From contig NZ_CP149130.1 of the NCBI RefSeq assembly GCF_037811135.1, positions 988,501 through 1,052,500 on the forward strand: a DNA stretch of 64,000 nucleotides, read 5' to 3'. A program made the translations under genes and the position numbers. Origin of the DNA: Aeromonas rivipollensis (lineage in GTDB: Bacteria > Pseudomonadota > Gammaproteobacteria > Enterobacterales > Aeromonadaceae). Shown one piece after another: positions 1 through 64,000 of this stretch (position 1 is its first letter; each line of letters starts with the position of its first letter). The notes beneath the pieces were generated by a model, which saw nothing but the letters and a program-made list of their open reading frames with translations, did not search any database and was not told the DNA's origin.

Positions 1-192
1 GTGGGCACTCCCAGCCCGCTCATGTCGGTAATGGGAGCGTTTTCAGGTGGTTTTTTCCGTTTACCTGAGGGGATCTTGGCGCTGAAGCAGAACTTTCTTT
101 GTTAACCTGGCGGCAACATATAATTTTGTGTCACAAAAAAAGATATCAGCCCTGCCGGGGGCAGACTTGTAATGAGGGCACATGAAGGGGTT
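1..192. other. Non-coding left edge of window
   Basis: I see no credible gene here. A near-perfect inverted repeat (TTTTGTG-T-CACAAAA, 124-138) lies in an AT-rich patch and could be a regulator site or a weak terminator. The stretch is downstream of the chemoreceptor gene, which reads towards it. Confidence 0.5.
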
Positions 193-220
193 GGCCCGGC
201 GCAAACAGGGACGCCGGGCC
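193..220 (-). terminator. Hairpin after the chemoreceptor gene
   Basis: A 9-bp perfect GC stem (GGCCCGGCG/CGCCGGGCC) with a 10-nt loop lies 18 bases past the stop codon of the minus-strand chemoreceptor gene. It is not followed by a clear T-run, so it is a probable but not textbook terminator. Confidence 0.5.
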
Positions 221-237
221 TGATGAGGGCGGGTGAC

Positions 238-2169
238 TCAGGCCTGGCTCAGGATCCGGGGGATCTGCTGGGCCTGGTGGTGGATGTGCTCCGACACCTG
301 CACCGAGAGGCGGCTGCCCTGGCGGGCGTGCTGGCTGATGCGGCCGATGAGGGCGGCGAAGCTGGCCAGCCTGTGCTCCTGGCTCCTGGCGTTGTCGGCC
401 CCCTGCAGGGCGATGACGGCTGTGCTGCGCGCCATCTCCCGCACCGTCTGGGTGGTCTGGCGCAACTGCTCGGCCTGCTGGCGCTGCCCGGCGGCTTCTG
501 CGGTGATGCGGGTCAGCACTGTGGCGAGCTGATCCCCCGCCTGGGTGAGGCTGGCCAGGATCTCGGTGATCTGGCCGAGGGAGCGCTGGGTGTCGGCGGA
601 GAGGTGGCGCACCTCGTCGGCCACGACCGCGAAGCCGCGTCCCTGCTCACCGGCGCGAGCCGCCTCGATGGCGGCGTTGAGCGCCAGCAGGTTGGTCTGC
701 TGGGAGATGTGGCCGATGACGTCGACGATGGCGGTCACATCCTCCACCGAGCGGGTCAGCTGGGCCAGGGCGCCGCTGCTCTCGTCGATGGCGAGGCCGG
801 TCTGGGCGGTGGCCGCCAGCATGCCCCCCACCAGCAGCTCGCTCTGGCTCATGGAGTGTTCGTTGTGCTGGGCGTGCTCCGCTATCTCGGCGGCGACCTG
901 GTGCACCTCGCTGGCGAGCTGATTGAGCTCCTGCATCATGGTGTCGCTCTCATCCACCGCCTGTTCGGTGGTGCGGGTGCTGTGATGGATCTCCTGCACC
1001 TGCTCCACCATCTGCTGCAGGCTGGAGGAGACGCTGGAGAGCTGCCCCGCCTTCTGCTGCTGATCCTGCTGCAGGCGCTGGATCAGGCGGTTGTAGCTCG
1101 CGACTATGTCGGCCAGCTCGTTGCGCTCGCGCCCCGTTGCCAGCAGCTGTGCCTGACCAGTGGCATCGAGCTGCAGGAAGGCCGCCCGCAGTCGTAGCAG
1201 GGGCCTGACCAGCCAGCGACGCTGCACCAGGGCAAACAGCAGGGCGACCACCACCAGGCAGAGCGCCAGGGAGCCGAGTATGGTGGCGAGCTCCCGGTTC
1301 ATGGTCTGACGGGCGGTGGCGAGCCGCTCCCCCAGCTGCTCACCGGCCTGCAGCAGTTGCGTGATGTCCTGCTGCACCATCTGGCGCGCCAGCTGCTGCT
1401 GTTGCAGCGCCTTGCGGCTGCTCTCCAGCTCCTGGGGATAGCGCTTGAGCAGGGAGACCAGCTCGGCTTTGGGCTGCTCCCCCAGCTCCTTGCGCACCGG
1501 CTCTCCCAGGATGAACTCATCGGCGGCGGCCTCCTCGAAGAGATTCAGGCTCGGCAGGGCCGCCAGCGCGTCCGCCTGTTTTTGCAGGGCGGCGAGCTCG
1601 AACTGCAATCCTTCGAGGCGCTTGGCGCTGGCCTGCTCCATGTAGTTCTGACGCTGGTGGGCGAGGGCGGGCAGGGTCGCCAGTATGTCGGCGGCCCCCT
1701 GGCGATAGGCCTCGGCGCTGGCCGGATCCTGATCTGCCCCCTGCAGGCCGTAACGCAGCAGGGCCCGGGCCTGGGTGGTCAGCTCGTTCTCGGCGTTTTG
1801 CAGCAGCCACTGGCTGTTGCCGGAGAGCTTGCCCGCCGCCAGGTAGTCCCCCTCGATGCGCGCCCCCATCTGCTCGAGCCGGGCGTGCAGCGGGCCGGCT
1901 TGCTGCCCGTCCAGCTGCGCCAGCAGCGCGATCGCCTGTTGACGTATCCCCTGGGCCTCGGCCAGGCGCAGGGGATCGCCGCTGCCAAGGTAGTCGCGAA
2001 GGGCCCCCTGCAGGGGGCCGCTCAGTTGTTGTTGCAGGCGCTCCTGCTGGCGCTGGGCCTGTTCGGCTCGATTGAACTGCTGCCAGCCGTGAAACAGGGC
2101 GGCGGCCTGAACGCCGGCCACCAGCAGCAGTACCAGGGAGGAGAGGGAGGCATAATGGGCAATTTTCAC
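238..2169 (-). CDS. Methyl-accepting chemotaxis protein
   Basis: Membrane chemoreceptor that would signal through CheW/CheA to the flagellar motor. The 643-residue protein has a first membrane segment at about residues 8-27, a largely helical Gln-rich periplasmic domain to about 290, a second membrane segment at about 295-316 and a HAMP-like linker. A cytoplasmic signalling coiled coil follows. The conserved hairpin tip is intact at about 488-520, including the [20 protein letters not shown] stretch. The periplasmic domain has no ligand motif I can name, so the ligand is unknown. The C-terminus ends without a CheR-tethering pentapeptide. It is transcribed alone, 60 bases downstream of the DMT exporter gene on the same strand. 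Confidence 0.93.
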
Positions 2170-2228
2170 ATCTGAGTCCTGCTTGAACCACGCAATGGGC
2201 GTGAGCTTAAGCAGGGGAGATGGCGTTT

Positions 2229-3119
2229 TTATGACAGCGGTTGCGCCGCTTTGCGGCTCCCGGGCGTCTTCACCAGCAGACCGAGCAGGGCCCCGCCCAT
2301 GATGAGGGCCCCCGCCAGCAGATGGCGCGGGGTGAGCTGCTCACCGTTGAGCCAGACCAGCAGCAGGGTGCTCAGCAAGGGGGTGAGGTAGGCGAGCGCC
2401 CCGATGCGGCGGGGATCCCCGTCCCTCAGCGCCAGATACCAGGTGACGAAGGCGGCCCCCATGGGACCGAGCGCCAGCCCGGCGATGAGCAGCCAGTCTG
2501 CCTGCGGGATCCGGGCGAGGGGCAGCGGCCCCTCCAGCCCCCAGGCGAGCAGCAGGGCCAGGAGTCCCGCGGGCAGGCAGGCGGCCGCGGTGACCACGGC
2601 GGGGGCGGGGGGCAGGCGGCGGGAGAGCACTGAGTAGGCGCCCCAGACGATGGCGGCGCCGAGCGCCAGCAGATAGCCCGGCAGATGGGCCTGCTGCAGT
2701 TGCAGCTTGCCATCGACCATCACCAGCACAGAGCCGGCGAGGCCCAGGACCCCGGCCAGCAGATGATGCAGGCGCAAGGGGTGGCCCGGCAGCAGCAATG
2801 GGGTGAACAAGATGATGCACAGAGGCCAGAGGTAGTTGATGAGGTTTGCCTCCAGCACGGGGGCGTGGCGAAAGCTCATGAACAGCAGCAGGTGATAGAG
2901 CAAGAGGGCTGTGATGGTCACCAGCCAGGTGACGGGGCTGGCGCGCCACTGGCGCCAGAACGGCAGTGTGCCCGCGCCGCAGAAGAAGAGCACCAGCCCT
3001 ACCAGCACCAGGGGCGAGACGCTGGTGATCCGGGAGGTGAGGGCCGCGAGCGAGGCCCACAGCAAGATGGTGAGCAGCGCAAAACCTGTGGACTTGTCCC
3101 ACCAGGAAGAAGCAGACAT
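2229..3119 (-). CDS. DMT-superfamily (EamA) exporter, YddG-like
   Basis: Inner-membrane transporter of about 10 hydrophobic helices with two EamA-type halves. A NYLWP motif about a third of the way in recalls the aromatic amino acid exporter YddG, so efflux of amino acids or related metabolites is a reasonable guess; the substrate cannot be read from sequence. The start was placed at 3119 (MSASSWWDK, 296 residues) because an AAGGAG lies 7-8 bases upstream. A longer frame to 3182 would begin inside the upstream terminator. It follows the sugar-acid operon but is separated from it by a strong terminator, so it is probably expressed independently. Confidence 0.85.
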
Positions 3120-3142
3120 CCAACACTCCTTTGCAAGATGAA

Positions 3143-3176
3143 TAAAAAAAGAGGGCCAGTCTAGCAGACTGGCCCT
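3143..3176 (-). terminator. Intrinsic terminator of the threonate/erythronate operon
   Basis: A perfect 11-bp stem (AGGGCCAGTCT/AGACTGGCCCT) with a 3-nt loop at 3152-3176. On the minus strand it is followed by a run of T (complement of the A-run at 3143-3150). It lies just after the GntP-family permease gene and closes the operon. Confidence 0.9.
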
Positions 3177-3202
3177 GGTCACACAGCGTTGCCGTGCCGC
3201 CG

Positions 3203-4708
3203 TTATGACTCCCGGCTCGGCACTATGCCGGCCGCCGGGGTCAGGGATTGGCCCCTGACGTACCAGACGATGAGCGCCAGCACCAGCAGCGGCAGCACGG
3301 GGTCGAACCAGGTGCCGCCGGAGCCGAACACCAGGTTCAGCAGGGCGACGCCGGTGCCGCCGATGGCCCAGGCGATGGTGGTGGGGATGGACCAGACGAT
3401 CATCTGCTGCTTGACGTCCGAGATCCCCATCATGCGGTTGACCACCCAGAACAGGCTGTCGTTGAAATAGCCGAAGAAGAGCGACCCCATGGTGGCAGCC
3501 TGGGCGGCCAGCAACATGTTGACCCCGGGGATCTGTGCCAGTATGGGGGCCGAGATGGAGGCCGCCGTCACCATGGCCACTGTGCCGGATCCCTGGATGA
3601 GGCGCACCAGGGTCGCCACTATGAAGGGGATCAGTATGGGGGAGATGGGCAATTGGGCGATCTGCTCGGCCAGTTGCTGGCCCGCGCCGCTGTCGCGCAG
3701 CACGGCACCCAGGGCGCCGCCAGCCCCTGTCACCAGCAGTATGATGCCGGCCGATTGCAGCCCCTCTTCGAGGCGAGCGGCTGTGGCGTGTCTGTCCATG
3801 TGCGGCACCAGGGTATAGACCGCCAGCAGCACGCTGATGGCGAGCGCTATGATGGGGGTGCCGATGAAGTTGACGCCCTGCACCAGGGGGTTCTCCATCA
3901 GGCCGCCCATCCCCTCCAGGGTAGCGAGGGTGGTGAAGATGGCCTTGACGAAGATGAGCACTATGGGCACCAGTATCGGCAGCAGCGACAGGGTCAGGCT
4001 CGGCAGACTCTTGCCCTCCTTCTCCTTGATGTACTGCTCGTAGGTGGACTGCAGCTCATCCGGGGTCTGGGCTGCCTTGGCGCCGAACTCGGGGTACTTC
4101 TTGTCGAGCCACTGGGCGTAGAAGACGATGCCGAGCACGCAGGGGATGGCCAGCGCCATGCCCATCAGCAGCATGGCGCCGATGTCCACGCCAAACAGAC
4201 CGGCGACGCCGAGGGGCCCCGGGGTCGGCGGCACCGTATGGTGGGTCACCACCAGGCCCCCCGCCAGGGCGACCCCCAGGGTCAGGATGGAGCGCTTGCC
4301 GCTTTTTGCCAGCGCCTTGGCCACCGGATAGAGGATGACGAAGGCGGAATCCACGAAGATGGGGATGCTGACGATGTAGCCGGTAATGGCCAGGGCCCAC
4401 TCTTCACGGCGCTTGCCGAGCCACTTGATGAAGCTGTAGGCGATCTGCTCTGCGGCCCCCGACACCTCCAGCAGGCGGCCCATCATGACCCCGAGGCCGA
4501 TGACGATGCCGATGCTGCCGAGGGTGGAGCCAAAGCCCTGGGTGATGACGGTGAGGGTCTTGTCTATGGTCATGCCGCCGGTGATGCCGGCGATGCAGGC
4601 CGCCGCCAGCATGGCGATCAGGGCGTGCACCCGGGTGCGGACCACCAGGAATACCAGTACGAAGACGGCGATGACCAGGCCGATGATGGGGGTAGGGATG
4701 TCGCTCAT
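3203..4708 (-). CDS. GntP-family sugar-acid permease (YgbN-like)
   Basis: Polytopic inner-membrane transporter of 501 residues, the usual size for the gluconate:H+ symporter family. It is hydrophobic throughout. The family-typical HHTVPPTPGPLG stretch lies at about residues 155-166, and another conserved GSGTVAMVTA stretch near 370. As the last gene of a tetronate catabolic operon, it most likely imports L-threonate and/or D-erythronate. Its ATG overlaps the stop of denD by 4 bases and has a GGAGG ribosome-binding site, indicating translational coupling. The E. coli counterpart by gene order is ygbN. Confidence 0.92.
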   Translation of the reverse strand: MSDIPTPIIGLVIAVFVLVFLVVRTRVHALIAMLAAACIAGITGGMTIDKTLTVITQGFGSTLGSIGIVIGLGVMMGRLLEVSGAAEQIAYSFIKWLGKRREEWALAITGYIVSIPIFVDSAFVILYPVAKALAKSGKRSILTLGVALAGGLVVTHHTVPPTPGPLGVAGLFGVDIGAMLLMGMALAIPCVLGIVFYAQWLDKKYPEFGAKAAQTPDELQSTYEQYIKEKEGKSLPSLTLSLLPILVPIVLIFVKAIFTTLATLEGMGGLMENPLVQGVNFIGTPIIALAISVLLAVYTLVPHMDRHATAARLEEGLQSAGIILLVTGAGGALGAVLRDSGAGQQLAEQIAQLPISPILIPFIVATLVRLIQGSGTVAMVTAASISAPILAQIPGVNMLLAAQAATMGSLFFGYFNDSLFWVVNRMMGISDVKQQMIVWSIPTTIAWAIGGTGVALLNLVFGSGGTWFDPVLPLLVLALIVWYVRGQSLTPAAGIVPSRES

Positions 4709-5655
4709 GATGCCTCCTGCATGTCATGGGTGATGAAACTGTCGATGATGTCGGCAAAGGTCCTGTCTGCCACGAAGCCGAGGGCGCTGGCGCGCTGGTT
4801 GTCGATGCGCCCCGGCCAGCTCGCGACTATGCGCTCGACGGCCGGGTCGGCGGCAAACTGCACCCTATCCAGAGCCCCCTGACCACCGGCCCTGGCGAGG
4901 GTCTCCAGCATCTCGCCGACGGTGACGCTGATGCCGGGCAGGTTGACGCTGCGCCAGTCGCCGGTGGCGGGGAGCCTGGCCGCCAGCAGGAAGTTCGCGA
5001 CCACTGTGGCGGGGCTCGAGAGCCAGAGGCGCAGTTCCGGGCTCACCGGGCAGATGGCGCTCTCACCCTGCAGCGGCTCGCGGATGATGCTGCTGACGAA
5101 CGACGAGGCCGCCCGGTTCGGTTTGCCCGGCCGCACGCAGATGGTGGGCAGGCGCAGCACCAGGCCATCCACATAGCCCTTGCGGCTGTAGTCGTTGACC
5201 AAGAGCTCCCCCATGGCCTTCTGGGCGCCGTAGGAGGAGGTCGGGGTCAGCGCAGTGCCGTCGTCCACCAGGGCGGGCAGGGAGCCGCCGTAGACCGCCA
5301 GCGAGCTGGTGAAGATGAAACGGATGCCGGCTCTGGTGTGGCGGCAGGCCTCCAGCAGGGTGCGGGTGGTGTCCAGGTTGACCTTCCAGCCGAGATCGAA
5401 GTCCTGCTCCGCATGGCTGCTGACGATGGCCGCCAGGTGGTAGACCACGGCGGTCCGCTCGCTGATGAGGGACTCGGCGACACCGGCTTCGGTGAGGTCG
5501 GCCTGCAGGCAGCGCACTCTGGTATCGGCGATGGGGGCCTGGGGCAGCTGAATATCCACCAGCAGCAGCTCGGTGAAGGGTTGTGTGCTCTGCAGCAGGG
5601 CCCGGGCCAGTTTCTGGCCCAGGAAGCCACCGCCGCCGGTGATGATGATCTGCAT
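4705..5655 (-). CDS. denD: D-erythronate dehydrogenase-like SDR/epimerase-family protein
   Basis: NAD-dependent short-chain dehydrogenase of the extended epimerase type. The Rossmann motif GGGGFLGQ is at the very N-terminus and the catalytic Tyr-Lys pair appears as YGAQK in the middle. In the characterised tetronate pathway (DenD of Cupriavidus) this family oxidises D-erythronate to 2-oxo-tetronate, which OtnI isomerises to the 3-oxo form. I chose the start at 5655 (MQIIITG, 316 residues) because the glycine motif begins there and a GAGG precedes it; a start at 5679 would add eight residues. E. coli ygbI-N lacks this gene, so this operon has a second entry point. Confidence 0.85.
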   Translation of the reverse strand: MQIIITGGGGFLGQKLARALLQSTQPFTELLLVDIQLPQAPIADTRVRCLQADLTEAGVAESLISERTAVVYHLAAIVSSHAEQDFDLGWKVNLDTTRTLLEACRHTRAGIRFIFTSSLAVYGGSLPALVDDGTALTPTSSYGAQKAMGELLVNDYSRKGYVDGLVLRLPTICVRPGKPNRAASSFVSSIIREPLQGESAICPVSPELRLWLSSPATVVANFLLAARLPATGDWRSVNLPGISVTVGEMLETLARAGGQGALDRVQFAADPAVERIVASWPGRIDNQRASALGFVADRTFADIIDSFITHDMQEAS

Positions 5656-5698
5656 CTCGTTATCCTCAGACTCGTTCATGTGTAGGGTGTCGTCGTTG

Positions 5699-6472
5699 TT
5701 ATTGTTGTGTGAGCCAGCCCAACCCTTCCCGGGTGCCGGCTCTGGGGTTGTATTCGCAGCCTATCCAGTCGTGGTAGCCCGCCTGCGCCAGCACCTTGAA
5801 CAGGTGTGGGTAGGCTATTTCCCCCTCGTCCGGCTCGTGGCGATCCGGTACCGAGGCGATCTGGACGTGGCCTATGGCCTGGCCCAGCTTGCCGATGAGG
5901 CGGGTGAGATCCCCGTCCATGATCTGGGCGTGGTAGAGGTCGAGCTGCACCCCCACGTTGGGTCTGTCTATCTCCTGCACCAGGGCCAGGGCGTCGAGCT
6001 GGTGGGCCAGGAAGTAGCCGGGCACATCTCTATCGTTGAGCGGCTCGAGCAGCACCCTGATACCGTCCGCAGCCAGGAAGTCGGCGGCGAAGCGGATGTT
6101 GTCGATCAGGGTCTGGCGGTGGGCCGAGAGGCTGTAAGCGGGGTCCACTATGCCGCTCATGGCGTGCACCTTGGTGCAGCCGAGCGCCAGGGCGTAGTCA
6201 CGCACGGTTGGCAGGTGGGCGCGAAACTCCGCCTCCCGCCCCGGGATGGCGGCCATGCCGCGCTCCCCCGCGCCCCAGTTGCCCGGTGGCATGTTGAACA
6301 GGGCCTGGGAGAGCCCCTGCTCGCGCAAGCGGCGGCCCAGCTCGGCGGCCGGCCACTCGTAGGGGAAGAGGAACTCCACCGCCTCGAAGCCTGCCTCGCG
6401 GGCGGCGGCAAAGCGCTCCAGGAACGGCACCTCGGTAAACAGCATGGTGAGATTGGCGGCAAACTTGCTCAT
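5699..6472 (-). CDS. otnI: 2-oxo-tetronate isomerase
   Basis: A 257-residue TIM-barrel protein of the hydroxypyruvate isomerase/xylose isomerase-like family, equivalent in order and length to E. coli YgbM. It would interconvert 2-oxo- and 3-oxo-tetronate, connecting the DenD product to the kinase OtnK. The N-terminus (MSKFAANLTMLF) and the metal-ligand-type acidic and histidine residues spread through the barrel fit the family. It lies 44 bases upstream of denD and 61 bases downstream of otnC, inside the same operon. Confidence 0.9.
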   Translation of the reverse strand: MSKFAANLTMLFTEVPFLERFAAAREAGFEAVEFLFPYEWPAAELGRRLREQGLSQALFNMPPGNWGAGERGMAAIPGREAEFRAHLPTVRDYALALGCTKVHAMSGIVDPAYSLSAHRQTLIDNIRFAADFLAADGIRVLLEPLNDRDVPGYFLAHQLDALALVQEIDRPNVGVQLDLYHAQIMDGDLTRLIGKLGQAIGHVQIASVPDRHEPDEGEIAYPHLFKVLAQAGYHDWIGCEYNPRAGTREGLGWLTQQ

Positions 6473-6533
6473 AGCGTGATGCTCCTCAATGCGTTGTGCT
6501 TGTATCGGGTTAGAAGGGCGGACCAGAGTTGGC

Positions 6534-7166
6534 TCATGGTTTCATCCTCCTCAATTCATCGATCTCGGGTTCACTCAGGTAGCGGATGGACTGGCCATGG
6601 AGCATCAGTGCCAGGCGCGCCGTCTCCTCCAGCTCCTCCATGTTGTTGACCGCATCCACCAGATCCTTGCCCGTCACCACGGGACCGTGGTTGGCCAGCA
6701 GGAAGGCGTTGCCCTCGGGGGCGCGGCGCCCCAGCTCCTCGGCGATGCGGGCATCCCCCGGCTTGTAGTAGGGGATGAGCGGCAACTGGCCGACCCGCAT
6801 CACGTAGTAGGGGGTGAAGGGGCGGATGACGTTGGCCGGATCCAGCCCCTCCAGGCAGGAGAGGGCGGTCAGGTGGGTGCAGTGCAGGTGCACCACGGCC
6901 CGGCAGTTTGGATTGTTGTGGTAGATGGCGAGGTGGAAGGCCACCTCCTTGGAGGGGCGATCCCCCCCCAGGTGCTCCCCCTGCAGGTTGACATGAGAGA
7001 GCCTGTCGGCGCTCAGACGTCCCAGGCAGGAGCCGGTGGGGGTGGCGATCAGGGTGCCGTCAGGCAGCAGGGCGGAGAGGTTGCCGGCGCCTCCTGTGGC
7101 ATAACCGCGCTGGAAGAGGGAGGCCCCCAGCATCACCATGGTGTCGCGCAGTGACTGTTCAGTCAT
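6534..7166 (-). CDS. otnC: 3-oxo-tetronate 4-phosphate decarboxylase (class II aldolase family)
   Basis: Class II aldolase/adducin-fold enzyme of 210 residues, corresponding to E. coli YgbL. It would decarboxylate 3-oxo-tetronate 4-phosphate to dihydroxyacetone phosphate. The zinc-binding HLHCTH motif is present, along with the early GGAGNLS segment typical of the fold. The start at 7166 (MTEQSLRD) overlaps the end of otnK by 8 bases, as expected for coupled translation. An in-frame extension to 7574 is antisense-type noise inside otnK and was discarded. Confidence 0.92.
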   Translation of the reverse strand: MTEQSLRDTMVMLGASLFQRGYATGGAGNLSALLPDGTLIATPTGSCLGRLSADRLSHVNLQGEHLGGDRPSKEVAFHLAIYHNNPNCRAVVHLHCTHLTALSCLEGLDPANVIRPFTPYYVMRVGQLPLIPYYKPGDARIAEELGRRAPEGNAFLLANHGPVVTGKDLVDAVNNMEELEETARLALMLHGQSIRYLSEPEIDELRRMKP

Positions 7167-8409
7167 GGAAGTACTCCTGAGCCTGGTCGAAGAAGTCGTC
7201 GCTCCCGAAATTGCCGGACTTGAGGGCCAGCGACAGGGGGGCGTCGAGGGCCCGCACCCAGGGCACACCGGGGGCGATTTGCGGGCCAATGTGGAACGCC
7301 TTGACGCCGAGGGCCTGGGTGACCCGGCTCGAGGTCTCGCCACCGGCGATGATGAAACGGTCGACACCGGCGCCTTGCAGCAGTTGGGCGAGGCGGGCAA
7401 AGCAGTGTTCCACCGCGTCGCTGGCCGCCTGCTGGCCGTGGGTTTCCTGAATGCGGGCCAGCTCAACCGGGCTGGTGGTGGCGTAGACCAGCGGCGCCGG
7501 GGTCCGGGGCTGGTCCAGTACCCAGCGCGCCAGCTCGGCCGGGTAGTCGGCCTCTTCGAGGCAGCGCACCACATCCAGCGCCAGGGCAGGGGCGTGCTGG
7601 CGATAGCGGGCCACCTGACGGTTGGTCATCTCGGAGCAGGAGCCCGACAGCACCGCGGCGTGGGTGCCTCTGGGCCAGCCCGCCTCGCGGGCACCCTGCA
7701 GATCGCCACTGCCAAGCTGACGGGCCAGGCCGATAGCGAGGCCGGATCCGCCGGTCACCAGGGGCATGTCGAGGGCTGCGATGGCGATGTCCAGCAGGTG
7801 CTGCTCGGTCAGTGTGTCGACCACGGCGTAGCGCACGCCGTCCTTTGCAAGTTGCTCGAAGGCCCCTGCAATGGCGGCTGCCCCCTTGTCTATGGTGGAG
7901 AAGGGCACCAGTCCGGCGCAGCCCTGGGCCTGTCCCTCCATCAGCCGCAGCAGGTTGCTGTCGGTCATCGGAGTGATGGGGTGGTGGCGCATGCCGGACT
8001 CGGCCAGCGGCTGGGCGCCGACGAAGAGGTTGCCCTGATAGACGGTGCGACCGTTCACCGGCAGGGCCGGGCAGATCAGGGTGAAGTTCTGGCCAAGCGC
8101 CGCCAGCAGGGCGTCGGTGACGGGGCCGATATTGCCCGCCGCCGTGCTGTCGAAGGTGGAGCAGTACTTCTGGTAGATGCGTGGGCAGCCGCGGGCCTTG
8201 AGCCAGTCGAGGGCCGCCAGGGAGTCGCGCACCGCTTCGCCCGCGGGGCAGGAGCGGCTCTTGAGACTGATCACCACGGCGTCGACCCCGGTCAGATCCG
8301 CCTCAGCCGGGATGCCGGCAAACTGGATGGTGGAGAGGCCGTTCTCCACCAGGAAACCGGCGATGTCGGTGGCGCCGGTGAAGTCGTCTGCGATGACACC
8401 GAGTTTCAT
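7159..8409 (-). CDS. otnK: 3-oxo-tetronate kinase
   Basis: DUF1537-family four-carbon acid sugar kinase of 416 residues, the E. coli YgbK counterpart. It begins MKLGVIADDFTGATDIAGF, the hallmark N-terminal substrate-binding motif of the family, and the C-terminal half has the nucleotide-binding glycine-rich segment (IIAGGETSS). It would phosphorylate 3-oxo-tetronate at C4 for OtnC. The gene overlaps ltnD by 4 bases upstream and otnC by 8 bases downstream. Confidence 0.94.
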   Translation of the reverse strand: MKLGVIADDFTGATDIAGFLVENGLSTIQFAGIPAEADLTGVDAVVISLKSRSCPAGEAVRDSLAALDWLKARGCPRIYQKYCSTFDSTAAGNIGPVTDALLAALGQNFTLICPALPVNGRTVYQGNLFVGAQPLAESGMRHHPITPMTDSNLLRLMEGQAQGCAGLVPFSTIDKGAAAIAGAFEQLAKDGVRYAVVDTLTEQHLLDIAIAALDMPLVTGGSGLAIGLARQLGSGDLQGAREAGWPRGTHAAVLSGSCSEMTNRQVARYRQHAPALALDVVRCLEEADYPAELARWVLDQPRTPAPLVYATTSPVELARIQETHGQQAASDAVEHCFARLAQLLQGAGVDRFIIAGGETSSRVTQALGVKAFHIGPQIAPGVPWVRALDAPLSLALKSGNFGSDDFFDQAQEYFHD

Positions 8410-9314
8410 AGCAGTTCCTCCTGACCCGGCAGCTGGATGCCGGAGAAGATCTTGATGACGGCGCTGTCATCTTCCTGGCCGTGCCCTGCGTTGCTGGCGC
8501 CGAGGAACATGTTGAGGGCAGTGCTCGCCAGCGGCAGCGGGAAGCGCAGCGCCTTGGCGGTGTCAGCCACCAGGGTGAGATCCTTGACGAAGATGTCCAC
8601 CGCGGAGCGGGCCTGGTAGTCACCGGCGAGCACCCGGGGCATGCGGTTTTCAAACATCCAGGAGTTGCCGGCGGCATGGGTGACCACGTCATACATGAGA
8701 TCCAGGGACACGCCGGCCCGGCTGGCCAGGGCCATGGCCTCGGCGGCCACCGCTATGTGCACCCCGGCCAGCAGCTGGTGGATGATCTTGACCGTGCTGC
8801 CCTGGCCCGGCTCGCTGCCGACCCGGTAGAGCTTGCCGGCCACCGCATCCAGCACAGGGGCCAGCTTGTCGAAGGCGGCGTCTGAGCCTGCGGCCATCAC
8901 AGTCATCTCCCCCGCGTCGGCCTTGATGGCGCCACCGGAGACAGGGGCATCCAGCATCGGCAGCCCGAGCTGTACCAGCTCGGCGGCCAGGGAACTCGCC
9001 TCTTCGGCCGCTATGGTGGAAGAGACCATGATGGCGGTGCCCGGTTTGAGGTGGCGGGCCAACCCCTCTTCGCCGAGCAGGATGCGGCGCACCTGAACGG
9101 CGTTGACCACCAGCAGCAGCACGGCATCCAGGGTCTCTGCCAGAGGTCTGGCATCGGCCATGACGGCGGCGGCACCGGCCTGTTGCAGCTGGTTGCGGGC
9201 CTGCTCGCTGAGATCTATGCCGTAGGTGGTGAGCCCGGCCCGCAGGCAGGAGCGGGCGGCGCCCATGCCCATGGCGCCCAGGCCGATGACCGCAACATGA
9301 TAGGAAGTGCTCAT
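8406..9314 (-). CDS. ltnD: L-threonate dehydrogenase
   Basis: Beta-hydroxyacid dehydrogenase of 302 residues, equivalent to E. coli YgbJ. It has the N-terminal Rossmann motif GLGAMGMG, the substrate-binding DAPVSGG segment and the catalytic lysine in GSTVKIIHQLL. The expected reaction is L-threonate to 2-oxo-tetronate with NAD. It is the first gene of the minus-strand operon, with GAGGAATCACGAG before its ATG, and is divergent from the regulator gene. Confidence 0.93.
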   Translation of the reverse strand: MSTSYHVAVIGLGAMGMGAARSCLRAGLTTYGIDLSEQARNQLQQAGAAAVMADARPLAETLDAVLLLVVNAVQVRRILLGEEGLARHLKPGTAIMVSSTIAAEEASSLAAELVQLGLPMLDAPVSGGAIKADAGEMTVMAAGSDAAFDKLAPVLDAVAGKLYRVGSEPGQGSTVKIIHQLLAGVHIAVAAEAMALASRAGVSLDLMYDVVTHAAGNSWMFENRMPRVLAGDYQARSAVDIFVKDLTLVADTAKALRFPLPLASTALNMFLGASNAGHGQEDDSAVIKIFSGIQLPGQEELL

Positions 9315-9570
9315 CTCGTGATTCCTCGATAACGACTGATGAGCCGATAGTAGAGGCTTGTGGCGGTGAAATATCAGGCAGGTGTCACAAAAAATAACTT
9401 AAGTTGTGTTAATTTTTGTTATTTATGAGAATTGAGATTCTTTTGAATCAAATATTGATGCTTTTTATGTGAATAAATGTGATTTGTGAGCCCCTTCGAG
9501 GTTATTTATCATTTTTTCCCAGGTCGCTGGGGTAGAATGGCGCCTTCCCTTCCCCGAGGTGAGAGGCAAG
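9315..9570. promoter_or_regulatory. Divergent promoter/operator region of the tetronate operon
   Basis: AT-rich 256-base gap between ltnD and its divergent DeoR-family regulator. It contains a perfect 10-bp palindrome AACTTAAGTT (9396-9405), an inverted pair AATAAC/GTTATT (9393-9398, 9418-9423) and GATTC-tttt-GAATC (9436-9449). These are candidate operators for the regulator; which one is bound cannot be settled by eye. Confidence 0.6.
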
Positions 9571-10359
9571 ATGATTCCCGTAGAGCGACAGCAACGTATC
9601 CTGCAACTGCTGGCAGAGCGCGGCGTGGTCAGCATAGTGGAGCTGACCGACTGGTTGCAGGTCTCCCACATGACCATCAGGCGCGATATCCAGAAGCTGG
9701 AGGAGCAGGGGCGGGTGCTCTCCGTCTCGGGCGGCGTCAGCCTCTCCCAGCGGATCAAGAGCGAGCCCTCCCACGCCGCCAAGCGCAGCCTGATGCAGGG
9801 GGCCAAGCTGGCCATCGCCCGGCTCGCCGCCGCCCAGGTGGCCGAGGGCAGCACCGTCTATCTGGACGCCGGCACCACCTCCCTGGAGCTGGCCCGGGAG
9901 CTGGCGCTGCGGGAAGATCTGATGATAGTGACCAACGACTTCATGGTGTGCGCCTACCTCATCGAGCACGGCCGCTGCCGCCTCTATCACACCGGGGGTC
10001 AGGTCATTCGCGAGAACCAGTCCTGCGCCGGGGAAGCCACCGCCCACTTCCTGCGCAACCTCCATCTGGACGTTGCCTTCCTCTCCTCCTCCTCCTGGGA
10101 TGGGCAGGGGATCTCCACCCCGAGCGAGCAGAAGGTGCCGGTGAAGCGGGCCGTGGTGGAGTCGGCGGCGAGCCGCATCCTCATCTGCGACTCGTCCAAA
10201 TATGGCAAGGTGGGCACCTTCAACGTGGTGGGCTGGGATGCGATCGATCAGGTGATCACCGACGAGCAGCTGCCCCAGAGTGCGCGCGACGTACTGGCCC
10301 AGCACGGGGTCAGGGTGACCATGGCACCCCTTGCCAGCCTGGCGTCTGGCGGCGAGTGA
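9571..10359 (+). CDS. DeoR-family regulator of the tetronate operon (YgbI-like)
   Basis: A 262-residue DeoR-type repressor. An N-terminal winged helix-turn-helix (VSIVELTDWLQVSHMTIRRD) is followed by the sugar-phosphate isomerase-like effector domain with DAGTTSLELA and, later, CDSSKYGKVG. The effector is probably a phosphorylated tetronate intermediate (inference). The start was chosen at ATG 9571 because AGAGG lies 6 bases upstream; a GTG at 9559 is in frame. The divergent orientation from ltnD is the same as in E. coli ygbI-ygbJ. Confidence 0.9.
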   Translation: MIPVERQQRILQLLAERGVVSIVELTDWLQVSHMTIRRDIQKLEEQGRVLSVSGGVSLSQRIKSEPSHAAKRSLMQGAKLAIARLAAAQVAEGSTVYLDAGTTSLELARELALREDLMIVTNDFMVCAYLIEHGRCRLYHTGGQVIRENQSCAGEATAHFLRNLHLDVAFLSSSSWDGQGISTPSEQKVPVKRAVVESAASRILICDSSKYGKVGTFNVVGWDAIDQVITDEQLPQSARDVLAQHGVRVTMAPLASLASGGE

Positions 10360-10366
10360 GGGGAAT

Positions 10367-10393
10367 GGCTCGGTCAGCCTGAGGGCCCGAGCC
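10367..10393 (+). terminator. Weak hairpin after the regulator gene
   Basis: A 7-bp GC stem (GGCTCGG/CCGAGCC) lies 8 bases after the stop codon, between two convergent genes. There is no T-run, so the termination role is tentative. Confidence 0.35.
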
Positions 10394-10410
10394 TTACTGA
10401 CCCGACCTCG

Positions 10411-10563
10411 TCAGCGCGGGGGCTGCGGCTCGCTTGTCAGGTTGGCGGAGCCCTGGATCACCTCCCCGGCCTTCTCGATGTCCCGCCCCATCCCGTGAAT
10501 GGTGTTACAGCCCAGCAACCAGAGGCTGGCAAAGAGCACCAGCAGCATGCGATTCGCGTTCAT
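10411..10563 (-). CDS. Entericidin-family small lipoprotein
   Basis: A 50-residue protein. The N-terminal hydrophobic signal ends in a lipobox (LLGC, Cys19), followed by NTIHGMGRDIEKAG and IQGSA, the pattern of entericidin A/B lipoproteins. GGAGGAAGG sits directly before the ATG. E. coli entericidins are a bacteriolytic lipoprotein and its antidote; which role this single copy plays is not known. It lies 16 bases downstream of the aldose dehydrogenase gene on the same strand, so the two may be co-transcribed. Confidence 0.82.
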   Translation of the reverse strand: MNANRMLLVLFASLWLLGCNTIHGMGRDIEKAGEVIQGSANLTSEPQPPR

Positions 10564-10579
10564 CCTTCCTCCTTGCATC

Positions 10580-11641
10580 CTATGGGGTCAGCTTGAGCAG
10601 GCGTCCCTGACCTGAGTCCGTCAGCAGATAGAGGGCGCCGTCGGGGCCCTCCTTGACGGTACGGATCCGCTCCCCCAGATCGGTCAGCAACCGCTCCTGT
10701 GACACTATGGTGTCCCCGTCGAGGCGAAGGCGCAACAGGGCCTGACCGCGCAGGGCGCCGACCAGCAGATCTCCCTGCCACCCCTTGAACAGGGCGCCCT
10801 GATAAAACGCCATGCCCGAGGGGGCGATGGAGGGCACCCAGATCCAGCGCGGCGGCGTCAGGCCGGGCGCGCTCTGGCCCACGCCAATCTTGCCGCCCCC
10901 GTACTCCTCGCCGAAGGTCACTCTGGGCCAGCCGAAGTTGTGCCCTGGCAGTATGAGGTTCACCTCGTCCCCGCCCTGGGGGCCGTGCTCGTGGGCCCAG
11001 AATTGCTGGTTAACCGGGCGCAGCGCGGCCCCCTGCATGTTGCGATGGCCCAGGCTCCAGATCTCCGGCAGAGCCCCCGGCGTCGTGACGAAGGGATTGT
11101 CGGCGGGGACCCGGCCATCCTTGTGCAGGCGCACTGTCTTGCCGAGGTGGTTGTCCAGCGTCTGGGCCCGCGCCCGCTCGCTGTAGCGATCGCCGAGGGT
11201 GATGAAGAGATAGCCATCCTCCGTCAGCACCAGGCGGGAGCCGAAGTGGGCACCACCGGCCACCTTGGGCTGTTGGCGAAACAGCAGTTGCCAGTCGACG
11301 AGGGCGTCTTTTTGCAGCCGGGCCCGGGCCACGGCGGTGCCGGCCCCGCCTTCCCCCGGCTCGCTGTAGCTCAGGTAGAGCCAACCCTCGTCATCCAGGG
11401 CGAGATCGAGCAGGCCCCCCTGACCCGCGGCGGCGAGGGGGGGCAGACCCGAGATGATATGGCGCTCGCCCCCGGCGTCGATGCGCAGCAGGCGGCCCGG
11501 GCGCTCGCTGACGAGGTAGCCGCCATCGGGGAGAAACGCTAGCCCCCAGGGATGGCGCAGCTCCCCTGCCACCGGAGTCAGGGTCAGCGCCCGTACCGGG
11601 AGCACCAGGCAGACAAGCAGCAGGGCAAGCAGTCGCAACAT
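10580..11641 (-). CDS. yliI: PQQ-dependent soluble aldose sugar dehydrogenase (YliI-like)
   Basis: Periplasmic six-bladed beta-propeller dehydrogenase of 353 residues. A signal peptide (MLRLLALLLVCLVLPVRA) is followed by the glucose/sorbosone dehydrogenase domain. The motifs HPWGLAFLPDG, GGLLDLALD, AGGAHFGSRL, GHRNMQGAAL and the metal/PQQ-site HEHGPQGGDE are all visible. It oxidises aldoses to lactones with PQQ as cofactor. The start at 11641 was chosen for the signal peptide and a GAGG about 10 bases upstream; a frame to 11716 adds an unlikely N-terminus. Confidence 0.9.
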   Translation of the reverse strand: MLRLLALLLVCLVLPVRALTLTPVAGELRHPWGLAFLPDGGYLVSERPGRLLRIDAGGERHIISGLPPLAAAGQGGLLDLALDDEGWLYLSYSEPGEGGAGTAVARARLQKDALVDWQLLFRQQPKVAGGAHFGSRLVLTEDGYLFITLGDRYSERARAQTLDNHLGKTVRLHKDGRVPADNPFVTTPGALPEIWSLGHRNMQGAALRPVNQQFWAHEHGPQGGDEVNLILPGHNFGWPRVTFGEEYGGGKIGVGQSAPGLTPPRWIWVPSIAPSGMAFYQGALFKGWQGDLLVGALRGQALLRLRLDGDTIVSQERLLTDLGERIRTVKEGPDGALYLLTDSGQGRLLKLTP

Positions 11642-11809
11642 GGGGGATATCCTCTCTCGGGCCAGACCTGAACGTCGCTGAAGTATAGGGGAAGGGAGCG
11701 GTAAAACGTGAGGCACAACAAGCTATTGCGTCACTTCGCCGCCTACACTTCACTCTGTCATCACGGCGAATAGCGCGCCAGCCCGGGCCTGGGATAATGG
11801 AGGATTCAG

Positions 11810-13450
11810 ATGTCATCACTTGCGTCGGCGCCAAGGCGCTCTCTGTCCGATCTGCTGGCCGGTGTCACAGCGGCGGCCGTGGTGCTGCCCAAGGCCATGG
11901 CCTATGCCAGCGTGGCCGGTCTGCCGGTGGCCGTCGGTCTCTACACCGCCTTCGTGCCCATGCTGCTCTACGCCCTGTTGGGCTCCTCCCGGGTGCTCAG
12001 CGTCAGCTCCACCAGCACACTGGCGATCCTGACCGCGACCCAGCTCGGGCTGGTGGTGCCGGATGGGGATCCCGGTCGGCTGCTCACCGTGACAGCCACC
12101 CTGACCCTGCTGGTGGGGGCCATGCTGATGCTGGCGGCGGTGCTGCGGCTCGGCTTCGTGGCCAACTTCATCTCCCTGCCGGTGCTGGTGGGGTTCAAGA
12201 GCGGCATAGGGCTGGTGATCATCCTCGATCAGCTGCCCAAGCTGTTCGGGGTGCACCTCCAGAAGGAGAACTTCTTCCTGGATCTCTACCATCTGGGGGA
12301 GGCCCTGCCCCAGAGCTCCTGGCTGACCCTGGGGGTCGCCCTCGTCACCCTGGTGGTGCTGGTGTTCATGGAGTGGCGCTTCCCCCATTCCCCCGCCCCC
12401 TTGCTGGGGGTGGGCATCGGCATCGCCCTGGTGTGGGGCTTTGGCCTGAACGAGGCGGGCGTCGCCATCGTCGGCAGTATCCCCACCGGCTTGCCCGCCC
12501 TGACGATGCCGGATCTGACCCTGGTGTTGCAGCTGCTGCCGGGGGCGGCGGGCATAGCGCTGATGAGCTTCACCGAGACCATAGCCGCAGGCCGGGCCTT
12601 CGTGGGCAAGGAAGAGCCCGAGATCAACCCGAACCGCGAGCTGGTGGCCACCGGTCTGGCCAACCTGGGGGGCGCCTTCTGCGGCAGCATGCCGGCGGGG
12701 GGCGGCACCTCCCAGACCGCCGTGGTGCGCTCGGTCGGGGGGCTGAGCCAGTGGGCCTCCGCCGTCACCGCCGCTATGGCGCTGGCCACCATGATTTTCC
12801 TCGCCCCGCTGCTCTCCTGGTTGCCGAGCGCCACCCTGGCGGTGGTGGTCATCGTCTATTCGGTGGGGCTCATCCAGCCTGGGGAGTTTCGCAAGATAGG
12901 GCAAATTCGCATGATGGAGTTTCGCTGGGCCGCCATCGCCTGCCTGGGGGTGCTGCTGTTTGGCACCCTGGAGGGGATAGTGGTTGCCATCCTGGCCTCC
13001 CTGCTGGGGCTCGCCAGCCAGACGGCGCAGCCGCCCGTCTATGTGATTGGCCGAAAACCCGGGGAGGATGTGCTGAGGCCGCTGGCCGCGCGCCATCCCG
13101 ATGACGAGACGATCCCGGGCCTGCTTATCCTGCGGCCGGAGGGGCGCCTCTTCTTCATCAATGTGCAGCATGTGGCTGCCCGGATCCGCGAGCTTACCGA
13201 GACTCACCAGCCCGAGGTGGTGGTGCTGGACATGAGTCGGGTGCAGGACGTGGAGTACTCGGCCCTGATGATGCTGATGGAGGGGGAGCAGCAGGCGCGC
13301 GCCAGGGGCGTCACTCTCTGGCTGGCCGGGCTCAATCCCGGGGTGCTCGAGAACGTGCGCCGCAGCGGGCTGGCCGACCAGCTGGGGGAGAGCCGCATGC
13401 TGTTCAATGCCAGGGCGGCGATCCGCCAGTATCAGCAGAGCAAGGCGTGA
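11810..13450 (+). CDS. SulP-family anion transporter with STAS domain
   Basis: Inner-membrane SLC26/SulP anion transporter of 546 residues. The hydrophobic transport core spans about residues 15-400, with the conserved N-terminal PKAMAYASVAGLPV and EPEINPNRELVATGLANL segments. A cytoplasmic STAS domain lies at about 430-540 (VVVLDMSRVQDVEYSALMML). The substrate could be sulfate, bicarbonate or a dicarboxylate. GGAGG precedes the ATG. The last coding 50 bases are the first unit of a tandem repeat that runs on past the stop codon, so the 3' end of this gene is a hot spot for slippage or recombination. Confidence 0.92.
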   Translation: MSSLASAPRRSLSDLLAGVTAAAVVLPKAMAYASVAGLPVAVGLYTAFVPMLLYALLGSSRVLSVSSTSTLAILTATQLGLVVPDGDPGRLLTVTATLTLLVGAMLMLAAVLRLGFVANFISLPVLVGFKSGIGLVIILDQLPKLFGVHLQKENFFLDLYHLGEALPQSSWLTLGVALVTLVVLVFMEWRFPHSPAPLLGVGIGIALVWGFGLNEAGVAIVGSIPTGLPALTMPDLTLVLQLLPGAAGIALMSFTETIAAGRAFVGKEEPEINPNRELVATGLANLGGAFCGSMPAGGGTSQTAVVRSVGGLSQWASAVTAAMALATMIFLAPLLSWLPSATLAVVVIVYSVGLIQPGEFRKIGQIRMMEFRWAAIACLGVLLFGTLEGIVVAILASLLGLASQTAQPPVYVIGRKPGEDVLRPLAARHPDDETIPGLLILRPEGRLFFINVQHVAARIRELTETHQPEVVVLDMSRVQDVEYSALMMLMEGEQQARARGVTLWLAGLNPGVLENVRRSGLADQLGESRMLFNARAAIRQYQQSKA

Positions 13451-13801
13451 GGGAGCAGAGCAAGGGGAGAGCCAGAGGTTCCCCAGTGCCCTGTTCAATG
13501 CCAGGGCGGCGATCCGCCAATATCAGCAGAGCAGGGCGTGAGAGAACAAGGGGCGAGCCAGAGGTTCCCCAATGCCCTGTTCAATGCCAGGGCGGCGATC
13601 CGCCAGTATCAGCAGAGCAAGGCGTGAGGGAGCAGAGCAAGGGCGAGCCAGAGGTTCCCCAATGCCCTGTTCAATGCCAGGGCGGCGATCCGCCAGTATC
13701 AGCAGAGCAGGGCGTGAGAGAACAAGGGGCGAGCCAGAGGTTCCCCAATGCCCTGTTCAATGCCAGGGTGACGATTCGCCAGTATCAGCAGGGCAGGGGG
13801 T
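13400..13801 (+). repeat. Tandem repeat built from the 3' end of the SulP gene
   Basis: Five units begin CTGTTCAATGCCAGGG at 13400, 13491, 13577, 13667 and 13753, with spacings of 91, 86, 90 and 86. The first is the true gene end. The later ones repeat the last codons, a TGA, and a spacer ending GAGCCAGAGGTTCCCCA. The alternating unit length suggests duplication of a two-unit block. The last copy is the most diverged. The repeat fills the gap to the convergent ppk2 gene. Confidence 0.93.
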
Positions 13802-13843
13802 GAGAGAGAAAGAGGAGAGCCATAGGCTCCCCCTTGACGGTGC

Positions 13844-14668
13844 TCAGAAGAGTTCCGGGATCACCCTGAACGGGTGCTCCGAGGCCTTGACCTTGCCAAT
13901 CTTGCGCTTGGGCAGCTTGACTGGTTCTGCCGGCAGCTCCTCGTAGGGGATGTGGCTCAGCAGGTGGGAGATGATGTTGAGCCGCACCCGCTTCTTGTCC
14001 TCGGAGCGGGCCAGGAACCAGGGGGCCCAGGCGGTGTCGGTGGCGGTGAACATGGCATCCCGCGCCTTGGTATAGTCATCCCAGCGATCGAAGGACTTGA
14101 TGTCCATGGGGGAGAGCTTCCAGATCTTGCGCCCATCGTCGATGCGATCCCGCAGCCGTCGCTCCTGCTCCTCTGGGGTCACCTCCAGCCAGTACTTCAG
14201 CAATATGATGCCAGAGTCGACCATGGCCTGTTCCACCATGGGGGCCCCTGCCAGGAATTTGTCGCTCGCCTCCTGGCTGCAAAAGCCCATGACGCGCTCC
14301 ACCCCGGCCCTGTTGTACCAGCTGCGATCGAAGATGACGATCTCGCCCGCCGCCGGCAGGTGCGGAATGTAGCGCTGGAAATAGAGCTGGCTCTTCTCCC
14401 GCTCTGTGGGGGCCGGCAGCGCTATGACCCTGAATACCCGGGGGCTGACCCGCTCGGTGATTGCCTTGATGGTGCCCCCCTTGCCGGCGCCGTCGCGCCC
14501 CTCGAACACGATGCAGACCTTGAGCCCCTTGTGCACCACCCACTGCTGCAGCTTCACCAGCTCCACGTGCAGGCGACGCAGCTCCTTCTCGTACGCCTTG
14601 TTGCCAAGGGGTTTGGGCTCGGCGACCGGTACCGGCTGTTCTGCTTTGGATTTTTTCTTGCTAGCCAT
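13844..14668 (-). CDS. ppk2: Polyphosphate kinase 2 family protein
   Basis: PPK2-type kinase, which transfers phosphate between polyphosphate and nucleoside di- or monophosphates. Walker A is GRDGAGKGG near residue 60, and the FDRSWYNRAGVE Walker B/lid segment lies about 60 residues later. The downstream LEVTPEEQERRL region completes the thymidylate kinase-like fold. The 274-residue length suits the one-domain class. The start at 14668 (MASKKKSK) was preferred because AAGGA lies 6 bases upstream. The lysine-rich N-terminal tail is common in the family. Confidence 0.93.
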   Translation of the reverse strand: MASKKKSKAEQPVPVAEPKPLGNKAYEKELRRLHVELVKLQQWVVHKGLKVCIVFEGRDGAGKGGTIKAITERVSPRVFRVIALPAPTEREKSQLYFQRYIPHLPAAGEIVIFDRSWYNRAGVERVMGFCSQEASDKFLAGAPMVEQAMVDSGIILLKYWLEVTPEEQERRLRDRIDDGRKIWKLSPMDIKSFDRWDDYTKARDAMFTATDTAWAPWFLARSEDKKRVRLNIISHLLSHIPYEELPAEPVKLPKRKIGKVKASEHPFRVIPELF

Positions 14669-15030
14669 GATGTCCTTCTTTTTTCTCAAACGGATGAGGA
14701 GTGGCCGTCATCCCGGACGGCGCACTTCAAGCGTAGATGACGGCGCGCCGCCACCGGGCGCGGCAAGCACCGGGGATGTTCGGCATCAGGTCCAGGGGAC
14801 TGATCCTGGTCGAAAGGCATGGCGAGAGGCAGTAAACCGCCGCCAGGAAGGCTCTGTTTTTATGTGATTTTTGGCATATGCCCCTGGTGAGATTGAGTCG
14901 TAGCGGGCTGGTCAGCACCATCTATCTTCGACTGCAACTTGTCTGCTAGTATCGACTCCGTCGCCTTTTGTCGCAGGCCGTCATTCCTAATAAATATGTC
15001 ATTTAAATACAAGTGGATAGGGAGATCTAC
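14669..15030. other. Divergent intergenic region before the adhesin gene
   Basis: The 362 bases between ppk2 and the adhesin gene hold no credible ORF. The half nearest the adhesin is AT-rich and should carry its promoter, but I cannot assign -35/-10 boxes with confidence. A GGGAG ribosome-binding site sits at 15019-15023 before ATG 15031. Confidence 0.5.
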
Positions 15031-18000
15031 ATGGCCTCAAAAATAGGCGTTAAACAGTCATTGCAACTTGTCGAGCGCCTTGCTGATGGCTCAATGCGGC
15101 AAATTCCTCTCAGCGAGGTTGCCGTCATCCCGGCTCAACCTGGCGCCAAGTACGCGCTAATCGATGTTTCGACGGGCAAGTCCCCTGAGGGGTTGTTCGT
15201 CAAGCGCAAGGGCAGCTCGTTGATTGTCGAGTCGGAGGACGATGGCGCTCTGGTCGAGATCACCGAATTTTATGATGAGCCAGAGACTGCGTTTATTCCC
15301 CAGGCCGAGCTGGATGGCTCGACCCTGGTTGGCGCATCGGTGACGAATGACAGCCCGGTGATAGAGACCACTGCCAATGGCGATCAAATCGTCTGGCGGG
15401 GGAGCTCTGACAGTGATCTCTTCACTCCCATGACTGCCGGGCTGGGGGCGCTTGGTCTTGGTGGTATTGCTCTGGCTGCAGGCAGTGGTGGTGGAGGTGA
15501 TGGCGATGGCGGCTCTGAGATCAGCGTCGTCAACAAGGTTGCCGGGACCATAGTGGGCGGCCCGGTTGTCGCGGGTAATGATCTGCGTGTCGAGGTTTAC
15601 CAGGCTGACGGTGTCACTCTGCTGGGGGAGGCGCAGGTTAATCCAGATGGCACCTTCTCAATCGCGGTTGGCAGTTACCTTGGGGTGGTCATCGCCCGAG
15701 TCGTTAACACTGGCTCCAGCGCAGATTATCTGGATGAAGCGACCCAGGCTGGCAAAGACCTTAACGCGGAACTGTTCGCGATGGAGGTGGTGACGCAGCC
15801 TAATTCCACAGTCACCGTCAATCTTAACGTTCTCAGTACCCTGGCTTATCACAAGGTTCAAGATGCGACAGAAGGTGGTGTGCCCGCTGCATCTACGGTG
15901 GACGACATCAACGATGCCGTTGCCGATCTATTCGGCCTGCCGAATTTGCATGGCACCACTGTAGTGCCAACCAACGGCGGCAGCTTTGACAGCAACAACG
16001 GCCTCAGTGCAGGCGAAATATACGGAGCCGTACTGGCGGCGCTCTCAGGCGCTGATACCCAGAATGGCGGAAATAGCCAGCAAACCATCGCTGATCTTCT
16101 GGCTGGGTTGCAGGTCAACAACGGCAAGGCAACCCTGACAGAAAGTGTGCAGGGCATTGTCGTGCAAGGCGGGGAGTATACATCAGCGCAAACGGGCCAG
16201 GATTTAACGGGCGCCATTGCCGTGGTGGTCGATACCTATGCGCCGAAATTCGTGTCTGGCGCGACAGCCGGTGCTATCAAGGAAAATAGCGGTGCTTTGC
16301 AGAGCGTTTACACAGCAGCGGCGAGTGACGCAGGGATTGTCACCTATAGCCTCAAGGTGGCGGGTGATCATGGCGCCTTCACCATTGACGCGGCCACGGG
16401 GGCGGTCACCCTGATCGGCAACCCGGATCACGAGAGCAAGGCTAGCTACAGTTTTACCGTGGTGGCCACGGATGCCGCTGGCAACGCCAGCGAGCAGGCA
16501 GTCACACTCAATATCAATGACTTGGACGAAGTGGCACCGACCATCACTTCAGGGGCCACCGCCACCGCCATCGGCGAAAACAACGGTGCCGGGCAGGTTG
16601 TGTATACCGTCACCAGCACCGACAGCGCCGATGCGTCGATCGGCAGCACCAGCTACAGCCTGAAGGCGGGGGCGGACGCGGCGCTGCTTAGAATCAACGC
16701 CAGCACCGGGGCGGTGACCCTGATTGGCAACCCGGATCATGAAACCAAGGCGAGCTACAGCTTTACCGTGGTGGCCACCGATGCCGCCGGCAATGCCAGC
16801 GAGCAGGCAGTCACACTCAACATCAATGACCTGGACGAAGTCGCGCCGACCATCACCTCGGCGGCCACCGCCAGCGCCATCGATGAAAACAGTAGTGCCG
16901 GGCAGGTGGTCTACACCGTCACCAGCACCGACAACGGCGATGTCTCGAGCGGCAGCACCAGCTACAGCCTGAAGGCGGGGGCGGATGCGGCACTGTTCAG
17001 CATCGATGCGGCCACCGGGACGGTGACTCTGATTGGCAACCCGGATCACGAGAGCAAGGCGAGCTACAGCTTTACCGTGGTGGCCACCGATGCCGACGGC
17101 AACGCCAGCGAGCAGGCGGTCACGCTCAATATCAATGACCTGGACGACTTGGCGCCGACCATCACCTCAGGGGCCACCGCCAGCGCCATCAATGAAAACA
17201 GCGGCGCCGGGCAGCTGGTCTACACCGTCACCAGCACCGACGGCGCCGATGTGTCGAGCGGCAGCACCAGCTACAGCCTGAAGGCGGGGGCGGACGCGGC
17301 ACTGCTTAGCATCGATGCAGCCACCGGGGCGGTGACTCTCACCGGCAACCCGGATCACGAGAGCAAGTCCAGCTACAGCTTTACCGTGGTGGCCACCGAT
17401 GCCGCCGGCAACGCCAGCGAGCAGGTTGTCACCCTGGACGTCAATGATCTGGACGAAGTGGCACCGACCATCACTTCAGGGGTCACCGCCAGCGCCATCG
17501 ATGAAAACAGCGGCGCCGGGCAGGTGGTCTACACCGTCACCAGCACCGACAACGGCGATGTCTCGACCGGCAATACCAGCTACAGCCTGAAGGCGGGGGC
17601 GGATGCGGCGCTGTTCAGCATCGATGCGGCCACCGGGGCGGTCACCCTGATTGGCAACCCGGATCACGAGAGCAAGGCGAGCTACAGCTTTACCGTGGTG
17701 GCCACCGATGCCGCCGGCAATGCCAGCGAGCAGACTGTCACCTTCAACATCAATGACCTGGACGAAGTCGCGCCGACCATCACCTCGGCGGCCACCGCCA
17801 GCACCATCGGCGAAAACAGCGGTGCCGGGCAGGTGGTCTACACCGTCACCAGTAGCGACGGCGGCGACGTCTCGAGCGGCAGCACCAGCTACAGCCTGAA
17901 GGCGGGTGCGGATGCGGCACTGTTCAGCATCGATGCGGCCACCGGGGCGGTGACTCTGATTGGCAACCCGGATCACGAGAGCAAGGCGAGCTACAGCTTT

Positions 18001-21000
18001 ACCGTGGTGGCCACCGATGCCGCCGGCAACGCCAGCGAGCAGGTGGTCACGCTCAATATCAATGACCTGGACGACCTGGCGCCGACCATCACCTCAGGGG
18101 CGACCGCCAGCGCCATCGACGAAAACAGCGGTGCCGGGCAGCTGGTCTATACCGTCACCAGCACCGACGGCGGCGATGTCTCGAGCGGCAGCACCAGCTA
18201 CAGCCTGAAGGCGGGTGCGGACGCAGCACTGCTTAGCATCGATGCGGCCACCGGGGCGGTGACTCTCACTGGCAACCCGGATCACGAGAGCAAGTCCAGC
18301 TACAGCTTTACCGTGGTAGCCACAGATGCCGCTGGCAATGCCAGCGAGCAGGTTGTCACCCTGGACGTCAATGATCTGGACGAAGTGGCACCGACCATCA
18401 CTTCAGGGGTCACCGCCAGCGCCATCGATGAAAACAGCGGCGCCGGGCAGGTTGTCTACACCGTCACCAGCACCGACAACGGCGATGTCTCGACCGGCAA
18501 TACCAGCTACAGCCTGAAGGCGGGGGCTGATGCGGCGCTGTTTAGCCTCAATGCCAGCACCGGGGCGGTGACCCTGATTGGCAACCCGGATCACGAGAGC
18601 AAGGCGAGCTACAGCTTTACCGTGGTGGCCACCGATGCCGCCGGCAATGCCAGCGAGCAGACTGTCACCCTGAACATCAATGACTTGGACGAAGTCGTGC
18701 CGACCATCACCTCGGCGGCCACGGCCAGCACCATCGATGAAAACAGTGGTGCCGGGCAACTGGTCTACACCGTCACCAGCACCGACAACGGCGATGTCTC
18801 GACTGGCAGCACCAGCTACAGCCTGAAGGCGGGCGCGGATACGGCGCTGTTTAGCATCGATGCGGCCACGGGAGCTGTCACCCTGATTGGCAACCCGGAT
18901 CATGAAACCAAGGCGAGCTACAGCTTTACCGTGGTGGCCACCGATGCCGCCGGCAATGCCAGCGAGCAGACCGTCACACTCAATATCAATGACCTGGACG
19001 AAGTCGCGCCGACCATCACCTCGGCGGCCACGGCCAGCGCCATCGACGAGAACAGCGGTGCCGGGCAACTGGTCTACACCGTCACCAGCACCGACAACGG
19101 CGATGTCTCGACCGGCAGCACCAGCTACAGCCTGAAGGCGGGGGCGGACGCGGCGCTGTTTAGCATCAACGCCAGCACCGGGGCGGTCACCCTGATTGGC
19201 AACCCGGATCACGAGAGCAAGGCGAGCTACAGCTTTACCGTGGTGGCCACCGATACCGCTGGCAATGCCAGCGAGCAGGTTGTCACCCTGGACGTCAATG
19301 ATCTGGACGAAGTGGCACCGACCATCACTTCAGGCGCGACCGCCAGCGCCATCGATGAAAACAGCGGTGCCGGGCAACTGGTCTATACCGTCACCAGCAC
19401 CGACGGTAGTGATGTGTCGAGCGGCAATACCAGCTACAGCCTGAAGGCGGGAGCGGATGCGGCGCTGTTCAGCATCAACGCCAGCACCGGGGCGGTGACT
19501 CTCACTGGCAACCCGGATCACGAGAGCAAGGCGAGCTACAGCTTTACCGTGGTGGCCACCGATGCCGCCGGCAACGCCAGCGAGCAGGTTGTCACACTCA
19601 ATATCAATGATCTGGATGATCTGGCCCCGGTCATCACCTCTGGGGCGACCGCCAGCACCATCAACGAAAACAGCGGTGCCGGGCAATTGGTCTATACCGT
19701 TACCAGTACCGACGGCGGCGATGTCTCGAGCGGCAGCACCAGCTACAGCCTGAAGGCGGGGGCGGATGCGGCGCTGTTCAGCCTCAACGCCAGCACCGGG
19801 GCGGTGACCCTGATTGGCAACCCGGATCACGAGAGCAAGGCGAGCTACAGCTTTACCGTGGTGGCCACCGATACCGCCGGCAATGCCAGCGAGCAGGTTG
19901 TCACCCTGGACGTCAATGATCTGGACGAAGTGGCACCGACCATCACTTCAGGCGCGACCGCCAGCGCCATCGATGAAAACAGCGGTGCCGGGCAGGTGGT
20001 CTACACCGTCACCAGCACCGACGGCGGCGATGTCTCGAGCGGCAGCACCAGCTACAGCCTGAAGGCGGGGGCGGATGCGGCACTGTTCAGCATCGACGCG
20101 GCCACCGGGGCGGTGACTCTCACCGGCAACCCGGATCATGAAACCAAGGCGATCTACAGCTTTACCGTGGTGGCCACCGATGCCGCCGGCAATGCCTGCG
20201 AGCAAACTGTCACGCTCGATATCAATAACCTGGACGAAGTGGCCCCGACCATCACCTCGGCGGCGACGGCCAGCGCCATCGATGAAAACAGTGGTGCTGG
20301 GCAACTGGTCTATACCGTCGCCAGCACCGACGGCGGCGATGTGTCGAGCGGCAGCACCAGCTACAGCCTGAAGGCGGGAGCGGACGCAGCGTTGTTCAGC
20401 ATCGATGCGGCCACCGGCGCGGTGACCCTTACCGCTAACCCGGATTACGAAACCAAGCCCAGCTACAGCTTTACCGTGGTGGCCACCGATGCCGCCGGCC
20501 ATGCCAGCGAGCAGCTGGTTACCCTGGTGATCAATGACCTGATCGATGAAGCCGCTCCGACCGTCAGCAGTGTTGCCATCAGCGGTGCGAATGGTGTTCA
20601 GAACAACGCCCTCAATGCCGGTGACGTGGTCAACGTCACGGTGACCATGGGTGAAACTACCCTGGTCGACACCACGGGTGGTACCCCGCGTGTGGCGCTG
20701 AATATTGGTGGCAGCACGGTTTATGCGGATTATGTCTCGGGCTCAGGCACCGCATCGCTGGTATTCCAATACACGGTGCTGGCTGGCCAGACCGATGCCA
20801 ATGGCATCAGCCTTGATGCCAATGCGCTGCAGGCGAACGGCGGAACGCTGCGCGATGCTGCGGGCAATGCGGCCGCTCTGGGTCATGGCGCAGTGGCCGA
20901 TAACGTCAGCTACCTGGTGGATACCACGGCTCCCATTGTCAACAGTGTGGGCATCACCAGTGCCAGCGGTGTGCAGAACAACATCCTGAATGCCGGTGAC

Positions 21001-22179
21001 GTGGTCAGCGTTACCGTGGCCATGAACGACGCGACGGTGGTCAATACCGCCGGCGGTACGCCGCGCCTGGCGCTGAATATCGGTGGCAGCACGGTTTACG
21101 CAAATTACGTTTCGGGCTCAGGCACTGCCGCGCTGGTATTCCAATACACTGTGTTGCCCGGTCAGACCGATGCCAATGGCATCAGCATCGCCGCCGGCGC
21201 ACTTGCGGCCAACGGCGGTACGTTGCGCGATGCCGCGGGTAACGACGCGAACCTGAGCCACACCCTGGTGGCCGACAACGCCAGCTTCCTGGTCGATACC
21301 ACGGTCCCTGTGGTGAGCGGGGTTAGCAGCTCAACGGCGGCGGGTACCTACGGTGTGGGGAGTGTGATCAGCATCCAGGTCAGTTTCAGCGAAGCGGTCA
21401 CAGTCACCGGCATGCCGCAACTGACCCTGGAAACCGGCACCACGGATCGGACTATCAATTACGTCAGTGGTTCAGGCTCCAACACCCTGACCTTCAACTA
21501 CACGGTTCAGGCGGGGGACACCAGCGCCGATCTGGATTACCTGAGCTCAGGGGCTCTCGGCCTCAATGGCGGCACCATCCGCGACGCCGCTGGCAATCTT
21601 GCCGCGCTGACGCTGCCTGCCTCAGGCACAGCGGGTTCGCTCGGGGCGAACGAAGCCATCGTGATCGATACCTCGGGACCCGTGGTCAATAACAGCATTG
21701 TGGTATTTGACATGGTACAGGGGGTCAGTTCCGACCATAGCAGCCGCACTTTCGATGCAAATACCAGCTACACCATCTATATCAAGGTCCACAGCAACAC
21801 GAGTATGTTGAGTACAGCCGGTACGGGTCCAGGCACCTGGGGTACGTGGTCCGGCGCCAATACTCTGGGTCCTGACGACAAGATCGTCCTGGTCGGTACT
21901 GGCGCCCCTGTCGTGGGTGTATCTGGACGCGGCGTGAGTGCCCTTCTCCGTAGCGGTACCAACAACCTTGCTTGGTTTAGTTCGCTGACGGTTGTCCAGC
22001 TTCAGCGAGATGGCGACTTGATGCGGTATGGGTTTAATGCCGTTGATCTTTGGAACGGTAGTTGGGCCGCTGCAGCCTCCCAAAATCCAAACGTTGAACA
22101 ATTGGGTTGGAGTCGATTGGGGGAGGTATACCTTCATCAGATGCCAGCGAACATAATGACGTCGCAAGGTCTGGTATAA
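15031..22179 (+). CDS. Large type I-secreted cadherin-repeat adhesin (Bap/Lap type)
   Basis: Surface adhesin of 2382 residues. The N-terminus (about 1-165) looks like the Bap/BapA-type prefix domain and ends in a Gly/Ala-rich stretch (LAAGSGGGG). A mixed beta region reaches about 400. Fourteen cadherin-like repeats of about 103 residues occupy about 404-1841, with ENSGAGQ, DHESKASYSFTVVATDAAGN and INDLDE signatures typical of calcium-binding cadherin folds. Three bacterial Ig-like domains (about 1842-2210) and a roughly 170-residue C-terminal domain follow. No GGxGxD RTX repeats are visible at the C-terminus, so the secretion signal is unusual or cryptic. The start at 15031 was chosen for its ribosome-binding site; GTG at 15013 is in frame. 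Confidence 0.9.
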   Translation: MASKIGVKQSLQLVERLADGSMRQIPLSEVAVIPAQPGAKYALIDVSTGKSPEGLFVKRKGSSLIVESEDDGALVEITEFYDEPETAFIPQAELDGSTLVGASVTNDSPVIETTANGDQIVWRGSSDSDLFTPMTAGLGALGLGGIALAAGSGGGGDGDGGSEISVVNKVAGTIVGGPVVAGNDLRVEVYQADGVTLLGEAQVNPDGTFSIAVGSYLGVVIARVVNTGSSADYLDEATQAGKDLNAELFAMEVVTQPNSTVTVNLNVLSTLAYHKVQDATEGGVPAASTVDDINDAVADLFGLPNLHGTTVVPTNGGSFDSNNGLSAGEIYGAVLAALSGADTQNGGNSQQTIADLLAGLQVNNGKATLTESVQGIVVQGGEYTSAQTGQDLTGAIAVVVDTYAPKFVSGATAGAIKENSGALQSVYTAAASDAGIVTYSLKVAGDHGAFTIDAATGAVTLIGNPDHESKASYSFTVVATDAAGNASEQAVTLNINDLDEVAPTITSGATATAIGENNGAGQVVYTVTSTDSADASIGSTSYSLKAGADAALLRINASTGAVTLIGNPDHETKASYSFTVVATDAAGNASEQAVTLNINDLDEVAPTITSAATASAIDENSSAGQVVYTVTSTDNGDVSSGSTSYSLKAGADAALFSIDAATGTVTLIGNPDHESKASYSFTVVATDADGNASEQAVTLNINDLDDLAPTITSGATASAINENSGAGQLVYTVTSTDGADVSSGSTSYSLKAGADAALLSIDAATGAVTLTGNPDHESKSSYSFTVVATDAAGNASEQVVTLDVNDLDEVAPTITSGVTASAIDENSGAGQVVYTVTSTDNGDVSTGNTSYSLKAGADAALFSIDAATGAVTLIGNPDHESKASYSFTVVATDAAGNASEQTVTFNINDLDEVAPTITSAATASTIGENSGAGQVVYTVTSSDGGDVSSGSTSYSLKAGADAALFSIDAATGAVTLIGNPDHESKASYSFTVVATDAAGNASEQVVTLNINDLDDLAPTITSGATASAIDENSGAGQLVYTVTSTDGGDVSSGSTSYSLKAGADAALLSIDAATGAVTLTGNPDHESKSSYSFTVVATDAAGNASEQVVTLDVNDLDEVAPTITSGVTASAIDENSGAGQVVYTVTSTDNGDVSTGNTSYSLKAGADAALFSLNASTGAVTLIGNPDHESKASYSFTVVATDAAGNASEQTVTLNINDLDEVVPTITSAATASTIDENSGAGQLVYTVTSTDNGDVSTGSTSYSLKAGADTALFSIDAATGAVTLIGNPDHETKASYSFTVVATDAAGNASEQTVTLNINDLDEVAPTITSAATASAIDENSGAGQLVYTVTSTDNGDVSTGSTSYSLKAGADAALFSINASTGAVTLIGNPDHESKASYSFTVVATDTAGNASEQVVTLDVNDLDEVAPTITSGATASAIDENSGAGQLVYTVTSTDGSDVSSGNTSYSLKAGADAALFSINASTGAVTLTGNPDHESKASYSFTVVATDAAGNASEQVVTLNINDLDDLAPVITSGATASTINENSGAGQLVYTVTSTDGGDVSSGSTSYSLKAGADAALFSLNASTGAVTLIGNPDHESKASYSFTVVATDTAGNASEQVVTLDVNDLDEVAPTITSGATASAIDENSGAGQVVYTVTSTDGGDVSSGSTSYSLKAGADAALFSIDAATGAVTLTGNPDHETKAIYSFTVVATDAAGNACEQTVTLDINNLDEVAPTITSAATASAIDENSGAGQLVYTVASTDGGDVSSGSTSYSLKAGADAALFSIDAATGAVTLTANPDYETKPSYSFTVVATDAAGHASEQLVTLVINDLIDEAAPTVSSVAISGANGVQNNALNAGDVVNVTVTMGETTLVDTTGGTPRVALNIGGSTVYADYVSGSGTASLVFQYTVLAGQTDANGISLDANALQANGGTLRDAAGNAAALGHGAVADNVSYLVDTTAPIVNSVGITSASGVQNNILNAGDVVSVTVAMNDATVVNTAGGTPRLALNIGGSTVYANYVSGSGTAALVFQYTVLPGQTDANGISIAAGALAANGGTLRDAAGNDANLSHTLVADNASFLVDTTVPVVSGVSSSTAAGTYGVGSVISIQVSFSEAVTVTGMPQLTLETGTTDRTINYVSGSGSNTLTFNYTVQAGDTSADLDYLSSGALGLNGGTIRDAAGNLAALTLPASGTAGSLGANEAIVIDTSGPVVNNSIVVFDMVQGVSSDHSSRTFDANTSYTIYIKVHSNTSMLSTAGTGPGTWGTWSGANTLGPDDKIVLVGTGAPVVGVSGRGVSALLRSGTNNLAWFSSLTVVQLQRDGDLMRYGFNAVDLWNGSWAAAASQNPNVEQLGWSRLGEVYLHQMPANIMTSQGLV
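16240..20554 (+). repeat. Array of 14 cadherin-like coding repeats (309 bp)
   Basis: Thirteen units of 309 bp and a shorter first unit lie head to tail in frame, many nearly identical at DNA level. Unit variants alternate, for example DEV versus DDL linkers, and NGDVSTG versus GGDVSSG loops. Blocks of about three units appear to be copied together (units 3-5 resemble 6-8). This suggests recent expansion by unequal recombination, and copy number may vary between strains or be mis-assembled. Confidence 0.95.
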
Positions 22180-22282
22180 CCCGCAGAGAAATGAGTTCTC
22201 TTGTTCTGTTACTCCGCCTGGTCAGGTTGCGGCAATGCGAGTCGCTGCGCGAGTCTAACCTGGCCCTTCTCTTCTTCACCCT

Positions 22283-22307
22283 GATCGCCCCTCACGGAGG
22301 GGCGATC
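22283..22307 (+). terminator. Hairpin between adhesin and TPR-sulfotransferase genes
   Basis: A perfect 10-bp stem (GATCGCCCCT/AGGGGCGATC) with a 5-nt loop, 104 bases past the adhesin stop and 25 bases before the next start. With no T-run it may be a partial terminator or an mRNA 3'-end stabiliser, reducing expression of the secretion genes relative to the adhesin. Confidence 0.55.
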
Positions 22308-22331
22308 TAGCCTCAGGATCCCGCTGTTCCT

Positions 22332-24968
22332 ATGAGCTCTCTGCCCTTACTGCGCCGCCTGGCCCTGCAACAACAATTTGTGCTGTTGCAGGAGGCCTGC
22401 GGTGTCCCACAAAGCCCCGCCGAACAGGTGCTGCTGGCACTGGCGTGCGCCCAGCTTGGCGAGTCGGATGCCGCCCGCCACGCGTTGGCAGGGCTGGATC
22501 TTACGGTTCTTGACGTCGATGGGCGTGTCGACCTGGCTGCCGTCCAACTGCTGCTGGGAGAACTCGAGGTGGCGCAGGCACTGCTCGAGGCAACCCGGCT
22601 TGAGGCACCCGAGCACGGGCTCTTGCTGGCGCGGCTGGCGACCTGTCTGCTCAGGCGCCAGCAGACGGCGGTGGCGCGGCCACTGTATGAACGCAGCCTT
22701 GCCCTTGCGCCCAATATCTTGATCTATCAGCAACTGCTGCGCCTGTATTTGCAGGAAGGGGCCATAGAAGAGGGTGAACGGCTGCTGACGCAGGCCGAGG
22801 CCTTCTGGGTAGGCGAACGGGAGCAATGGCCCGAGCCGCAGGCCACATGGCATGGTCAGCAACTGCGAGGTCTGCGTCTGGAACTGTGGCTGGCGGCGGA
22901 GCAATATGTCGCCGCCGATGCCTGGCTTGACGAGCAGCACATCTTGCTGGACGAAGAGGATTATTGCGGTCTGCTCAGGGGGTACGCCCAGCGGCTGGCC
23001 GAGCGAGGTCGTCATGCTCAGGCCGAGGATGCCCTGTGCCGGGGAGGAAGACATTATCCCGAGCATCTTGGCTTGCATCAGCATCGCGCCGAGCTGGCTG
23101 AGCTGCAAGGACGCACATCCCAGGCCATCGCCTTGCTGCGCCGTGCCATCCATCTGGCTGGCCAGAAGCAACAGCCCGCGCTGGCATTGCGCCTCAAGCT
23201 GGTGGCTGTCGCCACTCAGGGGCATACGGCACTGGCCGGAGAGGTGGCCACTCAGGTCCTCGAAGAGGTGCAGGCGCTGCCACCGTCGGGCAGTATCGAG
23301 GGGTGGCAGCAACCCCACTGGCTAGTTGAGGCACAGGTGGCGCTGGCCGGGGTTGAGGCGCAGGAGCAGCTATATGCCGAGGCCGAGGCGCGCTACCGGC
23401 AAGTGTTGCAAGCGCACCCACAATGGGTGCCGGCCTTGCAGGGACTGGGCTCGCTGTACCTGCAATTGGGGCGTATTGACGAGGCGGTGGCGCTGTTTGA
23501 ACGGGTCAAGGTGCTCGACCCGGTGCGCGGTCATAGTGCGCTTATCAATGCGCGGCGGTTCCCAGAGGATGATGCGACCCTGCACCACCTGGAGATGCTG
23601 GCTCGCCGCCCTGGTCCCGAGGGGCTGGTGAAACCCGGTCTGCTGCTGCAATTGGCCGCCGCCTGGGAAAAGCGCAAGAACTACACCAGGGCCTTTGCCC
23701 TGGCGGACGAGGCGAATGGGGCCAGCCGCGCCTTGCTCGGCTATGACCCAGTGGCGCACCGGCAAGCTTGCGCGCGCATCCGTCATGCCTTCAGCCGCTC
23801 ACTCTATGAGCATCGCCGTGGTATTGGCAATGATTCGACACTGCCGGTGTTCGTGCTGGGCATGCCGCGCTCCGGCACCACCCTGATAGAGCAGATGCTG
23901 GCCGGCCACAGCCAGATCCACGGCGCCGGCGAGCTGGGGCTCATCCCCGGCGTGATTGCCGGACTGGAGCGGTGGGAGCGTCACGTCGGTTCGGGTAGAC
24001 ATTATCCCGACTGTGTGGACGACCTGGATGCCAAGGTGATAGCCGGCATCACGGGCAATCTCCTCAAGGAGCTGCAGGAATACGCCCCTGGGGCGCTGCA
24101 TGTGGTGGACAAGCTGCCCCACAACTTCGAGAACATCGGCCTCATCAAGCTGCTGTTCCCCCATGCACGGATCATCTCGGTGCGGCGCGACCCCCGTGAT
24201 ATCGCCATCTCCAACTATTTTACCGACTACGCGGCCAAGCACGGCGGCATGGGCTTTGCCTACGACCTGACCTGGATCGGCGAGCAGCTCGCCGACCATA
24301 ACTTGTTGATGCACCACTGGAACCAGCTCTTTCCCGGCGAGATCCTGGAGGTGCGCTACGAGGATGTGCTGGCGGATCCCGAGCGCGAGGCGCGGCGCAT
24401 GCTGGATTACGTCGGGGTGGCCTGGGAGCCCCAGATACTCAATTTCAGCGAGCTGCAACGGCCGGTGAAGACCGCCAGCGTCTGGCAGGTTCGCCAGCCG
24501 CTGTACAAGAGTTCCATGGCCAGATGGGCGCGTTACGAGGCCCATCTTGCCCCCCTGATCCGCGGCACCAATGCCCGCATCCAATGGCAGCCGATCACCG
24601 ACATGGTGACGCTGCCCGTGCCCGGTCTGCTGGGGGAGGCTGTGGCGCTTTACCGCGAAGAGAAGCTGGATGACGCCGAATATCACGGCAAGCAGTTGCT
24701 GCACCATCTGCCGGAGCATGCTGCCGCCACCTTCATGGTGGGGCTTGTCTATGTGCGCAAGGGCCACCTGGACGAGGGTATTGCCCTGATGCGCAAGGCC
24801 CATGAGCTGTGCCCCTGGCAGGGTCAATGGCGCGATGATCTGGCGCGGGCATATGGGCTGTCCGGCGAGCCGGAGAAGGCGGCACTGCTGATGGGCAAGG
24901 CGGCGCATCTTGCACCCTCTGCCTTGCCCTACAACGAACAGGAAATCGACGGAGAGTTTTCATGGTAA
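22332..24968 (+). CDS. TPR-repeat sulfotransferase
   Basis: An 878-residue protein. The first roughly 480 residues are TPR-like helical repeats (for example ALQGLGSLYLQLGRIDEAVALFERV). A PAPS-dependent sulfotransferase domain starts at about 504, where VLGMPRSGTTLIEQMLAGH is the 5'-phosphosulfate loop and IISVRRDPRDIAISNY the 3'-phosphate-binding segment. More TPR-like helices close the protein. No signal peptide is seen, so it should act in the cytoplasm. Its stop overlaps the start of the TolC-like gene, placing it in the secretion operon of the adhesin. Sulfation of the adhesin or a co-exported molecule is an inference; no substrate is known. Confidence 0.85.
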   Translation: MSSLPLLRRLALQQQFVLLQEACGVPQSPAEQVLLALACAQLGESDAARHALAGLDLTVLDVDGRVDLAAVQLLLGELEVAQALLEATRLEAPEHGLLLARLATCLLRRQQTAVARPLYERSLALAPNILIYQQLLRLYLQEGAIEEGERLLTQAEAFWVGEREQWPEPQATWHGQQLRGLRLELWLAAEQYVAADAWLDEQHILLDEEDYCGLLRGYAQRLAERGRHAQAEDALCRGGRHYPEHLGLHQHRAELAELQGRTSQAIALLRRAIHLAGQKQQPALALRLKLVAVATQGHTALAGEVATQVLEEVQALPPSGSIEGWQQPHWLVEAQVALAGVEAQEQLYAEAEARYRQVLQAHPQWVPALQGLGSLYLQLGRIDEAVALFERVKVLDPVRGHSALINARRFPEDDATLHHLEMLARRPGPEGLVKPGLLLQLAAAWEKRKNYTRAFALADEANGASRALLGYDPVAHRQACARIRHAFSRSLYEHRRGIGNDSTLPVFVLGMPRSGTTLIEQMLAGHSQIHGAGELGLIPGVIAGLERWERHVGSGRHYPDCVDDLDAKVIAGITGNLLKELQEYAPGALHVVDKLPHNFENIGLIKLLFPHARIISVRRDPRDIAISNYFTDYAAKHGGMGFAYDLTWIGEQLADHNLLMHHWNQLFPGEILEVRYEDVLADPEREARRMLDYVGVAWEPQILNFSELQRPVKTASVWQVRQPLYKSSMARWARYEAHLAPLIRGTNARIQWQPITDMVTLPVPGLLGEAVALYREEKLDDAEYHGKQLLHHLPEHAAATFMVGLVYVRKGHLDEGIALMRKAHELCPWQGQWRDDLARAYGLSGEPEKAALLMGKAAHLAPSALPYNEQEIDGEFSW

Positions 24969-26263
24969 CAACCTTGCCGCGTCTGGGACGGCAGGGCCTG
25001 CTGGTCCTGAGTCTGGCCGCGCTGGCCCTGCCCCTGAGTGCGCAGCAGGCCGATGGCTTGCAGGCGGCGTTGCAGGCGGCCCTCAGCCTGCACCCTGCCG
25101 TGAGTGGCAAACAGGCGCAGATCGAGGCGCGGGAATATTCGGCCGATGCCGCGCGCAGCCAGCGTTATCCCAGCCTGACCGCCCAGGTTCAGCAGTATTC
25201 AGAATCCAGTCGGGATGCCACCACAGGGGAGGATCTCTCCACGCCGGTGACACTGCGCGCGCGCCAACCGCTGTGGGCATTCGGGCGCATCGATAACAGC
25301 ATTGCGTTTGCCGATGCCGACACTGATGTCGAGCGTGTCGACTTGTTGCGAGTACGGCGCCAGTTGCTGGAGCAGACCGCCGTTGCCTACTCCAATGTCC
25401 TTGGCAGCCGTCAGCGTCTGCAGGTGGTCGAGACCAGTCTGGCGGCTCACCAGTCGCTGTTCGAGCAGATCAGCCGCCGAGAGCAGGGCCAACTGGCGTC
25501 GGCGGCGGATGTGCGCCTGGCGGCCACCCGCCTCGCGCAAGCCAGGGCTAGGGTGGAGCGATACGAAGGGGAGCTGGCCATTGCGAGAAGCGATCTGTTG
25601 GCCCTGACCCAGGCGCCCTTGCCGGCCCTGCAGCCGGTGGCATCCGATCTATTGCAGGTCAGCGAGGGCGAGGCATTGCGCCAGGCCGCCCTGAATGGCA
25701 GCGCCGAAGTGCGTTACAAGAAACAGGAGATCGAACGGGCCAGGGCGAGCGTGGATCAGGTCAGGACCGCCTCCATGCCCACGCTCTACCTGCAAGCGGA
25801 GCAGGACTATGACCAGCCGTCCTACCGCGATGAGACCCGGGTCAGCCTGGTGCTGGAAGGCACGCTGGAGGGCATGGGCTTTGCGACCCATGGCCGGACA
25901 GACGCTGCTGTGGCGCAGCAGAGTGCGGCCGAAGAGGACCTGGCCTACGCCGTCAGCGAGCTTGAGCGCAGTGTGCGTCGCCTGCAACGCAGCCGTGAGT
26001 TGCAGACCGGGCTTATCCGGGTGCAGAGCGAGTCACTGGCGGAGCTGGGGGCGGTGCTGGGGTCTTATCAGCGCCAATATGTGGCAGGTACCAAGAGCTG
26101 GCTCGATGTGCTGAATATCCAGCGCGAATTCAGCGAACAACAATTGCAGCTGGTGCAGGCAAAGAGCGACTGGGAGATCTTCTCCTTGCAATTGGCTGCG
26201 CTGACGGGGGGGCTTGATCCCCTGGTGACCTTGAACGGTGAGGAGTTCCAACCCCATGGATAG
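24962..26263 (+). CDS. TolC-family outer membrane protein of the type I secretion system
   Basis: A 433-residue outer membrane efflux protein with a signal peptide (to LPLSAQQ, about residue 28) and two TolC-like helical repeats. The segment around LWAFGRIDNSIAFADADTDVER and the late SYQRQYVAGTKSWLDVLN are characteristic of the LapE/AggA branch linked to adhesin export. It would form the outer membrane channel joined to the HlyD and ABC proteins encoded just downstream. It overlaps its neighbours on both sides by a few bases. Confidence 0.9.
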   Translation: MVTTLPRLGRQGLLVLSLAALALPLSAQQADGLQAALQAALSLHPAVSGKQAQIEAREYSADAARSQRYPSLTAQVQQYSESSRDATTGEDLSTPVTLRARQPLWAFGRIDNSIAFADADTDVERVDLLRVRRQLLEQTAVAYSNVLGSRQRLQVVETSLAAHQSLFEQISRREQGQLASAADVRLAATRLAQARARVERYEGELAIARSDLLALTQAPLPALQPVASDLLQVSEGEALRQAALNGSAEVRYKKQEIERARASVDQVRTASMPTLYLQAEQDYDQPSYRDETRVSLVLEGTLEGMGFATHGRTDAAVAQQSAAEEDLAYAVSELERSVRRLQRSRELQTGLIRVQSESLAELGAVLGSYQRQYVAGTKSWLDVLNIQREFSEQQLQLVQAKSDWEIFSLQLAALTGGLDPLVTLNGEEFQPHG

Positions 26264-28424
26264 GCAAACCGCCGAGCAGGCGCCACAGAGCATGGCCCCT
26301 GCGTTGGTAAAACAGTTGTTGGTGTCCTTGCAGATCCCTTGCGACAGCCAAGCGTTGCAGCAGGCATGTGCTCAAACAGCGCATTCAGCCGCCGCCCTCG
26401 GGCCCGCACAGTGGCTGAGGCAGCTACTGATCCAGGCCGGATTGAAGAATCTCACGCCCGTGCAACTGCCCTGGCGTCGCCTCGACCAGCGCCGCTTGCC
26501 AGCGTTGGTCTGGACGGGGGGCGAGTGGTTGTTGGCCGAGCGTGATGCAGTCGGCCGCCTGACCTTGATCAACGCCGCCGGGGAGCACCGTGGCGTTGAT
26601 GATGCCGAGCTGCAGGATGCCCTGGTGGTCTGGCTGCGGGCGCCGACCCGCAGAAGCACAGAGGCCGACAGCGTATTGTCTGGCAACTTGGCGACGCGCC
26701 TGGTCTGGCGTGAACTGTTTCGTGAGCGTGGCTGGCTGTGGAAAGTCATGGTGGCCACAGTGCTGGTGAATCTGCTGGCGGTCGGCACCTCCATTTTCGC
26801 CATGCAGGTCTACGACCGTGTGGTACCCACACTGGCCTATTCGACCCTGACCACCCTGGTGACCGGCATGATGTTGATCATCCTGCTGGACTGGTTGCTG
26901 AAGATCACCCGGGCCAGGATCCTGGACAGTCTCTCCTGCGCGGTCGACAAGCGTGTTTCACAACAGGTCTTTGAGCATGTGCTGCATCTGCGCCTGGATC
27001 AGCAGCCGCGCAGCCTGGGTACCCTGGCGGCCCAGGTGGGCGGGCTGGATGCGGTAAGGCAGTTCTTCAGTGCCGGCGTGGTGTTCGCGCTGGTGGATCT
27101 GCCCTTTGCTGCCCTGTTTCTGGCGTTCATCGCCATCATCGGCGGCGCGGTGGGCTGGGTGTATACCCTGTTGCTGCCAGTGGCCTTGCTGCTGGGCTAT
27201 GTCAGCCAGTGGCGCCTTCGTGCCTTGCTGGCGCAGCAGATGCTGCGCAGCAACGAGCGCCAGGGGCTGCTGGTAGACACGATCCGGGGCGCAGAGACGA
27301 TTCGCGCCAACAATGCCGGCTGGCATTTTGCACAGGAGTGGCAAAACGTGACGGCGAGCATCGATGGCTACAACATCCAGCAAAAGGCTGTCAGCAGTTT
27401 GTCCAGCGTGAGCACCAGCAGCCTGTCGACCCTGGCCTATGTGGCCGCCGTGGTTGTCGGGGTGTGGCAGATCGAGGCTGGCCTCCTGACGATGGGGGGG
27501 ATGATCGCGTGCAGCATCCTGGGTGGACGGGTGATCGCCCCCATCGCCCAGAGTGTCCAGTATCTCGCCCAGTGGCAGCAAGTCAGGCAGGCATTGCAGA
27601 TGGTGCATCAGGTCTTGTCCCTGTCGCGGGATCGGCGCCCGGAGCAGCAACTGTTGCTGCCGGACGAACTCCCCAAAGAGGTTGCCCTGGAGCGCGTGCG
27701 TTTCGCTTACCCCGAATCGCCCATCTGTCAGCTCGACATCGAGCGCCTGCAGTTCAAGTCCGGTGAGCGGGTATTGCTGGTGGGGCCGATTGGGTGTGGC
27801 AAGTCGACGCTGCTGAAAATGCTTGCTGGGCTCTATTGCCCCGGCGAGGGACGTATCCGCCTGGGAGACGCCGATCTGTGGGAAATCGATCCCCAGTTGG
27901 TGGCCAGCCAGGTGGGTTATCTGCCGCAGGCCGTGCAACTGTTCAAGGGGACGCTGCGCAGCAACCTGGCCTTGACCGGCGTGACCAGCGACTCTCGCCT
28001 GCTGCAGATCACCCGCGAGCTCGGCATCGACGGCATTGCGGCATCCAGCCCCCAGGGCATGGATCTCGCCATCAGCGAGGGGGGAGAGGGGTTGTCTGGC
28101 GGCCAGAGGCAGCTGGTCGCCCTAGCACGGGTGCTGATCAATCAGCCAAGGGTGTGGCTGCTGGACGAGCCTACGGCGGCCCTCGACAACGAATCCGAAC
28201 AGCGCGTCTGGGCGGCCCTGCAAGAGGCGGTGCAACCCGAGGATATCTTGATCGTTGCGACCCACAGGCCCATGGCGGCCGCTCGACTGGCAACGCGGGT
28301 CATCGTCATGCAGCAGGGGCAGGTAGTAAAAGACGGCACGCCGGACCGGGTGCTGACACAGATGCTCGCCCGTCCGGTGGCATCCTCACAGATTGGCAAA
28401 GGAGGAAGGCTCGATGTGGTCTGA
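26256..28424 (+). CDS. Type I secretion ABC transporter (LapB-like)
   Basis: Inner-membrane exporter ATPase of about 722 residues. Residues 1-135 form a C39 peptidase-like domain with no evident catalytic Cys/His pair, as in LapB/HlyB transporters that recognise but do not cleave substrate. A six-helix membrane domain covers about 160-415. The ATPase domain has Walker A GPIGCGKST (about 510), signature LSGGQRQ (about 614) and Walker B VWLLDEP (about 630). The start at 26256 (MDRQTAEQ) was chosen over a GTG at 26238; GAGGAG lies about 10 bases upstream. It overlaps the TolC-like gene by 8 bases. Confidence 0.92.
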   Translation: MDRQTAEQAPQSMAPALVKQLLVSLQIPCDSQALQQACAQTAHSAAALGPAQWLRQLLIQAGLKNLTPVQLPWRRLDQRRLPALVWTGGEWLLAERDAVGRLTLINAAGEHRGVDDAELQDALVVWLRAPTRRSTEADSVLSGNLATRLVWRELFRERGWLWKVMVATVLVNLLAVGTSIFAMQVYDRVVPTLAYSTLTTLVTGMMLIILLDWLLKITRARILDSLSCAVDKRVSQQVFEHVLHLRLDQQPRSLGTLAAQVGGLDAVRQFFSAGVVFALVDLPFAALFLAFIAIIGGAVGWVYTLLLPVALLLGYVSQWRLRALLAQQMLRSNERQGLLVDTIRGAETIRANNAGWHFAQEWQNVTASIDGYNIQQKAVSSLSSVSTSSLSTLAYVAAVVVGVWQIEAGLLTMGGMIACSILGGRVIAPIAQSVQYLAQWQQVRQALQMVHQVLSLSRDRRPEQQLLLPDELPKEVALERVRFAYPESPICQLDIERLQFKSGERVLLVGPIGCGKSTLLKMLAGLYCPGEGRIRLGDADLWEIDPQLVASQVGYLPQAVQLFKGTLRSNLALTGVTSDSRLLQITRELGIDGIAASSPQGMDLAISEGGEGLSGGQRQLVALARVLINQPRVWLLDEPTAALDNESEQRVWAALQEAVQPEDILIVATHRPMAAARLATRVIVMQQGQVVKDGTPDRVLTQMLARPVASSQIGKGGRLDVV

Positions 28425-29631
28425 TCGTTTCTCTCAAGACGATGACGCTCGTACCCAGGCGCGGATCAGCAAGTTGCAGAACTCTCATCGGGGCCGCCAG
28501 GGCTGGTTGTTGATGGCCGCACTCGTGACGGTGGCCACCTTTGCCGTATGGGCCTCATGGTTTCGCGTAGACGAAGTTGCACGCGCCACCGGGGAGGTCA
28601 TTGCCAGCAGCCGGGTACAGATCATCCAGTCGGTGGATGGTGGCGTACTGGAACAATTGCTGGTCAAGGAGGGGGACAGGGTGGCCCCCGGTCAGTTGCT
28701 CGCCCGTCTGGAACAGACGAGGGTGGGGGCATCGGTCGGAGAAGTGGAGGCTCGCCTGTTTGCGCTTGAGGCCAGGGCAACCCGGTTGCGGGCGGAAGTC
28801 ATCGGTGAACAGCGACTCACCTTCTCACCTGACCTGCTGGCGCGTTCTCCCGAGACGGCCCGTGTCGAGGAGGCGTTGTTCAAGCAGCGTCAGACCGGCC
28901 TCAGGGAAGAGTTAAGAACCATGCGGGTGGCGGTGTCACTGGCCCAGAAGGAGTTGCGTCTGGTGGAGCAGCTTTATGCTGACGGCGATGCCAGCGGCTC
29001 CGAGCTGCTGCGGGTGCAGCGTGGACTCAACGAGGCCGAGGCCCGGCTGGTGAACCGGCGCAACCAGTTTCTTGAGGAGGCCAGGCTGGAGCTGGCCAAG
29101 GCGGAGGATGACATAGCACAGGGCACGCAGACCCTGACCCTGCGCAAGCAAGAGCAGCAAGACAGCATGTTTACCGCCATGGTGCCTGGCATCGTCAAGA
29201 ACATCCGGGTCACCACAGTGGGTGGTGTGCTCAGGGCCGGGGAGGAGCTGATGCAGATCATCCCGGTCGACGACGATCTGATGATCGAGGCCAAGGTGAG
29301 CACCGCGGACATTGCCCGTGTGGTGCCGGGTCTGGAAGCGACAATCCGTTTCGACACCTTTGACTACACCATCTTTGGCGGCGTGAAAGGGGAGGTGGCC
29401 TATGTCAGTGCTGACAGCCTCAAGGAAGAGACCAGTCGCGGCATGGATATCTATTATCGCGTGCGGATCAAGCCTGCCAGCTACCCCGTGACCTCCACGA
29501 CGGGCAGGGTGATCGACGTGCTGCCGGGGATGACGGCCCAGGTGGATATCCGCACCGGTGATCGCACCCTGATGGACTATCTGCTCAAGCCCCTGCGCAA
29601 GACCCTGAGCGAGTCATTCGGGGAGCGCTAG
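28414..29631 (+). CDS. HlyD-family membrane fusion protein (LapC-like)
   Basis: Periplasmic adaptor of 405 residues linking the ABC exporter to the TolC-like channel. One membrane helix lies at about residues 28-48 after a charged cytoplasmic start. A barrel-sandwich half (VIASSRVQIIQSVDGGVLEQ), a long coiled-coil hairpin and a second beta half (PGIVKNIRVTTVGGVL) follow, with a C-terminal PGMTAQVDIRTGDRTLMDYL motif typical of the family. The start at 28414 follows AAAGGAGGAAGG; it overlaps the ABC gene by 11 bases. It is the last gene of the operon. Confidence 0.92.
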   Translation: MWSDRFSQDDDARTQARISKLQNSHRGRQGWLLMAALVTVATFAVWASWFRVDEVARATGEVIASSRVQIIQSVDGGVLEQLLVKEGDRVAPGQLLARLEQTRVGASVGEVEARLFALEARATRLRAEVIGEQRLTFSPDLLARSPETARVEEALFKQRQTGLREELRTMRVAVSLAQKELRLVEQLYADGDASGSELLRVQRGLNEAEARLVNRRNQFLEEARLELAKAEDDIAQGTQTLTLRKQEQQDSMFTAMVPGIVKNIRVTTVGGVLRAGEELMQIIPVDDDLMIEAKVSTADIARVVPGLEATIRFDTFDYTIFGGVKGEVAYVSADSLKEETSRGMDIYYRVRIKPASYPVTSTTGRVIDVLPGMTAQVDIRTGDRTLMDYLLKPLRKTLSESFGER

Positions 29632-29642
29632 ATGGGCTTGAT

Positions 29643-29662
29643 GGGGACGTGACCTCGTCCCC
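29643..29662 (+). terminator. Hairpin after the type I secretion operon
   Basis: A 7-bp stem GGGGACG/CGTCCCC with a 6-nt loop, 11 bases past the stop codon of the HlyD-type gene. There is no clear T-run, so it is a moderate candidate. Confidence 0.5.
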
Positions 29663-29789
29663 GAGCTTGCTCCCTTCGTGATCTTGCCGACATGAGCACG
29701 ACCAGGGCCGTCCCGTGGCGACAGGTTGTTGTTCCCCCAGGACCCGCCATCTTGCACCTGTGATGAGAGGGGGGATGGCGCAGAAACGC

Positions 29790-29825
29790 ACAAGGGGTTG
29801 GCATCTTGCGATACCAACCCCTTGT
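29790..29825. terminator. Displaced tRNA-Arg terminator at the left island edge
   Basis: A perfect 12-bp stem (ACAAGGGGTTGG/CCAACCCCTTGT) directly beyond the duplicated tRNA end. A very similar hairpin follows the intact tRNA at the right end. This copy is probably the original chromosomal tRNA terminator, separated from its gene when the island inserted. Confidence 0.8.
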
Positions 29826-29831
29826 TTTATA

Positions 29832-29875
29832 TGGCGTTCCCGACTGGAGTCGAACTAGTGGCCTGTCCCTTAGGA
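29832..29875. repeat. Left attachment site (duplicated tRNA 3' end)
   Basis: 44 bases match the 3' part of the intact tRNA-Arg gene at 63138-63181, including the encoded CCA and T-arm up to the anticodon loop, with one difference (T-arm C to T at 29856). The match stops inside the anticodon region, as expected for a tyrosine-integrase crossover site. Confidence 0.92.
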
Positions 29876-30005
29876 GACGAGTTTGGTAGCGTTTCATAAG
29901 GTTTTATCAGGTTCCTGTAAACAAATTAAGTTATTGTAATTAAAGTGTATTTTTTGATTTTTTCGTTTCTGGTAGTGTCATGAAGTCTCACCGGATATCA
30001 TGTTT

Positions 30006-30030
30006 GCTGTGGTACCCCATGTGGTACCCC
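30006..30030 (+). repeat. Terminal double repeat, left copy (probable integrase arm sites)
   Basis: Two direct copies of TGTGGTACCCC with a 12-base period, immediately upstream of the integrase ribosome-binding site. The same 25 bases, with one mismatch, occur at 63057-63081 near the other end. Position and symmetry suggest arm-type integrase or excisionase binding sites. Confidence 0.75.
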
Positions 30031-30051
30031 AATAGCAGGCTGGAGCGTGAT

Positions 30052-31386
30052 ATGGCGAGAAAACCGGTAACCCAGGATCGTGAGATCCCCTCACTGGCTC
30101 TTCAAGGGGAGGCTTCGATTACTCGCTATGCGGTGAAGTCCCCTCATGGGGGCGGGCTGGCTATTGAGGTCAGGGCTGGAAAGAGTAAGCGATTCGTCTA
30201 TCGCTATCGGATTGCTGGGGCTCAAGCGGCAGTCATTCTGGGCAATTATCCAGCATTGTCGTTGGCCCGAGCGAGAAGTGAGCATGCAGAATTGGTCTCC
30301 CTGGTTAAGAAGGGGATCGATCCACGCAAGCATGTCGCCAGTGAAAAAACAAAAAATGAAACGGCTTTGACGATGGACGATCTGCTTGGTCGCTGGCTTG
30401 AAGCTCAACAGGTTGCCCAATCGGTAAAGCCTCTGACCCTACAGCGACATCAGGAACGCTGGGATCGTCATCTGAAGAAGACGCTAGGCAATATTCGTCT
30501 GATCGATCTCACTCGTGCGCATTTGGCCCAAGCATTGGAGATAACCAGGCGTGCGACAAAGGATGAGACCCGTAAGGGATTGGGAACGTTGAACCAGATG
30601 CTCGACTATGCTGTGGTGCATTGTCTGATTGAGGCCAACCCGGCTCGGTTATTGCGACCAAAAGACTTTGGGGCCAGTGCTGGGTCGCCAAGAGAGCGTT
30701 GGCTGACTGTGCCGGAATTACGTCGGTTGTGGAAAGCTATTGATGAGGATATGGGAAGCGGCGGTGGTTTAGCTACAGGAGGTCGTGGGGTCTCTCGTCA
30801 CGCAACTATATCGCTGCCAGCGGCTAATGCCATTAAATTACTGATCCTGACTGGGTGTCGTCGAAGTGAAGTCGCTAATATGCGTCTTTCTCAAATTAAA
30901 GATGATGTTTGGACGATACCGGAAACCAAAAATGGTAAATCACACTCAGTGTTTTTATCAAAAAAAGCGATGTCTGTCATTGCCGAACAGTCGAGCTATG
31001 TGAGTGGTGATTTTATATTTGAATCCGACCGTCCTAAATCAGGAGAGATTGAACCTATTTTGGTCGATTCTATTACACGAGCACTGCGGCGGTTGATTGC
31101 TCGTTCGTTACCGGATATGGAAACCTTTACTGTTCACGATCTAAGACGAAGTGCCGCAACTAATTGGGCGGAAAGGCTGGATGCAGAAGAGCGAGTGATC
31201 GAGCTTTGCCTGAATCATCTCCCTCTCAACAAACTTGTCAGGACATATCATCGCTCTCGTCATGATGATAAGAAAAAAATACTCTGGAAAACGTGGGGGG
31301 ACTTGGTGGAGCTGGAAATAGCTAACGATCCCCAAGAGCATAGAGAGATGGGGAATGTTGTTGAACTTATAAGACGAGTAAAATAA
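30052..31386 (+). CDS. P4-type tyrosine site-specific integrase
   Basis: Catalyses integration and excision of the island at tRNA-Arg. The 444-residue protein has an N-terminal DUF4102-like domain (AIEVRAGKSKRFVYRYRI, LGNYPALSLARAR), a core-binding domain and a catalytic domain. Catalytic residues are visible as Arg in TGCRRSE (about 275), HDLRR (about 362) and the Tyr of RTYHRSRH (about 399). The start at 30052 follows GGAG; an in-frame start at 29980 would translate through the double repeat and is unlikely. It reads into the island and ends at a strong terminator. Confidence 0.95.
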   Translation: MARKPVTQDREIPSLALQGEASITRYAVKSPHGGGLAIEVRAGKSKRFVYRYRIAGAQAAVILGNYPALSLARARSEHAELVSLVKKGIDPRKHVASEKTKNETALTMDDLLGRWLEAQQVAQSVKPLTLQRHQERWDRHLKKTLGNIRLIDLTRAHLAQALEITRRATKDETRKGLGTLNQMLDYAVVHCLIEANPARLLRPKDFGASAGSPRERWLTVPELRRLWKAIDEDMGSGGGLATGGRGVSRHATISLPAANAIKLLILTGCRRSEVANMRLSQIKDDVWTIPETKNGKSHSVFLSKKAMSVIAEQSSYVSGDFIFESDRPKSGEIEPILVDSITRALRRLIARSLPDMETFTVHDLRRSAATNWAERLDAEERVIELCLNHLPLNKLVRTYHRSRHDDKKKILWKTWGDLVELEIANDPQEHREMGNVVELIRRVK

Positions 31387-31410
31387 GCGGACTATCGTCC
31401 GCTATTTTTT
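31386..31410 (+). terminator. Intrinsic terminator of the integrase gene
   Basis: A 7-bp stem AGCGGAC/GTCCGCT with a 4-nt loop followed by ATTTTTTT. It begins at the integrase stop codon and overlaps the stop codon of the convergent gene. Confidence 0.9.
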
Positions 31411-32345
31411 TGCTTGTCGTACTCTTCTCTGATTAGTCGAGTTATGACCTCATTTTTTCTTCGATCTGTCTTTACACAAATACCATCCAACATCTTAATA
31501 ATATCTTCCGGAAGCACAATGCTTACCGCCTTTTTTCCATTGTTTTTGTCTCGATATGCTTTTTGAGACCAAGCAGATTTCATGTTCTTTAGCAGTAATT
31601 GTCTGCTGTCTGGTATCTCATAGAGGAGATCGAATGTGGTGATGATACCATCTTGCAAGTCCGTCGATTGGCCATTATCAAAGTACCATACCGGATCATT
31701 ATCATCGTAAATATAATGCCATGCCCATGATTGGTTGCTCTTGTCTACCCATTTAACTACGTCCTTCTTTTCACTACAGTGAATCCATTTCTTTTTCATT
31801 TCACTGATGATCTTTATTTTAATTTCAGGGGTAGCATCTAATAAATCAAAAAAAGAAATAATACAGTCCTTCTTTGTTTTATTATTTTTGGGTAGTAGTT
31901 CAATCATAAATGATTCGTATAGATAGTTGCTGAATGTGAAATTGTTAACATCAGCTTTTATGTTTGTTACGTCATCTTTGTTAATGTCGGTTAAACATGT
32001 AATCCCATCTGTTAGTAATGATGATTTAAATATTCTAATGTACGACCATATATAGTTACATAAACGGTTGTTATTGGTATCAATCCAATCAAAGTAGGAT
32101 TTGTTTATACATTCAATTTTTGCAATGGCGATCAACGGATGTTCAGCGTCGAGCATGGAAATTATGTTGTGTTTGAATGATACTCTATTTGTTATCCTCG
32201 TAGGGTCTTTCTGATATTTATCAAGTAGTAAAAGGCCATATTTATTTTGGTTGATATTTACATTGTAAATATTGCAAATGAAATTCAACTCTCTTGCTTG
32301 TAGCTTGTTACTCAATGGAGATAACAAATCAATTATTTCTGGCAT
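31392..32345 (-). CDS. Hypothetical protein with ribbon-helix-helix-like C-terminus
   Basis: A 317-residue protein I do not recognise. The gene is clearly AT-rich compared with the chromosome, indicating foreign origin. The last roughly 45 residues (AVSIVLPEDIIKMLDGICVK then RKNEVITRLIREEYDKQ) have the beta-strand plus two-helix pattern of ribbon-helix-helix DNA-binding proteins. The larger N-terminal part is Asn/Ile/Lys-rich with no motif seen. It is convergent with the integrase, so it could be an island regulator or partition-like factor; that is inference. Confidence 0.7.
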   Translation of the reverse strand: MPEIIDLLSPLSNKLQARELNFICNIYNVNINQNKYGLLLLDKYQKDPTRITNRVSFKHNIISMLDAEHPLIAIAKIECINKSYFDWIDTNNNRLCNYIWSYIRIFKSSLLTDGITCLTDINKDDVTNIKADVNNFTFSNYLYESFMIELLPKNNKTKKDCIISFFDLLDATPEIKIKIISEMKKKWIHCSEKKDVVKWVDKSNQSWAWHYIYDDNDPVWYFDNGQSTDLQDGIITTFDLLYEIPDSRQLLLKNMKSAWSQKAYRDKNNGKKAVSIVLPEDIIKMLDGICVKTDRRKNEVITRLIREEYDKQKNSGR

Positions 32346-32820
32346 TTAATAAAACCCTTAAGTGAGGAAATTACTAAGTAAAAACTTGATATTTTTTGGA
32401 TTGCATTGTGATTATCTACTATCACTTTATGAATGTTTTTCAATTTGTTTTTGTCATTTTTTTGACCTTGATCCTACTTGGCGTAGTGGCCATGCCTATA
32501 GCAGATAGGCGATGGTGGTGCGATGTGTACTGCATTCCCCATACCTTCATGCCCTTGGGGTATGTCTGTCTGAAGGGGGGGCATGATGGTTCCTAATAGG
32601 ACGATATCTTGCTGGTGTATAGCTATTTGAACATGAAGTGATGATACCGAACTGAGGGGATCAGATAAGAGGAAAAGTAGATTGAGGGATAGTTGTCTCA
32701 CTCTTGTCTCTCAACGCCATCTGGATGAGCGGTCACTTAGTAACTGGTGATGCGCCCTACCCGGCAGTTCTCTGAAAATTTACGTGGGAGCTCTCTTCTA
32801 TGGATGTAAAGGAGCTCATC
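32346..32820. other. AT-rich non-coding stretch before the AlpA-like gene
   Basis: No credible gene. A short ORF at 32396-32596 lacks a ribosome-binding site and family features. AAAGGAG at 32808-32814 serves the AlpA-like gene. Confidence 0.5.
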
Positions 32821-32997
32821 ATGAAACTACTAAAGCTGAAAGATATCATCGTAATGACATCACTCTCTAAGGCGTCAGTTTATCGTCAGATGAATGCGGG
32901 GACGTTCCCCTTACCTATTAGAATCGGGCCGCGATCGGTTTCTTGGATTCTGAGTGAGATAGAAGAATGGATCGAGTCTAAGAAGGCTCTTCGTTAA
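32821..32997 (+). CDS. AlpA-family excisionase/transcriptional regulator
   Basis: A 58-residue MerR-like small helix-turn-helix protein. The family pattern is clear: a leading LKLKDIIVMTSLSKASVYRQ recognition region, FPLPIRIGPRSVSW and a terminal IEEWIESKK. AlpA proteins of P4-like elements activate integrase or act as excisionases. The start at 32821 follows AAAGGAG at good spacing; an upstream ATG at 32800 is also in frame. Confidence 0.88.
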   Translation: MKLLKLKDIIVMTSLSKASVYRQMNAGTFPLPIRIGPRSVSWILSEIEEWIESKKALR

Positions 32998-33409
32998 TTG
33001 ATAAAGTACAAGTCAATAGCAGAGGTGCTGGAAATATTTTTATGAGCATCGAGCGTAACTATAGAGTTGTTTATTGATACGCGATCCACATGGCTAAAGG
33101 TCTCAAACGAGGCGCAGGTGTTGGATAGGTAATACTATCCTTATCAATACATGTTCCACTGTGTGCGCAAATGCCAGTCGTGATCATATAGCTCAGCCAA
33201 ACTCCATTTCATCCAATAGCGTCATCGTGCTTGATATATCAAGCAGCGAAATGCGTTGGCTTACTGGCGCTCAGTATCACCTAGAACCATTTCAAATCAC
33301 AAGCCTCATGTGTCTGCATGAGGAATCGCATACCTATCTGCCTAGTGGCCTATCTCTCTAATGAGTCAGGCCGTAATTACCGTGTCTCTGTAAATCTGAG
33401 GGTAAACCA
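32998..33409. other. Non-coding stretch between AlpA-like and Gp2-like genes
   Basis: 412 bases with low GC. A 66-codon ORF at 33161-33361 has no homology or start signal that I can see. No RNA gene or strong hairpin was noticed. Confidence 0.45.
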
Positions 33410-34033
33410 ATGAAATACTATCAATCCAATCATGGGAACCATATCGAAAACTACAGGGAGAGAACCCTGAATGTAATCCAATTAGCGACTAAGGATCATC
33501 CGAGAACGCTTGCAATTCGAGTAGATCTGCATGACCCGGCCATACTGGATAATGGTGATACTATTGATTGCTTGTATGACAACTCCCCAAATGTAATAGC
33601 AAGGTTCATCAACTCGCTCAAAGCGAAGATCGATGTGTATCAGCAACGTCAACGTGCGAATGGAGTAAGGGTATATCCCAATACCCTCCGATATGCTTGG
33701 GTACGTGAGTACAGCCAAACAGGAAAGCGCCATTATCATGTTCTTTTGCTCTTGAACAAGGATGCCTTCTTTCATTTGGGAGACCATGATCTAGACCGAC
33801 CAACACTACGAAGCATGATCACCACCGCTTGGTGTAGTGCACTGAATCTTTATCCTAATGAGGGGCAGCATCTCGTTCACTATGCAGATAAAGGAGTGTT
33901 TGAGCTTACGAGGAAAGATGTTGAGTCAGGGTATTACCCTGGAGGGTTCTTGGATCGGATTGACTATATGGCAAAAGAGAGAAGCAAAGTTTTCGGAGAC
34001 GGTAATCGTAATTTTGGTTGCAGCACCAAATAG
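33410..34033 (+). CDS. YagK/YfjJ-type, inovirus Gp2-like protein
   Basis: A 207-residue protein resembling the YagK/YfjJ C-terminal domain and inovirus Gp2 proteins found on P4-like satellites and islands. Relevant segments are RYAWVREYSQTGKRHYHVLL (about 91-110), where HYH recalls a HUH metal motif, and YPGGFLDRIDYMAKE near the end. This suggests a rolling-circle initiator-like ancestry; activity here is unproven. Many homologues are longer at the N-terminus, so this may be a trimmed version. No strong ribosome-binding site is apparent. Confidence 0.7.
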   Translation: MKYYQSNHGNHIENYRERTLNVIQLATKDHPRTLAIRVDLHDPAILDNGDTIDCLYDNSPNVIARFINSLKAKIDVYQQRQRANGVRVYPNTLRYAWVREYSQTGKRHYHVLLLLNKDAFFHLGDHDLDRPTLRSMITTAWCSALNLYPNEGQHLVHYADKGVFELTRKDVESGYYPGGFLDRIDYMAKERSKVFGDGNRNFGCSTK

Positions 34034-34149
34034 AGTGTTTGAGAGCAGGCCGTTGTTATTAACAAGGGTACGTATTGATAGTCTGGGGTGCTAGCCCCCA
34101 AATCTGTTAAGCTAGCTCTTCATTTGTCATCGTATCATTCGGAGTCATC

Positions 34150-34670
34150 ATGGCAGCTTATTCCCCTCCATTCGCCCTGACCCACGCCATGATGAGCCGG
34201 GTGGCGGAAATCGCCGAGTTGGTAGGGCAGTGGCGGGCAACCCAAAGTTCTCAAGTGCCGATGCTGCGTCGGGAGAACCGGATCCGCACGATCCAGGTAT
34301 CCCTGGCCATTGGATTTGACCCCATCGAGCACAATACCCTGAGCCTGGAACAGGTCACTGCGGTGATTGAAGGGAAAGTGGTGCTGGCATTCCCTGTGAG
34401 ATCTAGGAGGTCCACAATGCCTTTGCGGCCTATTAAGCCATGCCAGACTGGGAGCCCACTTCACTTGTAGGCTTGCTCAGTGCCCATGGGCGATTGATGT
34501 ACTGGTTGTGTGGTGATGGGGAACTGGCGTAGTAACGGGGGCGAGATTTACCGTGGTGAACAGCTAGTGCATATGGCGCCACCAGCTAACCATTGATCCA
34601 GTCTGATGGGGTAACTGTTGTAGTCTTTCACCCCCTTCGCTGACGGTAATGGTCGGATGGGCCGTCCGGG
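34150..34670 (+). pseudogene. Decayed Fic-family gene
   Basis: The opening 80 codons read as a Fic N-terminal region (LRRENRIRTIQVSLAI, EHNTLSLEQVTAVIEGK). The frame is then broken, and further Fic segments continue in other frames: EVHNAFAAY, AMPDWEPTSL with two stops, GGEIYRGEQLVHMAPPAN, and the catalytic motif HPFADGNGRMGR at 34629-34665 after a one-base insertion. Intervening sequence is missing and nothing recognisable follows. Fic enzymes AMPylate target proteins and often act as toxins, but this copy cannot be functional. Confidence 0.88.
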
Positions 34671-34893
34671 GGGATTAGCAAGCTAACTTCTGTTTGAAAA
34701 TGTGACATGTGTTTTTATACACCAGTTCAGACCACATAATTTTTATGTATGATGGCGAAACAAAAATAACAGCATGTTCATGCACTTGCTCACCTTCATT
34801 GAGCTGAATGAGGAGTGTGCAGGTAGTAAGCAAGGCTTATGCAACAGCTCTCAGCAATGCATTTTTTATTAAAATTCGTAAAGGAATACTGCC

Positions 34894-35994
34894 ATGCCAA
34901 TTCCAATTATCCTCGGTGCAGCTGCACTGGCTACTGCAGCCTACGGCGCCAAAAAGGGCTATGACGGCTACCAGAAACACTCTGAAGCAGACGATACCGT
35001 TAACTCTGCAAAAAGGCGTTACGAGGAAACAAGAACACCGTTTGACATACAGGAAAAGGCCACCAACGAAGTCCTTGATGTATTGGGGCAGGAAGAACTA
35101 AAGATCGGACAGCAGTTCAACGAGTTCAAAACACTGGCCGATGACCTTCTGCAAAAGCTCAACAGCGGTCGTCAGGATAAACTTGAGATCAGCATTCCCA
35201 AGCACAAACTACAGAAAATTGAGGGTTACAGCTATACAGCCATTGGTGTGTTGGGTGCAGCGGCTGGAGCTGGGGCTGCTGGAGCTGCGGCCGGGTTTGC
35301 CATTTATGGCGGAGTCATGGCTCTGGGTGCTGCCTCTACCGGTATAAGTATTTCTGCGTTATCCGGCGTCGCCGCTACCAACGCTACTCTGGCAGCCATT
35401 GGCGGTGGGTCTCTTGCCACTGGTGGTTTGGGCATGGCTGGAGGCAGCGCGATCCTCGGTGCAGCCGTGGCTGGTCCAGTGCTAGCTATTGCTGGCTGGG
35501 CATACAACAGCCACGGCGAGGAGGCGATTAAGAACGCGAATAAAATAAACAGCCAAGTTGGCAGCGCTATTGCGAAACTTAAAAAGGCTCAGGAACAGCT
35601 CAGTAACACCGAAGATTATGCTTTCGAAATTATCGAGGTGATGAAGACTGTTTTCGCCCAGTTTGACCACTACTTCGACATCCTCAAGGCTGTTGCTCGC
35701 CAAATTGAAGCAGCTAAGGTGCTCAAACAAGATCCACAAGTGGCGTTGGCTCAATTGAGCGATACCATTATGCGTGCAATTGGCAACGGCTATGCTCTGG
35801 CTGCTATTCTCGTTGACCTGATTACCACACCGTTATTCCGGGTTAAGCATGTCAACGGTGAGATCCAGAAAGACGAGAATGGCGTACCGGTGATGGATAC
35901 GGACGAAGACGGCTCAATGATCCTCAATACAGAGCAGTTGGATGAACAACTCAGTGGCACAAAGACCAGTGCGGCTCGTATAGAGCCAGCATAA
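34894..35994 (+). CDS. Unknown Gly/Ala-rich membrane-associated protein
   Basis: A 366-residue protein I do not recognise. A short hydrophobic N-terminus is followed by a charged helical region (about 20-110). A long Gly/Ala-rich hydrophobic stretch (about 110-205), with glycine-zipper-like spacing, could insert into a membrane or form a pore. A second helical region (about 210-310) precedes a polar acidic tail. AAGGA lies about 9 bases before the ATG. It is the first gene of a compact unit with the HNH-like and Cys-cluster genes; a small hairpin separates it from the second gene. An effector role in phage defence is possible but speculative. Confidence 0.75.
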   Translation: MPIPIILGAAALATAAYGAKKGYDGYQKHSEADDTVNSAKRRYEETRTPFDIQEKATNEVLDVLGQEELKIGQQFNEFKTLADDLLQKLNSGRQDKLEISIPKHKLQKIEGYSYTAIGVLGAAAGAGAAGAAAGFAIYGGVMALGAASTGISISALSGVAATNATLAAIGGGSLATGGLGMAGGSAILGAAVAGPVLAIAGWAYNSHGEEAIKNANKINSQVGSAIAKLKKAQEQLSNTEDYAFEIIEVMKTVFAQFDHYFDILKAVARQIEAAKVLKQDPQVALAQLSDTIMRAIGNGYALAAILVDLITTPLFRVKHVNGEIQKDENGVPVMDTDEDGSMILNTEQLDEQLSGTKTSAARIEPA

Positions 35995-36003
35995 CTTACT
36001 TGC

Positions 36004-36019
36004 GGGGCCGTTAGGCCCC
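36004..36019 (+). terminator. Intercistronic hairpin in the unknown operon
   Basis: A 6-bp stem GGGGCC/GGCCCC with a GTTA loop, followed by a T-rich but interrupted tract, in the 48-base gap between the first and second genes. It probably gives partial termination and sets the ratio of the two products. Confidence 0.55.
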
Positions 36020-36042
36020 TTCTTGATATTGTTTAGATAGTC

Positions 36043-37677
36043 ATGGACGCCACTATGCACACCGCCGCGCAAGACTTCCCGTGGGCTGTAGAGCTCGAGA
36101 AAACCGTTATCAATAGCTTGGTTACCAGTTTTGGACTGGATTTTTTGTTGTTTAAAGATCAGAAGGGCGGTGATGTAAACACGATCCACAATGTTCGTAA
36201 TGGCGTGTGGGCTACAACTGATGAACAGCTGCGTTATGAACAACGCGAAGATTACAATAGTGAGCTCTACCATAAGCACGCTAATTACATTGCCACCGGC
36301 GAGCGGGATAAAGCCAAGCAATCCGCCGGCACCTTGCATGACCCTTATCGCAATACAATGATGGGCGCGAACGAGCAGCGCAACCTCGACCACGTTATCA
36401 GTGCAAATGAAATCCATAACGATCCTGGTCGTGTTCTGGCCGGTCTAAATGGGGTGGAACTGGCTAATCAAAGTAGCAACCTGCAAACCACCCTCGAAAC
36501 CGTCAATAAATCGAAAAAAGATTCGTCTATCAACCAGTATCTGCAACGGCTACCGGGTCTGATTAATGAGCACGAAACTCAGCTGGCTAAAGACCGAGCC
36601 CGCTTGGCTACCCTGCAGCGCGACACACCAGAGCAGCAGCACAAGGCCCGGGAACTGGAAGACACGATCCGTAAAACCGAAATCAAAGTCTCAAAACTCA
36701 AGTCGGTGGATCCTGATGCCATGCGTAAACGTGATGCTGAGGCTAGAGCGCCGTATGAGCAACAGATTAACCACACCTACTACACTAGCAGCAAGTTTCT
36801 CCACGAAACCGCCAGCGCCGCAGGTAAAGCCGGCTTGGCCATGGGCACCCGACAAATGCTCGGAATGGTCATGGCAGAGGTGTGGTTTGAACTACGCGAA
36901 CAACTGCCAGCCCTGCTGACCAAGCTCAAAGTTAATTTCAGCTTCGAAACGTTTGTAGACAGCATCACTGCCTCGCTTAAAGGCATCTGGGAACGAGTCA
37001 AAGCACGTTTTAACGCCTTCTTGGTTGCATTCAAAGACGGCGTATTTTCAGGCATCCTCGGTAGCCTTACAACCACCGTATTCAACATCCTCGCCACCAC
37101 CCATGTAATGGCGATTAAGATCATTCGTGAGATCTGGGGTGTATTGGTCAAAGCCATCAAGTTATTGGCCTTCAATCCCGACAAGCTCAACTTCGTTGAA
37201 TTGTGCCAGGCGGTCACCTCATTGTTGTCAGTCGGAGCAGCTACCACCATAGGCTCCATGGCCTACGCCCAACTGTTGCCAATATGCAGTTTTCCGTTCG
37301 GTGCCGAGCTTGCAGCCTTTGCCAGTGCTCTGATAACAGGCACTGTTACCCTCGGACTCAACTATTTTTTGCTGCACAGCAGTGTGGCTCGTAAGCTGTG
37401 GGCCTTCGTCGAATCCATGGGGCCACATGCAGGCACGCTTAAACAGTTCCAGGCTATCAATGCAGAACTGGATCGTTATCTGGCCGAGTTGACCCAACTG
37501 GAATTCAATCTAGACGTAGAAGAATTGCAGACCTTTACCCTCGAACTGCAAAGCTGTAACGATGAACTGGAGCGTAGTGTGGTGTTGCAGCAACAGGTGC
37601 TGGCCCGCGGTATAGAACTGCCGTTCGAGATGGGGAATGCCGCCAGCACCCGTAACTGGCTGGCCTCAAAGCTATGA
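36043..37677 (+). CDS. HNH-like nuclease fused to membrane helices (unknown function)
   Basis: A 544-residue protein with no family I can name. The N-terminal part has a spacing like an HNH nuclease: NLDHVISANEIHND (His117), SSNLQTT (Asn146) and NKSKKD (Asn155/Lys158). A charged coiled-coil segment covers about 165-235. Several hydrophobic helices lie at about 325-365 and 390-440, then a helical C-terminus. A nuclease or other hydrolase tethered to the membrane is the simplest reading, by inference. It overlaps the next gene by 4 bases (ATGA), so translation is coupled. An alternative ATG lies at 36055. Confidence 0.72.
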   Translation: MDATMHTAAQDFPWAVELEKTVINSLVTSFGLDFLLFKDQKGGDVNTIHNVRNGVWATTDEQLRYEQREDYNSELYHKHANYIATGERDKAKQSAGTLHDPYRNTMMGANEQRNLDHVISANEIHNDPGRVLAGLNGVELANQSSNLQTTLETVNKSKKDSSINQYLQRLPGLINEHETQLAKDRARLATLQRDTPEQQHKARELEDTIRKTEIKVSKLKSVDPDAMRKRDAEARAPYEQQINHTYYTSSKFLHETASAAGKAGLAMGTRQMLGMVMAEVWFELREQLPALLTKLKVNFSFETFVDSITASLKGIWERVKARFNAFLVAFKDGVFSGILGSLTTTVFNILATTHVMAIKIIREIWGVLVKAIKLLAFNPDKLNFVELCQAVTSLLSVGAATTIGSMAYAQLLPICSFPFGAELAAFASALITGTVTLGLNYFLLHSSVARKLWAFVESMGPHAGTLKQFQAINAELDRYLAELTQLEFNLDVEELQTFTLELQSCNDELERSVVLQQQVLARGIELPFEMGNAASTRNWLASKL

Positions 37678-37946
37678 CGTTACCAGCTTTTCCCTGTACT
37701 CAATGCGGGCAGTGCTGCCGCAATGTGCATCTGGCGGAGGAAACTCGGTACTTGGATCGGGGGGATGGCACTTGCATACACTACTGTGATGCAAGCAAAC
37801 AATGTTGGATTTATGAAACCCGGCCAGATATTTGCCGGGTGGAACGGCAATACCGGATGAATTATTCAGGTCTGTATAGCTGGGAAGAGTTTGTAGAGGC
37901 GAATGTCAAAGTTTGTCAGTTGCTGCAGAGTGTAGTGATAAAATAA
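37674..37946 (+). CDS. YkgJ-family cysteine-cluster protein
   Basis: A 90-residue protein with CTQCGQCC at the N-terminus, two Cys in the middle (CIHYC) and CWIYETRPDICRVE. These are the signature of YkgJ/UPF0153-type proteins thought to bind zinc or an iron-sulfur cluster. Its start overlaps the stop of the HNH-like gene, so the two products are likely partners. In this place it might sense metal or redox state, or assist maturation; neither can be read from sequence. Confidence 0.85.
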   Translation: MTLPAFPCTQCGQCCRNVHLAEETRYLDRGDGTCIHYCDASKQCWIYETRPDICRVERQYRMNYSGLYSWEEFVEANVKVCQLLQSVVIK

Positions 37947-38060
37947 AAATGGACTCAGTATGAGTGCAGCAGATTACGTTTATCTCTTTGCTGGATTATC
38001 ACCATCGGCGCTTTGCCAAATCCCCCAGCGTTTATGCCAGGGAAAAATTGGTTATATCGC

Positions 38061-38987
38061 TTACTCTACCTGCCGCACCTGTAAATCAGCACTCTTGAGT
38101 TTGAAGATACAGCCTTGCTGGATCAGCTCATCTCGATTAGCCAGCACCAGCGGGTGAAGTAGGGGATGGTTCTCATGTTCGCCGTTATAGCTCACCTGTA
38201 TCCGTTCCAGCGCGTAGTGCATCAATGGAATTCTCTGTGCGATCAGCAATTTGCCATCGATCATAGCGTAGTCACTGGCGATGATGGCTTGCTGTCCCTG
38301 ACTCAGGCCGGGATTGGGGGTGACGATGGCGGTTACCTGAGCATTCCATTCAAGGTCTTGGTCACGGCCATGGGCTGAGCCATCGAGCAGTTCCGGCTCC
38401 CCCCGAAAACGGCTCATCACGAAGTCCAGATATTCTCCCTTCTTCTCGCAGTAGGCGCGTACATGCCAGCGAATGCCGTCATAGACCAGGGTGTGCGGCA
38501 CGATATTGCGGCCACTTCTCTCTTCTGAACTCAGCGACACATAGTCCACATCCACCCGCAGCTGGCTGCGGGCGGCCTGCACCAGACCGCGCACGATGAC
38601 GGGCTCGATATGGCGATTGGGCACATCCAGGATCTCGATATGGCCGTAACGCAGATCCATCAGCGGGAGGGTCAATACCCCGGCCTCGTGTTGGCGCTGA
38701 TGCTGTTTCTCCCGGTGCAGCAATATCAGGTACTCATCCACCGTGCCCTCGCTAAAGCGGGGCACGAACTTGGCGGTAGGCTTATACCCTTTCAAACTTT
38801 TGTCATACACCAGCCCCTCTGGCGAATAGCCGTTGAGGTAGAGGTTGATGTCCCTCGATGCCTGCTGGCGGCCGATGTTGAAGGCGGTGCAGAGGTGATT
38901 GGTGGTCAGCCGTCCCTCCCACTGCAGCACTATCTCCAGCAGGCGAAAGCGCAGGGTCTGCTCCCAGGTGAGATCCTTGAGTGTCAT
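38061..38987 (-). CDS. WYL-domain transcriptional regulator (BrxR/CapW type)
   Basis: A 308-residue regulator with an N-terminal winged helix (RFRLLEIVLQWEGRLTTNHL), a WYL domain around about 130-215 (VPHTLVYDGIRWHVRAYCE) and a C-terminal extension. This layout fits BrxR/CapW-type repressors that control BREX, CBASS and other defence loci and may respond to nucleic-acid ligands. The start at 38987 follows TGGAG; the longer frame to 39158 would run over the divergent promoter. It likely represses itself and the divergent gene at 39090, and perhaps the restriction operon further on. Confidence 0.88.
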   Translation of the reverse strand: MTLKDLTWEQTLRFRLLEIVLQWEGRLTTNHLCTAFNIGRQQASRDINLYLNGYSPEGLVYDKSLKGYKPTAKFVPRFSEGTVDEYLILLHREKQHQRQHEAGVLTLPLMDLRYGHIEILDVPNRHIEPVIVRGLVQAARSQLRVDVDYVSLSSEERSGRNIVPHTLVYDGIRWHVRAYCEKKGEYLDFVMSRFRGEPELLDGSAHGRDQDLEWNAQVTAIVTPNPGLSQGQQAIIASDYAMIDGKLLIAQRIPLMHYALERIQVSYNGEHENHPLLHPLVLANRDELIQQGCIFKLKSADLQVRQVE

Positions 38988-39032
38988 GTGTGCTCCAAAA
39001 TGCGACATGTGTATGTACCCAGTATCGGCATG

Positions 39033-39053
39033 AGTATACAAGCTACATATACT
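39033..39053. promoter_or_regulatory. Candidate WYL-regulator operator
   Basis: An imperfect palindrome (AGTATACA...ACATATACT) in the roughly 100-base gap between the divergent WYL and ADP-ribosylglycohydrolase-like genes. BrxR-type regulators bind such palindromes in their own promoters; binding here is inferred. Confidence 0.5.
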
Positions 39054-39089
39054 GCTCGCATCTGAAGTCTGTGCCAAAGGAGCCTGCTT

Positions 39090-39761
39090 ATGAGCTGCTA
39101 TCAGGATACTGCCTTGCTCAAAGGACTTTGTTGTCTGGCCACTGCCGAACAGGTTCACGAGCTCATCACGGTGGTCGCAAGGGAAGAGTTAGCAATTGGC
39201 TTACCCAAGATAGTGCATGCCAGAGCTGAGTCTGAAGTGTGCAGGTTGGCACGGTTGGCTATGCATATCGAGCAAAACCGGCTGGATCGCACAGACCTGC
39301 CTGTCTACCAGGGGAGAGAGCAACTGATGTCCGGTGCTGCCGCTCTACTGGAGGAGGATGCCAGCCTCGAATGCCAAGATGCCATGCGATGGCTGGCGCT
39401 GTTGCTCGACAAACTACTGCGGGGAAACCATGGTAGCCAGCAGGCCAAGCTGGATGGACTCACTATGACGGCAATGGAGATCCGCGCCCTGGCGCCTGAG
39501 TCCCTCAATACGGGCGCCGTGATGCGAGGCAGTTGGCGGCGCAAGGCGCGCAATCAACTCGGTCACGCCAGTTGGCTCGATGTGGTAGAAGCAGCGCTCT
39601 GGTGTTTTTGGCACAGCGATGATCTGAAAGGTGGGGAGGCTCTGTTAGGCGTGTTGCTGGGGTCAGATAGCCGGGTGCGCTTGATCTACGGTATGCTGTG
39701 CGGGGCCTTCTATCATGTAGATACGGCAACCATCTCTGCGAATCCCTCATCTTCTATTTAA
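39090..39761 (+). CDS. Degenerate ADP-ribosylglycohydrolase-like protein
   Basis: A 223-residue protein whose C-terminal part resembles bacterial ADP-ribosylglycohydrolases: WLDVVEAALWCFWHSDDLKG and then LLGVLLGSDSRVRLIYGMLC. In active enzymes the last segment carries a DDADT-type metal-binding motif; here it reads SDSRV. The N-terminal GDALG-type metal motif is also absent. It has a good AAGGAG start signal. The protein is probably catalytically dead, a decayed remnant or a repurposed binding protein. It diverges from the WYL regulator gene. Confidence 0.65.
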   Translation: MSCYQDTALLKGLCCLATAEQVHELITVVAREELAIGLPKIVHARAESEVCRLARLAMHIEQNRLDRTDLPVYQGREQLMSGAAALLEEDASLECQDAMRWLALLLDKLLRGNHGSQQAKLDGLTMTAMEIRALAPESLNTGAVMRGSWRRKARNQLGHASWLDVVEAALWCFWHSDDLKGGEALLGVLLGSDSRVRLIYGMLCGAFYHVDTATISANPSSSI

Positions 39762-40152
39762 TTCATCTGCCTCAAAACACGCCATGTGAAAAACCACAGT
39801 ATCGAGATGGTCAGGCGGGATGGATATAGTTGACCACTACAGACAGGCATCTGCCTATATCGGGTTTATTTCCAGCCAACTGCAACAGGGTGGCAGGCTA
39901 GGCAGGTAGAAATAAACCGACACCCAGGGCAGTACACGGAGTCAAATGACGGCATGAACTTGGCTTTATTGGGCTCAATCATGGACGCGCTGCGGCTCAT
40001 GAGGCCCATCTAGTCGGTTTAAGTGGAAATAAGTTTTGGGGAGATTACCCGGGGACCTCCTTGGTGGGGGTCGTTTGGAGTGGCTCGTTCAAGACATTCC
40101 TTCTAAAAAAAAGCATAATGTAGAATCACTTACTGAGAATGTTTCGTCTGAC
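39762..40152. other. Intergenic region with inverted repeat before the restriction operon
   Basis: No gene seen. A 10-bp inverted repeat GGTTTATTTC (39865-39874) / GAAATAAACC (39910-39919) could form a stem-loop. The operon promoter should lie in this 391-base stretch; I cannot place it reliably. An in-frame extension of the next gene to 40036 is likely untranslated. Confidence 0.5.
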
Positions 40153-42027
40153 ATGAGCACTATCACTCCGCACTACCGCAGTGTGCAGCAGTTACTGCAA
40201 AGCCAATCTTTTGCCATCGACGAGTACCAGCGTGAGTACAAGTGGGAAAAGGAGAATATCGAAGAGCTGTTGTCTGACTTGCAGGCTAAATTTTTTAGCC
40301 ACTACAAGCTAGGCGACGAAACTACAGCAGTCAGCAGCTATGGCGAATATTTCCTCGGTTCCATCATTGTCAGTAAGCGCAACGGTAAAAACTATCTAAT
40401 CGACGGCCAACAGCGGGTAACTTCTCTGACTCTGTTGCTCATATGCCTGTATCGTGCGGCCAAGATACAGAAACTATCGGTGGGAGGAACCGTTGCCCCG
40501 CTTATCTTTAGCGATAACTTGGGCAAACCCAAATTTAACCTCGACATACCCGAGCGACTGCCCGTCATCAAGGCGCTGTTTGAAGGCCAAGAATTTAATC
40601 CGGATGGTAAAGATGAGTCCATCCAGACCATGTACGCCCGCTACGGCGACATTGAATCGAACGATCTGATCGCAGATCTGGGTGATGCACTGCCACATTT
40701 CATCTACTGGTTGTTGACCCAGGTAGGCTTGATCGAGATCGCGACGGATAACGACAGCTATGCCTACGCTATCTTTGAAACGATGAATGACCGGGGCAAA
40801 CCTCTGAGTCCGGTGGATATGTTGAAGGCCTATCTGCTTGCGCCAATTGAAGAACCGGAAGAGCGACAGCAAGCTAATCAGACATGGAAGAGAGAGGTAC
40901 TGGAGCTAATCTCTTGGGATGGCAGCCACGAGCCTGAGCGAGATGCCAATTGTATTAAAGCCTGGTTGCGGGCGCAGTATGCCGAGAGTATTCGCGAACG
41001 TAAGGCTGGCTCAGTAGACAAAGACTGGGAGTTGATTGGTTCTGCATTCCACCGTTGGGTGCGTGACCATAGTGACCAGATGGGGCTTGGTAAGTCCCAG
41101 GGGAACCAGAAACTAATGGTTGAGAGCTTCCCGTTTTTCGCCAAGGCCTATCGGCACATCCTGCACGCCAGTAAGAATTACACACCAAGTATGAAGGCTG
41201 TTTACTACAACGCGCACAATGATTTCACTTGGCAGAGCACGGTATTGCTCGCTCCGCTAGTTGAAACCGATGATGACGATACAGTGAAACGCAAGTTGGC
41301 AGTGACAGCAACCTATCTGGACATTTGGTTGATGCGTCGAGTAGTGAATTACGTCCGGGTTGGGTACTCCAGCGTGTCTTACGCCATGTGGTTGTTGTGT
41401 CGAGAGATCCGGCGCAAAGCACTACCAGAATTAGTAACCATTCTCCAAAAGAAACTGGCGGATGATGAAGTGACATTCTCCGGCTATGAGACAAAAGGGC
41501 GAACGGGTATTGATGGATTGGGACTCAATCAGTTCAGTCGCCGTTATATTTACCATCTGTTGGCACGACTAACAGAGGCGACCGAGATCGGAGCGGGGCG
41601 TACCGAGACATTTGATAAATTGGTGGATCGCTCTCTTAAGAACCCATTCGATATCGAGCACATTTGGGCAGACGATTACGACGCGCTGAAGGAGCTGTTC
41701 AGCACCGAGCAAGAGTTTCAGGATTGGCGCAACCATGTTGCGTCGCTTTTGTTATTGCCTGCAGATGTTAATCGGAGCCTACAAGACAAGCCGTTCCCTC
41801 AGAAGCGGATGCACTACGCCAAACAGAATTTTTACGCCGCTAGCCTAGATGCCAGCGCGTATGAACATCAGCCACAGTTTCAGCAGTTTGCAACCCAAAA
41901 CCAGTTGCCTTTCAAAGCCGCCGAAGTATTTGACAAAACTCAGCAACAGACGCGGCGTGAACTCGTTGTGGGGCTAGTGGAATTGATCTGGTCTCCGGAT
42001 CGCTTAAGTGAAGCCGCTTATGCCTGA
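40153..42027 (+). CDS. Single-chain GmrSD-like nuclease (DUF262 + DUF1524)
   Basis: A 624-residue protein combining a ParB-like DUF262 domain with a DUF1524 HNH nuclease domain, as in type IV GmrSD restriction enzymes that cut modified (for example glucosylated) phage DNA using nucleotides. DUF262 hallmarks are FAIDEYQREYKWE (about 20) and LIDGQQRVTSL (about 83). DUF1524 is seen at about 498-560 as FDIEHIWAD, then a LLLLP..VN segment and K..Y. The start at 40153 matches the domain beginning, but its ribosome-binding site is weak. It heads a co-directional defence operon, 29 bases before the helicase gene. Confidence 0.9.
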   Translation: MSTITPHYRSVQQLLQSQSFAIDEYQREYKWEKENIEELLSDLQAKFFSHYKLGDETTAVSSYGEYFLGSIIVSKRNGKNYLIDGQQRVTSLTLLLICLYRAAKIQKLSVGGTVAPLIFSDNLGKPKFNLDIPERLPVIKALFEGQEFNPDGKDESIQTMYARYGDIESNDLIADLGDALPHFIYWLLTQVGLIEIATDNDSYAYAIFETMNDRGKPLSPVDMLKAYLLAPIEEPEERQQANQTWKREVLELISWDGSHEPERDANCIKAWLRAQYAESIRERKAGSVDKDWELIGSAFHRWVRDHSDQMGLGKSQGNQKLMVESFPFFAKAYRHILHASKNYTPSMKAVYYNAHNDFTWQSTVLLAPLVETDDDDTVKRKLAVTATYLDIWLMRRVVNYVRVGYSSVSYAMWLLCREIRRKALPELVTILQKKLADDEVTFSGYETKGRTGIDGLGLNQFSRRYIYHLLARLTEATEIGAGRTETFDKLVDRSLKNPFDIEHIWADDYDALKELFSTEQEFQDWRNHVASLLLLPADVNRSLQDKPFPQKRMHYAKQNFYAASLDASAYEHQPQFQQFATQNQLPFKAAEVFDKTQQQTRRELVVGLVELIWSPDRLSEAAYA

Positions 42028-42056
42028 CCGATCGCAGCAGCCAAGGTAAGAGACTG

Positions 42057-45000
42057 ATGGAGCTTATTGACAACATTAACCGCCTGCTCGGTGACGACCT
42101 TAAGCAAACGCTCAAACCTGGGGCTCGACTGAAGATCGCGGCTTCTTGCTTTTCGATGTACGCCTTTGAGGCGCTGAAAGCTGAACTTGAGACAATCGAC
42201 GAGCTAGAGTTCATCTTCACCTCTCCCACCTTTGTTGCCAACGAAGTTACCGACAAGATCCGCAAGGAGCGTAAGGAATTCCACATCCCCAAGCTCGACC
42301 GTGAGCGCAGTCTCTACGGTAGTGAGTTTGAAATCCAGTTGCGCAACAAACTCACCCAACGAGCGGTAGCCAAGGAGTGTGCCGACTGGATACGACGCAA
42401 GGCGGTGTTCAAGAGCAATCGCACCAAAGCACCTATGCAGCAGTTTGCCTGCGTGCAAGCCAACGACGCAGACATGGCCTATATGCCGTTGCATGGTTTT
42501 ACCGCCGTCGATCTGGGTTACCAACCGGGCAATGCCATTTCCAATCTGGTGAACAAGATGGATGAGGCCCCCTTTGCCGCCACTTATCTCAGTCTGTTCA
42601 ACCAGATTTGGCATGATTCTGAGAAGCTGGAGGACGTGACTGCTCAAATTTGTGAACACATAGCCTCGGTGTATCAGGAGAACTCGCCCGAGAGCATCTA
42701 CTTCCTGATGCTCTACAACATCTTCAACGAGTTCCTTGACGACATCGATGAAGACGTCCTGCCCAATGATCGCACCGGCTATCAGGACACTCTGGTCTGG
42801 AACAAGCTTTTCAATTACCAGAAAGATGCCGCCACCGGGATCATCAACAAGCTTGAGACCTACAGTGGCTGCATCCTTGCCGACAGCGTTGGTTTGGGCA
42901 AGACCTTCACGGCACTGGCCGTCATCAAGTATTACGAACTGCGTAATCGCTCAGTGCTGGTACTCTGCCCGAAGAAGCTGGCCGACAACTGGCTCAACTA
43001 CAACCGCAATCTCAAGACCAACCTCTTCGCCCGTGATCGCTTTAACTACGACGTCCTTTGCCACACGGATTTTTCCCGTACCAGTGGTGAGTCTTTCGGT
43101 ACGCAGTTGAATCGGATCAACTGGGGCAACTACGATCTGGTTGTCATCGATGAGTCTCACAACTTCCGTAACAACAACGCCTACAAAGAAAAAGAGACCC
43201 GTTATCAGACGTTAATGCGCAAGGTGATTCAAGAGGGGGTGAAGAGCAAGGTGCTGATGCTGTCGGCCACACCAGTCAACAACCACTTTGCCGATCTCCG
43301 CAACCAGTTAGCATTGGCCTACGAGGGTGACTCTGAAAACCTGAGTAAGAAACTGCGCACGAGCAAATCGGTGGAAGAGATCTTCCGTAATGCCCAAAAA
43401 GCCTTCAATGCGTGGTCAACACTACCACCTGAAGAGCGCACCGCACGGGCAATTTTGGACTCGCTGGATTTCGATTTTTTCGAGTTGCTCGATAGTGTCA
43501 CCATTGCTCGCTCACGCAAACATATCCAAACCTTCTACGACACCAAAGACATCGGTCAATTCCCTGAACGACTCAAGCCTTTGTCGTTCCGTTGCCAGTT
43601 GACTGATCGCCCAAATGTGTTGGGCTTTAACGAGATTTTCGAGCAACTTTCCCAGCTTAAGTTGGCCGTCTACACGCCAGCGGCTTACCTGTTGCCAAGC
43701 AGAGTCCAGAAATACATTGATCGCTATAACGATCAATCTGGCGGTAAGCATGGCAACCTAAGTCTGGTTGGGCGAGAACAAGGTCTACAGGCGTTGATGA
43801 CAGTGAATCTGCTAAAGCGGCTGGAGAGCTCAGTAGAGTCTTTCCGGTTGACTCTCCAATCACTGCGGACCAACCACGATGCAATGCTCGCCCGAATTGC
43901 AGCATTCAACCAAGCTGGCGGGGTTGCAACGGTGGGTGACCTTACCGATATCCTGGATAGACTGGATGCTGAAGAAGACGAACTGCCGACGCTGAGCGAT
44001 GAAGCCGGGGAGATTGGCGGCAAGGTCAAGATCAGTCTGGCGGATATGGACCTGCTCTCCTGGGAACATGAACTCAAGCGGGACGTGCAGATCATCGGTG
44101 TGTTATTGGAAGAAATGGGCAAAATCACGCCCAAAGACGATGCCAAGTTACAACACATGAAGGCCCACTTGCTGGAGAAGATTGCCAACCCCATTAACCC
44201 CGGCAATAAGAAAATTCTGATCTTCACCGCCTTTGCTGACACTGCCGACTATCTCTACGCCAACCTTGCGCCCGAGATGCTTGCCCGTTTCTCGATTCAC
44301 ACCGCCAAAGTGACTGGCACAGGAGCGCCTCAATCGACCGTTAAACATCGTGGGCAAAGGCGTAGCTATGACTTCCAAGAGCTGCTAACCCTATTTTCGC
44401 CACGGTCCAAGGAGAAAGCGGTAGTGATGCCAGATGAACCCGCCGAGGTGGATCTGCTGATAGGCACCGACTGCATCTCCGAAGGGCAAAACCTGCAAGA
44501 TTGCGACTACCTGATCAACTACGACATTCACTGGAACCCGGTGCGCATCATTCAGCGTTTTGGCCGGGTCGATCGCATCGGCTCGCCTAATAGCTGCATC
44601 CAGCTAGTTAACTACTGGCCCGATATCTCGCTCGATGAATACATCAACCTCAAAGAGCGCGTCGAAAGCCGCATGATGATTGCCGATGTGACGGCAACGG
44701 GGGACGATAACGTCCTCTCAGCACAGGCCAACGATGTTTCATACCGCAAAGAACAATTGCGTCGGTTGCAAGAAGAAGTGATCGAACTGGAAGAGTTGAA
44801 GACCGGTGTATCCATCACCGATCTGGGTCTCAACGATTTTCGGATGGACTTGCTCAATTACGTCAAAGTCCACGGTGACTTGGGTAATGTACCGAGTGGG
44901 ATGCACGCCGTCGTGCCCGCCAATCCCGACATGGGGCTCCGACCTGGGGTGATTTTCACGCTGCGCAATCGCAACACCGATATCGGCATTAACCAGCACA

Positions 45001-63056: not shown

Positions 63057-63081
63057 GCTGTGGTACCCCGTGTGGTACCCC
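63057..63081 (+). repeat. Terminal double repeat, right copy (probable integrase arm sites)
   Basis: The same two TGTGGTACCCC units, 12 bases apart, as at 30006-30030, with a single mismatch (A to G). It lies about 57 bases inside the tRNA end of the island and is a likely integrase arm site. Confidence 0.75.
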
Positions 63082-63096
63082 GAGCCCAAAACGACC

Positions 63097-63129
63097 AAGG
63101 GGTTAGCATCATGACGATGCTAACCCCTT
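63097..63129 (-). terminator. tRNA-Arg terminator provided by the island
   Basis: A perfect 14-bp stem (AAGGGGTTAGCATC and complement) with a 5-nt loop, directly after the tRNA 3' end. It closely resembles the displaced hairpin at 29790-29825, so the island replaced the original terminator with an equivalent. Confidence 0.85.
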
Positions 63130-63137
63130 GTTTTGTA

Positions 63138-63181
63138 TGGCGTTCCCGACTGGAGTCGAACCAGTGGCCTGTCCCTTAGGA
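63138..63181. repeat. Right attachment site inside the tRNA gene
   Basis: The 3' 44 bases of the tRNA-Arg gene, repeated at 29832-29875 with one difference. This copy belongs to the intact tRNA. Confidence 0.9.
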
Positions 63182-63214
63182 GGGGACCGCTCTATCCTGC
63201 TGAGCTACGGGAAC
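63138..63214 (-). tRNA. tRNA-Arg, anticodon CCU
   Basis: A 77-nt tRNA with complete cloverleaf: acceptor GTTCCCG/CGGGAAC, D-arm GCTC...GAGC, anticodon stem GTCCC/GGGAC with loop CTCCTAA (anticodon CCT), T-arm ACTGG-TTCGACT-CCAGT, discriminator G and encoded CCA. It decodes AGG. It is intact despite being the integration site of the island. Confidence 0.97.
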
Positions 63215-63226
63215 CTTGTGGCGGGC

Positions 63227-63254
63227 ATTATACAAGAAGCATTGTGCTTTTAAA
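63227..63254 (-). promoter_or_regulatory. tRNA-Arg promoter
   Basis: On the minus strand, TTTAAA (63249-63254) and TATAAT (63227-63232) are separated by 16 bases. The -10 box is about 12 bases upstream of the mature tRNA 5' end. Confidence 0.8.
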
Positions 63255-63264
63255 CCCTTGATTC

Positions 63265-64000
63265 CTATTCCAATACGGCCAGATCACCGATTTGGACATT
63301 AAATGGCGAATATTTGTTCTGACTGCTGATGATGGCGCCATCCTCGAACACCTGCACCACCTCGAACAGGCCGTCGGCGGGGTTGCGCATCACCCTGGAC
63401 TTGCCATAGGGGTCGATGAAGTCGGCGCTGTGCTGGACTCGGAACTGATCCCCGAGCTTGACCCCGTTGCGACGCCCCAGACTGATGTGGGGGCCCCGTT
63501 CGTGCTGGGCGACGATGCGGGCGGTGACGGGGGCGCAGGCGAGCTCGGCGATGATGTCCTGGGCCGCTTCCTTCAGTTGGTAGCTCACCTCCTGGCCGTA
63601 GCTGGACTGCCAGAACTGGCCGCTGTTGCTGCCTACCTGCTCCCGTCTGGAGAAGGTCCAGTTGGCCCGACCCTGATACTCCTTGCGCCCGAGCAGGCTG
63701 CCGTTGATGCCGTCGAACAGGTAGAGCTGCATGCGGAAGTTGCGGATCGGGTCTTCATACCAGCTGGTCAGCTGGTTGCCCTGGGGCTCGAGGGAGAGAT
63801 CGTCGATGCTGCCGAGCACCAGATACTGGCTGTCGGTGCGCAGGCTCAGGGCCTTGATCTCCTCGAGGGCGCTGCGATCCCCCTGCTGCAGGTGGAGCGG
63901 GTCGATGCGCAGGTTCTCGTCCAGCCACTGGCGGGCGACCACCCCCTGGGGCGCCGCCGCCAGGGTCTCGAACAGGCGGCGGGAGAGATCCGCCGGCATG
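63265..64000 (-). CDS. flgT: Flagellar assembly protein FlgT (C-terminal part)
   Basis: The last roughly 245 residues of a FlgT-like protein; the N-terminus lies beyond the window. FlgT forms the H-ring around the basal body of Vibrio- and Aeromonas-type sodium-driven polar flagella. Visible features are the middle domain (YLVLGSIDDLSLEP, YLFDGINGSLLGRKEYQG) and the C-terminal domain (ISLGRRNGVKLGDQF, FEVVQVFEDGAIISSQN). Vibrio FlgT is about 377 residues, so about a third is missing. It is on the same strand as the tRNA and just upstream of it. Confidence 0.85.
   Translation of the reverse strand, partial: MPADLSRRLFETLAAAPQGVVARQWLDENLRIDPLHLQQGDRSALEEIKALSLRTDSQYLVLGSIDDLSLEPQGNQLTSWYEDPIRNFRMQLYLFDGINGSLLGRKEYQGRANWTFSRREQVGSNSGQFWQSSYGQEVSYQLKEAAQDIIAELACAPVTARIVAQHERGPHISLGRRNGVKLGDQFRVQHSADFIDPYGKSRVMRNPADGLFEVVQVFEDGAIISSQNKYSPFNVQIGDLAVLE

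Follow-up and report, generated by a model that had tools for sequence, protein, structure and literature searches.

Genes A, B and C, three neighboring genes in the 64,000-nucleotide stretch of Aeromonas rivipollensis DNA that we analyzed (the window), are co-inherited and under purifying selection. In the reading that we favor, to which we assign a probability of about one half, they would form an inducible cassette against invading DNA, in which B, a membrane-tethered HNH DNase, cuts DNA at or near its site of entry in a manner like that of SNIPE, a system to which the cassette is unrelated.

The open reading frames of A (34894–35994; 366 aa), B (36043–37677; 544 aa) and C (37674–37946; 90 aa) are intact and co-directional on the plus strand, on which the hairpin, the fic remnant, the domains and stretches of A and B, and the shared cassette described below also lie. 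B and C overlap by ATGA, as an earlier reading of the window (the initial annotation) had described. B may start at its second ATG, at 36055, the counterpart of which is the start in the public annotation of one homolog. The small hairpin that had been proposed to separate A from B was found at 36004–36019 (GGGGCC-GTTA-GGCCCC, followed by TTCTT). As judged by eye, it is kept in all three Aeromonas sequences aligned, including the window, and in three of the four Pseudomonas sequences, the fourth of which (L055) has another inverted repeat at the site. The folding z-score of the hairpin was −2.0 (55 nt), and terminator-like matches in the region were not in excess over shuffles (two, versus a shuffle mean of 3.7). 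The hairpin is a possible attenuator. Upstream of the unit and outside it, the dead fic gene is real, with 75.8% identity between positions 34121–34620 and Fic-annotated DNA of an Aeromonas media plasmid. On the other side, a WYL-domain regulator gene (38061–39158, minus strand; PF13280, 4.9e-11) is indeed present and is convergent with C.

The sequence profile of B indicates that it probably carries an HNH-type nuclease domain of a GmrSD_C-like branch, located at approximately residues 95–170 (36325–36552). The residues first noticed for their HNH-like spacing (DHV, N146, N155/K158) are present as D116-H117 and N146-x8-N155-x2-K158. We examined them in an alignment (A6) of 66 homologs, consisting of the window sequence and 65 of the 76 usable sequences among 80 loci, which are themselves 80 of 123 B relatives; L076, L096, L098 and L106 were set aside because they were broken, truncated or decayed. 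D116, H117, N146 and N155 are invariant in all 66 sequences, and K158 is present in 57 and replaced in nine. The HMM-HMM comparison that the initial annotation had proposed uncovered HNH homology: when residues 90–178 of the 66 homologs were used as the hhalign query, three GmrSD_C-family HNH proteins (L183, L187 and L189, chosen by eye as B-like among 15 GmrSD_C domain matches) aligned over 74 columns at 97.9% and an E-value of 4.5e-13, with the D-H, N, N and K residues in register. Controls consisting of five column shuffles, the membrane half of B, the segment that precedes the domain, and the C protein gave at most 2.7%. The comparison used 26 HNH_4 matches and 15 of 18 GmrSD_C matches, which were sorted by visual inspection into groups of 3 and 12; the other 12, canonical GmrSD_C domains gave 0.4%, generic HNH_4 2.2% and Cas9-type HNH 10.7%. 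In the reverse search, the B profile matched short open reading frames at its HNH region in nine further genomes of 394, and the best of these matches (1.9e-8) was to one of the same three proteins used in the hhalign comparison.

The initial description of B as nuclease-like with putative membrane helices is supported by the HNH profile and by three hydrophobic segments, with the reservation that no curated Pfam HNH cut-off was reached; window B had no HNH match at an E-value of 1 in the Pfam scan. Among the matches listed, weak similarity to GmrSD_C was seen in 7 of the 66 homologs (best E-value, 0.034) and to HNH_4 in 6 (best E-value, 0.046), and more homologs, 19, matched the transporter membrane family BPD_transp_1. 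The hydrophobic segments (residues 332–353, 384–420 and 411–448) were located by hydropathy averaged over the 66 sequences, and together they define the hydrophobic region in the C-terminal half of B (residues 332–448; 37036–37386). B and all 66 homologs matched the PADLOC model PDC-M40B, B as a distant relative (2.6e-29). A sequence search of the PDB with the B profile yielded no believable HNH or nuclease relative. Matches of B to tape-measure proteins (E-values, 0.5–1) and to a collagen-binding adhesin (0.0055) were rejected.

A has a hydrophobic N terminus, and its glycine-zipper-like hydrophobic stretch corresponds to residues 111–209 (35224–35520), which hydropathy across 57 homologs identified as charge-poor and Gly/Ala-rich, with many invariant Gly residues and possible membrane hairpins. 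The alignment used (A7) contained the window sequence and 56 of 71 others, of which the L115 row was poorly aligned. A matched the PADLOC model PDC-M09A (1.5e-21), as did 56 of the 57 homologs. It also matched part of LeoBC (2e-6); LeoBC was matched by 46 of the 57 homologs, and LeoA models matched seven. The similarity of A to alpha-xenorhabdolysin A, a subunit of a binary pore toxin, was weak and partial (E-value, 0.037). The best 60 of 255 PDB matches to the A profile included no believable HNH or nuclease relative. Similarities to viral fusion proteins and hemagglutinins (best, 0.00019) were attributed to coiled coils or hydrophobic composition and discounted, and matches to the ATP-synthase gamma subunit (E-values, 0.0097–0.041) were rejected. 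A TerB domain was confirmed by Pfam in one Gly-rich partner only (G084) and is not claimed for G047, G361 and G241, in which the Pfam TerB matches fall elsewhere. C is a YkgJ-type Cys-cluster protein, as had been recognized at the outset: it scored 27.8 bits against PF03692 (cut-off, 23), and its eight conserved Cys are nearly invariant, with residues 8, 11, 14, 15, 34, 44 and 54 in 76 of 77 rows and residue 81 in all 77.

The survey of co-occurrence found A, B and C together in 75 of the 80 loci recovered by B homology, far beyond chance, and C in 76; the set is shared by widely differing bacteria. Three main gene orders were seen among the loci. The genes are inherited together: Mantel correlations were 0.93 for A-B, 0.80 for B-C and 0.74 for A-C in 53 loci, compared with a permutation maximum of 0.23; the test drew on 67 of the 80 loci. 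The dN/dS ratio was between 0.05 and 0.38 in 11 of 12 comparisons, in some of which dS was saturated. The unit is also mobile and patchily distributed, being present in 5 of 37 in the host genus. A 3.26-kb cassette (34671–37928) is 96.3% identical in Aeromonas fluvialis (L043), and the adjoining DNA has no match. The unit was found in 64 plasmid records, 19 typed as conjugative and 11 as mobilizable, and in integrative islands, including a 33-kb tRNA-Arg island.

A WYL domain was encoded within about 3 kb of A-B-C in 38 of 50 genomes, whereas about 0.3 would be expected by proportion; the 50 are those of the 80 loci tested, mostly those with full flanks. In A. bivalvium, the WYL gene is retained beside A-B-C at 80.8%. 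The WYL gene of the window probably regulates A-B-C and/or the downstream operon. No WYL operator was established upstream of A, the sole inverted repeat in 34600–34900 being one of 9 nt. The window also encodes a GmrSD protein with a GmrSD_N domain (40036–42027) and, in the downstream gene group, a type III methyltransferase (48813–50738). Counts of PADLOC models matched at ≤1e-15, which include redundant single-family models, were 36 (at least 13 names) for neighboring proteins and 8 (5 names) for control DNA, which was not drawn at random and of which 31 of 36 stretches existed. The test covered open reading frames of at least 200 aa within about 3.5 kb in 31 of the 80 loci, some of one genus, and scanned 119 of 120 neighbor and 120 of 122 control proteins, with the longest ones left out. 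At least two neighboring proteins were matched by LeoA models. The enrichment of the neighborhood in defense models beyond WYL is modest. The picture of a mobile unit that travels on plasmids, in islands and as a cassette, with a WYL gene near it and some defense-gene matches adjoining, is supported.

The favored hypothesis for how the three proteins function is as follows. A WYL repressor would hold expression of the operon low. B would be an HNH DNase that its C-terminal half tethers to the inner membrane, and A, a Gly-zipper-like membrane protein, would build a membrane platform with it, the insertion and topology of both being predicted. C, a small protein whose Cys cluster may bind a metal or an Fe-S center, would join the putative complex and hold it off or mature it. 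Injection of DNA by a phage (or a plasmid) would be the trigger, upon which B would cleave the incoming DNA, its presumed substrate, at or near the entry site. If B cuts there, then location would separate self from non-self, as in SNIPE, and the unit would have an antiviral function. The initial annotation had likewise proposed that a membrane-acting nuclease and a Cys-cluster partner act together; the HNH domain, the hydrophobic half, the Cys cluster and the conservation of the set are consistent with this proposal, and the last of these is the opposite of one outcome that it had named as refuting, a lack of joint conservation.

Alternatively, the unit might act by abortive infection, with A and/or B permeabilizing the membrane, or the HNH domain of B degrading the host chromosome, and with C as an antitoxin-like restraint. 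The Gly-rich, hydrophobic character of A and its resemblance to LeoBC and alpha-xenorhabdolysin A are in keeping with this scenario, as are the near-constant presence of C and the WYL association, which suggests a need to limit basal expression. However, the two resemblances are weak and partial, and direct cutting at the membrane suits the anatomy of the unit at least equally well. Furthermore, jumbo phages carry A and B. In the two such loci viewed, the neighbor of B is an A homolog (phmmer, 9e-37 and 1e-37), the third gene is not a C homolog, and C is lacking; in the one that was aligned (L035), the HNH residues are retained. C is, therefore, not an obligatory antitoxin there. We think that abortive infection is unlikely, if well short of negligible. 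The carriage of A and B by jumbo phages also means that a phage-serving role exists; searches of phage records by tblastn returned no matches to C or A, and a scan of virus contigs with B confirmed 0 of 53 stretches.

Another scenario is that the unit is a barrier mainly against plasmids and conjugation (entry exclusion), and that any phage resistance is incidental. Its residence on plasmids, many of them conjugative or mobilizable, and in integrative islands fits such a role, and conjugative DNA likewise enters at the membrane, but the occurrence of A and B in jumbo phages and the phage-defense matches among the neighboring genes make it improbable. Slightly more improbable still is a non-defense role, whether in a membrane process tied to stress or metals or as a contact-dependent toxin against which C confers immunity: the public names "cobalamin adenosyltransferase" and "chemotaxis protein" would suggest housekeeping, C has a metal-type Cys cluster, and in Duffyella the unit is followed, about 2 kb downstream, by a pair of two-partner secretion genes, but A and B have no cobalamin or chemotaxis domain at an E-value of 1 in Pfam or NCBIfam, so that the names look like misannotation, secretion genes adjoin the unit in Duffyella only among the 10 annotated regions viewed, and the patchy mobile distribution and WYL association speak against housekeeping.

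To return to the cutting of DNA at its site of entry, A, with or without C, is also paired with partners other than B, a finding that is new here and that we draw from sequence comparison. These partners include what we call E proteins, the C-terminal half of which resembles the membrane half of B (78.7%, E-value 1.7e-5; reversed control, 2.1%), whereas the head is unlike that of B (0.14%). E proteins adjoin A, and C is also present in two of six loci. A PDB sequence search with the E profile found no believable HNH or nuclease relative; we call the heads QxK or PD-(D/E)XK-like solely because of their motif, which is that of the known fold of this name. Some A relatives without B adjoin a protein of 131–144 aa (X), three examples of which matched no PDC-M09 model. 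One could, with some hesitation, envision a previously undescribed modular class of membrane immunity in which a chassis (A, C, WYL and the common C-terminal membrane domain) receives swapped nuclease heads (the HNH head of B or the QxK head of E), with X as a third kind of partner, so that whichever head is present cuts DNA entering through the membrane, and in which the same genes stay together across phyla in differing order; we consider this wider scheme less than an even chance.

If the favored reading is true, then membrane location as a cue for self and non-self, which was reported in 2026 for SNIPE, would be a design that recurs and has arisen independently, with nucleases that are unrelated and with partner proteins dedicated to it. 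Two undescribed PADLOC candidate families would thereby gain a role and be linked via common partners, and the misleading names cobalamin adenosyltransferase and chemotaxis protein, which many plasmid records carry, would be corrected. A further question, prompted by the conserved Cys-cluster partner, is whether the nuclease is gated by a metal or Fe-S protein.

The initial annotation had known of no described defense system with this set. No description of the A-B-C set was found in the literature searched, which covered few subscription papers and hardly any of bioRxiv, but relatives of both A and B already appear in PADLOC, without description, as candidate defense proteins (PDC-M09A and PDC-M40B) of different candidate systems. 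The PDC-M40 relatives L124 and L125 (1e-141 and 2e-150; the same genes as L021 and L019) retain D-H and N-x8-N-x2-K, as B does; unlike the window unit, they have a coiled-coil PDC-M40C protein downstream, a model matched by neither A nor C of the window. In PDC-M09, to which A corresponds through its PDC-M09A component, the difference lies in the partner, here a partly hydrophobic protein with an HNH domain, and window B and C matched none of the other PDC-M09 models. L183, L187 and L189, the DUF1524-type (GmrSD_C) nucleases with catalytic residues in register with those of B, are open reading frames of 239–263 aa without the remainder of B, whereas canonical GmrSD proteins have a GmrSD_N domain, and the 12 canonical GmrSD_C domains compared gave no alignment to B. 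With LeoABC, the likeness is confined to A and part of LeoBC, and LeoA has no match in A, B or C of the window. Neither A, B nor C has a methyltransferase match that would recall restriction-modification. BrxR/CapW-type WYL repressors sit beside phage-defense genes, a location that recalls that of the window WYL gene, and the main text of that report contains no occurrence of HNH or YkgJ (PMC9122601). DUF4041 and GIY-YIG, which with an N-terminal transmembrane segment are the features of SNIPE, had no match in A, B or C, nor in the 66 B homologs among the matches listed (25 of 135 families). According to its published description, SNIPE (PD-lambda-1) demonstrates that cleavage of injected DNA by a nuclease bound to the membrane can serve as defense, and cells infected at high multiplicity survive, their own DNA staying intact while that of the phage is degraded early (PMC13190303). 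B would share with SNIPE, as described there, its membrane-anchored nuclease, the anchoring of B being predicted, and would differ in belonging to another nuclease family, in the C-terminal position of its hydrophobic segments and in its two partner genes.

The features first noticed in this part of the window were recovered. All three genes, A (34894-35994), B (36043-37677) and C (37674-37946), have undisrupted reading frames and run in one direction; the last two overlap by a common ATGA, and a 6-bp GC hairpin lies between A and B. The unit resides inside a 33-kb integrative island at tRNA-Arg (29830-63182), in a 4.55-Mb genome assembled as one single contig. Direct repeats of 47 bp that differ at one position mark the two island ends (29830-29876 and 63136-63182), and tRNA-Arg (63138-63214) overlaps the right-hand one; a tyrosine integrase gene (29980-31386) is positioned just within the left end, and the G+C content, in 2-kb steps, is lower within the island (0.41-0.62) than on the left flank (0.59-0.68). 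A fic remnant is found upstream of A-B-C, and on the downstream side a WYL gene, convergent with A-B-C, adjoins a defence-type gene group (40036-50738) with matches to GmrSD, a helicase, DUF4391, an AAA/UvrD-like protein and a type III methyltransferase, in agreement with the initial annotation on both sides. The helicase is an HKD/Snf2 helicase that matches C3a139 at 2.7e-122, and one protein of the group shows weak similarity to the UvrD-helicase GajB. A YagK/YfjJ-type gene (33410-34033) also lies upstream, and genes annotated as inovirus-type Gp2 were seen near A-B-C on one E. coli plasmid and in one E. coli island. The region 15013-29631 holds an apparently repetitive 2388-aa ORF (antisense ORFs occur at even spacing), followed by TPR/sulfotransferase, outer-membrane efflux, ABC transporter and HlyD genes, and looks like the locus of a giant type I-secreted protein.

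A direct Pfam search of the window's B matched no HNH family, and scans of its 66 homologues one by one gave weak matches to GmrSD_C in 7 and to HNH_4 in 6. HMM-HMM comparison bore out the HNH-like spacing that had been proposed for B: the profile of residues 90-178 (66 sequences) aligned in hhalign at 97.9% (E 4.5e-13, 74 columns) to three GmrSD_C proteins that exceed the Pfam cut-off and were picked by eye as B-like among 15 GmrSD_C hits, and in this alignment the D-H, N, N and K residues coincide. Controls (five column-shuffled profiles, the C-terminal half, the pre-domain stretch and the C protein) gave at most 2.7%, and the same profile gave 0.4% with the remaining 12 GmrSD_C domains, 2.2% with generic HNH_4 and 10.7% with Cas9-type HNH. 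D116, H117, N146 and N155 are kept in all 66 B sequences and K158 in 57. The B profile also found ORFs matching the HNH region alone in 9/394 genomes (eight of 234-258 aa, one of 364 aa); the best of these per genome (1.9e-8) is one of the same three reference proteins, and the others range from 1.4e-6 to 8.8e-4. The several membrane helices first described in B stand as three charge-poor hydrophobic segments found family-wide over the 66 sequences (332-353, 384-420 and 411-448), from which we infer that B is inserted in the membrane. On this profile evidence B has an HNH domain, and its C-terminal half is hydrophobic.

The other two proteins also proved to be as first characterized. A has a hydrophobic N terminus followed by a 99-residue Gly/Ala-rich, charge-poor stretch, and its family (57 homologues) matches the PADLOC models PDC-M09A (56/57), LeoBC (46/57, weaker) and LeoA (7/57). 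C, noted as a YkgJ-like Cys cluster, lies above the PF03692 cut-off and has eight conserved Cys residues, seven in 76/77 rows and the eighth in 77/77; the family name implies that it may bind a metal or an Fe-S cluster.

The survey of co-occurrence across genomes supported the proposal that the genes form a conserved set. A search of 84,980 species genomes for B homologues yielded 123 relatives; among the 80 analysed as loci, the full trio is present in 75, A and B in 4, and B and C in 1. The gene order is A-B-C in 55, B-C-A in 16 and B-A-C in 2, with 7 incomplete, split or duplicated. Of the 18 loci with B-C-A or B-A-C order, 16 belong, judged by record title, to hosts other than Pseudomonadota (Clostridia and other Bacillota, Treponema and other spirochaetes, Fibrobacter and Gastranaerophilales); the gene set therefore outlives the gene order. 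Pairwise-distance correlations over 67 loci with complete genes were 0.95 (A-B), 0.86 (B-C) and 0.84 (A-C), and over the 53 loci of A-B-C order 0.93, 0.80 and 0.74, with permutation maxima of 0.19-0.23. Of 12 dN/dS comparisons with four relatives, 11 gave 0.05-0.38 and one was undefined; dS was saturated in several.

The cassette matches A. fluvialis over 3,259 bp at 96.3% identity (window 34671-37928), and the DNA on either side is unmatched; relatives of the island right-end genes (61973-63001 at 76%, and shorter matches) occur there at least 2.3 kb downstream of the cassette. Right-end genes lie beside A-B-C in L043, the A. fluvialis locus, and also in locus L044. In A. bivalvium the cassette matches at 90.6%, followed by the WYL gene at 80.8%. 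One 19-kb region (L284; G293 contig 24) contains two B copies, three A-like genes and one C, and is a local duplication of the system. B has an internal TGA in genome G217 (L007/L076) and is in several fragments in L106 and G265, which indicates that the cassette also gets lost.

B is sparsely distributed, being present in 5/37 genomes of the genus, 31/394 of the order by profile search (15 strong, E below 1e-60), 7/396 of the phylum (2 strong), 64/72,556 plasmid records (of which 46 span 80% or more of B) and, as a lower bound from a DNA-level search, 4/5,426 E. coli genomes. In the order, A accompanies B in 15/15 strong-B genomes and 0/16 weak-B genomes, the weak matches being distant relatives, HNH-only matches or fragments. 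Seven of 50,697 phage records contain B, and these are four Aeromonas phages, some entered twice. The two phage loci viewed (L035 of LAh10 and L041 of D3) carry A and B and lack C, and the HNH residues are kept in the one aligned (L035). Carriage of A and B by phages suggests that the module can serve a phage too, perhaps against competitors. In LAh10 and D3 the place of C is taken by a different 152-aa protein with a signal-peptide-like start.

In 38 of 50 genomes a WYL domain is found no more than about 3 kb from A-B-C (about 0.3 expected by simple proportion from 129 WYL domains altogether); a place counted if its mapped stretch formed an open frame, and contig numbers were not in every case matchable. 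Among 119 neighbour proteins from 31 genomes, 36 PADLOC models matched at 1e-15 or better (at least 13 names, from the 25 listed), as compared with 8 models and 5 names for 120 control proteins from one other, not randomly drawn, stretch per same genome. WYL is foremost among the models listed, with 21 members for the top model; LeoA, LeoBC, MzaA, type I restriction, reverse-transcriptase and other candidates account for one or two hits each, and the enrichment beyond WYL is therefore modest. On a Duffyella plasmid (L038), two-partner secretion genes (12042-17572; ShlB/FhaC family and a hemagglutinin-repeat protein) lie about 2 kb downstream of A-B-C.

A relatives that lack B have other partners in its place. 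One, X, is a 131-144-aa protein beside A relatives in L128, L129, L131 and L282; it occurs with C in genome G360 (order A-X-C) and on a Massilia plasmid, and without C on Acinetobacter and Vitreoscilla plasmids. The A-X-C order is seen in L129 and L282, and three X proteins scanned matched no PADLOC model. Another, E, is a 477-541-aa protein beside an A-family gene in six genomes (L277-L281, L283); L277 and L279 also have C, and a Pfam-confirmed WYL gene adjoins three of the six loci (G361, G054, G241). The C-terminal half of E is hydrophobic and aligns with that of B at 78.7% (hhalign, E 1.7e-5, 143 columns), or at 69.1% when whole E is used; controls gave at most 0.17% (five shuffles) and 2.1% (reversed), and the heads did not match (0.14%). 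The E heads share E98...D135...Q151-x-K153 in 6/6 (L278 numbering), a pattern that we take, from the motif, to be PD-(D/E)XK nuclease-like. The E gene groups are apparently a sister system. Among distant B relatives, L122 and L123 combine WYL, a Gly-rich protein (with a Pfam-confirmed TerB domain in L123) and B, and L124 and L125 combine B with PDC-M40C.

The most economical reading, to which we give a probability of roughly one half, is that A, B and C would form a membrane complex held in check by WYL, with the nuclease head poised at the inner membrane, where it would cut entering DNA. One could alternatively envision a pore former; the swapping of heads on a common membrane half favours a nuclease at the membrane. 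Abortive infection, which the initial annotation had raised, is a less probable mode of action.

As to novelty, the claim that no described system has this set held in part: the literature searched contained no mention of PDC-M40 and no account of the set, but undescribed PADLOC candidates, filed under distinct system names, include relatives of both A and B. C matched no PADLOC model at 0.1. Candidate status does not equal function, a caution drawn from a 2025 study in which two other PADLOC PDC candidates showed no activity in its setting (PMC12409345). That a shared chassis with swappable heads is a new class as such is a tentative proposal, somewhat less likely than not. A-B-C would belong to a known kind, membrane-tethered nuclease defence. 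The precedent for the proposed mechanism is SNIPE, a GIY-YIG nuclease at the membrane that cuts phage DNA as it is injected; 'HNH' has 0 occurrences in the main text of the SNIPE paper (PMC13190303).
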